Origin: Halomonas sp. 'Soap Lake #6'
Lineage (GTDB): Bacteria; Pseudomonadota; Gammaproteobacteria; Pseudomonadales; Halomonadaceae
Reading direction: 5' to 3'
Assembly (NCBI RefSeq): GCF_003031405.1
Contig: NZ_CP020469.1
Span: 3,534,001 to 3,598,000, forward strand
Length of the DNA: 64,000 bases
Position 1 is the stretch's first letter, and each line of letters begins with the position of its first letter. The position numbers and the translations under genes are program-made. This document shows positions 1-64,000 of the stretch, in pieces. Under the pieces are notes generated by a model, which was not told the DNA's origin, made no database searches, and was given only the letters and a program-made list of their open reading frames with translations.

Positions 1-1254
1 TCTAATTCTGACAATGCTGATTTGTTCCGCTTTAAAGCCAAAGAAGGTCAATCGATTACCGCACTGCTGCGAAAAACAGACCTGAGCTCTTCATTTGAAC
101 CCTTGCTTAGCTTTGCTGGCCTAGATGGTAATGCGCTGAACTTTGTCACTTTAAGCCGAGATGCACCCACGCATTATGGCATTGCAGCGATTAACTATGT
201 GGTGCGCGAAGATCGTGAGTTACTTTTGCTTGTTGCCGATAAAAACGCCAGGGGAGGCAGTGATTTTGGCTACAACGTTACGGTATTCCTAGACTCGAAT
301 ATCAATGGTGTAGATGACCAACAGATGTTAGCCATGGGCGTAGAGCCAAAGCTACAAAGCTCAAGTGGTGATGGCATTCGGGACTTATGGAAAGTCGTGT
401 TTGCTAACACCTGTGAAGAACTTGATTATGATGGCGATGGTGTCCCCAATATTTTGGATACCGATAGCAATGGCGATGGCATCCCCGACCATATCAAGGG
501 AATAGGTGATGCTGATGGAGACGGTGTACCAAACTTTTTAGATACTGACAGTGATGGCAACGGTATTCCAGACATTGTAGAAGTAGGGCCAGACCCACTG
601 CGGCCACTGGATAGCAATCGCAACGGTGTTCCGGACTTTTTAAACCTGGACGATGATGGTGATGGCTTGCTTGACACCTGGGACAATGACCGCCTCCAGC
701 CAATCGCGGAAGCACCATATAGCGGCCCGGATGCCCGATCCATACTGAGCTTATCTGGTGTTTATGACCACGGAGTAGCGGCATTTCACTACCGTGCTGG
801 CGATATGGTGAAAATACGAGGTTTTGGTTTGCAGGGCTCCCAGGACGATATCATCATCGCACTTACTGGTAGTGGAACTCCGCTTAACATGCGCCCGGAG
901 CAAGTCCAAAGCGATGGTCTCGTGTTCAGGATGCCAGAGGAAGAGTACTCCAATTTATTTGTTGCTATTGATAATAAAAGGACAGGTATTTTCAGACTGA
1001 ACACTCAGCCTGCTAACTCCCCAGTGATTGTGGGCAGTACCTTTCGCACTCTAACAGCAGGTGAAGAAGTAACTATACAAGGCGCGGGCTTTGAGGGTGA
1101 CGCCAAGGTTGTATTCAACAACATAGTACAGAGCCCTGTGCAGATTAGCCCTGACGAGATCCAGGTTCAGGTTCCCAATCAAGCAACTGCCGGCGAGTTC
1201 TTCGTGCAAGGACTCAATGGGAACAGCAATACAATTGCTTTCGATATGAATTGA
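1..1254 (+). CDS. Secreted/surface protein with TSP3 calcium-binding repeats and IPT/TIG domains (5' end missing)
   Basis: The frame is open to the first base of the window, so the N-terminus and any signal peptide lie outside; the TTG at 22 is not a convincing start. The visible part opens with a beta-sandwich segment resembling a PPC domain (residues ~1-100). Residues ~140-225 hold about six Asp-rich units of the type DxDGDGVPN, the thrombospondin type 3 calcium-binding pattern. Two Ig-like IPT/TIG-type segments follow to the end (the last with GAGFEG). Such architectures are extracellular, either structural or adhesive. Substrate and partner are unknown. It converges on the DUF3137 gene with only 20 bp between the stops, and no terminator is obvious there. 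Confidence 0.8.
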   Translation, partial: SNSDNADLFRFKAKEGQSITALLRKTDLSSSFEPLLSFAGLDGNALNFVTLSRDAPTHYGIAAINYVVREDRELLLLVADKNARGGSDFGYNVTVFLDSNINGVDDQQMLAMGVEPKLQSSSGDGIRDLWKVVFANTCEELDYDGDGVPNILDTDSNGDGIPDHIKGIGDADGDGVPNFLDTDSDGNGIPDIVEVGPDPLRPLDSNRNGVPDFLNLDDDGDGLLDTWDNDRLQPIAEAPYSGPDARSILSLSGVYDHGVAAFHYRAGDMVKIRGFGLQGSQDDIIIALTGSGTPLNMRPEQVQSDGLVFRMPEEEYSNLFVAIDNKRTGIFRLNTQPANSPVIVGSTFRTLTAGEEVTIQGAGFEGDAKVVFNNIVQSPVQISPDEIQVQVPNQATAGEFFVQGLNGNSNTIAFDMN

Positions 1255-1274
1255 TATCCTCCCTTTCCTTCTAG

Positions 1275-2414
1275 TTACAAAGCACCCTGGGGCGACCGGT
1301 TGCTGTGTAACAACTCAAGCACAGTGAAGATATTGTGTAGCTCACTGTGCAACTGCCCGCAGAAGGGTAAGTCGACAACGGCTATTTCTGCGGCTGGCGT
1401 CGTCAGCGCTCTCTGATCAGTGTCGATCAATAATAATATCTGCTGATTGAACATACTCACCGCTATACCTGAGTCGGCATATTGCTCAGATAAACTAGTC
1501 AAACGCTGCATTAATGCGGGTGTAAGCCAAGCTCTGGCTGCAATTTGGTCTGTGCTGTGCACAGTAAAGCGCTGATTGAAATCAGCATCCTCTAGGAATA
1601 CCTGCTCCGTGTTGGCAATATCAACTGTTAACTTAAAACGTGACGCTAAGGTTTTTTGCTGCACGAGGGTGGTGACACCGTCAAAGCCGGTTGGTGCAGC
1701 TAAACACAGCATCAAGCCATGCAAGCTTTTGCGTGTCCGTTGATGGCTGCGCTGCCTACCGTAAAACTCGGCATGACTGAGCTGAAAGTAACACTGCCGA
1801 TAATACCCAGCGATATAGTCTTCCTGAAATACGTCTACATCGTGTGGTGGCAAAATACCTGATGCCGCCAGTTGCTGTATTGGCATATGGCCATACCGCT
1901 GGTAGTCCAGTGCACCAAACTCAGAGAGTAATAGTGGTATCAGTCGCTGTTTACAGTTATCAATATAGCGGAGATAGGGACCAGCAAAACAAATATAGCT
2001 AAGCCCAACAGCTAGCATAATGGCCCAGAAAAATGGTGACAGCACAGACATAAAAAAGGACAAACTAAAATCGCCGCCATTTATTAGCGTCCATAGCTGT
2101 GACAGGGCCGTCCAACCAGCAAACACAACAGCCGCCAGTAAAAAGGTGGGAAGCAACTTATTACCCAGCAGGTCTGCTTGGCTTAGCAAGCGCTGGCGCT
2201 CAGCCTCCAGTTGTTGAATAGTATCATGGTGTTGCTCCAGTACATCTTTTACTGCTGTCGGCGCTAAGTTGGGTGGTTTACGGTTTCTGCCAAAACGTTG
2301 TACTAATCTGGCGCTGACTTTATTGAGAATAAAATCTGCGGCCACCAGCCAACGTTGTGAGGCGATATTGCGTCGATATAACCCCTGCTTACTTTGCTGT
2401 TCGGTAGTCATCAT
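1275..2414 (-). CDS. DUF3137-like membrane protein
   Basis: A 379-residue protein with a basic, coiled-coil-prone N-terminal ~90 residues, two hydrophobic membrane segments (~residues 87-107 and 123-145) and a long soluble C-terminal region. Length, layout and position immediately behind lemA match the DUF3137 family, which commonly pairs with LemA. No enzymatic motif is seen, and the family function is not established. It starts 6 bp after the lemA stop, so it is almost certainly co-transcribed and possibly translationally coupled; no clear Shine-Dalgarno is visible. Two tandem ATG codons (2414, 2411) are both possible starts. Confidence 0.75.
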   Translation of the reverse strand: MMTTEQQSKQGLYRRNIASQRWLVAADFILNKVSARLVQRFGRNRKPPNLAPTAVKDVLEQHHDTIQQLEAERQRLLSQADLLGNKLLPTFLLAAVVFAGWTALSQLWTLINGGDFSLSFFMSVLSPFFWAIMLAVGLSYICFAGPYLRYIDNCKQRLIPLLLSEFGALDYQRYGHMPIQQLAASGILPPHDVDVFQEDYIAGYYRQCYFQLSHAEFYGRQRSHQRTRKSLHGLMLCLAAPTGFDGVTTLVQQKTLASRFKLTVDIANTEQVFLEDADFNQRFTVHSTDQIAARAWLTPALMQRLTSLSEQYADSGIAVSMFNQQILLLIDTDQRALTTPAAEIAVVDLPFCGQLHSELHNIFTVLELLHSNRSPQGAL

Positions 2415-2420
2415 AGTGCT

Positions 2421-3020
2421 TTAATTAAGCAGTGATTTTGCATCAATGGCTTGATGCGCGGCACTGTCCGCTTGGAAAAAAGGATACTTATCAATCGACA
2501 TGGCAGATGCAAGGACGGACCCTGGAAATATCTCGGTGATATTACGCAGCCGTCGAACGGAGGTGTTATAAAAACGCCGGGCAGCGGCTATGTTGGCTTC
2601 GACTTCAAGGTAGGTTTGTTGTGCATTTACCATAGGGCCAGCAGAAGTAAGCTCTGGATAGGCTTCGGCTTGCACCATTAAACGGCTCATTGCACCCTGC
2701 AATTGCTGCTCCAGCGCAAAGTGGGCAGCCACATCGGAAGCATTGTGGCCTTGTTCTGTCTGTTGCAGCGCTGAAAAAGCTTCGGTTCTAAGCCGGGTAA
2801 TATCATCTAGCAACTGCTGCTCATGTTGCATAAAGCGCTTAGCAATCGCCAGCACATTTGGGATCAAATCGTGGCGCTTTTTTAGTTGAACATCAACGCC
2901 CGACAACGCATCTAACGTGGCGTTACGCCTAGCAATAATCAGCATGTACCAAGCATAAAGCAGAACAAATACTGCAAAGGCAGCAACCCAGAACAGCATA
3001 AAATTCTCCACACTCAGCAC
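2421..3020 (-). CDS. lemA: LemA family protein
   Basis: A 199-residue LemA-type protein. It has an N-terminal membrane anchor (~residues 8-28), then a long helical cytoplasmic or periplasmic domain with the family signatures VQLKKRHDLIPN (residues ~44-55) and YPELTS followed by an EANIAAARRFYN segment near residues 145-158. LemA proteins are small anchored helical-bundle proteins of unclear molecular role. The gene leads a two-gene minus-strand unit with the DUF3137 gene. The upstream intergenic stretch (3021-3111) carries its promoter region, but I could not pick out convincing -35/-10 boxes. Confidence 0.9.
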   Translation of the reverse strand: MLSVENFMLFWVAAFAVFVLLYAWYMLIIARRNATLDALSGVDVQLKKRHDLIPNVLAIAKRFMQHEQQLLDDITRLRTEAFSALQQTEQGHNASDVAAHFALEQQLQGAMSRLMVQAEAYPELTSAGPMVNAQQTYLEVEANIAAARRFYNTSVRRLRNITEIFPGSVLASAMSIDKYPFFQADSAAHQAIDAKSLLN

Positions 3021-3111
3021 TTAGATAGAAAGCGAAGTTAACATAGCCTTATGGTAGGCGCTAGCGTCATACTTTCATCCAAACATTAACGTTAATTTGG
3101 CGCCAGACAGC

Positions 3112-3143
3112 ATAAAAAAGCCTGCATCCGAAGATGCAGGCTT
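3112..3143 (-). terminator. Rho-independent terminator of katG
   Basis: A perfect 11-bp stem (3118-3128 with 3133-3143) closes a TTCG tetraloop as read on the minus strand. It is followed by a run of T on that strand (3114-3119). It lies 47 bp beyond the katG stop. Confidence 0.93.
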
Positions 3144-3190
3144 ATCTACTGAAACTACAGTGCTTAGCGCTTAGCGTCTAAGCTAAGTGC

Positions 3191-6025
<2,835 letters not shown>

Positions 6026-6097
6026 ATGTGGACGAAACCGACTTATCAAGATATGCGCCTAGGCTTTGAAGTAACGCTATATATCTCCACCCGCTAG
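6026..6097 (+). CDS. pqqA: PQQ precursor peptide PqqA
   Basis: A 23-residue gene. It encodes the ribosomal precursor of pyrroloquinoline quinone and carries the invariant Glu15 and Tyr19 (E-V-T-L-Y) that PqqE cross-links and later enzymes excise. The N-terminus MWTKPTYQDMRLGFE is typical. AGGAGAG at 6013-6019 is a good ribosome-binding site. It is the first gene of pqqABCDE and is separated from pqqB by a hairpin. Confidence 0.96.
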   Translation: MWTKPTYQDMRLGFEVTLYISTR

Positions 6098-6102
6098 GCT
6101 GC

Positions 6103-6134
6103 AGCCCCTACCCACCCTTCCTCGGGTAGGGGCT
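6103..6134 (+). terminator. Hairpin between pqqA and pqqB (partial terminator/mRNA processing element)
   Basis: A perfect 11-bp GC-rich stem, 6103-6113 pairing with 6124-6134, with a 10-base loop. There is no strong T-run after it, so it probably lets part of transcription through. Such hairpins after pqqA are a common way to make the peptide mRNA more abundant than the enzyme mRNAs; that role is inferred here. Confidence 0.75.
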
Positions 6135-6166
6135 TAACTGGCAATGCACACATGAGAGGCCCGCCT

Positions 6167-7090
6167 ATGCAGGTTTTAGTACTAGGGGCCGCCGCAGGTG
6201 GCGGCTTTCCTCAATGGAACTGCAATTGCTCAAACTGCTTCCATGCCCGCCAAGATAGCGCTGACCATCAGCCGCGTACTCAATCATCCATTGCGTTAAG
6301 CGTGGATGGAAAACAGTGGTTGCTATGTAACGCTTCACCCGATATCCGCGCCCAGCTCAACGCCAACCCAGAATTATGGCCAGGCGAGCTTCGTGGCAGC
6401 GGCATTCGAGGTGTGCTGTTAGTAGATGCACAGATTGATCATGTCACCGGGTTACTTTCTTTAAGAGAGGGCTGCCCGCTGGATGTGTGGTGTACCCCTA
6501 ATGTACATAGCGATCTGTCTAGTGGGTTCCCGCTGTTCCCCATGTTGGATCACTGGGGAGGACTGCGCTGGCAGCCAATTGGCTTGGAAGATAACCGCGA
6601 TGTTGCTGAGTTTTCGATTCCTTTCCTACCAGATATCGCGCTGACCGCCTTTGCGCTACACAGCAATGCCCCACCCTACTCACCACGGCGCGGTTCGCCC
6701 TCCTGTGGCGATAATTTAGGGCTATATATTGTCGACCGCCGCAGCGGCAAGTCACTGTGTTACGCCCCCGGGCTTGGCAACCCGACACCACTGTCCATGC
6801 GTTTTCTGAACGCCGCTGATGTGGTGATGGTAGATGGCACCCTATGGGAAGACGATGAAATGCAGAGACTAGGCGTTGGCACCTCAACTGGCCAGCAGAT
6901 GGGCCACTTAGCGCTCAATGGCAGCGGTGGTATGTGTGAGCTACTTAACGAGTTACCCAGCAGTACGCGGCGCATTTTGATTCATATCAATAACACTAAC
7001 CCGATTTTAGACCGCGCCAGCCATGCGGCAAAAACACTACAGTCCTCAGGTATCGAAACCGCTTATGACGGTATGAAATTTACGCTTTAG
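6167..7090 (+). CDS. pqqB: PQQ biosynthesis protein PqqB
   Basis: A 307-residue metallo-beta-lactamase-fold protein of the PQQ pathway. The family N-terminus [16 protein letters not shown] follows directly after the start, with [11 protein letters not shown] near residue 90 and HINNTNPIL near residue 275. PqqB acts on the cross-linked Glu-Tyr intermediate (hydroxylation of the tyrosine moiety has been proposed). The frame is open 5 codons upstream, but GAGAGG at 6154-6159 sits 7 bases before the chosen ATG and gives the standard MQVLVLG start. Confidence 0.96.
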
Positions 7091-7143
7091 CCGTACCTTG
7101 CATAGCAATGAAACCCGCGACAATAGCCATCAGGAGGCCAAAC

Positions 7144-7932
7144 ATGGTGCTGACAGCGATAACTCCCTGCGCTTCTGCTGCTCCACTCAGCCGTGAGGCA
7201 TTCCGTGAAGCGCTGATGAGTAAAGGGCAGTACTACCACCTTCACCACCCCTTCCAGCAAGCGATGGCCAACGGAGAGCTTAGCCGCGAACAGCTCCAAG
7301 GTTGGGTGGCTAACCGTTTTTATTATCAGTTGATGATTCCTCAAAAAGACGCCGCGTTACTGGCCAACTGCCCAGATGCCGCCACTCGCAGGCGCTGGGT
7401 GCAGCGTCTGCTAGACCATGACGGCCATGCAGGAGATGAAGGCGGGATTGAAGCATGGCTGGCGCTCGGCGAAGCAGTAGGCCTCCCCCGCCATACGCTG
7501 CTCTCCCAAGAACACGTGCTACCTGGTGTTCGCTTTGCGGTGGATGCCTACCGCCACTTTGTGGCCAGCGCACCCTGGCAGGAAGCAGCGATCTCTTCGC
7601 TTACCGAACTGTTTGCCCCACTTGCCCACCAAAACCGCTTGGACACCTGGCCCCAGTACTACCCGTGGATTAACGAGCAGGGCTACCGCTATTTTCGTAA
7701 GCGGCTAAGTGAAGCCCGCCGAGATGTGGAACACGGCCTGGAAATTGCACTCAACGTATGTACCACGGTAGCACTGCAACAGCGTGCTCTGGAGATCCTG
7801 CAATTCAAACTGGATGTGCTATGGAGCATGCTGGATGCCATGACCATGGCCTATCAGTTAGGCCGCCCTCCCTACCACACCGTCACTCAGGAAGCGGTCT
7901 ATCACCGTGGACTTGAACGCTCATCTTATTAA
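7144..7932 (+). CDS. pqqC: Pyrroloquinoline-quinone synthase PqqC
   Basis: A 262-residue cofactor-free oxidase that performs ring closure and the eight-electron oxidation yielding PQQ. It is an all-helical TenA/PqqC-like protein. Family segments include [11 protein letters not shown] (~residue 30), [17 protein letters not shown] (~residues 55-71) and the C-terminal [11 protein letters not shown]. The start is set by a perfect AGGAGG (7132-7137) six bases before ATG 7144, excluding 12 upstream codons of open frame. It lies 53 bp after pqqB. Confidence 0.96.
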
Positions 7933-7963
7933 GCTTTGATTGACCGGCTTTGGGGAATTCACC

Positions 7964-8323
7964 ATGTCACAGCAGCTTACCCAGTCACAAAAACTCGCCC
8001 AGACACAAAAACTCACCCAATCACCAAAAAACACAGTAGCCCAGCAAGATATTTACCAACTGCGACGCGGCTGGCGATTGCAGTGGGAAGCGATACAGGG
8101 CTGCCACGTCATTCTCTACCCCGAAGGCATGGTCAAGCTCAGCTCAACCGCTGGAGCAATCCTTGAGCAGTTGGATGGCCACCAATCCATTGCCGATATT
8201 ATTACCACACTGCAACAGCGCTATCCGGATGCCGATAGCCTGGCAGACGATGTGTTGCAGTTTATCAATGAAGCCCGCGACAACGGCTGGCTGGCCGCGA
8301 AGGAGGTTCATTGTGGTCAATGA
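7964..8323 (+). CDS. pqqD: PqqA-binding chaperone PqqD with a repeat-derived N-terminal extension
   Basis: PqqD is the peptide chaperone (RiPP recognition element) that presents PqqA to PqqE. The conserved domain occupies residues ~28-115 ([28 protein letters not shown]). It is 119 residues against the usual ~90. The extra N-terminus is three in-frame 18-bp units encoding [12 protein letters not shown] and QSPKNT (7982-8035). The GGGGAA before ATG 7964 is a modest ribosome-binding site; a start inside the domain would lack one, so the extension is probably translated. The gene overlaps pqqE by 11 bp. Confidence 0.93.
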
Positions 8324-9536
8324 AAAAAGCACAGTTACTCAAAACAGCGTTAATCCAACCGCGGGCTCCACCTCTCCGCCCTTATGGTTGTTGGCTGAGC
8401 TTACTTACCGCTGCCCGCTGCAGTGCGCTTACTGCTCTAACCCGTTGGCATTTACCCGCTACCAAAACGAGCTGGATACCGAAGCGTGGTTTAGTGTGCT
8501 GCGCCAGGCACGGGCCATGGGCGCGGCTCAGTTGGGGTTTTCCGGTGGCGAGCCTCTGATCCGGAAAGATTTAGAAGCATTGGTTAGCGAAGCGCGCCAG
8601 TTAGGGTTTTATACCAACCTGCTAACGTCTGGTGTGGGTCTTACTGCCCAGCGGGTAGACGCCCTTGCAGAAGCGGGTCTGGATCATATCCAGATTAGCC
8701 TGCAAGCTGCCGACCCCGAACTGGCCCAGGCACTAGCAGGCTCTGCCAAGGCTCACGCCAATAAATTAGCCATGGCCAAAGCTGTCAAAGCCGCTGGCTA
8801 CCCCATGGTGCTCAACGTTGTACTGCATCGGCATAATATTGATCAAATTGGCGCGCTTATAGCACTCTGCGATGAACTAGGCGCGGATGCTGTTGAATTG
8901 GCTAACTGCCAATATTACGGCTGGGCGTTTTTGAATCGCCAAGCGCTGATGCCCACCCGTGAACAGCTGATACGTGCTGAAGCGGAAACCAACCGTTGGA
9001 GGGAAACACTGGCGGCACGGGGCCGTGATATGTCGCTACTGTTTGTAGTGCCCGACTATTTTGAGCAAGCTCCCAAAGCCTGCATGGGCGGATGGGGCAG
9101 TATCTTTATGACGGTTGCCCCCGATGGCGCAGTGCTACCCTGCCATAGCGCTCGGGAGCTGCCAATGGCGTTTCCCAACGTAAAAGAGACCTCGCTGCAG
9201 GACATTTGGTACCAAAGCGATGCCTTCAACCGTTTTCGTGGCACCCAATGGATGCCGACGCTTTGCCAGCAGTGCGACGACCGCGATAAAGATCACGGCG
9301 GTTGCCGCTGCCAAGCCTATTTATTAACCGGCGATATGACCGCCACTGACCCGGTGTGCCAGCACTCTCCCCAACATGGGCTGCTGGAAAACCTGATAGC
9401 AGAAAATCTCCAAAGCACGATGGATCAAGCACCTCTTATTCCCCGTAATGCACGTCAATCAAAGCGCTTACAGTCGCAAGATGGGTCGGCGATATCCACA
9501 AACCGCCAAATACCCGAGCTGATTTATCGCCAATAA
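8313..9536 (+). CDS. pqqE: PQQ biosynthesis radical SAM enzyme PqqE
   Basis: A 407-residue radical SAM/SPASM protein that forms the carbon-carbon bond between Glu15 and Tyr19 of PqqA. The radical SAM cluster motif is C34xxxC38xxC41 ([14 protein letters not shown]). The C-terminal SPASM cysteines are seen in CMGGWGS, in PCHSA, in CQQCDD, in GGCRCQA and in DPVC. The start is GTG 8313 with a perfect AGGAGG at 8301-8306, inside the end of pqqD, so the two are translationally coupled. Longer upstream frames overlap pqqD and lack family similarity. Confidence 0.96.
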
Positions 9537-9593
9537 CCGTGCGATCAATCATCAGGTCATCAATAACCAGGTCATCAAACCAGGCCTGGCTGA

Positions 9594-10193
9594 TTAAGGC
9601 CCGCAGGTTTCCCACTCAGCATGAGCGGGTAACTGTGGGCAAGCCGCCGCTAATGCGCCGCCACTCGCCTGCCAGCCATCCACCCCATTGGCATACCAAT
9701 AAACCTCTTCATAGCCCAGCGCTTGGGCACGGCGAGCAGCATTCCAAGCCAGCCAGCAGTCGGCTCGACAGAAGAACACCAGCGGTGCCGCCGGGGTTTG
9801 CTCACGCAGTGCATCAAGTGCATCGGAGAAGTAATCGATCCACTCCTCTGCTAAGGCTGGTGAGCCAACGTTGGGCAGCCAAGTGCTGCCGGGGATGGTT
9901 AAGTGGGGGCGATCTTGTAAAAACATGCCGTCATGCCAGGTCAGCATATAAACATCCACTAAGATCACCGGCGGTGACGCCACTAATTCGTTAAAAGCAC
10001 CATCGTCCAGCGCGGTAACCCCAGGCAACGGCGCAGTCACCAGTGTACGATAAGGCGGCAGGCGGTAGCCTTGCTGGTTAAAGAGCGCTGATAGCTCTTC
10101 GGCAGTCGCTGTCACATTGACAAGCATTCCACTTAGCCAAACAACCAACACCACGTTGCGGCGCACTGCGTGCGCCATGCGTTTGGTCGCCAT
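9594..10193 (-). CDS. PQQ-catabolism-associated CxxCW-type rhodanese-like periplasmic protein
   Basis: A 199-residue exported protein with a signal peptide (~residues 1-31) and a rhodanese-like fold. The motif CRADCWLAWNAARRA (~residues 141-155) and the final GVDGWQASGG are diagnostic of the family described as PQQ-dependent catabolism-associated CXXCW-motif protein, which is found beside quinoprotein alcohol dehydrogenases. As read, the spacing is CxxxCW. The molecular role is unknown; sulfur or copper handling in the periplasm is speculative. It lies 7 bp after the pentapeptide-repeat gene and converges on pqqE. An alternative start is M6 (10178). Confidence 0.85.
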   Translation of the reverse strand: MATKRMAHAVRRNVVLVVWLSGMLVNVTATAEELSALFNQQGYRLPPYRTLVTAPLPGVTALDDGAFNELVASPPVILVDVYMLTWHDGMFLQDRPHLTIPGSTWLPNVGSPALAEEWIDYFSDALDALREQTPAAPLVFFCRADCWLAWNAARRAQALGYEEVYWYANGVDGWQASGGALAAACPQLPAHAEWETCGP

Positions 10194-10200
10194 ACGCTAT

Positions 10201-10977
10201 TCAATCCCAATCAAACGGGCAGGCAGTACACCCCTCCATTTGCGCTAGCTGGAAGTTGCCGTAGTGGATGCGTGCACCGGTCATATCGGCATTATTCAGA
10301 CGAGTAATATTCATTTTAACCTCCTGCAGATTAGCATCACGCAGGTCGGCGCCGATGAGATTCACCTTATTCATCCAAGCCATTTCCAGATTACTGCCTA
10401 ACAGAATGGTCTCTTGCATGCTGGCACCCGTTAGGCGCGCAAACTCAAGATTGGCACCGGTTAAGTCGGCATGATCAAAGGTCGCGCCTTGGGCGTAAAT
10501 GCTCCAGCTGTCTAGCCCGATTAAGCTAGCGTATGAGAGATCCGCACCGCGCAGGTGGGTGTTGGGCATACGCGCCCGGTTGAGATTGGCATGACGTAGC
10601 GACGCACCTTCGAAATCAACGCTGCGCAGATTACTGTGGCGAAAGTCCGCATTATCTAAATTACTGCCCGCAAAGTTAGCACCTTGCAGATCAAGGTTGG
10701 AAAAATCACCGCCGGATAGATCCATATTGGCGCACTGCGTACCGGGCACCAGTTCACAGCCATTAAATACCGGAGGCTCAAAATCATCATAACTACTATA
10801 ACTATAATCACTATCCCTACTGGAATCACTATCACTACTGGTTGCTGAAGCGCTGGCGGCAGTGCCGACCGCCCCTACACAGAGTCCCCCTATACAGAGT
10901 AAAAAGCCTACTAGGGGGCGAACTAGGCGACGGGCGATGTGACAGCGGTATGGACGTTGGGCGCTACGATTATTCAT
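10201..10977 (-). CDS. Exported pentapeptide-repeat protein
   Basis: A 258-residue protein with a basic, hydrophobic N-terminal signal region, then a Ser/Asp/Tyr-rich linker (~residues 45-70). About 30 tandem A(D/N)Lxx pentapeptides follow (for example GADLS, GANFA, NADFR), predicting a right-handed quadrilateral beta-helix. Four cysteines (GCELVPGTQC and GCTACPFDWD) cap the two ends of the helix and could form disulfides. The start at 10977 has GGAGAG upstream; the longer frame's ATG is itself part of that Shine-Dalgarno. It lies between exaA and the CxxxCW gene in one minus-strand unit. Function is unknown. A cytoplasmic DNA-mimic role (Qnr/MfpA type) is unlikely because it is exported. Confidence 0.85.
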   Translation of the reverse strand: MNNRSAQRPYRCHIARRLVRPLVGFLLCIGGLCVGAVGTAASASATSSDSDSSRDSDYSYSSYDDFEPPVFNGCELVPGTQCANMDLSGGDFSNLDLQGANFAGSNLDNADFRHSNLRSVDFEGASLRHANLNRARMPNTHLRGADLSYASLIGLDSWSIYAQGATFDHADLTGANLEFARLTGASMQETILLGSNLEMAWMNKVNLIGADLRDANLQEVKMNITRLNNADMTGARIHYGNFQLAQMEGCTACPFDWD

Positions 10978-11035
10978 TATTATTCTCTCCATCTAAAAAA
11001 GGGCGGCTATTGCCGCCCAAGCACACGCAAATAGC

Positions 11036-12937
11036 TTAACGATTAGCCATATCTTGGACGAAGGAAGGCAGCTTAAAGACCCAGAACGAGCCACCTTGTG
11101 CAATCGGCCGTGTCAGGTCCGCCATATCACCACCCCACAGCGGGACAGCACCGCCATAGCCTGCTGTGACACCGATATACTGCTCACCATCCATTTCCCA
11201 GGTAATAGGGGGTGAGATGATGCCGGTGCCTACCTGGAACTTCCAAAGCTCCTCGCCAGTTTCAGCATGGAAGGCTTTGAAGTAGCCATCCCCTGTGCCG
11301 GTAAACACCAGATTACCGTGAGTAGCTAACACCCCTGCCCACAGCGGCATCGGCTCTTTGTGTTCCCAGGCGAACTCACCTGTTAGCGGATCGACGGCAC
11401 GCAAAATACCAACGTGGTCGTCGTACATACGCTTAATACGGAAGCCCATGCCCAGGTAAGCGGCCCCTTCAACGTACTCAACCTCTTCTGTCCAGTAGTC
11501 TTCCTTCCAGTGGTTGCCCGGTACGTAGAACAGCCCTGTGTCTTGGCTATACGCCATGGGATTCCAGTTTTTGCCGCCAAGGAACGGTGGCGACACCTCA
11601 ACGACTTCAGAGCGGGTTTCACCCTCTTCAAGACGCGCTGGACGCTGACCTTCTACCTCCACCGGGCGCCCTGTTTCCAGGTCAATGTGGGTTGCCCAAG
11701 TGATGTTATCGACAAACGGGAAGGCATTAATCAGCTCGCCATTGGTACGGTCGGTGATATAGAAGAAACCATTGCGATCCGCGTGGGCACCCGCATTAAC
11801 CGTTTGGCCGTTTTCATCTTCATATTCAAACAGCACGATCTCGTTATTGCCTGAGAAATCCCATGTATCGTTGGGCGTGTGTTGGTAGAACCACTTCACT
11901 TCACCGGTTGACGGGTCAATTCCTAGCTGGCCTGACGTGTAGAGGCTGTCATAGTCAGACGGGTCGCCATCTTCTGAGGTGCGTGCCCAACCATTCCAGG
12001 GCGCAGGGTTGCCTGCACCGATAATGATCGTGTTGGTATCGGGATCAAAACTGGCACTCTGCCACGGCGCACCACCACCTTGGCTCCAGGATTGCACTTT
12101 GCCGGTTTCGCTATCCGGATCATCGGGCCAGGAAGGTGCACTGGCATCACCAGTTGGCGTACTCTCTTCACCATTCAAGCGCCCCACATGGCCTTCAACG
12201 AAGGGCCGCATCCAGATCTCTTCGCCAGTCTCAACGTCACGGGCGTAAAGCTTGCCGACAATGCCAAACTCGTTACCTGAAGAGCCATGTATAAGCATTA
12301 CACGGCCTGTTTCCTGATCTTCCACAACAGTGGGCGCACCAGTCATGGTGTAACCCGAACGATGGTCACCAAAGCGCTCACGCCATACCACATCACCAGT
12401 ATCTTTATTCAGCGCCACGATGCCCGCATCCAGCGTACCGAAGAACACCTTATCGCCGTAAATGGCCGCACCGCGGTTCACCACGTCACAGCAGGGGCGA
12501 ATATCACTGGGTAGGCGATGGTTGTAGGACCACAGGCGCTGACCGGTACGCGCATCAATGGCAAAAATACGAGAATAGGAGCCAGTGACGTAAACCACTC
12601 CGTCATGGATTAGCGCTTGGGACTCTTGGCCCCGCTGCATTTCATCACCAAATGAGTGCGACCAGGCGGGGGAAAGCATCTCTACATTGTCAGCATTAAT
12701 TTGATCAAGTGGGCTGTAGCGCTGCGCTTTCACGCCCATGCCGTACATCAACACTGTTTCAGTGTTGTTATGGTCATTGAGAATATCATCCCAGGTCACT
12801 TGGCTGGCGTTAGCTGTCATGGCAACGCCGCCTACGCCTAGCGCAGAGGCATAAGCAACAGCGGCGGTGAGCGTACGCAGGCGAAAGGGCCACGAAATTT
12901 TGCGAACTAACGTGTTGTTATTGGAAGCGTATGTCAT
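11036..12937 (-). CDS. exaA: PQQ-dependent alcohol dehydrogenase (ExaA/PedE type)
   Basis: A 633-residue periplasmic quinoprotein with a signal peptide (~residues 1-44) and an eight-bladed propeller with repeated W-docking motifs (TGEELWKFQ and similar). The vicinal disulfide pair C149-C150 lies over PQQ. Probable metal ligands are E223, N310 and catalytic D360 in TWDFSGNNE. Position 362 is Ser, not the extra Asp of lanthanide enzymes, so a calcium type such as PedE/ExaA is predicted. It oxidises alcohols and passes electrons to a cytochrome c550, probably the divergent pedF. The start at 12937 has GGATGG upstream. Confidence 0.93.
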   Translation of the reverse strand: MTYASNNNTLVRKISWPFRLRTLTAAVAYASALGVGGVAMTANASQVTWDDILNDHNNTETVLMYGMGVKAQRYSPLDQINADNVEMLSPAWSHSFGDEMQRGQESQALIHDGVVYVTGSYSRIFAIDARTGQRLWSYNHRLPSDIRPCCDVVNRGAAIYGDKVFFGTLDAGIVALNKDTGDVVWRERFGDHRSGYTMTGAPTVVEDQETGRVMLIHGSSGNEFGIVGKLYARDVETGEEIWMRPFVEGHVGRLNGEESTPTGDASAPSWPDDPDSETGKVQSWSQGGGAPWQSASFDPDTNTIIIGAGNPAPWNGWARTSEDGDPSDYDSLYTSGQLGIDPSTGEVKWFYQHTPNDTWDFSGNNEIVLFEYEDENGQTVNAGAHADRNGFFYITDRTNGELINAFPFVDNITWATHIDLETGRPVEVEGQRPARLEEGETRSEVVEVSPPFLGGKNWNPMAYSQDTGLFYVPGNHWKEDYWTEEVEYVEGAAYLGMGFRIKRMYDDHVGILRAVDPLTGEFAWEHKEPMPLWAGVLATHGNLVFTGTGDGYFKAFHAETGEELWKFQVGTGIISPPITWEMDGEQYIGVTAGYGGAVPLWGGDMADLTRPIAQGGSFWVFKLPSFVQDMANR

Positions 12938-13197
12938 GGGTTTTCCATCCGAGTAATGATCACAATGCAATGGCTATCAAGCGGCCAAGCTACTGCTTGC
13001 GTGGTGTTTGCAAGACTAAGCTCAGCTTAGAAGCTCGGATAAAAAACCAACCTACCCCTCCAGTCGCGTTCTCATCCTGATTTAGCACTACTTCCAAAGG
13101 AGGAGGCTAGCGATGCCTAAGGTGCTATAGGTGTTGCAAGCCGGCCTGCCTATGCTCACTCAAGTGATGTGACACTGACCCCTTGAGGAGCTTTCCC

Positions 13198-13764
13198 ATG
13201 ACGCTACTTATTACAAAAACGATATTTACCAAAACGCTACTTACAAAAACCATATCAACAACAACGCCACCTACAACCAGCTTCGCAACGGTTTCCCATC
13301 GCCTGGCAAACATGTCCGGTCAAGTAGGTGCTATCGCCCTTGCTACCGCCCTTACTACTTTGCTGGCAGCCCCGTTGGCTTGGTCGCATGGTGATGTCAC
13401 CCCCCAGCCAGTTGATATTAAAGGGTTAGAGCTCCTTGGTGACGAGTGGCTGGAAGAGAACCCTTACCGTGAAGGCCATCCCCAGCACGACCTAGCTGTC
13501 GATATCGGTGCCCGTGCCTACAACAGCAATTGCGCTGCTTGCCACGGGTTAGAAGCAAAATCCGGTGGCATTGCCCCTGATCTACGTGAGCTGGAAAACG
13601 GCACATGGGGCGATGAGTGGTACAAAGAGTTGGTCACCAAGGGGGCCGAACGCAATGGCCGAGTACTGATGCCACGTATGTCCGATTACGTTAGCCAAGA
13701 GGGGCTATGGGCCATTCGCACTTGGCTGGAAACGGTCAGTATGGAAACTACTCAAGGCCAATAG
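13198..13764 (+). CDS. pedF: Cytochrome c550 PedF
   Basis: A 188-residue secreted monohaem cytochrome c. The haem site is C112-A-A-C115-H116, with a Met ligand likely in LMPRM (~residue 160). It is the expected electron acceptor of the divergent PQQ alcohol dehydrogenase. GAGGAG (13185-13190) supports the ATG at 13198, but the first ~38 residues are odd: four degenerate 15-bp units (13207-13266) encode LITKT, IFTKT, LLTKT and ISTTT before a classical signal peptide that starts at M39 (13312). M39 has no Shine-Dalgarno, so either start is possible. Confidence 0.9.
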   Translation: MTLLITKTIFTKTLLTKTISTTTPPTTSFATVSHRLANMSGQVGAIALATALTTLLAAPLAWSHGDVTPQPVDIKGLELLGDEWLEENPYREGHPQHDLAVDIGARAYNSNCAACHGLEAKSGGIAPDLRELENGTWGDEWYKELVTKGAERNGRVLMPRMSDYVSQEGLWAIRTWLETVSMETTQGQ

Positions 13765-13783
13765 CGCACATAGCGGGGGCACC

Positions 13784-14605
13784 ATGGCTTTATCAATCCA
13801 GGCGTTCATCCCTCATCGGCTCACCATAACCTTCGCGGCGCTGGCCTGCTTATTGGTCACCTCATTAGCACCGGCTACTCACGCGGCAGCGACTAGCAAC
13901 GCCGAGCAGGATCCGCTTAATTCGTTTATGTGGCCTGTCCACCGTGAAAGGTTTCTGGGTAACTCCCCAGTGGTGTTTGATGAGCGAGTTATCGTCAACG
14001 CGCCAGGGTTCGCCGAGGACTCAGGGCAAGTGCCTATTGAGTTAGACGCCAGCGCCCTGGAAGCCAGTGACGAGCCGATCACCGACATCGTCGCCTGGGT
14101 GGACCTCAATCCCATCCCCCAGCTGTTTAGCTACTCACCAATGAGCCACGGCCTAGCCAAGCTATCGCTGAATATTCGCTTGGAACAAGCCTCCGCCGTG
14201 CGGGTAGCGGTGAAACAGGGAGGCACCTGGTATGTAGGTGGCACTTACATTGAAGCAGAAGGCGGTGGCTGCACCACTCCCGGTATCGCCACCGCCGACA
14301 ACGACTGGGAAAATACCTTCGGTGAGCTACAGGGCCGCCTGTTTGCAGATAGCGCCGAGCAGCGCCTGCGGGTACGGCTTTCTCACCCGATGGACAGCGG
14401 CTTGATTCCCAGCCAGCCGGCCTTCTACGTGCAGTCATTTGAGCTGCTCGACCAACAGGGCCAGCAGGTTGCCACCCTGGATATCGAAGCATCGGTAAGC
14501 GCTAATCCAACCTTAGGGCTGCATATGCGCCCCTCCCCAGGCGGCTATGTGATTGGCGCCCGGGACAACAACGGCAACCGCTTTGCCATTGGTTTACAGC
14601 CATGA
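13784..14605 (+). CDS. Quinoprotein-dehydrogenase-associated SoxYZ-like carrier
   Basis: A 273-residue exported protein with a signal peptide (~residues 1-33). The N-terminal SoxY-like half carries GGGCTTPG (Cys ~161), equivalent to the SoxY sulfur-carrier cysteine but internal rather than C-terminal. The C-terminal half is SoxZ-like (RLSHPMDSG, and PGGYVIGARDNNG near the end). This fused form is known only by association with PQQ dehydrogenases; its cargo is unknown. It lies 19 bp after pedF and overlaps the next gene by ATGA, so it is in the same operon. Confidence 0.88.
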   Translation: MALSIQAFIPHRLTITFAALACLLVTSLAPATHAAATSNAEQDPLNSFMWPVHRERFLGNSPVVFDERVIVNAPGFAEDSGQVPIELDASALEASDEPITDIVAWVDLNPIPQLFSYSPMSHGLAKLSLNIRLEQASAVRVAVKQGGTWYVGGTYIEAEGGGCTTPGIATADNDWENTFGELQGRLFADSAEQRLRVRLSHPMDSGLIPSQPAFYVQSFELLDQQGQQVATLDIEASVSANPTLGLHMRPSPGGYVIGARDNNGNRFAIGLQP

Positions 14606-15546
14606 AAGCGTGTTTTCTGGCCGCCTTAAGCACGCTGCTGAGCATGCCGCTGGCGGCCAGCGAGTCAGTCATGTTCTGCGAACGTCCGCTAATGGCACAA
14701 CAGGTCGCAGAAAACACCTGGATGGTGGAAGGCTTAAAAGAAGAGCTCTCTAGCAGCAACTGTGGCCATATCGGCAACCAAGCGTTTATTGTCACGCCCA
14801 ACGGCGTCATCCTCATCGACAGCGGCAGCAGTCCAGCATTTGGCAAAGCGTTAAAAACACTGATTGCTCAACACACCTCCCAACCCGTACGCTGGGTACT
14901 CAATACCCATCACCATCCCGACCACTTTTTTGGTAACGCCGCCTTTGACGAGGCACAGCATCTCACCTTAGCCAGCACTCGCACGTTAATGTCACGGGAT
15001 CGTGAAGCACTGATTGATAACGTAGAACGACTGACCGGACGCACGCTTGAGCGCACCCATATCGCTTTGCCCGACGTGGTCGAAGCAGGTGAACTCATGC
15101 TGGAGAGCTACCCGCTCACGCTTTTCGCCCTGGGCGGCCACAGCGGTGGAGACTTAGTCATTATGGATTACTCCACCGGCGTACTGTTTCTGGGTGACAT
15201 GGGGTTCTACCAGCGCGCAGCTGCCACCGCTCATACCCCAGGGCTTCACCAATGGCAGGAAGAACTGAACGAACTACGAACATTAGATGCCAAAATTGCT
15301 GTGCCGGGCCACGGCCCCAGTGCGCACCCCGACACAATCATTGATCAAACGGCGAACTATCTCGCCTGGTTGGACCAACACTTAAGCGAAGTGGCGAGCG
15401 AGGGGCTGGGGGCAAATCATGCACTGGCCGTCGAGATACCCGACACGTTTAGCACCCTGGCACTCGCCGAATACGAGCTCACCCGCAGCATTATGCAGCT
15501 TTATCCCCGTTACGAAGCACGGCTGCTGTGGGACACTCCACCATAA
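14602..15546 (+). CDS. Quinoprotein relay zinc metallohydrolase (SoxH-like metallo-beta-lactamase)
   Basis: A 314-residue exported metallo-beta-lactamase-fold enzyme with a signal peptide (~residues 1-19). The metal motif THHHPDH (~residues 102-108) matches HxHxDH, with further ligands expected at GGHSGGD (~residue 178), LGDM and PGHGPS (~residue 235). SoxH-like proteins of this kind sit with SoxYZ-like carriers in quinoprotein clusters; the substrate is not established. The start ATG overlaps the preceding stop (ATGA), giving translational coupling. Confidence 0.88.
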   Translation: MKACFLAALSTLLSMPLAASESVMFCERPLMAQQVAENTWMVEGLKEELSSSNCGHIGNQAFIVTPNGVILIDSGSSPAFGKALKTLIAQHTSQPVRWVLNTHHHPDHFFGNAAFDEAQHLTLASTRTLMSRDREALIDNVERLTGRTLERTHIALPDVVEAGELMLESYPLTLFALGGHSGGDLVIMDYSTGVLFLGDMGFYQRAAATAHTPGLHQWQEELNELRTLDAKIAVPGHGPSAHPDTIIDQTANYLAWLDQHLSEVASEGLGANHALAVEIPDTFSTLALAEYELTRSIMQLYPRYEARLLWDTPP

Positions 15547-15557
15547 GGAGCACACCA

Positions 15558-17315
15558 ATGCTGCTTACCCTGGCAGATGCTGCCGAACCCACCGACACAT
15601 TGGGCGAGCTGCACAGTGACGCCCAGTCTATTTACTGGCTGGCCCGTTGCCCGCTGACCGGCACCATGCAGCTTTGGCAATGGCGTGCCGACAACAGCGA
15701 GCCGCCACACTGCTTGGTAAACGATGCTGTAGGTAGCCGTGTGAACCAGTATAGCGGCGGCAGCTATACGCCTCTGCTGGGTGATGTCATATGGGTGCGC
15801 CAGCATGACCAGGCCATCATGCACATCGACGACCAAGGTGTCAGCCACTGCTGGCAGAAGCGCCCGCAAACCGCCTATGGCGGACTATGCGCCGACCCTA
15901 AACGCCAACGTGTATTGGCGGTGGAAGAAGATGTTCATGGGCAGCGTCTGGTGGCCATTACAGGCAGTAACCGACAGGTATTGACAGAAGGGGCTGATTT
16001 CTACGGCGCGCCGATATTAAGCGACGATGGCAATTATTTAGCCTGGGTACGCTGGTCACTGCCCCATATGCCTTGGCAGCGTAGCCAAATATACCTCGCC
16101 CAGGTGCCCCCCAGCGGCCAGCTTACGGAGACTCAGCATTGGGATTTTGGCGCGGCACTTAGCCAGCCGCAGTTCGGCCCCCGCAACGCACTGATCTGTA
16201 TGAGTGACCACACTGGCTGGTGGCAGCCATGGCAGGTTAACTTGACCACCCCACGCTGCCTCAGTGATGACCCCGTCGATCACATCTCCACACCGTGGCA
16301 GTTGGGCGAACGTCAGCACGCTTGGCGAGATAATCGGCAGCTCTACTGCCAGTTGCACCAGGGAGCGGCTCACCTTTACCGGCGCACCGGCGAGCAGATG
16401 GCAACTCTCCTAACCGAGCCTGGCCGCGTGGCGAGTATCGCGCTGGCAGAGCACGGCGACTACGCGATTGTACAAAGCGCTACCAGCGGCGCTCAGCTTA
16501 TACGCTTTGCTGAAGAGCACTCACACCATTGCCTGGTGGGCCGGTCATTGACACTGACGACGGCCCCTGCCCAGTGGCTGGAAGCCCCGGTTGGCAACGC
16601 AGGCGAAACGGTTCACGGTTTTTTCTACCCAGCGCTTGCCGGCGACTCTGCACCGCTAATTGTGCGCGTTCACGGCGGACCAACCGCCGCCACTTACCCG
16701 ATCTACGACCCGCTAGTCGCTTATTGGCAGCAGCAGGGCTTTCATGTACTGGATATCAACCCACGGGGCAGCGGTAACTTTGGCCGCCATTACCGAGAGT
16801 GTTTAGCAGGCCAGTGGGGCATCAGTGATACCGACGATGTGATTGCCCTGGTTGACGCGGCCTGCACACGCTTTCCGATAGACACAGCGCGCTGCTTTAT
16901 TCGTGGCCAAAGCGCTGGCGGGTTCACTGCACTCAATGCCCTGGCGGCCACCTCACTGTTTGCTGCGGCGACGAGCCTGTACGGCGTGACCGATGCGTTA
17001 ACGCTAGCGGCACAAACGCACCGCTTTGAGTCCGGCTACCTGGGTTGGCTAATTGGCAACGACTCTCTGCTCACCCAGCGCAGTCCTGCTTACCAGCTCA
17101 CCCGCTGCAAACGCCCGTTGCGGGCACTGTTTATTCAGGGTGGCAAAGACGCCGTAGTGGTGCCGGAACAGACCCACGCCATGGCCCAGCACATTGAGCA
17201 CCATGGTGGCCAAGCTCACACGCTGCTGTTTGATAACGAACGCCACGGTATTCGCCACCCAACAGCCCGCCAAACCATGCTGGACCGTGAACTACGCTTT
17301 TATCAACATTTCTAA
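15558..17315 (+). CDS. S9 family peptidase (prolyl-oligopeptidase-like) of the PQQ locus
   Basis: A 585-residue protein without a signal peptide, so cytoplasmic. The N-terminal ~340 residues look like a beta-propeller; the C-terminal alpha/beta hydrolase has GQSAGG (Ser ~452), Asp ~531 in GGKDAVV and His ~563 in NERHGIRH, a complete triad. AAGGAG at 15545-15550 sets the start. It follows the SoxH-like gene by 11 bp and precedes ercA and ercS. From memory, Pseudomonas aeruginosa has the same peptidase-ercA-ercS order, with the peptidase called PqqH. A role in trimming PqqA-derived peptide is plausible but inferred. Confidence 0.88.
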   Translation: MLLTLADAAEPTDTLGELHSDAQSIYWLARCPLTGTMQLWQWRADNSEPPHCLVNDAVGSRVNQYSGGSYTPLLGDVIWVRQHDQAIMHIDDQGVSHCWQKRPQTAYGGLCADPKRQRVLAVEEDVHGQRLVAITGSNRQVLTEGADFYGAPILSDDGNYLAWVRWSLPHMPWQRSQIYLAQVPPSGQLTETQHWDFGAALSQPQFGPRNALICMSDHTGWWQPWQVNLTTPRCLSDDPVDHISTPWQLGERQHAWRDNRQLYCQLHQGAAHLYRRTGEQMATLLTEPGRVASIALAEHGDYAIVQSATSGAQLIRFAEEHSHHCLVGRSLTLTTAPAQWLEAPVGNAGETVHGFFYPALAGDSAPLIVRVHGGPTAATYPIYDPLVAYWQQQGFHVLDINPRGSGNFGRHYRECLAGQWGISDTDDVIALVDAACTRFPIDTARCFIRGQSAGGFTALNALAATSLFAAATSLYGVTDALTLAAQTHRFESGYLGWLIGNDSLLTQRSPAYQLTRCKRPLRALFIQGGKDAVVVPEQTHAMAQHIEHHGGQAHTLLFDNERHGIRHPTARQTMLDRELRFYQHF

Positions 17316-17456
17316 CAACGCTTGCCTATAAGTACTTGTATTAGCACTTGTATCAACGACGCACGTTTACCCTATAACGACAGCACCAAGGTCGTAGCGC
17401 CATAACCCCCGAAGGTGCTTAAGATAATGGTTAACAACTATAAGCGGGACCGACCC

Positions 17457-18620
17457 ATGACATCGCCACTCACACAACTGCGTAAGTTTGTCGCTCCTGA
17501 AATTATTTTTGGCGACGGGGCACGCCACGCCGCAGGCAACTACGTCACCACCTTTGGTGCCGAAAAGGTGCTCCTGGTATCCGACCCTGGTGTGCTGTTG
17601 GCAGGCTGGGTTGCCGATATTGAAGCTAAACTGCTGGAAGCCAACATTGCTGTTGAACGCTTTACTGCCGTGTCGCCCAACCCAAGGGTAGATGAGATTA
17701 TGGCGGGTGCCGAGATCTACCGAGAAACCGGCTGCAAAGCAATTGTAGCGGTGGGCGGCGGCAGCCCCATGGACTGCGCCAAAGGGATTGGCATTATTAC
17801 CGCCCACGGCGGCCACATTCTCGATTTCGAGGGTGTGGATACGATTCGCGTGCCGATTCCTCCACTAATTTTTATTCCTTCAACGGCGGGCACCTCGGCG
17901 GATATTTCCCAGTTTGCGATTATTTCCGATCAGCAGCGCCGTATGAAGTTCTCGATCATCAGCAAGGCAGTGGTGCCCGATGTGTCGCTGATCGACCCTG
18001 AAGTTACCATGACCATGTCACCCTACCTGACCGCCTGCACCGGAGTGGACGCATTAGTGCATGCCATTGAAGCCTTCGTTTCAACCGGCAGTGGCCCACT
18101 CACTGATGCCCATGCTTTAGAAGCTATGCGTTTGATTAGCAGTCATCTTGAAGCGCTGGTCGCCAACCCCGCTGACGGCGAGCTGCGCTCCCAGGTTATG
18201 CTGGGCAGCATGCAAGCAGGGCTGGCATTTTCTAACGCCATTCTGGGAGCGGTACACGCTATGTCTCATAGCTTGGGCGGCTTTTTAGATTTACCCCACG
18301 GCCTATGCAATGCGATGCTGTTAGAACACGTGGTCGCCTATAACTATGAAGCCGCACCAGAGCGCTTTAAACGGGTCGCAGAGGCAGTTGGCATCGACTG
18401 TCGGGGGCTATCACAGCAGCAGGTCAAACAGGTGCTGTTTCAGTACCTAGTCGATTTAAAGCACGCGGTTGGACTAGGGGGAACGCTTGGCAAGATGGGG
18501 GTCTCACTCAGCGACGTGCCGTTTCTTACCAACCATGCGCTGGGTGACCCCTGCATTTTGACCAACCCTCGCCGCTCCAACTCACGAGACGTGGCAGTGG
18601 TGTACGAAGAGGCGCTATGA
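17457..18620 (+). CDS. ercA: Iron-type alcohol dehydrogenase-like regulatory protein ErcA
   Basis: A 387-residue group III (iron-containing) alcohol dehydrogenase. The NAD-binding GGGSPMDCAKG lies at ~residues 99-109. The metal site lies in TGVDALVHAIEAF (~residues 193-205) and in AVHAMSHSLGGFLDLPHG (~residues 264-281). Its match to ErcA rests on the N-terminus (APEIIFGDGA) and on ercS directly downstream with ATGA overlap. ErcA proteins have been implicated in regulating ethanol oxidation in Pseudomonas more than in catalysis. The longer frame (GTG 17415) is rejected because it adds a non-conserved tail. The 141 bp upstream contain a direct repeat of (G/C)ACTTGTAT. Confidence 0.9.
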   Translation: MTSPLTQLRKFVAPEIIFGDGARHAAGNYVTTFGAEKVLLVSDPGVLLAGWVADIEAKLLEANIAVERFTAVSPNPRVDEIMAGAEIYRETGCKAIVAVGGGSPMDCAKGIGIITAHGGHILDFEGVDTIRVPIPPLIFIPSTAGTSADISQFAIISDQQRRMKFSIISKAVVPDVSLIDPEVTMTMSPYLTACTGVDALVHAIEAFVSTGSGPLTDAHALEAMRLISSHLEALVANPADGELRSQVMLGSMQAGLAFSNAILGAVHAMSHSLGGFLDLPHGLCNAMLLEHVVAYNYEAAPERFKRVAEAVGIDCRGLSQQQVKQVLFQYLVDLKHAVGLGGTLGKMGVSLSDVPFLTNHALGDPCILTNPRRSNSRDVAVVYEEAL

Positions 18621-20314
18621 AAAAAGCTAACGACCCGTCAGGCTTTTCGGTCAGCGACCTGCTCGGGCTCGGTCAGCAGTCAGCACGTAAAAGCTACTAT
18701 CGTGAGCTTTCTGTGCGTTTAGAAGAGCTTGAGGTTGAGCGCAACCGCTATAAATGGCTATTTGAAAACGCGCTACACGGTATTTTTCAGGCGTCGCTTT
18801 CCGGTACGCTGCGCGCCGCTAACCCTGCGCTCGCCGCTATGCTCGACGACCCTAGCGTAGCGCATACCTTAGAGCGCTGCGCGCGCTTTGACGCACTCTT
18901 TGTCAATCGAGCAACGGGGCAGCAGCTGCGTGACCTGCTGCTCGTTCAAGGGCATGTCACAGGCCAAACCACCTTATTGCAGGGGGCCTCTGGTCACCAA
19001 GTTCCCGTCGCCATTACGCTGATCAAGAAGCCCGCAGAGCTTACCGGAGACGAAGACCTGATCGAAGGCTTTGTTGCAGACATTACTGAGCGCGAGCGCG
19101 CCCGTCAGCACCTAGTAACCCTCAATGCCCACCTGGAGGCACGGGTAGCCGAGCGCACCCAAGAGCTTGAACGGCTAAACGAGGCGCTTAGAAGTGCCCG
19201 CGACGCTGCTGAGTTTGCGAACCAGAGCAAAGACCGCTACTTAGCCGCCGCTAGCCACGATCTATTGCAGCCGATGAACGCGGCACGGTTACTCGTGGCT
19301 TCGCTGCAGGAAAGGCTGACCGACAGCGATAACTTAGCCTTAATTGAAAGCGTACAAAACTCACTGGAAGGCGCCGAAGCGATTCTTTCCGACCTGCTGG
19401 ATATCTCCCGTTTGGACCATGGTCAAGTGCAACCCCAACTGCGCCACTTTAAACTCGACGATATTCTTTGCAATCTCGCTGATGAGTTTGCTCCAGTAGC
19501 CCAGCGCAAGGGGCTAACGCTGCGCTATGTGCCGTCACATCAAGCGGTAACCAGCGACCCTTATCTACTCAGCCGTATTGTGCGCAACTTTCTTGCTAAC
19601 GCCTGTCGCTATACCCAGCGCGGCGGCATCTGCCTAGGCGTTCGCCGTCACAGCGACGATAGACTGGCCATTCAAGTGGTCGATAGTGGTATCGGTATTC
19701 CCGAAAGTGAATATCAGCTTATTTTTCGTGAGTTTCACCAGCTCAACGCCACCCGCGCACGGGATCGCCAGGGTGTAGGTCTGGGGCTTGCCATCGTGGA
19801 ACGGATTAGCCAGCGCCTCGAGCATCCGCTTGCTGTACGTTCAACTCCTGGTCAGGGCTCCTGCTTTGCGGTTGAGGTACCCCGCGCCAGCGGCATCTCC
19901 TTTAGCCAAGCCCCCTCTCCCAGTGCACCGCCTTCTGCTGACGATGAGTTTGAAGGGCTTCGCGTACTGATACTGGATAACGAGCCGACTATTCTCGAAG
20001 GCATGGCACTGCTGCTAAGCGAATGGCAGATCAGTTGCGATACCGCGCTGGACCTGGATGTTGCAAAAGCCTGCCCAGAGGCACCGGATATGCTGTTAGT
20101 AGACCTGCACTTAGACGACAACGTCACAGGCCTGGAGGCCATTCGACAATTGCGCCAGCACTGGCATGACCCACATTTACCGGCCGCTGTTCTCAGTGCC
20201 GACCGCTCCGATCACTGGCAACGCCGCCTACGCCATGCGGGAGTGCCACAGTTAAACAAACCGGTACGCCCTGGAAAACTACGCGCACTGCTGCGTAGCC
20301 TGCTCAATGGCTAG
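18617..20314 (+). CDS. ercS: Soluble hybrid sensor kinase/response regulator of the NahK/ErcS family
   Basis: A 565-residue cytoplasmic hybrid kinase with no membrane segment. Domains: a coiled coil (~25-45), PAS (~45-160), a second coiled coil (~160-200), HisKA with phospho-acceptor H214 in AAASHDLLQPMN, a HATPase domain (~320-435) and a C-terminal receiver (~450-560) with the phospho-Asp in LLVDLHLDD. ErcS-type kinases belong to the phosphorelay controlling PQQ-dependent ethanol oxidation with ErbR/AgmR. It overlaps ercA by 4 bp and pqqF by 8 bp, so all three are coupled. Confidence 0.9.
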   Translation: MKKANDPSGFSVSDLLGLGQQSARKSYYRELSVRLEELEVERNRYKWLFENALHGIFQASLSGTLRAANPALAAMLDDPSVAHTLERCARFDALFVNRATGQQLRDLLLVQGHVTGQTTLLQGASGHQVPVAITLIKKPAELTGDEDLIEGFVADITERERARQHLVTLNAHLEARVAERTQELERLNEALRSARDAAEFANQSKDRYLAAASHDLLQPMNAARLLVASLQERLTDSDNLALIESVQNSLEGAEAILSDLLDISRLDHGQVQPQLRHFKLDDILCNLADEFAPVAQRKGLTLRYVPSHQAVTSDPYLLSRIVRNFLANACRYTQRGGICLGVRRHSDDRLAIQVVDSGIGIPESEYQLIFREFHQLNATRARDRQGVGLGLAIVERISQRLEHPLAVRSTPGQGSCFAVEVPRASGISFSQAPSPSAPPSADDEFEGLRVLILDNEPTILEGMALLLSEWQISCDTALDLDVAKACPEAPDMLLVDLHLDDNVTGLEAIRQLRQHWHDPHLPAAVLSADRSDHWQRRLRHAGVPQLNKPVRPGKLRALLRSLLNG

Positions 20315-22520
20315 GCTGCGCTTTCCCCAGACCTGTACCTCCCTGCCTAACGAAGTGCAGGGAGTGCTGGCCCACGCGCCACACTTAACCTGCGCTCACG
20401 TCAGTATCGCTATTGCGGCAGGCTATCTGGATGAACCACACGCCCTGCCAGGGTTGGCCCACTTGCTGGAGCATGTGCTCACCACTGCCCCGCTGGCTGC
20501 ATCCCCTAATACCAGTCTGCTAGCTTGGTTTACCCAGCACCAGGGCAGCCTGAACGCCCGCACGGATGACTACGTCACCGATGTGCACTTCTCGATACCG
20601 GTCAGCAAGCTAGCAGCGGCAGCGATAACGGTTGCCGCCCAGGTGGCCAACCCACGTATGCCCTTGCCGACTATTCACGCCGAGGTCGCGGCCATTGATG
20701 CCGAGTGGCAAGCTCGCCAACACAGCCGCCAGATGCAGCGTCTGGATGCTCTCGCGGCGCTGGCTAACCCACAGCATATCGGTGCAAGCTGCCGTCACGG
20801 CAATGCACAAACGCTGGGCCAGGATGCAGAGGCACTATTAAACAGGCTGGCCAAGTTTCACCGCGACCATTACCACGGTGGCCGCGTTAGCATCGCGATG
20901 ATCAGCCCCTGGCCCATGGAAGAGATGGCCTGCCTTGCCGAACGCATGGCAGCGTTGTTTACCCCGCCGCCACCTCATGCACCAACGCTAACCATAACGT
21001 CCCGCTGGGGCCGTTTACCCAACGCACAGGTGAGAGGGTCTAAGGTGAGAGGGCCTAGCGTGAGCGGGTCTAGCAACAGCATTGAGTTTTTCTGGCCACT
21101 ACCGTCGGCTGCTTCATATCATCAGCTTACCGCCCTTATCGGCTTAGCTGATTCGCTAAACCAGGGCCGCTTGGCTGAGCAGTTGCCTGCTTCGATTACT
21201 CATTACCACGCCACTACCGCTCCTGCAGGGGCAACGGATAGCTTTAGCCTGCAGCTTAGCGGTGCTTTACAACCAGACGCAGTGCTGGCACCGCTGACCG
21301 ACCAGCTCAACCAATGCATCAGTGGTCTACGCTTTGACATACTTCGCGAGCGTGGCAACGCTTGGCAACCGCCTACCGATACCGTACAGCTAGCCCCTGC
21401 TTGGTTTGCACACGCCCGCCACCAAGCAATTGCTCGCCGCAATGCCACGCTACCTGCTAACCAGCAGCCATTAGTGGGTTCTCTGTTCACCACTGGCAAC
21501 GCTCGCTGGCTAATAGGTGATGCGCCAACGCCCTCTGCTGCTGCCACTTTTGACCTACAGCCACCGCCTTCGCCTTCCCCCAGGGTGCAGTGTTGGTGTG
21601 GCCAGTACGATGTTCAGGCTGATTTCAATACGCTTACCGACGACACCTGGGCAGCCTGCTTTGTACCCGGCGCAGTGATCGTACCCAGCCCGCGAACCGC
21701 TCAGCGGATAGCTCATCAGGGCATGGTCTTCAAGCAGGAGAACTCGCCTCACGGCAGTTGGGTGATGGTCGTCGGCAGTGGGGCGAACCATGCCATGCTG
21801 GCGCTGTTGGAAGCAGCTGCATTAGCGCTACCTGCAGCCCAAGAGGGGCTACTAGCACAACAGTTGATACAGCGCCTAACGTCACTACCTGCCACACCAG
21901 TGGTATGGGTCTCTCATCAGGCGGAGTCAGACGCCATTACTCAGGCAGTTGCCGACCTCGTTAGTCGCTTACCAACCTATGCTGGCAACATATCTGAAGG
22001 CACCCCATCAGCCACCGGCTCCCAGCCAGCGAGTACCGCAGTAATGCGCACGCTGCGTTTACCAGGCACGCCTGCTCAACGCTGGCTATTAGCGGTCGCT
22101 GAAAGGCATCACAGTGCACTATTTTTTCAACAGGCACGCGACAAACATCGCTTGGGCTATGTGGCAGCGGTTCGTAGAGGCGACGGCGCGCCCTGCTCGC
22201 TTGGCTATGTGGTACAAACCAACGAAGACGTGGGCTCTATTGAGGAAACGCTTAAGGCGATTACCGGTGCCCTATGGCAAGGGACTAATAGCACTCAGTG
22301 GAAACAACCAGCCACTCCAACAGCGCCTGAAACGCCGTTAGCCGCACTGATCATCCAGTGGCAAAGCCTGCTTTCCGGTGCCGTTCAGCCGTTACATCGG
22401 CTGGCGCGGGAAAACCTTACCCCGGAAGCAGCTACCGAGTTACTAACTCAGCTAAACACCCTCGGGCGCTGGCAAACCCACCGACTGGATAGCACTGGCC
22501 ACTATTTCGTCAGTGATTGA
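20307..22520 (+). CDS. pqqF: PQQ biosynthesis M16 metallopeptidase PqqF
   Basis: A 737-residue M16 (insulinase) peptidase that cleaves PqqA. The inverted zinc motif is H52-L-L-E55-H56, with the third ligand Glu near residue 133 (AEVAAIDAEW). The C-terminal M16-like half is degenerate, as usual. Between the halves a 15-bp unit is repeated three times in frame (21030-21074), encoding VRGSK, VRGPS and VSGSS, probably a surface linker. It begins inside the end of ercS. Its stop falls in a 16-bp tandem repeat that extends into erbR. Confidence 0.9.
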   Translation: MARLRFPQTCTSLPNEVQGVLAHAPHLTCAHVSIAIAAGYLDEPHALPGLAHLLEHVLTTAPLAASPNTSLLAWFTQHQGSLNARTDDYVTDVHFSIPVSKLAAAAITVAAQVANPRMPLPTIHAEVAAIDAEWQARQHSRQMQRLDALAALANPQHIGASCRHGNAQTLGQDAEALLNRLAKFHRDHYHGGRVSIAMISPWPMEEMACLAERMAALFTPPPPHAPTLTITSRWGRLPNAQVRGSKVRGPSVSGSSNSIEFFWPLPSAASYHQLTALIGLADSLNQGRLAEQLPASITHYHATTAPAGATDSFSLQLSGALQPDAVLAPLTDQLNQCISGLRFDILRERGNAWQPPTDTVQLAPAWFAHARHQAIARRNATLPANQQPLVGSLFTTGNARWLIGDAPTPSAAATFDLQPPPSPSPRVQCWCGQYDVQADFNTLTDDTWAACFVPGAVIVPSPRTAQRIAHQGMVFKQENSPHGSWVMVVGSGANHAMLALLEAAALALPAAQEGLLAQQLIQRLTSLPATPVVWVSHQAESDAITQAVADLVSRLPTYAGNISEGTPSATGSQPASTAVMRTLRLPGTPAQRWLLAVAERHHSALFFQQARDKHRLGYVAAVRRGDGAPCSLGYVVQTNEDVGSIEETLKAITGALWQGTNSTQWKQPATPTAPETPLAALIIQWQSLLSGAVQPLHRLARENLTPEAATELLTQLNTLGRWQTHRLDSTGHYFVSD

Positions 22521-22553
22521 GCTCGTCAGCGATTGAGCTCGTCAGCGATTGAG
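22508..22553. repeat. 16-bp tandem repeat joining the 3' ends of pqqF and erbR
   Basis: About 2.9 copies of CGTCAGCGATTGAGCT (22508-22523 with one mismatch, 22524-22539, 22540-22553). The first copy holds the pqqF stop codon and the last encodes the final erbR codons on the other strand, so the repeat expansion separates the two convergent stops. Confidence 0.95.
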
Positions 22554-23213
22554 GAACTGCGAAAAATCGATATCGTTAGCCGATAAAACTGCCTGTACGC
22601 GGCTGGTAACCCCCAGTTTGCGCAAAATAGCCGACACATGGGCCTTCACCGTGGTTTCGGCGATATTCAGGTGATAAGCAATCATCTTATTGGATTCGCC
22701 ACGGGTCATGTGCTCTAGCACTTGCAGCTGTTTACGGGTGAGCAGTTGTAGTTGCTCCGCAGTAAAGCCTTGCTCCTGGTGACGGCGCTTATGAATACTA
22801 TCTGGGGCACGCATGGCATCGGCAGGCAGAAAGATATTTCCCTCCAGCACCTGGGCAATGGCGAGGCACATCTGATCACGAGGCAATGACTTGGTAATAA
22901 ACCCCGCCGCACCACAGGAGACCGCCTGAAGAATAATCTGCTTATCCTCTTCGGCCGAGACAATCACCACTGGAATAGTCGGTTGCTCGTTGCGCAGCTG
23001 CAAAAGCCCCGTTAAGCCGTTCATTCCCGGCATATTTAAATCTAGCAATATCAAATCAATATCAGGATCTTGTTGGGCATGGGCTAGGGCCGCATCGAAG
23101 TTTTCCACTTCGATAACGTCAGCATCTGCATAAGCCTCACGGACCACACGTGCCATGGCCTCGCGCACCAGGGGATGGTCGTCGGCAATCAGGAATTTGT
23201 AAGTCGCTGTCAT
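22542..23213 (-). CDS. erbR: NarL/LuxR-type response regulator ErbR (AgmR/ExaE family)
   Basis: A 223-residue two-component regulator. The receiver (residues ~5-120) has acidic pocket D11-D12, phospho-acceptor D58 ([11 protein letters not shown]) and Lys in FITKSLP. A LuxR-type HTH at ~150-215 contains [12 protein letters not shown] and [20 protein letters not shown]. It is the expected activator of PQQ alcohol oxidation genes, probably driven by ErcS. It converges on pqqF with 21 bp between stops and no terminator hairpin. The 245 bp upstream hold its promoter and two 6-bp-stem hairpins (23357-23375, 23392-23413). Confidence 0.88.
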
Positions 23214-23458
23214 TATTATGGTTGCCTATGGTTAAGCTAAATCCCGCTTACTGTATCCTGTTTAACACTTTACTGATTCGTCCGCTTTTATTGAAGCAAC
23301 TTCCACGCCTTCATCATTCACTAACGCTAGCCTGTGGTGGCTTCTGCTGGCTGGCGGGCGCTACTACGCAGCGCCAGGCCACACTGGAATAGAACCGCAG
23401 GGCGGCTCGGTTCCAGCTTGTGCCCCGCACGATTGGCGGAGGTTTACGCGGAATTTTG

Positions 23459-24109
23459 CTAAATGCACTCTCGGCTCTGGTCACTTTCATCAACAGTTTT
23501 GTTTAAGAATAATCTTCCGAGCTGGTAAATATCATGCATATACATATCAAGCCTTGAAACAACGTAAGTTAATAAGATCAATGCATAAATGGATAGCATG
23601 ACTATTAACGGATCATTCAGCCAGGCCAGCAGGGGTATCGACACTTCATAATGAACGGTATAGATACTCATGGCACCTAGCAATTGGACCAAGAAGCAGT
23701 TCATAATCACCAGGGTAATCAACATCCCACGAACATCCACGCTAGGTAGCCTGGTCCTCCAGAAAGGAAGATGACGAACTTTTACATTACCGTTATAACT
23801 TAGTCTTGCTTTCCTTCGTAACAAGGGGATCGCATAGGTACTCTCCTCTTTTTCAGTAAAAGCCTTTAATGCTACTTCCCGGTCAAACTGAGGGCCGAAA
23901 ACATTATCAATCATTTGTCCAAAATCTGAATACATACTTGATTGCGTGGTAACTTTTGCCTTTTCAGAGAGCTCTTTTAAATAGTTTTTATCAGTATCTG
24001 ACAGTCTCTTTTGATTACCAGCATTTATATTGTAGTGTGTTTCATATACTTGGTATAAAGCGGTCGTCACACCCACGAATATCATGAAAAAAATAGCGAA
24101 CATCAGCAT
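23459..24109 (-). CDS. Unrecognised inner-membrane protein, AT-rich
   Basis: I do not recognise a family. The 216-residue product has three hydrophobic segments: one at the N-terminus (~residues 1-18), and two close together at ~130-155 and ~165-190. A charged ~110-residue soluble loop (rich in Lys/Glu) lies between the first and second. Base composition is visibly more AT-rich than the neighbours and the codons are untypical, suggesting recent acquisition. The start is uncertain: M23 of the longest frame (24109) has AGGAG 12 bases upstream; 24103 is also possible. A strong dyad lies just upstream (24140-24162). Confidence 0.65.
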   Translation of the reverse strand: MLMFAIFFMIFVGVTTALYQVYETHYNINAGNQKRLSDTDKNYLKELSEKAKVTTQSSMYSDFGQMIDNVFGPQFDREVALKAFTEKEESTYAIPLLRRKARLSYNGNVKVRHLPFWRTRLPSVDVRGMLITLVIMNCFLVQLLGAMSIYTVHYEVSIPLLAWLNDPLIVMLSIYALILLTYVVSRLDMYMHDIYQLGRLFLNKTVDESDQSRECI

Positions 24110-24139
24110 ATTACCGGACAACTCCTGAGCACAAATACA

Positions 24140-24162
24140 GCCAGCTGGTACAACCAGCTGGC
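24140..24162. repeat. Perfect 10-bp inverted repeat upstream of the 23459-24109 gene
   Basis: GCCAGCTGGT (24140-24149), 3-base spacer, ACCAGCTGGC (24153-24162). It lies 31 bp upstream of the chosen start and within the frame of the longer ORF. No T-run follows on either strand, so an operator or mRNA hairpin is more likely than a terminator. Confidence 0.8.
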
Positions 24163-24341
24163 AATTTGACGGCAATCTCTACACGCCAACCATGCCGACA
24201 CGCACACCATGCCCATCCCCCTATCACGTGTACAGTATCAGAACGCCTTTATAAAAGCGGATCAGATCCAGAGATAGCAGGCCTTCGATAAGGTTCATGG
24301 CGTCAGGAGGTTACTCACCTGGGGTTTCACCACTGTCACCA

Positions 24342-24845
24342 CTACTCTTCACGTGCCAGAGCCACATCAAAAGAGACGTCAATATCCATCGTATCGCTGT
24401 GGTCATGCCCCTCTGACATAGAAGCTACATGGGTAAGCGAGGCCGTAATGTGCCCTTTTGCTCGGCCAGCATCACCGTCAATATCGAGCACTTCTAGCTC
24501 GATTGGCACCTCATCCTCGGTGCCATAGTGGGGCATGATTGAGCTTTCGGGGAAATAAGTCACCATGGCACTGCTGGCTTCACCATCCATCACCATAAAG
24601 CTAATGCTCAACGTACCCTGAGTTGCGAATTCCTGTTCCCGATGGCCTTGGATGGTGACATCCGTCATGCCTGGCATCAGCTCGCTAAAATTAGCGGTTG
24701 AACCATCTTCGTGGGTAATAACATGCCACTGCTTAGACTCTCCATCCAGTGTTCCACTGATTTCATCAGCTAGCGCATGCCCCGCCGCCCACAGCAAACC
24801 GCCCATTAGTAGTGCGCAGCTCATAAACCGTTGTTGATTTATCAT
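24342..24845 (-). CDS. Unrecognised small exported protein
   Basis: A 167-residue product with a clear signal peptide (cleavage after AHALAD, ~residue 27) and an acidic, beta-rich mature part of ~140 residues. No cysteine remains in the mature chain. An acidic His-containing stretch (SEGHDHSDTMD, ~residues 143-153) could bind metal, but that is only a guess. AGGAGAG precedes the ATG. It is the last gene of the exported-protein block, 59 bp after the large VWA gene. Confidence 0.75.
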   Translation of the reverse strand: MINQQRFMSCALLMGGLLWAAGHALADEISGTLDGESKQWHVITHEDGSTANFSELMPGMTDVTIQGHREQEFATQGTLSISFMVMDGEASSAMVTYFPESSIMPHYGTEDEVPIELEVLDIDGDAGRAKGHITASLTHVASMSEGHDHSDTMDIDVSFDVALAREE

Positions 24846-24904
24846 CTACTCTCTCCTGTTTAACCGTATATCTTATTGTGATGCCTTACTGCCATCGCAT
24901 GGTA

Positions 24905-27900
24905 TTAATCTAATCTAAAAGTAATATTTCCACCTGGAGGAATGTGGATGTCGTACTGCTGTTCTTCTCCCGCGAGCTCCAACAGCAGCTTATAATCTCC
25001 CATCGGTATACTGATTGGCTCTTCATTCACACGTCCACTTGCCACCTCTTCACCATCCGTATCCACAAGTAGCCATTTAGCTGCCAGTGCTGCCTTCAGC
25101 CCTTCCGCTAGCTGCTGTTCGTTACGGCTATCGAAATATTCTCCACCGCCTAGCATCGCCAAACGAGCGAGCTCAGCTTGGAGTGCGCCCTCTTCAATAT
25201 GGAAGCCCACTATATTCAGTTTAATGTTAAAACCTTCTTCCAGTAGCACCTCTACCGCCTCTTCAACATTGCCATCACAGGTTTCCTCACCGTCAGTGAG
25301 CATAACGACTAGCCTTGGCTGATCGGCATAGGCAGCCAAGTCATCTGCCACTGCCAGCAGTGAGTCTGCCAGCGGTGTACGTGACAAATTTATCGCCTGT
25401 AGTTGGGTAACTGCTTCGCGGACATCGGCGTGGCTGCCTGAGTCTGCGGCTACCAGCAATTCAGTAGCACAGCTATGGGGTTCGGTATGCCCAAAAGCGC
25501 GCAGCGCGACCGGCAATTGGTCAGGAATATGGGTTTTCAGCACATCGTCGACAATCCGCCGCGCCACTTCGATACGCCGCCCTCCTTCCATTTGCTGCAA
25601 CATGGAGCCCGAGGCATCAAAAATCAGATGTACAGCGCCTGCACCAATCACCGGTGACGGGCCACTCAGCACTTGTAAACGCCCTGGTTCAGGCGGTTCC
25701 TGGTGGTGCTGCCCTACGGCTAAACGGTAGTCAGTGGGATTGCGCAGCTGCCGCATGCTCTGCTCGAAAGCCTGAATCAGGTCGTTACGGCCGGTCGCAT
25801 AGGCGTAGCGGCCATCGCCTACTCGTGACCAGGCATGCATCAGATTCTGATACCAGCGCAGCTCATCCGGATCACGCTGCTCGCCGTGGCCCAGCGACAT
25901 GGTAAATATACGTGGTTTGACCTGGGCCAGCGTCTCCCACGCACTGAGATCGCGACCGACCTGTTCGGCATCGGTGATCAGGAAGATCACTTTCTCCCCA
26001 TCGCGTTGCGCCAAGGCTTGGCTGGCGATACGCAGGGCAGGCTCAGCATCGGAGCCTTGATAACGCATGTCGTAGTGCCCCAGCGCCATGGCCATTGTCG
26101 CTGGGGAGTCAGCCCAGCCATTGATCAGCAATGGGCCACCCAACGACATCAGATTGCTAACCTCACGGCCAGGGCGAAGACCTTCAGCAAAGCGTACCAG
26201 CGCCTGATAGATGGCTGGTTGATGAACACCGATACTGCCACTGCCATCCCAAATAAAGATGATCGAGCGTGGCGGCTCCGTCAGGGTGAGTCGGTAGTCC
26301 CCGGGCACTAAGTCCCCCACCTCGGCTTGGCGGCCACCCGGCTCATCGCGCCATGTCAGTGCCACCTCTTCGCCGTCAGGGTCGGCCAGGGAAGCGCTCA
26401 GCCTGCCCCGCAGCGACTCCGCCAGAAAGAGCGTTAGGGTGTTGTTATCCTCTTTGAGGCGTATCTGATACCCCTCACTTTCCCCAGGCTCTTCGAAGCG
26501 ACCTTCGCCAAGCAGTTCAGCGGCCATACCCGTTGGTTGCGCAAGAGAGCTGTCCTCTGGTTCAGCGGCATCATCCGTCCGGAGCGTCTCGTAAGGGCCC
26601 TGGGTATGATCAAGCCCCCAATAGGCCAGTATCGACTCTCCACTGACCAGATCGCTGGCTTCGATGGCTTGAATGCTTGCTGGAATGCGCCAGCGGGGGC
26701 TGTGCTGCTCTGGGTCGGCATCAGGCTCATCAAACACCAGCTTCAGATAGCGCACCCAAGGCGTATCAGGCAGGGGGAAGCGCGCGATACCCTCTTCGTC
26801 GCGCTCAAGCACCCAGCTGGGCTGCGGTTGCCAGGGGCCGACCGGGCCTTCCGTTGAGGTGTAGACCCGTGCCCGCTCTACCGGGAGGCCTTGCCAATCG
26901 AGATCGTCGACCCAGCGTAGTTCGTTGATACGAGCCGCCCGTTGGTTGAGGAAACCAAATACCATCTGGATAGTGCGACCGTGAATACGCTCACCCTGGC
27001 GCGCATGACTCTCAACCTGCCGCCCTTGGTTGCCCAACGTATGACGTTGGCCTACCAAACCATGTAAAGAACGCAGATCCGGCAAGGTATATAACCAATG
27101 ACCGCCGTGTTCGGTGGCTAGCAGATCATGTTCATGTTGCGCCAGCTGCCCATGGGGTTCACCCAGTGCGCGGAACATCCCCGTGCCGGTAATCGCACCT
27201 TGGCCAGGTGGGTTACCCCATACCGAGAGCGGCGTCAATTGCACGTAGCGAGCGGCGAGGGGTGTTTCCAGTGCAAATACCTGCTCTTTCGCCTGCGCCG
27301 TCAACTCGATCTCCATCAATGGCGACAGATCATCAGGGCTGTCGCCTGCCGCAATGGCCACATGCCGCCAGCGATTGGCAATAGCGTGAAATGAGCGCTG
27401 GTTGAATAGCAACGCATGTAAAGTGCCGCCATCCCCCGCCAAGCGCAATGGCGGTAGCGGGTCTCCCATTTCACGCCAGTGCAGCGCGCTGGCAGAGCTT
27501 AGGCCGTCAATGAGTGCGCGTAGCTCGGTGTTTCGGCCTCGCCAACGCTCTCCCACGTCTTCACCGTTTTCCGGATCCACAAAGGCGGCCCCTAAGCCAG
27601 CCCAGGCCAGATCAGTCAATCCATGTAACGCAGACGCCTCCTCTTGCCACTTGGCAGGTGAGCGCGGCTCGGCTTCCCGAGTGATCGCAATATCCAAACG
27701 TTGATCATGTTCACCGGCACGTACAAATACCACTAGGCTATCGCCCTCAGGGAGATCAGGAGGAACCGTCAACTCAAGGGGTAGCCTTTGGATACTCTGT
27801 GCCGACAGGGTGAGCGACTCAGGTAAGCCGCTTAGGCTTGCCGCACCGTGACTCAAGTGGGCACCTAACGCTATCGTTTGAGGTACATCCAGCGGGTTTT

Positions 27901-30310
27901 CAACGACAAGCTCAGCCGCAAGTTGCTGACCTTCAGGACTAAAAGCAGCAAGCGCCAGATGCTCAGCCTGTATCACCAACCGCAGCGGTACAGGGGGTGA
28001 ACGCTGTGTATCAACAATATCGACAGGGCGCGTATTGGGGCCAAACCTGACCTCCATGACTATCGCCTGATCAGCAGGCAATGCTGCACTGTGTTCGCGT
28101 GAGCGGGCATCGAGGGCCAGTGGTATTACGTTATCCTCTTCATCGCGCAGGGTGATCCAGGTTTCCCCACCGCGAGGCTGTCTGTCTCCCGTTACCACGC
28201 CACCCAACAGCGCTAATTCACGCGCTGCTTCATCGGCAGCTAAGCGTAGGTAGCCGCGCTCTACCACCTCACCTTGAAGGCCAATACTCACACGGGTTTC
28301 CCGTGGTATCCACGGGGCCTGTTCGGGCGTCGGCGCAGGCGTGACACCATCAGTAAGATCCCAGGGGGGAATCAGCTCAAGGCGAGCCTGATAGTGAGTC
28401 TCACTGGCTTGCTGACCACGCAGACGCAGTAACCTATCCCCCGGCGACAGCCAGAAGGACGCCTGCTGCGATTCGCCATTGGCCCGCAGGGTGAGGTATT
28501 CATTTTGATGGCGGGTTTCACCTTCCCACTGCAACCAGGCGTGAGTATCCACTCCTTCAGGAGGATCCAACGTCAGGCGCACCCGGTTCCAGCCAGGAAC
28601 ACGGAACTGGAAATAGTCATCATCGTGAACACGGTGGAAAGTACCGCTGATATCCTGCCCCAACCAGAGCGGATTGGCGTGGCGTGCTAGATTATTCGGC
28701 TCGGCTTCATGGCCAGGTGCAATGCGCTCACTGGGTGTCAGCGCTAGTTGATAAGGCACGTCACTGCCGGTGAGTCGTACTAAATAGCGGCCTGGCAGTA
28801 GCCGCAGGTTATCAATACGCAGCGTCTGTGCATTGACCGACTGCACCATGGCACGATCTTCGCCGGGAAACAGCGCATTAAACGACAACGTATCCAATTC
28901 CAAACGTTCCGGCTGATAGAGTTCCAGACGACTCAGGCGACCATCACTTTGGGCCATTACCTGCCACTGACGACTATCCGCGCCGACATCAATGTAAAAC
29001 CAAGCCTCATCCTCGTTGCCCAACTGCCCGCTCAAGGTTTCATCTGGGGCAATGGGATAGGCCCATGCAGACGAGTAGTTGGGCTGATTGACGTGATGCT
29101 CAGGCAGTGCCTCGCCCTCTTGCAGTAACACCACAATATCAATCGGTTCGCCGCGACGCGGCGGCTCAAACTCGATTCGGTAATCACCCGCTGGTAAAGC
29201 GGCATGTGCAAACAGATGCGAATTGGCTCCGCTTCGGCAGGCGGGATCGTTACGCTGATCATGGTAGAGGCAGAAGGTGAGACGCTCGGTGTCATCACCC
29301 TCAATATTTAGTGACAGCGGCGACGAAGCCTCATCCACTTGCACCGCCAGTCGCTGAGACTCTCCAGGGTCAAGCCGCAGAGAGACCGGCTCGCCTATCG
29401 CTAGCCAGCGCGGCGGCGGAGGGGTGTCCGGTGGCGTGCCATCATGCTCTCGTGGACGCTGCCCATCGTTCTCAAGGCGCAGCTGTATACGACCTAGCGG
29501 TTCCCCATCAAGCTGACGCAGATGCAGCACACTGTGTTGATCCAACGCCAAACGGCCAAGGTTAGCACTAGGTGCCGCCGCTGTTTCATAGAGTGAACCA
29601 TCAGCGCTCTCCAGCGTTAGCGCAACGCTATTACCCAGGTCGGTCGCTGCCAACAGCTGCCAGAAGGAAGGCACCTCGTCGCTATCCAGGGCTAGCGGCA
29701 GCGAGGCCTCGGGACGATCCAGGTGGTAGAGCCACTCCCGGCCAGGTAGTACGGCCTGAGGTTCATCGTCGGCGGTAAGCTGCTGGTGTAGAGTGAGCGG
29801 TGCCTCACGAGACAGTACCAACTGATACCCTCCGCCTCCATTTTCCTCCTGATCAGCCAACCGTATTAAGTAGTCGGCGGAGGGAATCAGCAGACCGCCC
29901 ATCGCCACCTGGGGGCGTTGCGGCGTGGTCGAAAGGGAGAGCAGCGGCGTGTCGCTCTCTTCTGTCAAGTCGGACGGCGCCACACTACCGAAGGTGGCGA
30001 TGCCCGCTTCGGCTTGAGCATGATTGTTTAGCGGAAATGGCTCAACCTCGACGCTAACACTTGCACCGTCATCGGCCAGTAACTCAATCCGCCAGCGGTG
30101 ATCAATATCGTCATCGCTAAGCCTCCAGCGATAAAAATCTTGGTCATCAGCCACCACCTCGCCAATCAGGCGAGACTCGCCACGTATCTCTTGCGCGGTA
30201 TCCGGTGTATCGTTTGGCTCACGCTCCAGTGTCAGCCGAGGAAAGGCCTGCACCGCCTGTCCGCACCACCACAGCAGGGCCAACCCTGCCAAAAGCCTGC
30301 CCGCTACCAT
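24905..30310 (-). CDS. Giant exported protein with PPC-like repeats, discoidin-like domains and two VWA domains
   Basis: An 1801-residue product with a signal peptide (~residues 1-22) and a strong GGAGGAGGG ribosome-binding site. PPC-like segments starting EPNDTP (~30), NQPNYS (~405) and EPNNLA (~540) are followed by mixed beta-sandwich regions. Two discoidin (F5/8C)-like segments lie near ~895-1060 and ~1070-1220, and another PPC-like segment near ~1250. VWA domain 1 (~1345-1520) has the MIDAS motif DGSGS; VWA domain 2 (~1555-1740) has DASGS plus DGEE. A final small beta domain ends FRLD. VWA/MIDAS domains bind partners through a divalent metal. Function is unknown; it is probably the central scaffold of the cluster. 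Confidence 0.85.
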   Translation of the reverse strand: MVAGRLLAGLALLWWCGQAVQAFPRLTLEREPNDTPDTAQEIRGESRLIGEVVADDQDFYRWRLSDDDIDHRWRIELLADDGASVSVEVEPFPLNNHAQAEAGIATFGSVAPSDLTEESDTPLLSLSTTPQRPQVAMGGLLIPSADYLIRLADQEENGGGGYQLVLSREAPLTLHQQLTADDEPQAVLPGREWLYHLDRPEASLPLALDSDEVPSFWQLLAATDLGNSVALTLESADGSLYETAAAPSANLGRLALDQHSVLHLRQLDGEPLGRIQLRLENDGQRPREHDGTPPDTPPPPRWLAIGEPVSLRLDPGESQRLAVQVDEASSPLSLNIEGDDTERLTFCLYHDQRNDPACRSGANSHLFAHAALPAGDYRIEFEPPRRGEPIDIVVLLQEGEALPEHHVNQPNYSSAWAYPIAPDETLSGQLGNEDEAWFYIDVGADSRQWQVMAQSDGRLSRLELYQPERLELDTLSFNALFPGEDRAMVQSVNAQTLRIDNLRLLPGRYLVRLTGSDVPYQLALTPSERIAPGHEAEPNNLARHANPLWLGQDISGTFHRVHDDDYFQFRVPGWNRVRLTLDPPEGVDTHAWLQWEGETRHQNEYLTLRANGESQQASFWLSPGDRLLRLRGQQASETHYQARLELIPPWDLTDGVTPAPTPEQAPWIPRETRVSIGLQGEVVERGYLRLAADEAARELALLGGVVTGDRQPRGGETWITLRDEEDNVIPLALDARSREHSAALPADQAIVMEVRFGPNTRPVDIVDTQRSPPVPLRLVIQAEHLALAAFSPEGQQLAAELVVENPLDVPQTIALGAHLSHGAASLSGLPESLTLSAQSIQRLPLELTVPPDLPEGDSLVVFVRAGEHDQRLDIAITREAEPRSPAKWQEEASALHGLTDLAWAGLGAAFVDPENGEDVGERWRGRNTELRALIDGLSSASALHWREMGDPLPPLRLAGDGGTLHALLFNQRSFHAIANRWRHVAIAAGDSPDDLSPLMEIELTAQAKEQVFALETPLAARYVQLTPLSVWGNPPGQGAITGTGMFRALGEPHGQLAQHEHDLLATEHGGHWLYTLPDLRSLHGLVGQRHTLGNQGRQVESHARQGERIHGRTIQMVFGFLNQRAARINELRWVDDLDWQGLPVERARVYTSTEGPVGPWQPQPSWVLERDEEGIARFPLPDTPWVRYLKLVFDEPDADPEQHSPRWRIPASIQAIEASDLVSGESILAYWGLDHTQGPYETLRTDDAAEPEDSSLAQPTGMAAELLGEGRFEEPGESEGYQIRLKEDNNTLTLFLAESLRGRLSASLADPDGEEVALTWRDEPGGRQAEVGDLVPGDYRLTLTEPPRSIIFIWDGSGSIGVHQPAIYQALVRFAEGLRPGREVSNLMSLGGPLLINGWADSPATMAMALGHYDMRYQGSDAEPALRIASQALAQRDGEKVIFLITDAEQVGRDLSAWETLAQVKPRIFTMSLGHGEQRDPDELRWYQNLMHAWSRVGDGRYAYATGRNDLIQAFEQSMRQLRNPTDYRLAVGQHHQEPPEPGRLQVLSGPSPVIGAGAVHLIFDASGSMLQQMEGGRRIEVARRIVDDVLKTHIPDQLPVALRAFGHTEPHSCATELLVAADSGSHADVREAVTQLQAINLSRTPLADSLLAVADDLAAYADQPRLVVMLTDGEETCDGNVEEAVEVLLEEGFNIKLNIVGFHIEEGALQAELARLAMLGGGEYFDSRNEQQLAEGLKAALAAKWLLVDTDGEEVASGRVNEEPISIPMGDYKLLLELAGEEQQYDIHIPPGGNITFRLD

Positions 30311-30340
30311 TGCATCCCTCCTCCAGGTTAATGCAACGCT

Positions 30341-31324
30341 TTACCAGTCTGGGCGCGGCCAGGGCTCTTGGTCACTAGTGGTAACCAAGAGCGAAGCATC
30401 GCCTGTGCCGAGGGCCACCAGACGCTCCCAGAGCGCACGGGTATGATCATCCATAAGCTGATCGTGATGAATGACAAGATCTAATGCATCGTCTTGCCCC
30501 ACTCCTCTTTCCAGGGAGATCTCAATAAAAGATTCACCCGCCGCAACACTCTCCGGCCATTCGGGTGCGTGCCAAGTGGTTCGCCCCTGCTCATCGCGTT
30601 GACGTTGGCCAAGCTGCTCCAGCCCGGTTTGCAGCAGCGATAGCTCTATCTGTTCGGGCTTAAATAAGAAATCAGTTGGCTCAAGTTCTGGCCAATCGCG
30701 CACCGTGTCATTGAGTGACTCAATGCCACGGCAAGGCAATCCAAGACACTTCTCTGCGGTGTGTTCAGACAGTTCACGCCGGGCTGCGTGTGTTATGTCC
30801 GCCGCCTGCCCCATAATGGGCCGGGTGATTAGCCGCCAGGCAACATCGGGAGCCTGGCCGAAAGAGCTGGCAGACGCTACCTGCTCCTCGCCCAATAGCT
30901 CGACCAGCTCAGCGTGACGTGCTGGCCCAAGATTGTAACGCGACACCTCAACCAGATCCGCGATCAGCGGCGGACGCTCCTCGATAACCACCTGGGCCTT
31001 GGCATAGCGGAAACGGTAACGCACATGGGGCAGCTCAGGTTCTTCATTGAGCACGACCAGCAGCGCCTTACTGAATGGGTCAACATCAGCATCGGTCAGA
31101 AAAACACTGTCACTGTGACCGTCACCAGCTAGGGTTTCTCTCAGCCGATCCTGCAGCGCCGTCACTTCTTGATGCTGCCAAGCAGCCTCTGGCATAAAGA
31201 CCTCAGCCATTTCATCCAGCGAGGTGGCCGCACTCAAGCGCTGATCGGCCACCCTATCGGCAGCAGCACTGTTCACCCCGAGGGCGATACTGCTTATCCC
31301 AACCAGCAGGCTCAGACTGCGCAT
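30341..31324 (-). CDS. Unrecognised exported protein of the VWA cluster
   Basis: A 327-residue product with a signal peptide (~residues 1-23, cleavage near SAAADR). The mature part is acidic and mixed alpha/beta, with only two cysteines (KCLGLPC, ~residues 193-198) that may pair. No known motif. The start is set by GAGGAGAG seven bases before ATG 31324; the longer frame adds nine residues without support. It lies 30 bp before the giant VWA gene and 33 bp after its upstream neighbour, consistent with one operon. Confidence 0.75.
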   Translation of the reverse strand: MRSLSLLVGISSIALGVNSAAADRVADQRLSAATSLDEMAEVFMPEAAWQHQEVTALQDRLRETLAGDGHSDSVFLTDADVDPFSKALLVVLNEEPELPHVRYRFRYAKAQVVIEERPPLIADLVEVSRYNLGPARHAELVELLGEEQVASASSFGQAPDVAWRLITRPIMGQAADITHAARRELSEHTAEKCLGLPCRGIESLNDTVRDWPELEPTDFLFKPEQIELSLLQTGLEQLGQRQRDEQGRTTWHAPEWPESVAAGESFIEISLERGVGQDDALDLVIHHDQLMDDHTRALWERLVALGTGDASLLVTTSDQEPWPRPDW

Positions 31325-31357
31325 GTTGCTCTCCTCACTTGCGCTCGACATTCACGC

Positions 31358-32020
31358 TTAGCGAGCGCTCTGCTCGCGAACGGCAGCCAAATCCCAGTTG
31401 CGCATCAAGTCAACGGCGACATCCTGCGAGTCAAGGTTCTCACCTTTCACCTGCATCATAATGCGGCCATCAAGCAGCAGCGTCACTTCAGCACGTGAGC
31501 GTTCAGGCTCCCACTTGACTACCGCCGCTTCACGGCCCAGGCGAATGCGCTCCATATCAGGTTGTGCGGCAATCATGGCGGGATTGCTGAACAGTGCCCC
31601 CATGCCTTGAATCAGCGGGCTATCCAGCATCATGCTGGCCGTCAACTGCCCATTACCATCATCCTGGTGATAGACACGCTCAAGGGAAGTACCGCCAGCG
31701 CCAAACATGGCGGCTGCACTACCGCCACCTGCACTGCTCGAACTTGCTTCCTGAGCCGTCCAACCATCAGGTGCCTCAGGGAAGGTCTGGGCAATTAGCC
31801 CCGACATCATCTTGCGCATATCTTCAATGGCGAACTCCAGTTCGGTAATCGCCGCGCCGTACTCTTGCTCCTGATAAAGCTCAAGCCCCAGCTCAATCTG
31901 TTCGACCACGTCATCGGCCAGAACACTTTGTGCGACTGGCAACATAAGGGCACCCGCGAGGGCGAACGCCTTAAAGTGACCTGTGGAGAAGCGGATACAA
32001 GGCGTATAGTGCGATATCAT
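31358..32020 (-). CDS. Unrecognised exported protein with helical N-terminus
   Basis: A 220-residue product with a signal peptide (~residues 1-35, ending SVLADD). A helical segment resembling one TPR-type hairpin (ELGLELYQEQEYGAAITELE, ~residues 43-62) is followed by a Ser/Gly/Ala-rich linker (~93-110) and a beta-rich C-terminal part. No catalytic motif. GAGGAC precedes ATG 32020. Spacing to neighbours is 42 and 33 bp within the minus-strand block. Confidence 0.75.
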   Translation of the reverse strand: MISHYTPCIRFSTGHFKAFALAGALMLPVAQSVLADDVVEQIELGLELYQEQEYGAAITELEFAIEDMRKMMSGLIAQTFPEAPDGWTAQEASSSSAGGGSAAAMFGAGGTSLERVYHQDDGNGQLTASMMLDSPLIQGMGALFSNPAMIAAQPDMERIRLGREAAVVKWEPERSRAEVTLLLDGRIMMQVKGENLDSQDVAVDLMRNWDLAAVREQSAR

Positions 32021-32062
32021 AATGACGTCCTCTTGCTTTTAATTATGCTCATTTTTAACTCA

Positions 32063-33070
32063 CTAGTTGGCGCTGCCATCCACGCTCTGGTCACCGGCAA
32101 GGGGCGCTGCCGCCTCCGGTTGCTGAGCTTTTTCGCCAGCCACTTTGTGCTTTAACTCACGGAATTTTTTCGAAATGCCATCCAGTTTCGCTTCCCACTC
32201 AGGGTCAGGGGTTTGCCCTTCAATCGTTTTGAAATAGACCTGCATCATGCAGGTGACGGCCAGTGGTTCAAACACCGCCACTTTAACGCTCCAGGCAAAC
32301 AGCAGCGCAACCAACAGCCCGGTTGCTGACCAGCCCCCTGGGATCAAATAGGCCACTAACGCGGCTGGCGCCAGCATCACCAGGAAGACGACAAACGACA
32401 GTAGATAGATAATCAGCGTCAACCAAGCGGCATTTTTCATCATCGGCTTGAGGTTCTGACCATAAAGCACCAGTGCATCCCGTGAGCTTTGCCAAGGGGT
32501 GTTTGAGCGCGTCTTAATGCAGTAAGCCAGAATCACTTCATCAATAAAGCCAACGGCAATACGTAAAAACGCCTGCACAATGCGTAAAAACTGCTGTGCC
32601 CCAGGAATAGGCAGAAGTCTAAAGACTGTTCGTACTATCCCCACCAGAGACCTGAGCACCCCCTTGATCAACTGATCCACCACAAACAAGGCGCTGGCTT
32701 GGCCAAAACGCTCCTTGACCACCTGGCTGGCGTGTTGAATCTGGCCTCGGTTTTCAGGCAATACCTGCCCATCCATTAACTCCACCAGCACGGCGATATG
32801 GCCTGCCTTGACCACGTACAAAAGATACTCACGCAGTACATACATGACGGCACCGACAATCCCGAAACCGATCGCACCGCCCCAGAAGGTGGAGGCCGCG
32901 CGGAAGCCTTCATCGCCGAAGCCTCCAATCCCCCAGCCAACGCCAGCACCTACGCCCGTCATTAGCACATACGCCAGCGCAATGCCGAAATACACCGCTA
33001 GGCGAAATACAATAAAAGGCAGGGTTTTAAACATCAGGCCTATGGCCTGCCCGAGCCGAAAATCCCACAT
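32063..33070 (-). CDS. Polytopic membrane protein of the VWA cluster
   Basis: A 335-residue product with about six hydrophobic segments, including ~residues 15-45 (Gly-rich, GVGAGVGWGIGG), ~63-90, ~205-235 and ~240-265, and a charged Gln/Ala-rich C-terminal tail. The pattern resembles the choline-transporter-like/glycerophosphoryl-transporter membrane fold, but similarity is too weak to name it. It is the only clearly polytopic protein of the cluster, so it could be the inner-membrane anchor or export platform; this is inference. Confidence 0.75.
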   Translation of the reverse strand: MWDFRLGQAIGLMFKTLPFIVFRLAVYFGIALAYVLMTGVGAGVGWGIGGFGDEGFRAASTFWGGAIGFGIVGAVMYVLREYLLYVVKAGHIAVLVELMDGQVLPENRGQIQHASQVVKERFGQASALFVVDQLIKGVLRSLVGIVRTVFRLLPIPGAQQFLRIVQAFLRIAVGFIDEVILAYCIKTRSNTPWQSSRDALVLYGQNLKPMMKNAAWLTLIIYLLSFVVFLVMLAPAALVAYLIPGGWSATGLLVALLFAWSVKVAVFEPLAVTCMMQVYFKTIEGQTPDPEWEAKLDGISKKFRELKHKVAGEKAQQPEAAAPLAGDQSVDGSAN

Positions 33071-33104
33071 ATCGATTTACCCCCAAACCGCCGGATGAAT
33101 TTAA

Positions 33105-34148
33105 TTACTCGTTAAGCGCCAGCCCTTCGAGGCGTCCGTCGAGCGAGACGCTATCTTCGCCGCCGGCTTCAAAACGAATATCCGCATCAAAGACACCGTT
33201 GCGCTGCGCCAGCGTCAGTGTTCCATCAACACTATCGACCTCATAACGTGGCAGCATCACCCTGAGCACCCCCTCCTCGGAGCGATCTGACAATGGATAC
33301 TCCCCTGCCGAGATACCGCTTGGTAACATCAATGAAATCCGATTCCCTATCGATAGGATGGCGCCGCTGTTGGAGGTATTGATAGTAATGCGCCCCAAAT
33401 GAGTGTCGGTCTCGCCGTTGACCGTTAACTCATAACGCGCTTCTGGTTGGACAGTGAACGCAAGGTTATTAACAGCGCCCTCTACAGCTACTTGCGCAGC
33501 GTCCTCGCGGTTGCCATCCGCTGCGTCGAAACGCCATGCTGCGGTGACACTATCGCCAAGCTCGACTAAATACAGTTCGCCCTCAATCTGGCGGGCAAAT
33601 GTCCATGCGTGCCCATCGCCGCGCAAATGGGCCTGAACCTGATGCTCATTAGCCGCTGAAAAGCTGGAGATCGCATAGCGCTCTCCCGCCGTCGCACCCT
33701 CGGGTAACACAAGACTTATCCAGGCCCGAACCACATTATCGGGCTCGTCCTCATGCGTCGCATCGGTGTAAATAGTCAGCGCATAAGGGCCATCGGCGTT
33801 GCTACCGGCACGAGCTGAGCCACCGCCGCTTCCGGGGCGAAACACATCGACACTCACGCCGCCATAGCGGGGGGCGTCAGCCGTGGTATATTCACCGGTT
33901 GATGACACTGCACCTGATATGTTCAAGACCGATTCTCCCTGGCTGAGGTCATTCAACCATGCCTGCATCTCATCATCTGGTGCGGCACTCCCTTGCTGGC
34001 TCTGCGTTTCAGCACTGCTATCCGTTGTCTGGCCGCTGGTACTCCCGGCGCTCTCAGCACCATCACCACACCCCGCTACCATCGATCCTGCTGCAATCAT
34101 CGCGGCGATCAGTGCCCCTGAAGTGTGCTTTGACATCGTCATCCTCAT
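33105..34148 (-). CDS. Unrecognised lipoprotein of the VWA cluster
   Basis: A 347-residue product with a lipoprotein signal: two to three Met/Lys/Arg residues, a hydrophobic core, and the lipobox VAGC (Cys ~27). A Ser/Thr/Gln/Glu-rich linker of ~40 residues follows, then a beta-rich domain (~residues 70-345) with no cysteines. No family recognised. Three closely spaced ATG codons (34148, 34142, 34136) are possible starts; all keep the lipobox. The residue after Cys is Gly, so outer-membrane sorting is expected. Confidence 0.75.
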   Translation of the reverse strand: MRMTMSKHTSGALIAAMIAAGSMVAGCGDGAESAGSTSGQTTDSSAETQSQQGSAAPDDEMQAWLNDLSQGESVLNISGAVSSTGEYTTADAPRYGGVSVDVFRPGSGGGSARAGSNADGPYALTIYTDATHEDEPDNVVRAWISLVLPEGATAGERYAISSFSAANEHQVQAHLRGDGHAWTFARQIEGELYLVELGDSVTAAWRFDAADGNREDAAQVAVEGAVNNLAFTVQPEARYELTVNGETDTHLGRITINTSNSGAILSIGNRISLMLPSGISAGEYPLSDRSEEGVLRVMLPRYEVDSVDGTLTLAQRNGVFDADIRFEAGGEDSVSLDGRLEGLALNE

Positions 34149-34238
34149 CTTTTGATTCCATCCAGGGTGTAAATGGGCGAGTGGGTGGCTGCAGCATTTT
34201 CTGGCGAGCCCTTTTCGTTGATCCAACCTCGCTACAAA

Positions 34239-35552
34239 CTACTGCGGCGTGAATCTCAGCTCGTAGCGAACGTCCAGCTCCCGGCCTTCATCGTTGGTAA
34301 AGACATTGATAGCGGTGTAATCGTCAAAGAAGGTGCCGCTAACAAAGACCCACTGGTTGGGACTGGGGTGAAGAATGGGGTCGGCATCCACTTCATCGAA
34401 AAAGTGCTCGCCGTATAGCATGATCAGCAAATCTCGGAAGTCGCCTGCCGAGCTTTCGTCCAGCACAAAGTCCGGTGAGATCAGCTCATTCACGATGGTC
34501 AGCGGCATGTTTGTACTGGGGCGAATCATCCGCACCAAGCGATCCCCCTGATGATAAAAGACCTGATTTCTATCCTGATCCAGTAACTCACGACGGGATT
34601 GATCGGCAAATGCCTGATAATCGTAGCGATAAATATCGTACTGGATCATGTCGCTGGTTTGAGACAGCATCAGAGGCTCAGCAGCAAAATCGATGCCGTC
34701 CAGAAACAATGCCTTGACCTCTTCCATGGTCTCTTTATCCATCACCGCCGCTGCAGGTTCAGCAACATCCACCGACTCATCTCCCCCCCAGTTGATGATG
34801 TTCATCCGAGTGTCGTATTCCAGCGCTAGCAGATCCAACTCAATACGCACATCACCACTGACACCTTCGCCACCCGGTACCGGTGCAAGCTGGCCGCTGA
34901 CTTCCAGATACCCCGATAACTCCTGGCCGCCAGCTTGTTTGAAGGTCACACTGCCCTGCTCGGTGATGACTTCCGCCAAAGGGTGAAATTCACCTTCAAC
35001 ACGCTCTCCCATGACCGCCATCAGCATGAAGGTGTCACCATCAATCGTATCTGTCTCTGGCCCAACGACATCGGCCGCCCCTTCAAGCAGTTGGGTACTT
35101 TCGTGAGGCACCAACGCCAAACACAAGTAGCGCAGGCCATCAACCTCCCCCCTCAGCAGCAGCTCACTGGCCACCACCAGCCCACGGGCGTCACTGTGGT
35201 TGTAATACCCCTGCCCCATGAGATCGCCACTGCCTGGCCCCTCCCAGCGCCCAGATACCGTTGGAGCCATGTCCGGGTCACCGCTATCCAAAGCAGCCTG
35301 CAAACCGGTGAGAATGTCATCGTCAGACATGCTATCCGGCGGCACTAAGCATAGGGTTGGGTCGATCATCTCGAACAAAAAATCCGCTGGCATGCGCGGA
35401 TCCATATCATCAACATCAGCCGCCACAGCAGTGCTGAAAAAGCCTAAGACGCCGACCGCACCAACGTTCAGAAAGCACTTTACTGACAATGAGTTAGTAG
35501 CAAAAAAAATGCAGCCTTGCTGCCGTTCACGGTAGAAACGCGATAAGAACAT
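34239..35552 (-). CDS. Unrecognised exported protein of the VWA cluster
   Basis: A 437-residue product. The hydrophobic stretch CFLNVGAVGVLGFFSTAVAAD (~residues 26-46) after a long basic N-region acts as a signal peptide. The mature part is acidic and beta-rich, with WEGPGSGDLMGQG (~residues 105-117) recalling secreted lipid- or substrate-binding beta-barrels, and a C-terminal mixed domain. Function unknown. A very strong GGGGGGAGG precedes ATG 35552. A 187-bp gap upstream with a repeated GCATGTTTT word suggests its own promoter. Confidence 0.75.
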   Translation of the reverse strand: MFLSRFYRERQQGCIFFATNSLSVKCFLNVGAVGVLGFFSTAVAADVDDMDPRMPADFLFEMIDPTLCLVPPDSMSDDDILTGLQAALDSGDPDMAPTVSGRWEGPGSGDLMGQGYYNHSDARGLVVASELLLRGEVDGLRYLCLALVPHESTQLLEGAADVVGPETDTIDGDTFMLMAVMGERVEGEFHPLAEVITEQGSVTFKQAGGQELSGYLEVSGQLAPVPGGEGVSGDVRIELDLLALEYDTRMNIINWGGDESVDVAEPAAAVMDKETMEEVKALFLDGIDFAAEPLMLSQTSDMIQYDIYRYDYQAFADQSRRELLDQDRNQVFYHQGDRLVRMIRPSTNMPLTIVNELISPDFVLDESSAGDFRDLLIMLYGEHFFDEVDADPILHPSPNQWVFVSGTFFDDYTAINVFTNDEGRELDVRYELRFTPQ

Positions 35553-35739
35553 GACCTCCCCCCACTGAAAGTGCCCCACAAAACGAGTGCAAAACATGCT
35601 TGTTATCTAACGTTAAAACATGCCCACCAGTGGTGCCCCGTTTAAACGAACAGGCCATCGTACATTTTTTGATTATTTGTCAGTCCACGCTGCCAGAGCC
35701 GACCCGGGCGTATAGCGACGTTGACATCTGGCCGCTGCA

Positions 35740-37179
35740 TTATGGTGTCAATGCGAGCCGGAACACCTCGTTCACCGAGACACCGCCATACTCAAACTCG
35801 AGCTCGTCAGCCGTTGCCCTTAGGCGATAGAGCAACATAAAGCGTCGTGGCTCATCGTCGGCAGGAAGCCAAAAGGGTTCCACGAGCTCGATGGGGCCAC
35901 GCTGATAAGCCGCCACTAGCTCACCCAGAGGTGCTCGTAGCCGGAATCGGTCAGCTACCTCCATCATCCCGCCGGTGCCGCTAAGATTGGTCATCTCGGC
36001 CTCAACCAGTACCAGGGCCTCCCCCTCCCCAGCCTGGTGACCGGCGAAGGTGTCCCTGACGCCAAGGGCATGGATGGTGACCGGCGTGGGTTGGTCTTCT
36101 ATCAGCGCCAACGGCTCAATAGCTGCCTTGGGTAACTCCCCTTCGCGAAGTGTGAAGCGCATCGGCGGGCGAATGACTGAACTGATACCGGAGGCACGAA
36201 ACTCGGGGAAATAGGCCACCAATTCAATGTGCTCGGCATCATCAGGCACCGCATAGACAGCCATGCCGCCAGCCCAGGCATCAGGTAGCCAGGCTGGGTT
36301 ACCGGGCAGCGAACTAAGCTCGCTGTCGCGCACATAGCCATGGGTCGTATCAACCACCGCCTGTAACAGCCCCTGCCCCTCCACATACTCCATGACGCGC
36401 GGCAGCGCGACCTCAGCAGCAGGGTCTGCATCGCGGTCAAGTGCCAGAGCATCCGCCGTGGTGCGCCATAGCCCTCTGCCTCGCAGGTCAACGGCGAGCC
36501 AAGCCATACCCGGCGGGGCAGCACGGCCTTGCCAGTTTTTATGCAACTCAACGCTGTGTACGCCGATCTCCATGAGCTCGTTGGCCTCGACCAGCTGCGC
36601 AGCCTCTCTGCCGACATCTGGCGGCCGCTTATTGCCAACCAACAGAGGAATCACCAATGGCGCATACTCATCATGGTAGTAGCGCAGCGACAGCGACTCG
36701 ATACCGGACTCTGGCACGGCATAGACCAGACTGCCGCTGAGCATAGCGCCGACCCGACCAAGCACGAAGCTGTCGGTAATGGCGTCACTGTCGCCCTCCA
36801 GTTCAGCGCGGCGATAGACACGCTCACCATTAACCAACAAATAGCCCTGGCGCTTGAGTGACCCAATCAGCACCGCCTCCTGATAGTCGAGGTCGAATAT
36901 CAGGTCGGTGGGCATAATGCTTTCCACCTCCAGTGACAGCACTAACCAGCGATGCCCAGGTGGCGGTTTCTCTCCATCATGCGCGTCACGCAACTCCCAT
37001 TGAGTCACTCTCATGTGCAATGCGCGATTGCACCCTTCGGCGGCCAGCGCCCCTCCTCGATCCGTCACCAGCGCTTGGGGGTCTGTTATTTCACGTGGCA
37101 CATCGGCCTGCCCTGCGCCAGCCAGTAACATCAGCCCTACCGTGCATGACACCACGGTATGCTTCATCGACGTCTTCAT
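35740..37179 (-). CDS. Exported protein with three DUF4352-like beta-sandwich repeats
   Basis: A 479-residue product with a signal peptide (~residues 1-25, cleavage after GQA). I read three degenerate repeats of ~140 residues. Each begins near a PPGxxWLxLxLE-type strand (GHRWLVLSLEVES ~75; GMAWLAVDLRGRG ~225; GEALVLVEAEMTN ~390) and ends near a VYAVP or WLPADD element followed by alternating strands. This resembles DUF4352 extracellular Ig-like domains. No catalytic residues. GAGGAG precedes ATG 37179, only 10 bp after the previous stop, so it is co-transcribed with the transglutaminase-like gene. Confidence 0.7.
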   Translation of the reverse strand: MKTSMKHTVVSCTVGLMLLAGAGQADVPREITDPQALVTDRGGALAAEGCNRALHMRVTQWELRDAHDGEKPPPGHRWLVLSLEVESIMPTDLIFDLDYQEAVLIGSLKRQGYLLVNGERVYRRAELEGDSDAITDSFVLGRVGAMLSGSLVYAVPESGIESLSLRYYHDEYAPLVIPLLVGNKRPPDVGREAAQLVEANELMEIGVHSVELHKNWQGRAAPPGMAWLAVDLRGRGLWRTTADALALDRDADPAAEVALPRVMEYVEGQGLLQAVVDTTHGYVRDSELSSLPGNPAWLPDAWAGGMAVYAVPDDAEHIELVAYFPEFRASGISSVIRPPMRFTLREGELPKAAIEPLALIEDQPTPVTIHALGVRDTFAGHQAGEGEALVLVEAEMTNLSGTGGMMEVADRFRLRAPLGELVAAYQRGPIELVEPFWLPADDEPRRFMLLYRLRATADELEFEYGGVSVNEVFRLALTP

Positions 37180-37189
37180 GGCATGCTCC

Positions 37190-39625
37190 TCAGCAAGGAT
37201 CCGGCAGAGCATCGACCACCGCACCGTTGACCTCTGAAAAGACGCTACCCAAGGCTGCCAGATAGATCTTCGAATCAATCGCCCAGCTGGCTATCTCCAG
37301 CCACTGGTCACTCAGCTTACCCAAGGCTTTGCCCCCAGCGGCTTTGGCACCCTCGCGCAGGATGCAACACTGCATAGCCCCCGCGCTGGGCTTAGTGAGA
37401 ATGCAACTCCAGACTGATTGCACCATGGCTACCGCCGACGCCGCGTTATCAATGCTGTTCATCAACGTCAGTACCTGTTCCGTCATCTGCCCCCGCCCCT
37501 GAGGCCCCATGCCCAGGGTATCCCCGGTGACAGGATCAATTCGCCACCAGGTCACAACGTTGGAAGGCTCCGTCGCCATGACCAGCCACTGCTGTTGATC
37601 CAGCGCCTTGCGTAGATGGGAGACCGTGTCCGCCTCGATACCCTCCAGCGCCTCACTAGATGTCACCAATTTCCAGTCGGCGTTTTGAGAGAGGGCATCG
37701 GCCAGCGCCAGGCTGGCATTCACAACGCTGGCTTTAGCGCTATCTTGACGACGGTTCTGGCCACCGCGTAGCAGCTCTGCCTCCAGTACCGTGTCCAGTA
37801 CTCCTTGCGTCAAGCGAGCGTGACGCGGGTCGCTGCTACCCGGCAGAATCTCGACTCGGTTATCGATGATGTCGAAACCATACTCAAACAGTTGCCCCTC
37901 TTCGCCCAGCGAGAGGTGCTCAAAGGTCGATAGCAGATTGAGGCGAGTCAAGGCGATATAATCCCGGTGTGGACTACGAGCATGGCGATGATGGGCCAGC
38001 GCCATCAGATCAACGGGGTCAGGCTCGAAGCGCTCAAGCGCCTGCCCCATGAGGCTCGCCTCGTCACGACGCAGGGCGTGAACCGCGCCCAGGCTCACCA
38101 TACGATTGTTGAGCGCGCCCTGTAGCAACTGGCCTAGGGTATACGCTGTTGGCCACCAATGACTCTGCGCCAGCAGCTCGGTGGACGAAAGCATGCTGAG
38201 CGCTCGCGCCTCTAGCATGGCCTCGCTAAGTGCCAACCCCTCGACGCTTTCCGCCCGGCGCTCGCCGCCCAACACATCCATCAATGGTCGCTCAAAGGTG
38301 TCTGTCTCACGGCCGGGGGCTGATACGCTAAGGCGCAGGAAGGTGGCCGTCAGTTCTGCTGGCGCAGCTGCCTCTTCTTCACTGCGACGCCCGCCTATGC
38401 CAATCTGCCCAAGGGCCGTCGCCGCTTCGACGTAGGCATCAGAAATCACGGTGCCGCTTTCGGGGTCACCCAGACTGCCATCGTGGCGAATAGTGTGCTC
38501 AATTACCGGCTCCCCATCGACCAGAAGTAGTGGCAACCACTCCTCACTGCTGCTTAGCAGCGCTGGCAACTGCTCGGGGCTGAAGCTGCTATCACCACCA
38601 AGTAGCGCCGCCGCTGGCGGTAGGCCCATAGGTTGCAGATCCAACATCAATGAGCGCCCCACCAGTGCAGCGGCAGTCGCTTCATGATCGAGAGCGATGC
38701 GTTCCTCCAGTTTGCCCTGCTCAAGTCGCTCTGCCACCACTTCAAACCGCAAGCGGTGCCACTGCTCATCAGGTATGGCTTCCGGCCACAGGGCCTCGGC
38801 CTCACCGCCGTGTACTCGCTCACCCGCTTGATGGTGCCGAGAGGCGAGGTCGAGATCCTGCCAGCCACTAGGGCTTTGCCATTGAACCCACCAATGGTCG
38901 GCCATCGCATGCAACCACTCTCTTAGCTCCCTTTCCTGGCGCTCCTCCCGGCCAGAGGCCTGGCCGAGCTTTTCGGCCAGGTAAACCGCCTGGGTTTGGC
39001 TACGCTCAGTGACCCGAGTTGCCATCCCCTCAGCCTGCTGATCCGACATATCGATTTGTTGACGGACAGTCTCTTCATCCACACCCAGTCGCCGGGCCAC
39101 ACGGGCATAGTCGTTACTAGAATAGCCACGCGCTGCGCTTGCCAAGGCCGGTGTCCCCGCACCACCCGCCGCTGCGGAGGATCGCCAGTCATCCAGTAGC
39201 GCCTCACTAGTCGCCTCGTCCAGAGTGGCTCTAGCCAGGCGAACGCGATAGCCTGCCGCTTCAAGCAGTTCCGCCAGTAGCAGAGCGCGATCAAGGTGGC
39301 TGCCATACCCATCTATCAGCACCCCACGGGCACCACGTAAAGCCCCTTGGTAAGGTAGCCAGCGGGTCTCCTCACGCACCCAGTCAAATAGCGCCTCAAC
39401 ATCATTACCGAGGAGCGCCTTCTGCGTGGCAACGGCGTAGTGCTCCATGGGCAGCTCGGCTAACGCCTCCTCGGCCAACCGATAAGCGCGCTGAAGCTGC
39501 TGTTCCGCCACCTGATAGCGGTCGGCCGGAATACGACACTGGGAGCCTGCCCATGCTGTTTCACCGAGAATCAGAGCTAGTGCCAAGGATACAGGTTGGG
39601 CGATAGCCATTAACCGTTTTGTCAT
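37190..39625 (-). CDS. Exported transglutaminase-like protein lacking the catalytic cysteine
   Basis: An 811-residue product with a signal peptide (~residues 1-26). Residues ~75-140 and ~235-265 resemble the split halves of a transglutaminase-like fold. The helix LDRALLLAELLEAAGY is clear, but the position where Cys should precede it reads GYGSH. The later HWWVQWQSPSGWQDLDL could supply the His/Asp half. A long helical region follows, and cysteines occur only near the ends (QCRIP; SCILT, QCCIL, DPC). Inferred to be a non-catalytic or altered enzyme. First gene of the minus-strand block; start by GGAG spacing. Confidence 0.7.
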   Translation of the reverse strand: MTKRLMAIAQPVSLALALILGETAWAGSQCRIPADRYQVAEQQLQRAYRLAEEALAELPMEHYAVATQKALLGNDVEALFDWVREETRWLPYQGALRGARGVLIDGYGSHLDRALLLAELLEAAGYRVRLARATLDEATSEALLDDWRSSAAAGGAGTPALASAARGYSSNDYARVARRLGVDEETVRQQIDMSDQQAEGMATRVTERSQTQAVYLAEKLGQASGREERQERELREWLHAMADHWWVQWQSPSGWQDLDLASRHHQAGERVHGGEAEALWPEAIPDEQWHRLRFEVVAERLEQGKLEERIALDHEATAAALVGRSLMLDLQPMGLPPAAALLGGDSSFSPEQLPALLSSSEEWLPLLLVDGEPVIEHTIRHDGSLGDPESGTVISDAYVEAATALGQIGIGGRRSEEEAAAPAELTATFLRLSVSAPGRETDTFERPLMDVLGGERRAESVEGLALSEAMLEARALSMLSSTELLAQSHWWPTAYTLGQLLQGALNNRMVSLGAVHALRRDEASLMGQALERFEPDPVDLMALAHHRHARSPHRDYIALTRLNLLSTFEHLSLGEEGQLFEYGFDIIDNRVEILPGSSDPRHARLTQGVLDTVLEAELLRGGQNRRQDSAKASVVNASLALADALSQNADWKLVTSSEALEGIEADTVSHLRKALDQQQWLVMATEPSNVVTWWRIDPVTGDTLGMGPQGRGQMTEQVLTLMNSIDNAASAVAMVQSVWSCILTKPSAGAMQCCILREGAKAAGGKALGKLSDQWLEIASWAIDSKIYLAALGSVFSEVNGAVVDALPDPC

Positions 39626-39879
39626 GGGGATGGCTCCAACCAACAGCGCTCAAAGTTTATGTGAGCACTTGCCAGGCTGTTCGCCAAATACACTATTGAT
39701 GAAGTTACCCACATAATATTGGCTAGTCCGTCACATTTTTTATTAACGCTAGCACTCTCCTTAGCTACCAGCCCCCTTCGTTTGAACAGGGCAGAGGCAT
39801 TAACGCCGTATGCTCAAGTGAAACACTTTGCTAAAGTAATCAAACTATGTTTAGCCAAAACCACGGTGGGATAACAACT

Positions 39880-40392
39880 ATGTTAAAAACCCTACTTCTA
39901 CCTGGCACCTTAGCAGCTGCCTTGCTTAATACACCGCTGGCTGCGGACGAAGGCATGCTTTCGGCTCCTGCTGAGCCTGTGATCCTGACCATTGAGGGAA
40001 ATATCCGCCAAACCAATGTTGGCGACACTGCGCAGTTTGATACAGCAATGCTGGAGACTCTGGAAACACATACGCTGGCCACTGAAACCTCCGTGACGGA
40101 TGGCGTTAACCATTTTGAAGGCTTTCTGATACGTGACTTGCTGGAGTGGGTAGACGCTGACGGTGAACAGGTAGTGGCCACTGCATTGAATGACTACATC
40201 GTTGAAATCCCGCTGGATGACTTCTATCAATACGATGTATTGGTGGCTACCCATATGGATGGCGAAGCGCTCACCCCTCGCGATAAGGGGCCTCTATGGA
40301 TCGTTTATCCCCGCAACGACCACACAGAGCTGCAAGATATTCGTTATGACTATCGTTGGGTCTGGCAACTCAGTGGGCTGACCGTGGAATGA
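39880..40392 (+). CDS. Exported molybdopterin-oxidoreductase-fold protein without cysteine
   Basis: A 170-residue product with a signal peptide (~residues 1-22, ending PLAADE). The mature part matches the small Oxidored_molyb fold (PVILTIEGNI, FEGFLIRDLLEWV, PRDKGPLWIVYPRN) but has no cysteine to ligate molybdenum, so catalysis is unlikely. It overlaps the sensor kinase start by ATGA, suggesting that it acts as a periplasmic partner of that kinase. The start at 39880 has GGTGGGA upstream; the longer frame from 39847 is unsupported. Divergent from the VWA block across 254 bp holding both promoters. Confidence 0.8.
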   Translation: MLKTLLLPGTLAAALLNTPLAADEGMLSAPAEPVILTIEGNIRQTNVGDTAQFDTAMLETLETHTLATETSVTDGVNHFEGFLIRDLLEWVDADGEQVVATALNDYIVEIPLDDFYQYDVLVATHMDGEALTPRDKGPLWIVYPRNDHTELQDIRYDYRWVWQLSGLTVE

Positions 40393-42164
40393 TGCGTCTT
40401 CCTTCTTGGTCACGTATTTACTGGTTTCCACTGCTAGCGATTGGCCTATTTTTCATACTGCTGTTCTTCTCTTTAATGCGTTTATCGATGGTCGAAAAAG
40501 CGATGCGCAGCAACGTTGACGAGAACATGATATGGGTGATCACTCAAGCCCAGGTTGCCGGCCATCGATTGCAAGAAGCCGTTTATCGCCATTCCACCGA
40601 TGATCCAGAAGCCCGTCCCGAACTGCGCCTTGATGTGCTCTACAGCCGTTTAACCTTAATGGATCAGGGACCACAGCGGCGCTACATTCGCACGCTGGGC
40701 TTTGAGCCGCTGCTTGATGACACCCTAGAACAGTTGAACCAGATTGATGCGTTATTGGTAGGCTACTTTGAGCAGCAACAAACGGCGAATGACATTTACC
40801 GTGCCACTCAGCCGCTGCTTACGGCGCTTAATCGGATGGCCAATGCCATCATGATGGCCGAATGGGAAACGACGGGGGAACGCCTCGATACCTACCGGGA
40901 TAGCTTGATGCAAGTGATTTACTCCGCCGTCGGTATTTTAATTACGGGTATGCTACTGGCCCTGCTACTCTTGTGGGCGCTCAGCAAGCGACGCCAGGCG
41001 CAAGAGGCGCTCACCCAGCATCTTGATCATCTCGAAGAGGTAGTTAGTGCGCGTACACAGGAGCTGGATGATGAACGCCGTCGGTTAGCAGACTCGATAA
41101 ACACTGCCCCCGATGGTTTTGCGGCGTTTGTTGCTGATGGTAATCTACAGCTAGTCAATACTCAGTTATCGCGCCTGCTGCCCAAGGCAGAGCCGATCTT
41201 TTCAGCCCCCCTTCCCCTGCCCGAAAGGCTTTCGATGCTCAACGATAGCTGTGTGAGCACAGCGGGAACATTAGATGCATCCCAGGCCAGCTCGCAATGC
41301 GACATCGAGTTAACTGATGGTGAATGGCGTCAGTTGACGCTACGCCAGACGCAATCCAAAGGGTACGTATTGCGCGTTGCCGATATTACGGCCTACAAAA
41401 AAGCGGCTATCACGCTGGAAAACGCACTGGAACGTGAACGGGGCGTAAGCGATTTTTACCGTAGCTTCGCAGCGATGGTCTCTCACCAATTCCGCACATC
41501 GTTGGCAGTGATTGATTCTGGACTGCAACGCTTGATGCGACGCCATTTAGACTACCGTCCTGATGAGCGCGAAACACGCTATCGGCGTCTGCGCGATACG
41601 GTTACACACATGACAGAACTGGTCGATGCCTCGTTATTCACCGCACGGCTAGACGCCGGTCAAGTGAATAGCCATCAACGCCCCCACGATCTGATTGGGC
41701 TGGTCAACACGGCTTGTCATTTGCACAAAGACACGCCGGGCAGTAGTCGCTCATCTGTTTCCTTAACGACAATTCCGGTAAATGTGAAGACACTCCAAGC
41801 TAACTGTGACAAAGCACTGACCGAACATATCATTGAAAACTTGTTGACCAATGCCTGCAAATACTCGGTGCCAGAAAGCCCTATTTGCATCGAGCTGAGT
41901 CAGGATAGTCATTGGGTTTACTGCCGTATCACTAGCTGTAGCACAGCAATCACAGAAACTGAACAGACGAAAATCTTCGAACGTTTCTACCGTGGAACCA
42001 ATAGCGGAGACCAGCAAGGTCTAGGATTAGGGCTTAACATCGCCCGTACGCTGGCGCGTATCCAGCAGGGAGAGCTAGTCTTACTCACCTCAACCACTCA
42101 AGCCACTACCTTCCAGCTCACCCTGCCACGGGCGCAGCCAGATCAACGCGGCGCACAAGCGTAA
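40389..42164 (+). CDS. Membrane-bound sensor histidine kinase
   Basis: A 591-residue kinase with two membrane segments (~residues 9-31 and ~178-198) enclosing a ~145-residue helical periplasmic sensor. A coiled coil (~200-235), a PAS-like region (~235-345), HisKA with H366 in MVSHQFRTSL, and a HATPase domain (~460-585; ENLLTNACKYSV, GLGLGLNIARTL) follow. The ligand is unknown; the co-translated secreted protein upstream is the obvious candidate partner. The response regulator starts 26 bp downstream, making a complete two-component system. Confidence 0.9.
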   Translation: MMRLPSWSRIYWFPLLAIGLFFILLFFSLMRLSMVEKAMRSNVDENMIWVITQAQVAGHRLQEAVYRHSTDDPEARPELRLDVLYSRLTLMDQGPQRRYIRTLGFEPLLDDTLEQLNQIDALLVGYFEQQQTANDIYRATQPLLTALNRMANAIMMAEWETTGERLDTYRDSLMQVIYSAVGILITGMLLALLLLWALSKRRQAQEALTQHLDHLEEVVSARTQELDDERRRLADSINTAPDGFAAFVADGNLQLVNTQLSRLLPKAEPIFSAPLPLPERLSMLNDSCVSTAGTLDASQASSQCDIELTDGEWRQLTLRQTQSKGYVLRVADITAYKKAAITLENALERERGVSDFYRSFAAMVSHQFRTSLAVIDSGLQRLMRRHLDYRPDERETRYRRLRDTVTHMTELVDASLFTARLDAGQVNSHQRPHDLIGLVNTACHLHKDTPGSSRSSVSLTTIPVNVKTLQANCDKALTEHIIENLLTNACKYSVPESPICIELSQDSHWVYCRITSCSTAITETEQTKIFERFYRGTNSGDQQGLGLGLNIARTLARIQQGELVLLTSTTQATTFQLTLPRAQPDQRGAQA

Positions 42165-42190
42165 TTGGGAGCGGGTAATAAGGAGTAAGC

Positions 42191-43261
42191 ATGACGAACG
42201 AACGCTCTCCCCTGGTGCTGTGCGCTGAAGATCATGAAGAGCTGCGCCGCGATTTATGCGACGAACTGCGCGAAGCTGGCTACCGAGTTGTTGAGGCCAG
42301 CGATGGTGAAGAGGCGCTAGCACACTTGCGGGCAGCCCCTGACGTGATTCTCTGCGATATCACCATGCCGCGCCTAAACGGTTACGCCCTGCTGGAGCGG
42401 GTGCGCAATGAATTCCCGGAGCTGGCCGATACGCCCTTCATCTTCCTTACCGCACTTTCGGATCGCTTCGACGTTATTGAGGGAAAGCGCCTGGGTGCTG
42501 ATGACTACTTGGTAAAACCGATTGATTACGACCTGCTACTGGTAACGCTGGAAGCACGCCTGCGCCAGGTAAGCCGCATGCGTGCTAAAAGCACACAGGA
42601 AATCGACCATCTACGTCAAGGTATCCATCACCTACGTTGTGAGATCAGTGATCACGCCTTTGCCGCGGCGAAGAGTGCACTAGATCTCATGGCCGCCGGG
42701 GTGGTATTGCTTAATGACCATGGGCAACCGCTATTGACCAACCGCGCTGCCCTAAAGCTAAACCTTGGCAAACCGCCGTTAAGCGGTATTCCTAGTCTGG
42801 AAGGCATCAGCGGCACATCTAGCCAACAGTTACATCAGGCGGTGCGAAAAAACTTAGTCGCTAATCGCCTTAGCGCTGAAAACACTGAATGCCTGCGTCT
42901 TTCCCGCTGGGATGGGCACGGGTGCAGCGATCTGATGCTGTTTATCTGCTCACTTGCCAATGGCGTGACAAACGCTGATAGCCCAGCGGTGGCCGTTATG
43001 CTGATCGACCCCAAGCAGCGCGTTCAGTTACCGGAAGCACTGCTTGCCGAGCTGTTCGGCTTTACTCCGACCGAAGCGACTATCGCTATGCTCCTGGCCG
43101 AGGGACAACGCAAGGAAGATATTGCCGAGCTGTTGGGCGTTTCTGCGACCACGGTGGCATTTCATCTGCGTAACCTGTTTCAAAAAACTGACACCCGGCG
43201 TCAGGCAGAACTGATCGCAGTGATTCTGGCTGGCTCAATGAGCCTATCTATTCAGAGTTAA
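42191..43261 (+). CDS. Response regulator with receiver and LuxR-type DNA-binding domains
   Basis: A 356-residue protein. The receiver (~residues 6-125) has phospho-acceptor D56 (ILCDITMPRLNG) and Lys in YLVKPID. A middle ~150-residue region resembles the PAS-like domain often found in helix-turn-helix regulators, and a LuxR-type HTH occupies ~285-345 (FTPTEATIAMLL, VSATTVAFHLRNLF). AAGGAG precedes the ATG. It pairs with the upstream kinase. Targets are unknown; autoregulation of the cassette at 39626-39879 is a reasonable guess. Confidence 0.9.
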   Translation: MTNERSPLVLCAEDHEELRRDLCDELREAGYRVVEASDGEEALAHLRAAPDVILCDITMPRLNGYALLERVRNEFPELADTPFIFLTALSDRFDVIEGKRLGADDYLVKPIDYDLLLVTLEARLRQVSRMRAKSTQEIDHLRQGIHHLRCEISDHAFAAAKSALDLMAAGVVLLNDHGQPLLTNRAALKLNLGKPPLSGIPSLEGISGTSSQQLHQAVRKNLVANRLSAENTECLRLSRWDGHGCSDLMLFICSLANGVTNADSPAVAVMLIDPKQRVQLPEALLAELFGFTPTEATIAMLLAEGQRKEDIAELLGVSATTVAFHLRNLFQKTDTRRQAELIAVILAGSMSLSIQS

Positions 43262-43272
43262 TGTCAGCGTAA

Positions 43273-43302
43273 TAACGCTAGGAACCTGGGCACCTAGCGT
43301 TA
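43273..43302. terminator. Hairpin between convergent response-regulator and metY genes
   Basis: A perfect 10-bp stem, TAACGCTAGG (43273-43282) with CCTAGCGTTA (43293-43302), and a 10-base loop. No clear T-run on either strand, so it is a candidate bidirectional terminator of moderate confidence. Confidence 0.6.
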
Positions 43303-43338
43303 GAGAAAATGCGAACATCAATCTGAATCAGAGATACT

Positions 43339-44613
43339 CTACCCTTGAGAAGCCGCTAATGCTTGATCAATATCCGCCAGCAAGTCATCTATATGTTCAA
43401 TACCAATCGACAAACGCACCATATCCGAAGTGACGCCAGCGGCCTTTAACTCTTGCTCATTTAACTGGCGGTGCGTGGTGGAGGCCGGAATAGAAGAACA
43501 GCTCTTGGCATCACCAATATTAACTAAGCGCAGAATGAGTGACAGCGCATCGTAAAAGCGCTCGCCTGCGGCCTGTCCACCCTCAATACCAAAGCTAAGA
43601 ATCCCCGAAGCATGGCCGTTCATGTAATGTTGGGCCAATGCATGATCGGGATGGTTTTCCAAGCCTGCGTAGTGCACCCACTTCACTAACGGATGACTTT
43701 CCAGGTGCTTGGCAACGGCTAACGTATTGGCACAAATGCGTTCAATGCGCAGTGACAGCGTTTCTAGCCCCTGCAGCAGGTTCCAGGCGGCCTGGGCAGA
43801 GAGCGCCGCGCCCATATTGCGTAGCGGCACCACGCGAGCCCGGGCAATAAACGCCGCGTCTCCCACATCACGGGTATAGCTAACCCCATGGTAGGAGATA
43901 TCCGGTTCATTAAGCAGCGCGAAACGTTTTGCATTTTCCGCCCAGGGGAATTTACCTGAGTCAACAATCACACCACCAACCGTGGTGCCATGACCACCGA
44001 TATATTTGGTCGCAGAGTGAACAACAATATCGGCCCCGTGCTCAATTGGACGACATAAAAACGGTGTTGCTGTAGTGTTATCAACTATCACCGGTACCCC
44101 ATGGCGATGCGCGGCTTCAGCCAGCTTTTGCAGGTCTACCACACCACCGGATGGATTACCGATGCTTTCGCAGAAAACCGCTTTAGTACGCTCATCGATC
44201 AGCGCTTCAATACCATCGATATCATCCTTGTCGGCAAACCGCACCTCAATGCCTTGGCGTGGCAAGGTGTGAGCAAACAGATTGTAAGTACCACCATACA
44301 GCTCGCTAATCGAGACGATATTATCTCCCGCTTCAGCGATGGTCTGGATGGCATAGGTAATCGCCGCCATGCCAGAGGCCACCGCCAAGCCAGCAATTCC
44401 CCCCTCCAACGCTGCCACTCTCTGCTCCAACACAGCGCAGGTTGGATTCATAATGCGCGAGTAAATATTGCCTTCCACTTTCAGATCAAAAAGATCCGCT
44501 GCGTGCTGGGCATTATCAAATGAAAACGATGTTGTTTGATGAATCGGCACGGCAACAGCATTTTGTGAGTCAGGCGAATAACCATGATGGAGGGCAATGG
44601 TTTCAGGCTTCAT
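43339..44613 (-). CDS. metY: O-acetylhomoserine aminocarboxypropyltransferase/cysteine synthase-like PLP enzyme
   Basis: A 424-residue Cys/Met metabolism PLP enzyme. The PLP lysine lies in HSATKYIGGHGT (~residue 207); SGMAAI, YSRIMNPT and ESIGNPSGG are conserved. It most likely makes homocysteine from O-acetylhomoserine and sulfide. Several usually conserved spots differ (VDNTTATPF; KSCSSIPASTTHRQL instead of a KSLVIHPASTTHSQL-like sequence), so a related substrate is possible. It follows sdaA by 90 bp on the same strand without a strong Shine-Dalgarno. Confidence 0.88.
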   Translation of the reverse strand: MKPETIALHHGYSPDSQNAVAVPIHQTTSFSFDNAQHAADLFDLKVEGNIYSRIMNPTCAVLEQRVAALEGGIAGLAVASGMAAITYAIQTIAEAGDNIVSISELYGGTYNLFAHTLPRQGIEVRFADKDDIDGIEALIDERTKAVFCESIGNPSGGVVDLQKLAEAAHRHGVPVIVDNTTATPFLCRPIEHGADIVVHSATKYIGGHGTTVGGVIVDSGKFPWAENAKRFALLNEPDISYHGVSYTRDVGDAAFIARARVVPLRNMGAALSAQAAWNLLQGLETLSLRIERICANTLAVAKHLESHPLVKWVHYAGLENHPDHALAQHYMNGHASGILSFGIEGGQAAGERFYDALSLILRLVNIGDAKSCSSIPASTTHRQLNEQELKAAGVTSDMVRLSIGIEHIDDLLADIDQALAASQG

Positions 44614-44703
44614 GAGAGCGGCTCGCTAGTTTTTTATTAAAGGTCAGCATTAATCCTAAACAAGCGCCACACTGAAGGCCAGCAATCGTTCACCAGTCCC
44701 TTA

Positions 44704-46086
44704 TTAACACTCAATGGCATTAACAGCTAATCCGCCTTTGGATGTTTCTTTATACTTATCCAACATGTCTCTGCCTGTATCACGCATGGTCCGAATCACC
44801 TTATCTAGTGATATAAAGTGAGTGCCATCGCCACGCAAGGCCATTTGAGCGGCATTGATCGCCTTCACTGTTGCAATGGCATTGCGCTCAATACAAGGAA
44901 CCTGGACTAACCCACCAACAGGGTCGCAGGTTAATCCCAAATTGTGCTCCAACCCGATTTCTGCCGCATGCTCAACTTGTTCGGGCGTTCCCCCCATCAC
45001 ATCAGCCAAGCCAGCTGCTGCCATGGCACAGGCTGAGCCAACCTCCCCTTGGCAGCCCACTTCGGCTCCGGAGATAGAGGCATTTTTCTTGCAGAGAATG
45101 CCAATGGCGCCTGCCGCCAGTAAAAAATCCACCACGTTTTTCTCACTGGCGTTGGGCTGAAACTTCATATAATAGTGCAACACGGCTGGAATAATGCCCG
45201 CAGCACCATTGGTGGGCGCCGTTACCATGCGCCCGCCTGCGGCATTCTCTTCGTTAACGGCGAGGGCATAAATATTCACCCACTCCATCGCTGAGAACGT
45301 CGATGCTATCAGGCAATCATTCTGTTCTGCCGCTTGAAGACGCTGGTGAAGCAGCTTAGCCCTGCGTTTAACTTTTAAGCCACCAGGCAGTATCCCTTCA
45401 TGGGACAATCCATTGTCAATGCATTCACACATGACTTGCCAGATACGCCACAGCTCGCTTCTGACCTCTTCCTCTGTCCGCCATACTTTCTCATTTTCCA
45501 GCATCAGTCGGCTGACACTTAGCTGCTCTTTCTTACATAACGCCAAGAGCTCGTCAGCCGTGTCAAAGTTGTAAGGAATGGTAACGCCACCCAAATCGTC
45601 TAGCGGCATATCCACCTGGGCTTGTTCAACGACAAAACCGCCACCCACCGAGTAATAGGTATTTTCATATAGCAAGTGTCCCTGATGCGTGAAAGCTGCG
45701 AGCTTCATGGCATTAGGGTGGTGAGGCAAGCTCTCTTCATGAAAATACAGGTCACTATCCCAAACAAACTTTACTTCTTTTTGTCGGCCAAGCTGTAATG
45801 ACTGACTCTCTTTAAGCGCCTGAATGGCTGGCTCAATAATCGAGGGATCTATTGTGCTAGGGCGTTCGCCCATCAATCCCATAATAATCGCGTTATCGGT
45901 GGCATGCCCGATACCCGTCGCAGATAGCGAACCATAAAGATGGACTTCAAGATGTCCTACATCATTGAGCAGGCTTTTTTCGCGCAGGGTTGTTACGTAC
46001 TTAAAAGCTGCCTGCATGGGCCCAACGGTATGTGAACTGGAGGGGCCTACTCCAATCTTAAAAAGGTCGAAGACACTGATAGGCAT
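44704..46086 (-). CDS. sdaA: L-serine ammonia-lyase (iron-sulfur type)
   Basis: A 460-residue single-chain L-serine dehydratase that converts serine to pyruvate and ammonia. The beta-like N-terminal domain has the substrate loop [13 protein letters not shown] (residues ~12-24). The alpha-like C-terminal domain carries the [4Fe-4S] cysteines ([10 protein letters not shown] ~342-351, and VPCIERNA ~392). AGAGGTG precedes the ATG. It completes the route from betaine to pyruvate encoded upstream on the same strand, although a terminator (46248-46300) separates it from purU, so it has its own promoter. Confidence 0.95.
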
Positions 46087-46247
46087 TGGAGCACCTCTTG
46101 ACGTTTGAACAGGGGAAAATCAGGCGGCGCCTGAAAATTTTAATAATTTATTAAGTTATTTATGTAACGAAAATATGTTCCAACCATCTTCTACTGAAGA
46201 TTTTTATATTTATTAACAAGTACTTTTAAACACATTTAATCGCGCTT

Positions 46248-46300
46248 AAAAAAGGGTTACTTTGCGCGTTAGAAAAACTATTCGCGCCGAACAGTAACCC
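46248..46300 (-). terminator. Rho-independent terminator after purU
   Basis: On the minus strand GGGTTACT pairs with AGTAACCC (arms 46293-46300 and 46254-46261), with an inner GCGCG/CGCGC pairing (46283-46287 and 46264-46268), followed by six T (46248-46253). It would end the glyA-sox-purU transcript. Confidence 0.8.
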
Positions 46301-46328
46301 CATTATAAAAACACGTTCAAACAGTTAG

Positions 46329-46468
46329 GAAACCTCTGATTAACTATTGCGCTTGACCATGCTGCGTTAAAAATCGCCTCAAAATGCTCATTTACAACCT
46401 GTAAACTCCGCTTTTTCGTTGATTTTTGCCTTGTCTGGCCTGCGCTCATAACGTTAATCAGAGGCTTC
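46329..46468. repeat. 140-bp MITE/REP-like palindromic element
   Basis: Terminal inverted repeats of 16 bp with one mismatch (GAAACCTCTGATTAAC at the left; GTTAATCAGAGGCTTC at the right). Inner dyads: AAAAATC with GATTTTT (46369-46375, 46421-46427) and TTTACA-acc-TGTAAA (46391-46405). No coding capacity. From memory, similar sequences are dispersed in Halomonas-type genomes; copy number here cannot be judged from one window. Confidence 0.75.
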
Positions 46469-46503
46469 TTAGCGCTTATCAATAGCGGCACTATGAAACA
46501 ACA

Positions 46504-47370
46504 TTAGTTACCAAACACCACCGTGCGTCCTGAATAGAAAAACACACGACGCTCTAAGTGATAGCTAATCGCCCTAGCCAGAGTTAGACACTCGATATCC
46601 CGCCCTTTGGCAACCAGATCCTCGGGATAATGAGTATGGTCTACAGGCTCAACTCCTTGGGCAATAATCGGCCCTTCATCAAGGTCATTGTTAATGTAGT
46701 GCGCCGTAGCACCGACAAGTTTGACCCCTTTTTCGTAGGCCTGATGATAAGGCTTGGCGCCTTTAAAACCGGGCAGCAGCGAGTGATGGATATTGATGGC
46801 CCGTCCGGCTAACAGCTCACACATGGAGGGTGAAAGCACCTGCATATACCTTGCCAGCACCACCAGTTCAGCGTTGGTTTCCGCGATGATTTCGCGCACC
46901 TGCGCTTCCTGCTGCAGTTTCGTCTCGGGCGTGATCGGCAGATAGTGGTAGGGCAAATCGTGCCATGCTGCCAACGGCTCTAGATCAGGATGATTGGAAA
47001 TCACCGCTTTAATATCCAGTGGAAGCTGCCCTGTCCGATAACGGTAGAGCAGATCATTCAAGCAGTGATCGGCCTTGGAGACCATAATCACGGTGCCGGT
47101 GCGTTTGCCCGGCGCCGTCAGCTCAAACTGCATATCAAACTCGCTCGCCCGTGCCGTAAAGTCAGCGTGAAAGCTCTCTTCATGAAACTCATCTTGCTCT
47201 GGACGAAACTCAGCACGAATAAAAAAGCGCCCACCAAGCCGGTCATCGAAAGAGTTGAGTTCAGTGATATAGCACTGCTGCTCTTTTAAAAAGCGTGTGA
47301 CGACGTCCACCGTTCCCAAACGGCTTGGGCATTGGGCGGCAAGAATCCAGGTATCACTCATGCGGCTCAT
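46504..47370 (-). CDS. purU: Formyltetrahydrofolate deformylase PurU
   Basis: A 288-residue enzyme that hydrolyses 10-formyl-THF to formate and THF. The N-terminal ACT domain (~residues 7-85) starts ILAAQCPSRLG; the C-terminal formyltransferase-type domain (~95-285) has the catalytic Asn/His in INIHHSLLPGF and Asp in DLDEGPII. It lies 61 bp after soxG at the end of the sarcosine oxidase operon, where it recycles one-carbon units from sarcosine oxidation into formate for the formate dehydrogenase. The alternative start is M4. Confidence 0.95.
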   Translation of the reverse strand: MSRMSDTWILAAQCPSRLGTVDVVTRFLKEQQCYITELNSFDDRLGGRFFIRAEFRPEQDEFHEESFHADFTARASEFDMQFELTAPGKRTGTVIMVSKADHCLNDLLYRYRTGQLPLDIKAVISNHPDLEPLAAWHDLPYHYLPITPETKLQQEAQVREIIAETNAELVVLARYMQVLSPSMCELLAGRAINIHHSLLPGFKGAKPYHQAYEKGVKLVGATAHYINNDLDEGPIIAQGVEPVDHTHYPEDLVAKGRDIECLTLARAISYHLERRVFFYSGRTVVFGN

Positions 47371-47431
47371 AGCGCACCTCTGTTAGCGGCAGATGATTAC
47401 GGCCGGAACAGCAGCGTTCCGGCCTGTTAGC

Positions 47432-48064
47432 TTATTGTTCTACGTTCACGCCATACTCTGCTGCCGCATCCAGTAACCAGCGATAGCAGTAGTCGGCAAA
47501 ACTGCGCCGTACCACTAATTCCCAGCGCTCTTCACTAGGGCGACGAAGGATAGTAGTCGCCTTAGCGAAGACGGTAGTAACGCCCTTACCCACCGGGAAA
47601 TTATGTGGATGAACATCGTAGATCACCGTTTTCATCAACAGCTCTCGGGCCGCCTCACCGGAAAGCTCTAATAGCGTCTGCCCACCGCTGACGTCGCTGA
47701 TAGCGTAATGGGCGTCTCCCAAACGCTCACGCAGTTGCGTCTCCAGCGGGAATTCTTCGCCACCAGGCACGATCACTAGCCACTCGTCCGGGGAAAGCCA
47801 CTGAATAGAACGTTCGCCGCTGGCATCCTGCACCAGCGCCTGGGGTTGGCCAGGCAGACTGAAGCCCAACACCTCGCGCACCGCTTCGTCAAGAACGATG
47901 GCTCCGCCACGCAGGATCAGATGCCCAAGCATTGCCCGCTCGCGTAGCTTAAGACGGTAACCACTGGCCCGAGGAGCGCCACTACGACGGTAGCTATAGG
48001 CTAACGGGGACTCTACCGGGATCGCGGTATCAGTACGGGTATCGAAAGTGGCCGCGTTAGACAT
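47432..48064 (-). CDS. soxG: Sarcosine oxidase gamma subunit
   Basis: A 210-residue small subunit of heterotetrameric sarcosine oxidase. Family features are QWLSPDEWLVI (~residues 86-96), ISDVSGGQTLLELSG (~122-136) and the C-terminal VRRSFADYCYRWL. It starts 8 bp inside the end of soxA with GGGAGAG as ribosome-binding site, so it is coupled; the longer frame would lie wholly over soxA. It contributes structure next to the alpha subunit's folate domain. Confidence 0.93.
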   Translation of the reverse strand: MSNAATFDTRTDTAIPVESPLAYSYRRSGAPRASGYRLKLRERAMLGHLILRGGAIVLDEAVREVLGFSLPGQPQALVQDASGERSIQWLSPDEWLVIVPGGEEFPLETQLRERLGDAHYAISDVSGGQTLLELSGEAARELLMKTVIYDVHPHNFPVGKGVTTVFAKATTILRRPSEERWELVVRRSFADYCYRWLLDAAAEYGVNVEQ

Positions 48065-51000
48065 TTTGGCGCTCTCCCTTGGGATCGTAGAAAATAGTGC
48101 TGACAATTTCGGCTTCATAGGTCTGGCCGTCTGCCATGGGTAGATAAACTGTCTCGCCCATTTTCTTGAGGCCACCCTTAACCACCGCTAAGGCAAAGCC
48201 GCTGTTTAGGGTTGGGCTGAAGTAGCTTGAGGTGACATGCCCTGCCATAGGCATGGGGATCGCATGATTAGGATCAAATACGATCTGGGCGCCTTCCTCG
48301 AGCACCACCTTCGGATCCTTAGGCCTTAGGCCCACCAACTGCTTGCGGTTCTCGCGCTTGGTGTCAGTACGTGTCAGAGCTCGCTTGCCAATCCATGAGA
48401 AGGGCTTGTCGTAACCTACGCACCACTGCATGCCTAGGTCTTCCGGAGTAACCGAACCGTCAGTTTCCTGACCAACAATGATAAAGCCCTTTTCAGCCCG
48501 TAGGACATGCATGGTCTCTGTGCCATAGGGCGTCAAGCCATACTTCCCCCCATGCTTAAATAGGGCCTGCCACACATGCATGGCGTAGTTGGCTTGCACG
48601 TTAATCTCAAAGGTCAACTCACCCGTAAAGGAGATGCGATAGACACGCGCTGGCACACCGGCCACATTTCCGGCTCGCCACTCCATAAACTTAAAGCTAT
48701 CGCGGTCGAGGTCTATGTCCGTGATTTCGGAGAGCAGATTGCGCGCTTCTGGGCCAGTGATCGTCATGGTGGCCCAATGGTCAGTCACTGAAGAGCAGTA
48801 GACATCCAGCTCTGGCCACTCAGTCTGATGCCACAGCTCCAGCCATTCCAGGATCGCTGCCGCACCACCGGTGGTAGTGGTCATCAAAAAGTGATTTTCA
48901 GCAAGACAGCTGGTCACACCGTCGTCGGTGACCATGCCATCGTCTTTGCACATCAGGCCGTAACGGCACTTACCTACCGCTAGTTTTTCCCACTTGTTTG
49001 TATAAATCCGCGACAGGAATTCACGCGCATCCGGCCCTTGAATATCGATCTTGCCAAGCGTCGAGGCATCTAGGATACCGACCTTCTCGCGCACCGCCAG
49101 GCACTCGCGAGCAACCGCTTCCGCCATACTCTCGCGTTCGCCATTGGCGGCCCCTGCGCGTTTTTGTGGATAGTACCAGGGCCGTTTCCACTGACCGACA
49201 TCCTCAAACTCGGCGCCGCGCTCGACGTGCCACTGATGGAGAGCGGTATAGCGCTCTGGATCGAACAGGTCACGGCAGTGACGTCCGACGATGGCACCGA
49301 AGGTTACCGGGGTATAGTTGGGACGGAACACCGTGGTGCCCACTTCGGGGATGGATCGGTTCAAGCAGCGCGCTGCAATCGCCATACCATTAATATTGCC
49401 CAACTTGCCTTGGTCAGTGCCGAAGCCCATAGCGGTATAGCGCTTAATGTGCTCGATGGACTCAAAGCCTTCCCGAGTCGCCAGCTCAATACCTGCGGCT
49501 GTCACGTCATTCTGTAGGTCGACGAACTGTTTAGGCCCGCGCAGTGTAGGCTTCTCATGAGGCACTTGGAAGAGCGCCACTGCAGCACCTTGCTGCAGGC
49601 GTTCCGCGCTAGGCAGACTAACTGCCTGGGCGTCATGTCCTGTGGCTACCGCAGCTTTGATGCCCGCTTCAATACCCTCAGCGAGTACGTCACCCAAAGC
49701 ATAAGTGCCATTAGCACCGCCACACGCCTGCACACCCTTCACTAGGCCCGGCACAAAGCCGAGGATATCGTCACGCCAAGTAGGCCGTGCACCGGTATGG
49801 GAAGCCAGGTGAATTACGGGGCTGTAGCCTCCGGAGCTGGCGATGGTATCGCAGGCCAGTTCCTGGATCGGGCCACTCACTTGGTAGGCGCCAATATCGA
49901 TCTTGACAATCCGTGCGGCGGTGACCCGGTTGCTGCCTTTCGCCTCTATAACGGCACTACCAGCAATGATCTTGATGCCTTGGGCTCGGGCGGCATCGAC
50001 CCAGTCACCATCGGGTGCCTGACGAGCATCAACGATAGCCACTACCTCGCAACCGGCTTCCTTCCAGTCTAAGGCAGCGCGATAGCCGTAGTCGTTGCTG
50101 GTAGAGAGCACCAGTTGACGCCCCGGCACCACGCCATAGCGACGAATGTAGGTAGACACAGCACCCGCCAACATATTACCCGGCACGTCGTTACCCGCGT
50201 AAACCAGCGGCCGCTCGTGGGCGCCTGTGGCTAGGATCACCTGACCAGCGCGTACCCGATGCATACGGGCACGCACCGGGCGGTGACCATTGACAACAAA
50301 GGCTGTTTCACCTAGGTGCTCGGTACGCCGCTCGTGCAGAGTCACAAAATTGTGATCGTGATAACCGTTAGCCGTGGTGCGTGGCAGCAATGTAACGTTC
50401 TCACATCCGGCTAACTCCTCCAGCACCCGAGCAACCCACTGGTCTGCCGGCTTGCCATCCAGAGTTTCGCGGCTATCCAGTAGTGCGCCGCCCATCTCTT
50501 CTTGCTCATCAGCAACAATCACCCGTGCACCGCTGCGGGCAGCAGCCAATGCTGCAGACAAGCCAGCTGCACCAGCACCAACGACCAGCACATCGCAGTG
50601 TTGATGAAGGTGATCATAGCTGTCCGGATCGGCTTCCATCGGGCTGCGGCCCAGACCAGCCGCCTTACGAATGTACTTTTCGTAGGTCAGCCACATCGAC
50701 GCCGGTGCCATAAACGTCTTGTAGTAGAAGCCTGGTGGCATAAACTGCCCACCCAGCTTGCCAATCAAGCCCATTAGGTCGCGCTGTACATTAGGCCAGC
50801 CATTGGTGCTTCGAGCGGCCAGATCGTTAAATAACGCCTGCTGAGTGGCACGCACGTTAGGCACCTGGGCCGCTTCACTGCTGCCCAATTGAACAATGGC
50901 ATTGGGTTCTTCAGCACCTGCGGCGACAATGCCTCTGGGGCGCGAGTACTTAAAGCTGCGGTTAACGATATCAACACCGTTAGCCAATAGTGCTGAAGCC

Positions 51001-51119
51001 AGGGTGTCCCCCGGATGCCCTTGATAGTGCTGGCCATTGAAGGTGAAATTCAACGTGCGAGAACGGTCGATACGGCCGCCTGTATCAAGGCGGAACACTT
51101 GTTGCTTTGACTGACTCAT
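48057..51119 (-). CDS. soxA: Sarcosine oxidase alpha subunit
   Basis: The 1020-residue large subunit. A 2Fe-2S-like N-terminal domain (~20-100, without a full cysteine cluster) is followed by an NAD/FAD Rossmann region with VVGAGAAGLSAALAAARSG (~residue 175) and a C-terminal aminomethyltransferase-like folate-binding domain (~600-1000). The holoenzyme oxidises sarcosine to glycine, passing the methyl to THF as 5,10-methylene-THF. It overlaps soxD by ATGA at its start and soxG at its end; AAGGAG precedes the start. Confidence 0.96.
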   Translation of the reverse strand: MSQSKQQVFRLDTGGRIDRSRTLNFTFNGQHYQGHPGDTLASALLANGVDIVNRSFKYSRPRGIVAAGAEEPNAIVQLGSSEAAQVPNVRATQQALFNDLAARSTNGWPNVQRDLMGLIGKLGGQFMPPGFYYKTFMAPASMWLTYEKYIRKAAGLGRSPMEADPDSYDHLHQHCDVLVVGAGAAGLSAALAAARSGARVIVADEQEEMGGALLDSRETLDGKPADQWVARVLEELAGCENVTLLPRTTANGYHDHNFVTLHERRTEHLGETAFVVNGHRPVRARMHRVRAGQVILATGAHERPLVYAGNDVPGNMLAGAVSTYIRRYGVVPGRQLVLSTSNDYGYRAALDWKEAGCEVVAIVDARQAPDGDWVDAARAQGIKIIAGSAVIEAKGSNRVTAARIVKIDIGAYQVSGPIQELACDTIASSGGYSPVIHLASHTGARPTWRDDILGFVPGLVKGVQACGGANGTYALGDVLAEGIEAGIKAAVATGHDAQAVSLPSAERLQQGAAVALFQVPHEKPTLRGPKQFVDLQNDVTAAGIELATREGFESIEHIKRYTAMGFGTDQGKLGNINGMAIAARCLNRSIPEVGTTVFRPNYTPVTFGAIVGRHCRDLFDPERYTALHQWHVERGAEFEDVGQWKRPWYYPQKRAGAANGERESMAEAVARECLAVREKVGILDASTLGKIDIQGPDAREFLSRIYTNKWEKLAVGKCRYGLMCKDDGMVTDDGVTSCLAENHFLMTTTTGGAAAILEWLELWHQTEWPELDVYCSSVTDHWATMTITGPEARNLLSEITDIDLDRDSFKFMEWRAGNVAGVPARVYRISFTGELTFEINVQANYAMHVWQALFKHGGKYGLTPYGTETMHVLRAEKGFIIVGQETDGSVTPEDLGMQWCVGYDKPFSWIGKRALTRTDTKRENRKQLVGLRPKDPKVVLEEGAQIVFDPNHAIPMPMAGHVTSSYFSPTLNSGFALAVVKGGLKKMGETVYLPMADGQTYEAEIVSTIFYDPKGERQNV

Positions 51120-51457
51120 GCCCGCACTCCTTCTTGATGACTAACCGCTGCAGCCTCGCGAGGCTGGTTCTGGCTATCAGCAGTAATCGACGGCTGCTCG
51201 CCCATTTTGTAGGTCTCGAGAATCTCGTAGCTCACCGTGTGGCGCGTTACGTTGAAGAATTTTCGGCAACCCACCGCATGCACCCACATTTCGTGATGCA
51301 CACCACGGGGGTTGTCGCGGAAGAAAAGGTAGTCCCCCCACTCTTCGTCGCTACACGCCTCGGGCTCCTTAGGGCGTTCAAGATGCGCCTGGCCCTTGGG
51401 GTGAAACTCCTCTTCCTCACGGTGTTCGCCGCAGTAGGGGCAGTAGATATAGAACAT
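51116..51457 (-). CDS. soxD: Sarcosine oxidase delta subunit
   Basis: A 113-residue zinc-binding small subunit. Cys6 and Cys9 (YCPYCGEHRE), His ~57-60 in GVHHEMW, and Cys ~67 in AVGCRKFFN are the expected zinc ligands. AAGGAG lies before the start, and the stop overlaps the soxA start. The C-terminal ~20 residues form a variable tail. Confidence 0.95.
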   Translation of the reverse strand: MFYIYCPYCGEHREEEEFHPKGQAHLERPKEPEACSDEEWGDYLFFRDNPRGVHHEMWVHAVGCRKFFNVTRHTVSYEILETYKMGEQPSITADSQNQPREAAAVSHQEGVRA

Positions 51458-51468
51458 GCGGATACTCC

Positions 51469-52719
51469 TTAGTGGGCCACGCCGGCAGCGCCGTGCTCGT
51501 CAATCAGCGCCCCGCTATGGAAGCGGAACATGGAGAACGGCTCAGCGATGGGGTGCATCTCACCCTTAGCCAAGCTGGCGGCGAACACATGCCCTGACCC
51601 TGGAGTGGCTTTGAAGCCACCAGTACCCCAGCCACAGTTGAAGTACAAACCCTTCACCGGTGTTTTGGAGATGATCGGACAGGCATCCGGACAGGTATCA
51701 ACGATACCGCCCCACTGACGATTCATACGCACCCGAGAGAAGATCGGGAACATCTCGACGATCGCCTGGAGGGTGTGTTCCACGGTGGGGTAGCTGCCGC
51801 GCTGACCATAACCGTTATAGCCGTCAATACCAGCACCGATCACCAAGTCACCCTTATCGGACTGGCTGATATAACCATGCACGTGGTTTGACATTACTAC
51901 AGTATCGAGGATCGGCTTGATCGGCTCGGAGACCAGGGCCTGTAATGGATGGGATTCCAACGGCAAGTTAAAGCCGCCCATTTTAGCCAGCACGCTGGAA
52001 TTACCAGCGGCCACGCAGCCCACGGTTTTGGCCTCAATGTCGCCACGGTTGGTGTGTACACCATAGATCTGTCCGTCACGGATCTTGAAGCCGGTGACTT
52101 CGGTCTGCTGAAGGATATCCACCCCGTGGGCATCAGCGCCGCGGGCATAGCCCCAGGCCACTGCATCGTGGCGTGCTACACCGGCACGTGGCTGCCAGGA
52201 AGCGCCCATTACCGGGTAGCGGGCGTTCTTGGAGCAATCCATGATCGGCACCAACTCCTGCACGCCCTTGGCGTCCAGTACCTCGCCGTCGATGCCATTT
52301 AAGCGATTGGCATTAACCCGGCGCTGGATATCGCGCATGTCCTGCAGGGTATGCCCTAGATTGAGCACCCCACGCTGGGAGAACATAACGTTGTAGTTAA
52401 GGTCTTGGGAGAGTCCTTCCCATAGTTTCATGGCATGTTCGTAAAGGGCTGCCGCCTCGTCCCATAAGTAATTGGAACGCACGATAGTGGTATTACGGGC
52501 AGTATTACCACCACCCAACCACCCCTTTTCAATCACTGCTACGTTCTTGACGCCGAACTCTTTGGCCAAGTAGTAGGCCGTGGCCAAGCCATGTCCACCA
52601 CCGCCGACGATGATCACATCGTACTGCTTCTTAGGCGTGGGATTGCGCCATTGGCGCTCCCAGTTTTCATGGTGGCTCAGCGCGTGCTTGACCAGGCCGA
52701 AGCCGGAATAGCGTTGCAT
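51469..52719 (-). CDS. soxB: Sarcosine oxidase beta subunit
   Basis: The 416-residue flavoprotein subunit. The FAD-binding motif [15 protein letters not shown] lies at ~residues 38-52. [19 protein letters not shown] (~residues 66-84) contains the region where FMN is covalently bound in characterised enzymes. It oxidises sarcosine in the heterotetramer. AAGGAG sets the start. It lies 11 bp before soxD and 47 bp after glyA. Confidence 0.96.
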
Positions 52720-52766
52720 AGTGGTCTCCTTAGTTCAGCCGCGCCGGGCCCTGCCGGCAAGCCGAT

Positions 52767-54080
52767 TCAAGCAATGGATGCGGCGACTTCAGCGACAGCT
52801 TCAGCGTAGACAGGGTGCCGTGCACATATGTCGGTCACCTTGGCCCGTACCTCGGCCTCAATGGCAGCGGTATCACTACCTGCAGCCAATCCGTCCAGAA
52901 TGTCGCAGATCCATCCAGCCAGCTCGTTACACTCCTGGGCATCAAAGCCGCGAGTCGTTACTGCTGGGGTGCCGATACGCAACCCAGAGGTTACGAAGGG
53001 GCTTTGGGGATCGTTAGGCACCGTATTCTTGTTGACCGTAATATGCGCGCGCCCCAGGGCAGCATCCGCATCTTTGCCCGTGACACCCTGCTGAATGAGC
53101 GATACAAGGAAGAGATGGTCATCGGTTCCGCCAGACACCACGTCATAGCCACGATCAACGAACACCTGGGCCATAGACTGAGCGTTATCAATTACTTGCT
53201 GCTGGTAGCGCACAAAATCCTGGTTCATGGCTTCCTTAAAAGCCACTGCCTTAGCGGCAATCACATGCATTAATGGGCCACCCTGCTGGCCTGGAAAGAC
53301 CGCACCATTAAGCTTTTTATAAAGATCTTCGTCGCCATGAGCGGAGAGGATCAAACCACCACGTGGGCCACGCAGCGTTTTATGGGTCGTAGTGGTGACT
53401 ACATGGGCGTAAGGGAGCGGGCTTGGGTAGAGACCAGCGGCCACCAGACCAGCGACGTGCGCCATATCGACCATCAGGTAGGCGCCCACCTCATCGGCGA
53501 TGTCACGAAAGCGCCGCCAATCCACCACTCGTGAGTAGGCAGAGAAACCAGCGATAATCATTTTCGGCTGATGCTCGCGGGCCAAGCGCTCAACCTCTTC
53601 GTAGTCAATCTCACCGGTTTCCGGATTCAGGCCGTACTGCACCGCGTTGTAATGCTTGCCTGAGAAGTTCGGGGCGGCACCATGGGTTAAGTGCCCACCG
53701 TGGGCAAGGCTCATACCCAGCACTGTATCGCCTGGCTTAACCAACGCCATAAACACAGCAGCATTGGCTTGGGCGCCAGAATGCGGCTGCACATTGGCAT
53801 AGTTGGCACTAAAAAGGCTGCAAGCTCGCTCAATGGCCAATGCTTCAACCTTATCCACAAACTCGCATCCGCCGTAGTAGCGACGACCAGGGTAGCCTTC
53901 TGCATACTTGTTAGTCAGCTGCGTGCCTTGCGCCTCCATAACAAGTTTACTGGTATAATTTTCGGAGGCGATCAATTCAATATGCGCTTCTTGGCGCACC
54001 GTTTCTTCAGCAATTGCTTCGGCAAGCAGACTGTCGTAACTGGCCAAACGGGCGTTGGGAGAAAAATTATTTTGAAGCAT
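52767..54080 (-). CDS. glyA: Serine hydroxymethyltransferase
   Basis: A 437-residue PLP enzyme joining glycine and 5,10-methylene-THF to serine, using both products of sarcosine oxidase. The PLP lysine lies in [16 protein letters not shown] (~residue 234); HSGAQAN and [12 protein letters not shown] are conserved. The longest frame starts 7 codons upstream, but that ATG leads straight into GAGGAGG, the ribosome-binding site for the chosen ATG at 54080. It heads the glyA-soxBDAG-purU unit. A genome usually also has a housekeeping glyA elsewhere; this copy is catabolic by context. Confidence 0.95.
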
Positions 54081-54390
54081 TACCGCCTCCTCATTAGTCA
54101 CTTTGTTATTAAGTGCTGGACATACTCTTTAATGCTGATAAACCCAGGTCGCTTTCAACCAAAGTCCCTATCAACGCGTTTATACCGCGATACTATCGTT
54201 GGTTTCCGGGCCCAAGATGCTTAGCGACGTCACCACCCGATGTATTTGCGACATTGGCGTCAATTAGGCAGGCTTCGTAAATAAACCGTCATTTATTACC
54301 AATAAAAATAAAACGCCCTAAACGGCAAAAGCCATAAAGGGCGCTTCACTATCTGTATTAAAAATACTGTATTAAAAACGTCTGCCAGCG
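54081..54390. other. Intergenic region gbcB-glyA
   Basis: 310 bp. The gbcB side holds the terminator at 54308-54345; the rest (54102-54300) is the promoter/leader of glyA. I looked for a glycine riboswitch and saw none. TTGACG occurs on the minus strand, but no matching -10 at normal spacing. Confidence 0.6.
54308..54345 (-). terminator. Terminator after gbcB
   Basis: On the minus strand CGCCCT (54338-54343 arm) pairs with AGGGCG (54314-54319 arm), with an inner GGC/GCC pairing, followed by a TTTTATTTTTATT tract. It lies 46 bp beyond the gbcB stop. Confidence 0.8.
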
Positions 54391-55497
54391 CTAGAAATCG
54401 ACGATGAGATCCCCTTTCGGACGACTACAACAAGACAGAATATAGCCTTCTTCAACATCCTCCTCGGTAATACCACCGTTATGCTCCATTTCCACCTCAC
54501 CCGATTTTAGCTCTACTCGGCAAGTACCGCATATCCCCATACCACAGGCCTTGGGAATGTGCAGACCAAGCTTCGCCGCTGCTGCATGGACTGTCTCACC
54601 CGGCTGGATACGCACGCTTTTTCCGGAAGACGCAAACTCTATGCTGTACAGGTCACTAGTATCGATATTTTCGGCGTCAACTTCTGCTTGCTCAGCCAGC
54701 TCAAGGGCCTCCTCCTGCACCTCCACTGGGGTCGCTCCGAATGACTCCTCGTGGTACCGGGCCATATCGAAACCATTGTTCTTGAGCAGGTTCTTGACGG
54801 CATTCATATAGGGCGTGGGGCCACAGCAGAAGATCTCCCGATCCATGAAATCGGGGGCCATCAGATCCAACATGGCCTGGCTCAGATAGCCACGAAAGCC
54901 GGCCCAGGCCTCGCCCAGTTCGTCGCTGCGTTCACAGACGATATGCAGTTTGAACTCAGGGATCCGCGAGAAGATATGCTCCAGCTCGCGGTGAAAGATG
55001 ATATCCCGGGGCGAGCGGGCACTGTGGATAAACTCCAGGTCCACCAGAGAGTTGGTGTCGAAGAACCAGCGCGCCATAGACATCAGCGGAGTGATACCGA
55101 CGCCGCCAGAGAGCATCAGCAACTTATCTGCCGGGTAGTCGATGGCATTGAAGTTACCCACCGGGCCATGCACTGCTAGCTCGTCGTTGATCCTGAGGTT
55201 GTCATGCAGCCAGTTAGAGACACGCCCCCCGGGCACCCGCTTGACAGTGATAGAAAAACTATAGGGCACAGAGGGGGAACTGGAGATGGTGTAGGAGCGC
55301 ATCACCTGCTCGCCATCGATCTCAAGTTCAAGGGTCACGAACTGCCCCGGCTTGAAGAAGTACAGCACCGGCTGCTCGGCCATGAAGCAGAAAGTACGCA
55401 CGTCCCAGGTCTCCTGGATCACCTTGACGCAGCGCACCAGGTGGCGGCCATTAGTCCAGGTTTGGGTCGTGACCGGATTGAAGAAATTAGTTGTCAT
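54391..55497 (-). CDS. gbcB: Glycine betaine demethylase ferredoxin-reductase subunit GbcB
   Basis: A 368-residue electron-transfer partner of GbcA. The FAD-binding domain (~residues 20-120) has RSYTISSSPS, the NAD-binding domain (~120-265) has MLSGGVGITPLMSM and FCCGPTPYM, and a C-terminal plant-type 2Fe-2S domain (~285-368) has CGMGICGTC and a final Cys pair. It passes electrons from NADH to the Rieske oxygenase. Transcribed divergently from gbcA across 359 bp. Confidence 0.93.
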   Translation of the reverse strand: MTTNFFNPVTTQTWTNGRHLVRCVKVIQETWDVRTFCFMAEQPVLYFFKPGQFVTLELEIDGEQVMRSYTISSSPSVPYSFSITVKRVPGGRVSNWLHDNLRINDELAVHGPVGNFNAIDYPADKLLMLSGGVGITPLMSMARWFFDTNSLVDLEFIHSARSPRDIIFHRELEHIFSRIPEFKLHIVCERSDELGEAWAGFRGYLSQAMLDLMAPDFMDREIFCCGPTPYMNAVKNLLKNNGFDMARYHEESFGATPVEVQEEALELAEQAEVDAENIDTSDLYSIEFASSGKSVRIQPGETVHAAAAKLGLHIPKACGMGICGTCRVELKSGEVEMEHNGGITEEDVEEGYILSCCSRPKGDLIVDF

Positions 55498-55856
55498 TAT
55501 CGCCTCTGCCTGACCAAGCCACCATCTTATACATCACTGGTCCGTATCTATTACGGCCAGCACCTTTGATGTGCATTTTGGGGACGCGTCCCCTAGCTAA
55601 CTTACCTGACAGCGACGCACACTTACCTCGTGCCACTCTTTATCGTTTAGAAACCTCTGTTTTAGTCGCCACTACGCCATCTGATGTCGCGGGCAGATAA
55701 TTAGTAGGGGTTAGCCTGCAACACAATCTGTCACTGAATCAGGTCACGGCTGAATACAACGCCAGGTTACGCAACAGAACAACAAGATATGCAATCTTGA
55801 CTAACGGCCGTATCGCAGCCCTTGAGAGGGAAGCGGTGGTTTATGAGGATACTGGT
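55498..55856. promoter_or_regulatory. Divergent gbcA/gbcB control region
   Basis: 359 bp without a gene. A perfect 14-bp palindrome GGGGACGCGTCCCC lies at 55580-55593, 83 bp upstream of gbcB. No GTGTACAC word like the TetR operator occurs here. In Pseudomonas these genes are activated by GbdR; I cannot confirm a GbdR site. Confidence 0.55.
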
Positions 55857-57140
55857 ATGGAAAAAAGTGTTTCTATGATGAGCGACCCACTCGCTGCGGC
55901 TCGCGAATCGACGGCCAAGATGCTGCAAGAAAGGGCGCGCACCTTCTCGCTTCCGCAGCCGTTTTATAACGACGCTCGCCTGTTCGCTCTCGATATGCAA
56001 GAGGTTTTCGAGAAAGAGTGGCTGTTTGCGGGCATGACCTGTGAGATCCCTGCCAAGGGTAACTTCATGACATTGGATGTTGGAGATAATCCAATTGTCA
56101 TCGTGCGCGGCAGTGAAGGCACTATTCATGCGTTTTACAATGTGTGCCGCCACCGTGGATCGCGCCTTTGCACTAAGGACAAGGGCAAGGTTGCGAAACT
56201 CGTCTGCCCCTACCACCAGTGGACCTACGAGCTTGACGGTCGATTGTTATTTGCCGGTAGCGATATGGGCACTGACTTCAACCTTGATCAATTTGGGCTC
56301 AAGCCGGTTAGCGTTTGTACAGCTGGTGGCTTTATCTTTATCAATCTAAGCGATGAGCCCCCCGCCATCGACGATTTCCTGCAAACACTTGAGCATTACC
56401 TTGAGCCGTACCAGATGGACAACGTCAAGGTTGCCGTAGAGTCCAGTATCGTCGAGCAAGCCAACTGGAAGCTGGTAATCGAAAATAACCGTGAGTGTTA
56501 TCACTGTAACGGCTCCCACCCTGAACTGCTTAACTCCCTGCAAGAGTTTGATGACACCGAAGATCCCCGTGCGACGCCTGCTTATAAAGAGCTAGTAGCG
56601 CGCAAACAAGCAGATTGGGATGAGGAGCAGGTTCCTTACCAGTTGAAGCGCTTTGGCAAACGTAATCGCCTGACCCGAACGCCACTGTTGGATGGCATTG
56701 TGTCCATGACGATGGATGGCAAACCCGGCAGCAAGAAGTTAATGGGGCGTTTATCAAGCCCTGACATGGGCTCACTGCGTATCCTGCATCTGCCCAATTC
56801 ATGGAACCATTTCATGGGCGACCACGCGGTTGTGTTCCGCGTACTGCCGATTGGCCCCCAGCAAACCGTGGTGACCACCAAATGGCTGGTACACAAGGAT
56901 GCTGTAGAAGGTGTCGACTACGATCCCGAACAACTGCGTCGAGTATGGGACGCGACCAACGATCAGGATCGCCAACTGGCCGAAGAGAACCAACGCGGCA
57001 TCAATTCCAAGGCTTACCAGCCCGGCCCCTACTCCGAGACCTATGAGTTCGGTGTTATCGACTTTATCGACTGGTATGCAGCTCGCATGCTGGAGAATTT
57101 AGGCCACGATGCGCCTACGCTGCATTTAGCGAAAGGGTGA
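55857..57140 (+). CDS. gbcA: Glycine betaine demethylase Rieske oxygenase subunit GbcA
   Basis: A 427-residue Rieske non-heme iron oxygenase that demethylates glycine betaine to dimethylglycine, releasing formaldehyde. Rieske ligands are C97, H99, C117 and H120 (CRHRGSRL, CPYHQW). The mononuclear iron histidines are H216 and H221 in RECYHCNGSHPEL; the Asp ligand is expected near residue 365. The open frame extends 20 codons upstream, but GAGGAT before ATG 55857 and family length favour this start. Confidence 0.94.
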   Translation: MEKSVSMMSDPLAAARESTAKMLQERARTFSLPQPFYNDARLFALDMQEVFEKEWLFAGMTCEIPAKGNFMTLDVGDNPIVIVRGSEGTIHAFYNVCRHRGSRLCTKDKGKVAKLVCPYHQWTYELDGRLLFAGSDMGTDFNLDQFGLKPVSVCTAGGFIFINLSDEPPAIDDFLQTLEHYLEPYQMDNVKVAVESSIVEQANWKLVIENNRECYHCNGSHPELLNSLQEFDDTEDPRATPAYKELVARKQADWDEEQVPYQLKRFGKRNRLTRTPLLDGIVSMTMDGKPGSKKLMGRLSSPDMGSLRILHLPNSWNHFMGDHAVVFRVLPIGPQQTVVTTKWLVHKDAVEGVDYDPEQLRRVWDATNDQDRQLAEENQRGINSKAYQPGPYSETYEFGVIDFIDWYAARMLENLGHDAPTLHLAKG

Positions 57141-57192
57141 GATCTAAAGGCAGCGACGGTCACCGTCTCTAGGGCTCAGCTATAGTAAAAGA

Positions 57193-57229
57193 CAAAGTGT
57201 ACACATAAGAGACACCTGTGTACACTTTG
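57193..57229. promoter_or_regulatory. Perfect inverted-repeat operator before the TetR gene
   Basis: CAAAGTGTACAC (57193-57204), 13-base spacer, GTGTACACTTTG (57218-57229). Each arm contains the 8-bp palindrome GTGTACAC, so the site could bind two dimers. It lies 27 bp before the TetR start, a standard position for autorepression. Confidence 0.85.
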
Positions 57230-57255
57230 CTGCCACACTACTAGAGGCTAGTGCA

Positions 57256-57891
57256 ATGCCCTCCACAGACACGCCCACCGCCAAGGGCTCCCCAGACGTC
57301 TGGCTTGATGCGGCGTTTGAGATGCTCCTCAAATCGGGCGTCGATAGCGTACGCATTCTTCCTCTGGCCAAGCGGCTAAAGCTTTCTCGGACCAGTTTCT
57401 ACTGGTTCTTTAAGGACCGCGAGGCGCTGCTGGAGGCACTGATTGCACGCTGGCGTAAAAAGAATACCCAGAGTTTGGTGCATCAGACAGAAGCCTATGC
57501 CGAGAATATCGTCGAGGCGATACTCAATGTCTTCGACTGCTGGCTGAACCCTCAGTTGTTCGACTCCCAGCTAGAGTTTGCCATGCGCAGTTGGGCGCTA
57601 CAGTCGGCACCAGTGATGCGTGAAATCGATGCTGCCGATGCCAAACGTATCGAAGCACTGACGCGGATGTTCGAGCGCTACGGCTATGATCCGCTGGCGG
57701 CCAATGTTCGTGGCCGCACCATCTACCTAACCCAGATCGGTTATATCTCGATGAACACCCAGGAACCACTTGAGGTGCGTATGCAGCGTATTCCCGCCTA
57801 TGTCGAGATATTCACCGGCCAGTCTCCTGGCTCCAAAGAACTACAACGCTTTCATGCCCGTCATGGGTACTCTCCAGCCAGCACCGGTTAG
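57256..57891 (+). CDS. TetR/AcrR-family transcriptional regulator
   Basis: A 211-residue regulator. The N-terminal HTH (~residues 14-62) reads WLDAAFEMLLKSGVDSVRI then LAKRLKLSRTSFYWFFKDRE, typical of TetR recognition helices. The C-terminal ligand domain is helical. Its position between gbcA and dgcA, with the inverted repeat directly upstream, makes a role in betaine or dimethylglycine catabolism likely. It is not BetI by sequence. The ligand is unknown. Confidence 0.88.
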   Translation: MPSTDTPTAKGSPDVWLDAAFEMLLKSGVDSVRILPLAKRLKLSRTSFYWFFKDREALLEALIARWRKKNTQSLVHQTEAYAENIVEAILNVFDCWLNPQLFDSQLEFAMRSWALQSAPVMREIDAADAKRIEALTRMFERYGYDPLAANVRGRTIYLTQIGYISMNTQEPLEVRMQRIPAYVEIFTGQSPGSKELQRFHARHGYSPASTG

Positions 57892-57986
57892 CCCGCAGCA
57901 AGCCTGATCGGCTAACGCCGCCCACTGCCCCGACGTACTAACAGTCAAACATGCTCGCCCCTCAATGTACACCAATGAACATTATA

Positions 57987-58016
57987 TTGACAACAGTGAA
58001 CACAAGCGCCTAGATT
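57987..58016 (+). promoter_or_regulatory. Candidate sigma-70 promoter of dgcA
   Basis: TTGACA (57987-57992), 18-base spacer, TAGATT (58011-58016), ending 33 bp before the preferred dgcA start. A TGTACACC word resembling one arm of the TetR operator lies just upstream (57965-57973). Confidence 0.55.
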
Positions 58017-58048
58017 TATCAAATACACAACAAACTGGCACCCCTCCC

Positions 58049-60100
58049 ATGGTTAACGATCCGCTACTGCAGCCCTTCCAGCTCAAGCATCTCACTCTGA
58101 AGAACAGGCTTATGATGACGTCCCACGAGCCCGCTTATCCTGAGGACGGAATGCCCAAGGCGCTCTACCGCGCCTACCACGTCGAGCGTGCCAAGGCCGG
58201 CCTTGGCTTGACCATGACAGCCGGATCCGCGGCGGTGGCCAAGGACAGCCCGCCAGTGTTCAACAACATTCTCGCCTACCAGGATGAAGTGGTGCCGTGG
58301 ATGCGTGAGTTGACCGACGCCTGCCACGAACACGGCACCGCAGTGATGATCCAGCTGACCCATCTGGGCCGACGCACCCGTTGGGACAAGGGCGACTGGC
58401 TGCCAGCGGTATCGCCCGCTCATCGCCGCGAGACATCCCACCGCGCCTTTCCCAAGCAGGTCGAGGAGTGGGATATCGAGCGTCTGATCCGCGACTATGC
58501 CGATGCCGCCGAGCGCATGCACGCCGCTGGCCTTGATGGTATCGAGCTGCAGGCCTATGGCCACCTGATGGACCAGTTCTGGTCTCCGTTGACCAATACC
58601 CTTGAGGCGCCCTACGGGGGCGATCTCGACAACCGACTGCGCTTCACCTTCGACGTGCTACGCGCCATTCGCCAGCGGGTCGGCGAGGCATTCATCGTCG
58701 GTGTACGCTACACCGGAGATGAGATGCTGTCTGGGGGGCTGACTGCCGAAGAAGGCATGACGATCTCTCACCGCCTCAAGGACAGCGGTTTGATCGACTT
58801 CCTCAACGTGGTGCGTGGGCATATCGACACCGACGCGGGGCTCACCGATGTAATTCCCATTCAGGGCATGCCCAGTGCCCCACACCTGGATTTCGCCGGT
58901 GAGATCAAGCGCGAGGTCGATTTCCCCACCTTCCATGGCGCCAAGATCCAAGATGTCGCCACTGCCCGCTATGCCATCGCCTCAGGCAAGGTCGATATGA
59001 TCGGCATGACCCGTGCCCATATGGCCGACCCGCACATCGTGCGCAAGATCGTGGAGGGACGTGAGGAAGAGATTCGTCCCTGCGTCGGCGCCAACTACTG
59101 TCTCGATCGCATCTATCAGGGAGGCGCCGCCTACTGCATCCACAACGCCGCTACTGGGCGGGAAACCACCATGCCCCATAGCATTCCCAAGGCGGCACAG
59201 CGGCGGCGGGTGGTAATTATCGGCGCAGGACCAGCGGGGTTGGAAGCTGCCCGCGTCGCTGGAGAGCGGAACCATTCGGTGGTGGTACTGGAAGCCGCCA
59301 GCGATGCCGGGGGACAGGTGCGGCTCACGGCTCAGAGTGAGCGTCGCCGCGAGATGCTGGGTATCATTGATTGGCGCCTGGCGCGCTGCGAGGCGCTCGG
59401 CGTCGAGATCCGCTACAACATATGGGCCGAGGTCGAGGACGTGCTCGCCGAAAAACCAGACGTGGTGATCGTGGCCACCGGCGGCTACCCCATGGAAGAC
59501 CAGCCCGCAGTCGGCAGTGATCTGGTGGTCAACACCTGGGATATCTTGTCTGGGCACGTGCCACCGGGCAAACGGGTATTGCTGTTCGACGATGCAGGCG
59601 ATCATGCCGCCCTGCAGGCGGCGGAGATCATTGCCGCCTCGGGGGCCGACCTCGAGATCATGACACCCGACCGCACCTTCTCCGCGGAAATCATGGCCAT
59701 GAATCTGGTGCCCTACATGCGTTCCCTGCAGCGACCCAACGTCACCTTCACGCCCACCTATCGACTGAAATCCGTGCAGTGCGACGGCAGTGAACTACTC
59801 GCCAGGATCACCAGCGACTATGTTATTCACGGCCAGGTGGATATGAATCATGAGCGGCGCATCGACCAGGTGGTAGTCAACTACGGCATCACACCGATGG
59901 CTGAGATCTACTTCGACCTGAAGCCGCACTCCAGCAACGGTGGGGAAGTAAACTACGATGACCTGATCACGGGCGCCCCTCAAACCGTGATTCGAAACCC
60001 AGACGGCCGCTTCCAGCTGTTCCGGATCGGCGATGCCGTCGAGTCCCGGAACACCCATGCGGCCATCTACGACGCGCTCAGGCTAGTTAAAGACCTTTAA
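58049..60100 (+). CDS. dgcA: Dimethylglycine demethylase subunit DgcA (OYE/TMADH-like)
   Basis: A 683-residue flavoprotein converting dimethylglycine to sarcosine. The N-terminal Old-Yellow-Enzyme barrel (~1-345) begins LLQPFQLKHLTLKNR. A cysteine segment CVGANYC...AYCIHN (~residues 345-370) corresponds to the [4Fe-4S] loop of trimethylamine dehydrogenase, but the second Cys reads Ala. The C-terminal FAD/NAD domain has IIGAGPAGLEAARVAG (~387-402). The start at 58049 matches the family; the 28-codon longer frame overlaps the promoter. Neither has a Shine-Dalgarno. No dgcB lies in the window. It overlaps fdsA by 4 bp, convergent. Confidence 0.88.
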   Translation: MVNDPLLQPFQLKHLTLKNRLMMTSHEPAYPEDGMPKALYRAYHVERAKAGLGLTMTAGSAAVAKDSPPVFNNILAYQDEVVPWMRELTDACHEHGTAVMIQLTHLGRRTRWDKGDWLPAVSPAHRRETSHRAFPKQVEEWDIERLIRDYADAAERMHAAGLDGIELQAYGHLMDQFWSPLTNTLEAPYGGDLDNRLRFTFDVLRAIRQRVGEAFIVGVRYTGDEMLSGGLTAEEGMTISHRLKDSGLIDFLNVVRGHIDTDAGLTDVIPIQGMPSAPHLDFAGEIKREVDFPTFHGAKIQDVATARYAIASGKVDMIGMTRAHMADPHIVRKIVEGREEEIRPCVGANYCLDRIYQGGAAYCIHNAATGRETTMPHSIPKAAQRRRVVIIGAGPAGLEAARVAGERNHSVVVLEAASDAGGQVRLTAQSERRREMLGIIDWRLARCEALGVEIRYNIWAEVEDVLAEKPDVVIVATGGYPMEDQPAVGSDLVVNTWDILSGHVPPGKRVLLFDDAGDHAALQAAEIIAASGADLEIMTPDRTFSAEIMAMNLVPYMRSLQRPNVTFTPTYRLKSVQCDGSELLARITSDYVIHGQVDMNHERRIDQVVVNYGITPMAEIYFDLKPHSSNGGEVNYDDLITGAPQTVIRNPDGRFQLFRIGDAVESRNTHAAIYDALRLVKDL

Positions 60101-62985
60101 CACAACGCCCTATTTTCCACCTCCATTGCTCCATCGGCGGGCCCTTTTCCGGCAGGCGCAAGGCGACAGGCGGCATACTTGAACTCAGGAATCTTCCCAA
60201 AAGGGTCCAGCGCTGGGTTGGTTAATAGGTTTGCCGCTGCTTCTCCGTAACAGAAAGGCACGAACACCATGCCCTCTGGCATCCCCGGATCAATCCTCGC
60301 CTTGAGGGTAATGGAGCCTCGCCGAGTGGCGATCGTCAGGTCATCGCCCGGCGCCATCCCTAGTCGGATAAGCTCAGCAGGCGCCAAGCTCGCCACTGCT
60401 TCCGGCTCCAGGTCATCGAGTACTTTGGCACGACGGGTCATGGAACCGGTATGCCAGTGCTCTAACTGACGCCCGGTAGTCAGTACCGTAGGATAATCGC
60501 TATCTACCGGCTCATCCGGTGGCAGCGGGCGCGTAGGCGCAAATTTCGCCCGGCCGCTGACGGTGGGGAAGGCATCACTGAAGACCACGTCTTGCCCCGG
60601 TGCATCCTCGGCTGGGCAAGGGTAGGTCACCGACTGCTCACGCTCCAGACGCTCCCAGGAAATATGGTCGAGAGAGGGCATGCCGCGCTTCATCTCGGCG
60701 AAGACGTCCTGCGGATGCTGGTAGTTCCAGTCCAGGCCAAAGCGTTTGGCCATTTCCTGGATGATCCACCAATCCAGCTTGGCCTGACCGGGCAGCGGCA
60801 GTGCTGCACGACCCAACTGCACTTGGCGGTTGGTGTTGGTGACAGTACCGTCCTTCTCGGGCCAGGCGGAAGCAGGCAGAATGACATCGGCGAACTGGGC
60901 GGTCTCGGTGACAAACAGATCCTGCACCACCAGATGTTCCAGTTTGGCCAAGGCGGCCCGTGCATGGGCGAGATCCGGGTCGGACATCGCCGGGTTCTCA
61001 CCCTGGATGTACATACCGCGAATAGTGCCCGCGGTGATGGCGTCCATAATTTCCACCACGGTGAGACCAGGCGTGGGATCCAGTTTGGTGTTCCACAACT
61101 CTTCGAACGCAGCACGGACTTGATCATCGCTCACCGGCTGGTAGTCCGGCATTACCATGGGAATCAGGCCCGCATCAGACGCCCCCTGAACATTATTCTG
61201 GCCGCGTAACGGGTGCAGGCCGGTACCTGGGCGACCGGTCTGGCCACAAGCCAGTGCCAGCGAGATCAGGCAGCGGGCGTTGTCGGTACCGTGAGTATGC
61301 TGGGAAATACCCATGCCCCAGAAAATCATTGCCCGCTCGGCGGTTGCATAGAGCCTCGCCACTTCGCGGATGGTCTCTGGCTCAACACCGCACAGGCCGC
61401 TCATCGCTTCGGGAGTCATGTCTACCGTATGCGCTTTCAGGGCCTCGAAACCCTCGGTGTGCTTAGCTATATAGGCCGCATCAAACAACTCCTCGGTGAT
61501 GATCACGTTGAGGATGGCGTTGAACAGCGCTACATCTGCCCCCAGCGAGAAGCGCACGCTCAGGTGGGCATATGCATCCAGTGCCTGGCCTCGGGGGTCA
61601 AGAATCACTATCTTGGTGCCGCGCTTAGCGGCCTGCTTGAAGAAGGTGGCTGCCACCGGATGGTTCACGGCTGGGTTGCAGCCAGTGAGGATTACCACGT
61701 CGGCCTGGCTCGCCTGCATAAAGGAGGCAGTTACCGCACCAGAGCCAATGCACTCCATGAGTGCCGCCACCGAGCTGGCATGACATAAGCGGGTACAGTG
61801 ATCTACATGGTTAGAACCAAAGCCTGTGCGTACCAGCTTCTGGAACAGCCACGCCTCTTCATTGGAGCACTTGGCGCTGCCGAATCCTGCCAGGGCATCA
61901 GGGCCGTGGAGCGCCTTTAATTCGACGAGCCCACTAGCGGCAAAATCCAGGGCTTCATCCCAGCTCGCCTCGCGGAAATGGGTCAAAGGCTTGGCGGGGT
62001 CGAAGTTCGGGTCGACGCCCTTAGCGGCACCCTCGCGACGAATCAGCGGGGTAGTGAGACGCGATGGATGGCGCGGATAGTCGTAGCCGAAGCGCCCTTT
62101 TACACACAACCGGTTCTCGTTAGAAGGGCCATCGCGGCCTTCCACATAAAGGATCTCGTCGTCCTTGATATGGTAGGTGAGCTGACAGCCCACCCCACAG
62201 TAGGGGCAAACCGAGTCGACCTTACGGTCGGCCACAGCAGAATCGCCACGTCCTTCTTCATTGACCAGGGTAGCGGGCAGCAGGGCGCCGGTGGGGCAAG
62301 CCTGAACGCACTCGCCACAGGCCACGCAGGTACTAGCCCCCATAGGGTCGTCGAAATCAAACACAATCTTGGACGCCGCACCGCGATGCGCCAGCCCGAT
62401 CACGTCGTTGACCTGCACTTCTCGACAGGCGCGTACGCAGAGGTTGCACTCTATACAGGCATCAAGATTGACACTCATGGCAGAGTGACTGCTGCCTTGG
62501 CTCAGGCTATTAGTTCGCGGCGCTACATGGTGCACGGTAGGCGCCTCGTGCTCGCTGCGTTTGGGCAGCTTGCGGCGCACCTCAGTGGCATCGATGGCTA
62601 GATGGTCGGCCATGGCCCAGAAGTGGCTTGAGCGGTCGGGGCTCTCTTCTCGTTCTGGCTGGTCGACCACCAGCATTTCCATGACCATCTTGCGGGCCAT
62701 ATGCGCTCGCTCAGAGCTGGCACTATTGACCACCATACCAGGGGCTGCCTGACGCAAGCAGCTAGCGGCCAGGGTACGTTCGCCCTCGATTTCCACCATA
62801 CAGGCGCGGCAGTTGCCGTCGGCGCGATAACCGCTGGCATCCTTGAAACAGAGATGAGGAATGGTCTCACCAGCGCGCTTGGCCACCTGCCAGAGACTTT
62901 CACCTGGGTGGGCGCTCACTTCAACGCCATCCAGGGTCAGGGTAAAGCTTTGGTTTAAGCTGTGGTTTAAGCTCTGTTCGCTCAT
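60097..62985 (-). CDS. fdsA: NAD-dependent formate dehydrogenase alpha (molybdenum) subunit
   Basis: A 962-residue catalytic subunit. An N-terminal 2Fe-2S domain (~residues 12-90, CRACMVE), a His/Cys cluster region (~90-150) and two 4Fe-4S ferredoxin motifs (CIECNLCVRAC, CVACGECVQAC, ~165-235) are followed by the CPYCGVGC cluster (~260) and the molybdopterin guanine dinucleotide domains. The Mo ligand is Cys ~400 in RLCHASS. GGGAG six bases before ATG 62985 sets the start. A 12-bp duplication encodes SLNHSLNQS at the N-terminus. It oxidises formate to CO2. Confidence 0.93.
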   Translation of the reverse strand: MSEQSLNHSLNQSFTLTLDGVEVSAHPGESLWQVAKRAGETIPHLCFKDASGYRADGNCRACMVEIEGERTLAASCLRQAAPGMVVNSASSERAHMARKMVMEMLVVDQPEREESPDRSSHFWAMADHLAIDATEVRRKLPKRSEHEAPTVHHVAPRTNSLSQGSSHSAMSVNLDACIECNLCVRACREVQVNDVIGLAHRGAASKIVFDFDDPMGASTCVACGECVQACPTGALLPATLVNEEGRGDSAVADRKVDSVCPYCGVGCQLTYHIKDDEILYVEGRDGPSNENRLCVKGRFGYDYPRHPSRLTTPLIRREGAAKGVDPNFDPAKPLTHFREASWDEALDFAASGLVELKALHGPDALAGFGSAKCSNEEAWLFQKLVRTGFGSNHVDHCTRLCHASSVAALMECIGSGAVTASFMQASQADVVILTGCNPAVNHPVAATFFKQAAKRGTKIVILDPRGQALDAYAHLSVRFSLGADVALFNAILNVIITEELFDAAYIAKHTEGFEALKAHTVDMTPEAMSGLCGVEPETIREVARLYATAERAMIFWGMGISQHTHGTDNARCLISLALACGQTGRPGTGLHPLRGQNNVQGASDAGLIPMVMPDYQPVSDDQVRAAFEELWNTKLDPTPGLTVVEIMDAITAGTIRGMYIQGENPAMSDPDLAHARAALAKLEHLVVQDLFVTETAQFADVILPASAWPEKDGTVTNTNRQVQLGRAALPLPGQAKLDWWIIQEMAKRFGLDWNYQHPQDVFAEMKRGMPSLDHISWERLEREQSVTYPCPAEDAPGQDVVFSDAFPTVSGRAKFAPTRPLPPDEPVDSDYPTVLTTGRQLEHWHTGSMTRRAKVLDDLEPEAVASLAPAELIRLGMAPGDDLTIATRRGSITLKARIDPGMPEGMVFVPFCYGEAAANLLTNPALDPFGKIPEFKYAACRLAPAGKGPADGAMEVENRALC

Positions 62986-62996
62986 ACTCATCTCCC

Positions 62997-64000
62997 TTAT
63001 CCCTTGACGATAACGTTCTGGGCGGCAAGCTCGCTGCGGAAATCCTTGAGCAGCCCCAGCACCGGATTAGGCGCAGCCTGGCCAAGCCCGCAAATAGAAG
63101 CGTCAATCATTACTTGGGAGAGCTGCGTCATAAGTGCGGCGTCCCATTCATTCCGCTCAAGCAGCGTGAGCATTTTTTCAGTACCCACTCGACAGGGGGT
63201 ACATTGACCACAGGATTCATCAGCAAAGAAGGCCAACAAGTTGGTAGCCACTGAGCGCAGATTGTCCTGATCAGAAAGCACGATCACAGCGGCCGAACCG
63301 ATAAAACAGCCGTGCTCCTGGAGGGTATCGAAGTCGAGAGGAATATTGGCCTTGGTGGCAGGCAGAATGCCGCCAGAGGCGCCGCCAGGCAAATAGGCAG
63401 CTAAGCGATGCCCTTCGGCCATGCCACCACAATACTCGTCAATTAACTCGCTGAGAGTGATACCTGCGGGCGCTAAATAAACGCCGGGATGTTTGACCCG
63501 GCCCGAGACCGAGAAGCTGCGCAGCCCCACCCGGCCGTGACGACCCTGGCTGGAAAAGGCTTCAGCGCCACGCTGCCAGATTATTGGAATCCAGTAGACG
63601 GTCTCGACGTTATTGACCAACGTTGGGCGGTCAAAGAGCCCTTTTTGAGCCACGAAGGGAGGCCGGTGGCGGGGCTTGCCAGGTTTGCCTTCCAGCGACT
63701 CGATCATCGCTGACTCTTCGCCGCAGATATAGGCCCCAGCGCCACGACGCAGCACGATATAACCTGGTGCTACCAGGCCAGCCGCTTCAAGCTCGCCAAT
63801 GGCCTCGCGCAGTACGCCATGCAACGCTGGGTACTCGTCACGCAGATAGATATACAGCGCCTCAGCATCTACTGCCCACGCACTAACCAAAGCGCCTTCA
63901 AGAAATTGGTGCGGCGAGCGCTCTAAATAATAGCGGTCTTTAAAGGTACCGGGCTCACCCTCATCGGCATTGATGGCGCAGTAACGAGGACCCGCCTCTT
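62997..64000 (-). CDS. fdsB: NAD-dependent formate dehydrogenase beta (NuoF-like) subunit, 5' end missing
   Basis: The frame stays open to the window edge; the ATG-like start near 63890 is internal because INADEGEPGTFKDRYYLE, the FMN/NAD-binding family signature, lies upstream of it. Further signatures are GAYICGEESA, RPTLVNNVET and the 4Fe-4S motif CGQCTPC with a later Cys in CGLG. It transfers electrons from fdsA to NAD. It lies 11 bp before fdsA in one operon; a gamma (NuoE-like) subunit is expected beyond the window. Confidence 0.93.
   Translation of the reverse strand, partial: EAGPRYCAINADEGEPGTFKDRYYLERSPHQFLEGALVSAWAVDAEALYIYLRDEYPALHGVLREAIGELEAAGLVAPGYIVLRRGAGAYICGEESAMIESLEGKPGKPRHRPPFVAQKGLFDRPTLVNNVETVYWIPIIWQRGAEAFSSQGRHGRVGLRSFSVSGRVKHPGVYLAPAGITLSELIDEYCGGMAEGHRLAAYLPGGASGGILPATKANIPLDFDTLQEHGCFIGSAAVIVLSDQDNLRSVATNLLAFFADESCGQCTPCRVGTEKMLTLLERNEWDAALMTQLSQVMIDASICGLGQAAPNPVLGLLKDFRSELAAQNVIVKG

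Follow-up and report, generated by a model that had tools for sequence, protein, structure and literature searches.

An exported gene block of Halomonas sp. 'Soap Lake #6' and the recurrent pairing of a transglutaminase-fold protein with a giant double-VWA protein

A block of exported and membrane proteins and its features

The window, the whole stretch of 64,000 nucleotides analyzed here, covers positions 3534001 to 3598000 of the 4.8-Mb one-contig genome of Halomonas sp. 'Soap Lake #6'. Between window positions 24342 and 39625 lie nine consecutive open reading frames on the minus strand, named A to I in the order of transcription (Table 1) and separated, in that order, by intergenic gaps of 10, 187, 90, 34, 42, 33, 30, and 59 bp. 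These reading frames agree with the original prediction, made from the letters of the DNA, in their coordinates, order, and spacing (10 to 90 bp, with one gap of 187 bp). Assignment by eye likewise gave the seven signal-peptide proteins (A, B, C, F, G, H, and I), the lipoprotein (D, from its lipobox), and the polytopic membrane protein (E, from its transmembrane character) that had been predicted, and the reading of the block as a cell-envelope locus stands, with exported or membrane proteins throughout.

Table 1. Positions in the window of the nine block genes, of the domains of H, and of the adjoining regulatory genes (lengths with ATG starts for A to I).
Feature	Position	Strand	Length (aa)	Evidence or characteristics
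A, exported	37190..39625	minus	811	N-terminal transglutaminase-fold core without Cys, first half at about 39215-39412
B, exported	35740..37179	minus	479	Internal repeats of ~116 residues; relatives in G018 (44%) and G102 (32%)
C, exported	34239..35552	minus	437	Genes 67-72% identical in G018 and G102; dN/dS
D, lipoprotein	33105..34148	minus	347	Lipobox VAGC (by eye); 65-71% identity in G018 and G102
E, polytopic membrane protein	32063..33070	minus	335	92% between window and G102, the highest conservation of the nine
F, exported	31358..32020	minus	220	83-88% identity in G102, G089, G078, and G082
G, exported	30341..31324	minus	327	Present in 6 of 82 genus genomes
H, exported giant	24905..30310	minus	1801	PPC-like, discoidin-like, VWA1, and VWA2
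PPC-like pair in H, about residues 401-644	28379..29110	minus		Collagenase collagen-binding domains, E 3.1e-17
Discoidin/F5-8C-like in H, about residues 927-1034	27209..27532	minus		Putative chitobiase domain 2kd7, E 2.6e-5
VWA1 in H (DGSGS)	25721..26269	minus		Boundaries approximate, by eye; D1355, S1357, S1359, and D1447 invariant in 6 rows
VWA2 in H (DASGS), residues 1561-1735	25106..25630	minus		Pfam VWA, 6.5e-11
I, exported	24342..24845	minus	167	70-83% identity in G102, G089, G078, and G082
moly, small exported, Oxidored_molyb domain, no Cys	39847..40392	plus		Pfam, 1.5e-8
Sensor histidine kinase	40356..42164	plus		Pfam; linkage
LuxR-type response regulator	42191..43261	plus	356	Pfam; linkage

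All nine genes have relatives within the genus, and for all nine dN is lower than dS in the comparison of the window with Vreelandella zhaodongensis (taken here as one genome with G102). For C to I the dN/dS ratio lies at about 0.06 to 0.21; A (about 0.44) and B (about 0.52) give higher ratios, with dS saturated in both. These two proteins, about 33% identical to their G102 counterparts over the aligned part, are far more diverged than the rest and change fast in the genus as a whole (25 to 34% identity for A and 32 to 44% for B).

Family libraries say little about the block. Two Pfam families are filed for the nine genes, the VWA domain in H and, below cut-off, the transglutaminase core in A. 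NCBIfam gave no credible match for the nine (weak matches only, D at 0.032 and A at 0.088), and at most two of six H proteins match its generic VWA models. Profile comparison among A, B, C, D, F, G, and I found no pair above 30% probability and hence no kinship. The DUF4352-like repeats of the original prediction survive as a repeat of 116 residues in B (self profile comparison, E 5e-5, probability 68%) and not as DUF4352, for which B has no Pfam match at an E value of 0.1. A reading as a defence system was dropped, there being a single weak PADLOC match (protein E, 0.027), as was a phage origin, there being no PHROG at an E value of 0.001 for any of the nine. Elsewhere in the window, the block is adjoined at 23459-24175 by a gene for a membrane protein that matches PspB weakly, below the cut-off, and ordinary genes for formyltetrahydrofolate deformylase and the gamma and alpha subunits of sarcosine oxidase lie at 46504-51119.

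Variation of the block and its linkage to a regulatory trio

A near-complete block was found in two other genus genomes, V. zhaodongensis and G018, and shorter versions were found in four. The order in V. zhaodongensis is a second H, followed by A, B, C, D, E, F, G, H, and I, while that in G018 is H, A, B, C, D, G, a 253-aa exported open reading frame, and E, at which point the contig ends. G089 holds E, F, G, and I; G078 and G082 hold F, G, and I but no E; and G034 holds E and a fragment of F. In three further genomes (G096, G095, and G009), E occurs with a small exported VWA protein that has repeated C-terminal domains and, where complete, is 667 or 682 aa long (loci L050, L051/L052, and L053; the G096 copy is cut by the contig end). 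Of the 82 genus genomes, the window's among them, 3 have A, 8 have E, and 6 have G. Wherever E, F, G, and I are present their order is constant, except in G018, where G is ahead of E. The class sample added one more weak relative of E, in G238, and its surroundings showed no VWA gene. The full neighbourhood is thus not conserved past close relatives, and the nine-gene system of the original prediction falls; the nine-gene set is a local elaboration. A separate row of one-strand genes in a genome of another family (G251, L088 6356-10353) comprises a small VWA protein, a DUF2799 lipoprotein, and a distant relative of G that has 29% identity and an extra N-terminal part.

Upstream of the block, and divergently transcribed, is a trio of genes that accompanies it and that the coordinates of the original prediction leave out: moly, a sensor histidine kinase, and a response regulator (Table 1). 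A moly gene is present at all nine of the other genus loci with block genes that were fetched, and the whole trio is found at the same locus in all seven other genomes with E, three of which have the small VWA gene there; in G009, the VWA gene and E stand on either side of the trio. In G078 and G082, F, G, and I adjoin the trio without E. The matched part of moly lacks Cys at eight of the nine other loci, the ninth, that of G009, having one. Relatives of moly are found in 80 of 82 genus genomes, and at three checked loci (G035, G087, and G010) hybrid-type kinases adjoin moly relatives with no block genes present; the moly family is therefore not specific to the block. Linkage indicates that the trio probably controls the block, and moly looks like a pseudo-enzyme sensor partner.

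Protein E gave no significant sequence match in the PDB and only scattered weak matches in Pfam. Its predicted fold tentatively likens it to the SLC44 proteins CTL1 and PNS1 and to CysZ, in a model with a pLDDT of 69.7 and with the proviso that helical bundles can reach comparable Z scores without kinship. Unlike SLC44, E is not found by the Choline_transpo profile PF04515, which matches none of the eight E sequences; in the genome the profile finds one other place, at 14.6 bits, which is below its cut-off.

Proteins A and H and their pairing across bacteria

A profile made from six H proteins matches the PPC-like domains of collagenase, CBM32/F5-8C domains (best E value, 2.6e-5), and VWA domains of solved proteins, with a weak match to BatB (E value, 0.0017). 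The PPC-like segment that had been predicted was recovered, as was one discoidin-like segment; a second discoidin-like segment has no clear support. Both predicted MIDAS motifs, DGSGS and DASGS, are present in the one chain. As in the VWA family, the DxSxS...T...D residues are complete in VWA2, where D, S, S, T, and D are invariant in all six proteins together with two invariant Cys; in VWA1, all six proteins share DxSxS and the later Asp, with Ser at the position presumed to be that of Thr. A pattern search of the window's H found no RTX repeat, no di-Ala cleavage motif, and no LPxTG-like motif.

The transglutaminase-like fold predicted for this block was located in A by Pfam (0.0033, below cut-off) and is also backed by structure comparison of a predicted model, whose mean pLDDT is 52.2 and which is unreliable outside the transglutaminase core. 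At the expected catalytic site, placed from the general transglutaminase motif, none of six A proteins has Cys (the residues are H, H, S, S, A, and A), and five of the six have no Cys anywhere in the core; the A of G406 has one elsewhere in it. Among 19 loci listed from the class sample, the transglutaminase matches that cover the site number 11, of which one is the A of G401 itself, and all 11 are non-Cys there. A G-[N/G/S]-x-x-D site is present in 11 of 14 longer pieces of class-sample relatives. Neither an RHS match nor a toxin domain was found in A by Pfam. The original prediction noted that such folds act on or bind peptides. Because the domain lacks Cys at the expected catalytic site, the residues make it unlikely that A is an enzyme acting on peptides, and binding is the better reading.

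Outside the window, six H genes spanning PPC to VWA2 were found in five genomes or replicons: V. zhaodongensis (two H genes), G018, G406, G401, and a replicon (L126) of Indioceanicola profundi, an alphaproteobacterium. Each of the five has an A-family gene immediately next to an H. The H gene precedes A in V. zhaodongensis (second H, 4-bp overlap) and in G018 (16-bp gap, taking the GTG at 9695 as the start of A), and A precedes H in G406 (9-bp gap), G401 (23-bp overlap), and Indioceanicola (4-bp overlap); as both gene orders are seen, the A-H link has outlived rearrangement. Counted by gene, five of the six outside H genes adjoin A, the exception being the V. zhaodongensis orthologue of the window's H, which, like H in the window, lies at the opposite end of the operon from A; in the window, A and H are seven genes apart. 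The second H copy of V. zhaodongensis (L035 10639-16182), which the window lacks, has 46% identity to the window's H and lies directly before A. Adjoining the A-H pair of G401 is a weak relative of F (28%).

In the class sample of 369 genomes, full-length A and PPC-to-VWA2 H were found in one and the same set of three genomes, of which the window's is one; the chance of this co-occurrence is 1.2e-7 if the two are independent, a figure calculated post hoc. For this survey, transglutaminase-domain matches of roughly 60 to 120 residues were not scored as A (with the exception of G401, whose own match is 92 residues and whose gene aligns over its full length), H matches limited to VWA2 were not scored as H, and at most two candidates were scored per genome, with which an A or H could be missed. 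Two further proteins, of 1137 aa in G103 (L083 6920-10333) and 1127 aa in G261 (L082 6067-9450), match the C-terminal half of H (discoidin-VWA-VWA) and have no PPC part; no A was found near them or in their genomes at the threshold used. If these are counted as H, A is beside H in five of seven places, with a chance of 1.2e-6.

The H family is rare. The phylum sample yielded H in the window's own genome alone (1 of 398 at 1e-60), and among plasmids 67 records match H; among the matches listed, that of Indioceanicola alone extends beyond VWA2 and none covers 80%. PLSDB, searched with the single sequence of A, yielded nothing at 1e-5. The A gene of the Indioceanicola replicon, which belongs to the same plasmid collection, was found by profile search, so the single-sequence search was too insensitive.

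The A-H pair spans families and two classes, the Alpha- and Gammaproteobacteria. Adjacency in other genomes, by which the original prediction would have had the nine genes judged, fails for the nine and holds for this smaller pair, and the unit worth study is A with H rather than the whole block. That the two genes adjoin each other even in distantly related bacteria points to a two-part complex of the envelope that has not been described.

A possible envelope complex and its relation to known systems

From the gene order, A-H adjacency, domains, missing Cys, MIDAS residues, and trio linkage we tentatively infer how such a complex might be built, where it would lie, what it would bind, how it would be regulated, and in what order it evolved. 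H would be a scaffold whose PPC-like and discoidin-like domains bind polymer or glycan and whose two VWA domains, to judge from their motifs, may bind protein in a divalent-metal-dependent manner. A, a transglutaminase fold minus its cysteine, would be a peptide- or protein-holding module and no enzyme. In the Vreelandella lineage the pair would have been built into a larger envelope operon around E, with E as the putative inner-membrane partner, lipoprotein D and exported B, C, F, G, and I as accessories, and the moly-kinase-regulator trio in control. The complex would most likely work within the periplasm or along the inner side of the outer membrane, in assembly or in holding a ligand.

A periplasmic site for A and H is more likely than the surface because their signals are of the Sec type (by eye), no GspD above the family cut-off was found in the window's genome with one family model, RTX repeats are missing from H, and a signal for export across the outer membrane was not recognized. 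The genome's two secretins are PilQ and a second one of 486 aa (L133 994-2454), which is below every NCBIfam secretin cut-off shown. That A and H are subunits of one Sec-exported envelope complex, with H as scaffold, A as peptide holder, and the Vreelandella operon assembled around E, is a tentative reading in which our confidence falls somewhat short of even; the fast divergence of A and B, loose for a tight complex, counts against it, as do the separation of A from H in the window and from its V. zhaodongensis orthologue and the H-like proteins of G103 and G261 that have no A nearby. Its fullest form, a hitherto undescribed envelope machine of two components in Alpha- and Gammaproteobacteria, with an inactive transglutaminase fold holding peptides for a giant double-MIDAS scaffold, set in Vreelandella in an operon with a transporter-like E and controlled by a Cys-less moly through the histidine kinase, we consider rather unlikely as a whole.

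The strongest rival to the A-H envelope complex, although itself unlikely, is that exported proteins have accumulated locally next to a two-component system, among which A and H would be the sole unit and the other genes would do unrelated jobs. The great variation in block content among G089, G078, G082, G034, G095, G096, and G009 would fit such an accumulation, as would the absence of kinship among the seven proteins compared by profile, but the variants lie at the same moly-kinase-regulator trio, those of E, F, G, and I that are present follow one another in a constant order (apart from G018), and the gaps in the window are operon-like. It is improbable that H is a surface adhesin of the Lap kind, displayed outside the cell and released or retained through the two-component system with A as a LapG-type periplasmic partner. 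The coupling of an exported transglutaminase-fold protein with a giant multidomain protein is common to both; the site without Cys in six of six A proteins, the Sec-type start of H with neither RTX repeat nor di-Ala motif, and the lack of T1SS or LapD domains among the neighbouring genes scanned all tell against it. Least probable of all is that E is a small-molecule carrier like CysZ or the choline transporters, taking up an osmolyte or lipid headgroup that the exported proteins sense or capture. The fold matches of E would suit a carrier, but they come from a model of limited confidence and are of a size that unrelated helical bundles attain, the choline-transporter profile misses E, and we know of no double-VWA protein acting as a capture protein.

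The nearest analogue of an envelope complex of A and H is the Lap system, defining features of which are not shared. That system comprises the adhesin LapA, which has a di-Ala cleavage site and an RTX/T1SS C terminus, LapG, a transglutaminase-like protease with a catalytic Cys-His-Asp, and the receptor LapD, and the LapD and T1SS genes are nearby. The proteobacterial dedicated sortase system has an exported VWA protein beside a two-component pair, as H is beside the kinase and regulator, and the block's regulator gives a generic match to the model for that system; in contrast to it, no sortase domain was found in the genes scanned, and H is devoid of an LPxTG-like motif. VWA proteins encoded in operons, some of them with transglutaminase-like domains, are known from the MoxR-vWA and Bat systems (passages of PMC8195603; see also PMC7159879). 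The block resembles these in having a VWA protein and a transglutaminase-like protein together and in the weak BatB match of the H profile. It differs from them in that H is exported and that a scan of the nine genes and of ten genes flanking them found no AAA+ ATPase.

A literature search, mostly of titles and abstracts of open-licence papers, found no description of this gene set or of the A-H combination and so did not contradict the original prediction that no described system has it; the domain types are known, and their combination is new with respect to the literature searched. The A-H pair would be a rare, testable two-gene module of an inactive transglutaminase fold and a giant double-VWA protein, linked in two bacterial classes, and would provide a functional hypothesis for an exported Halomonadaceae gene block left unnamed by family libraries. 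Polymorphic (RHS) exported proteins are described in passages of PMC3482391 as carrying inactive transglutaminase domains that have lost one or more of Cys, His, or Asp. These domains directly follow a signal peptide or transmembrane helix, with RHS repeats next, and the paper suggests that they may anchor proteins through peptide binding. Like those domains, A has a transglutaminase/papain-like fold near its N terminus behind a signal peptide (by eye) and has lost a catalytic residue. Unlike them, A is free of RHS and toxin matches in Pfam and is a separate gene beside that of a giant VWA protein. The A-H pair would carry the idea that cysteine-less transglutaminase folds serve in binding over to a partnership with a second, separate protein.
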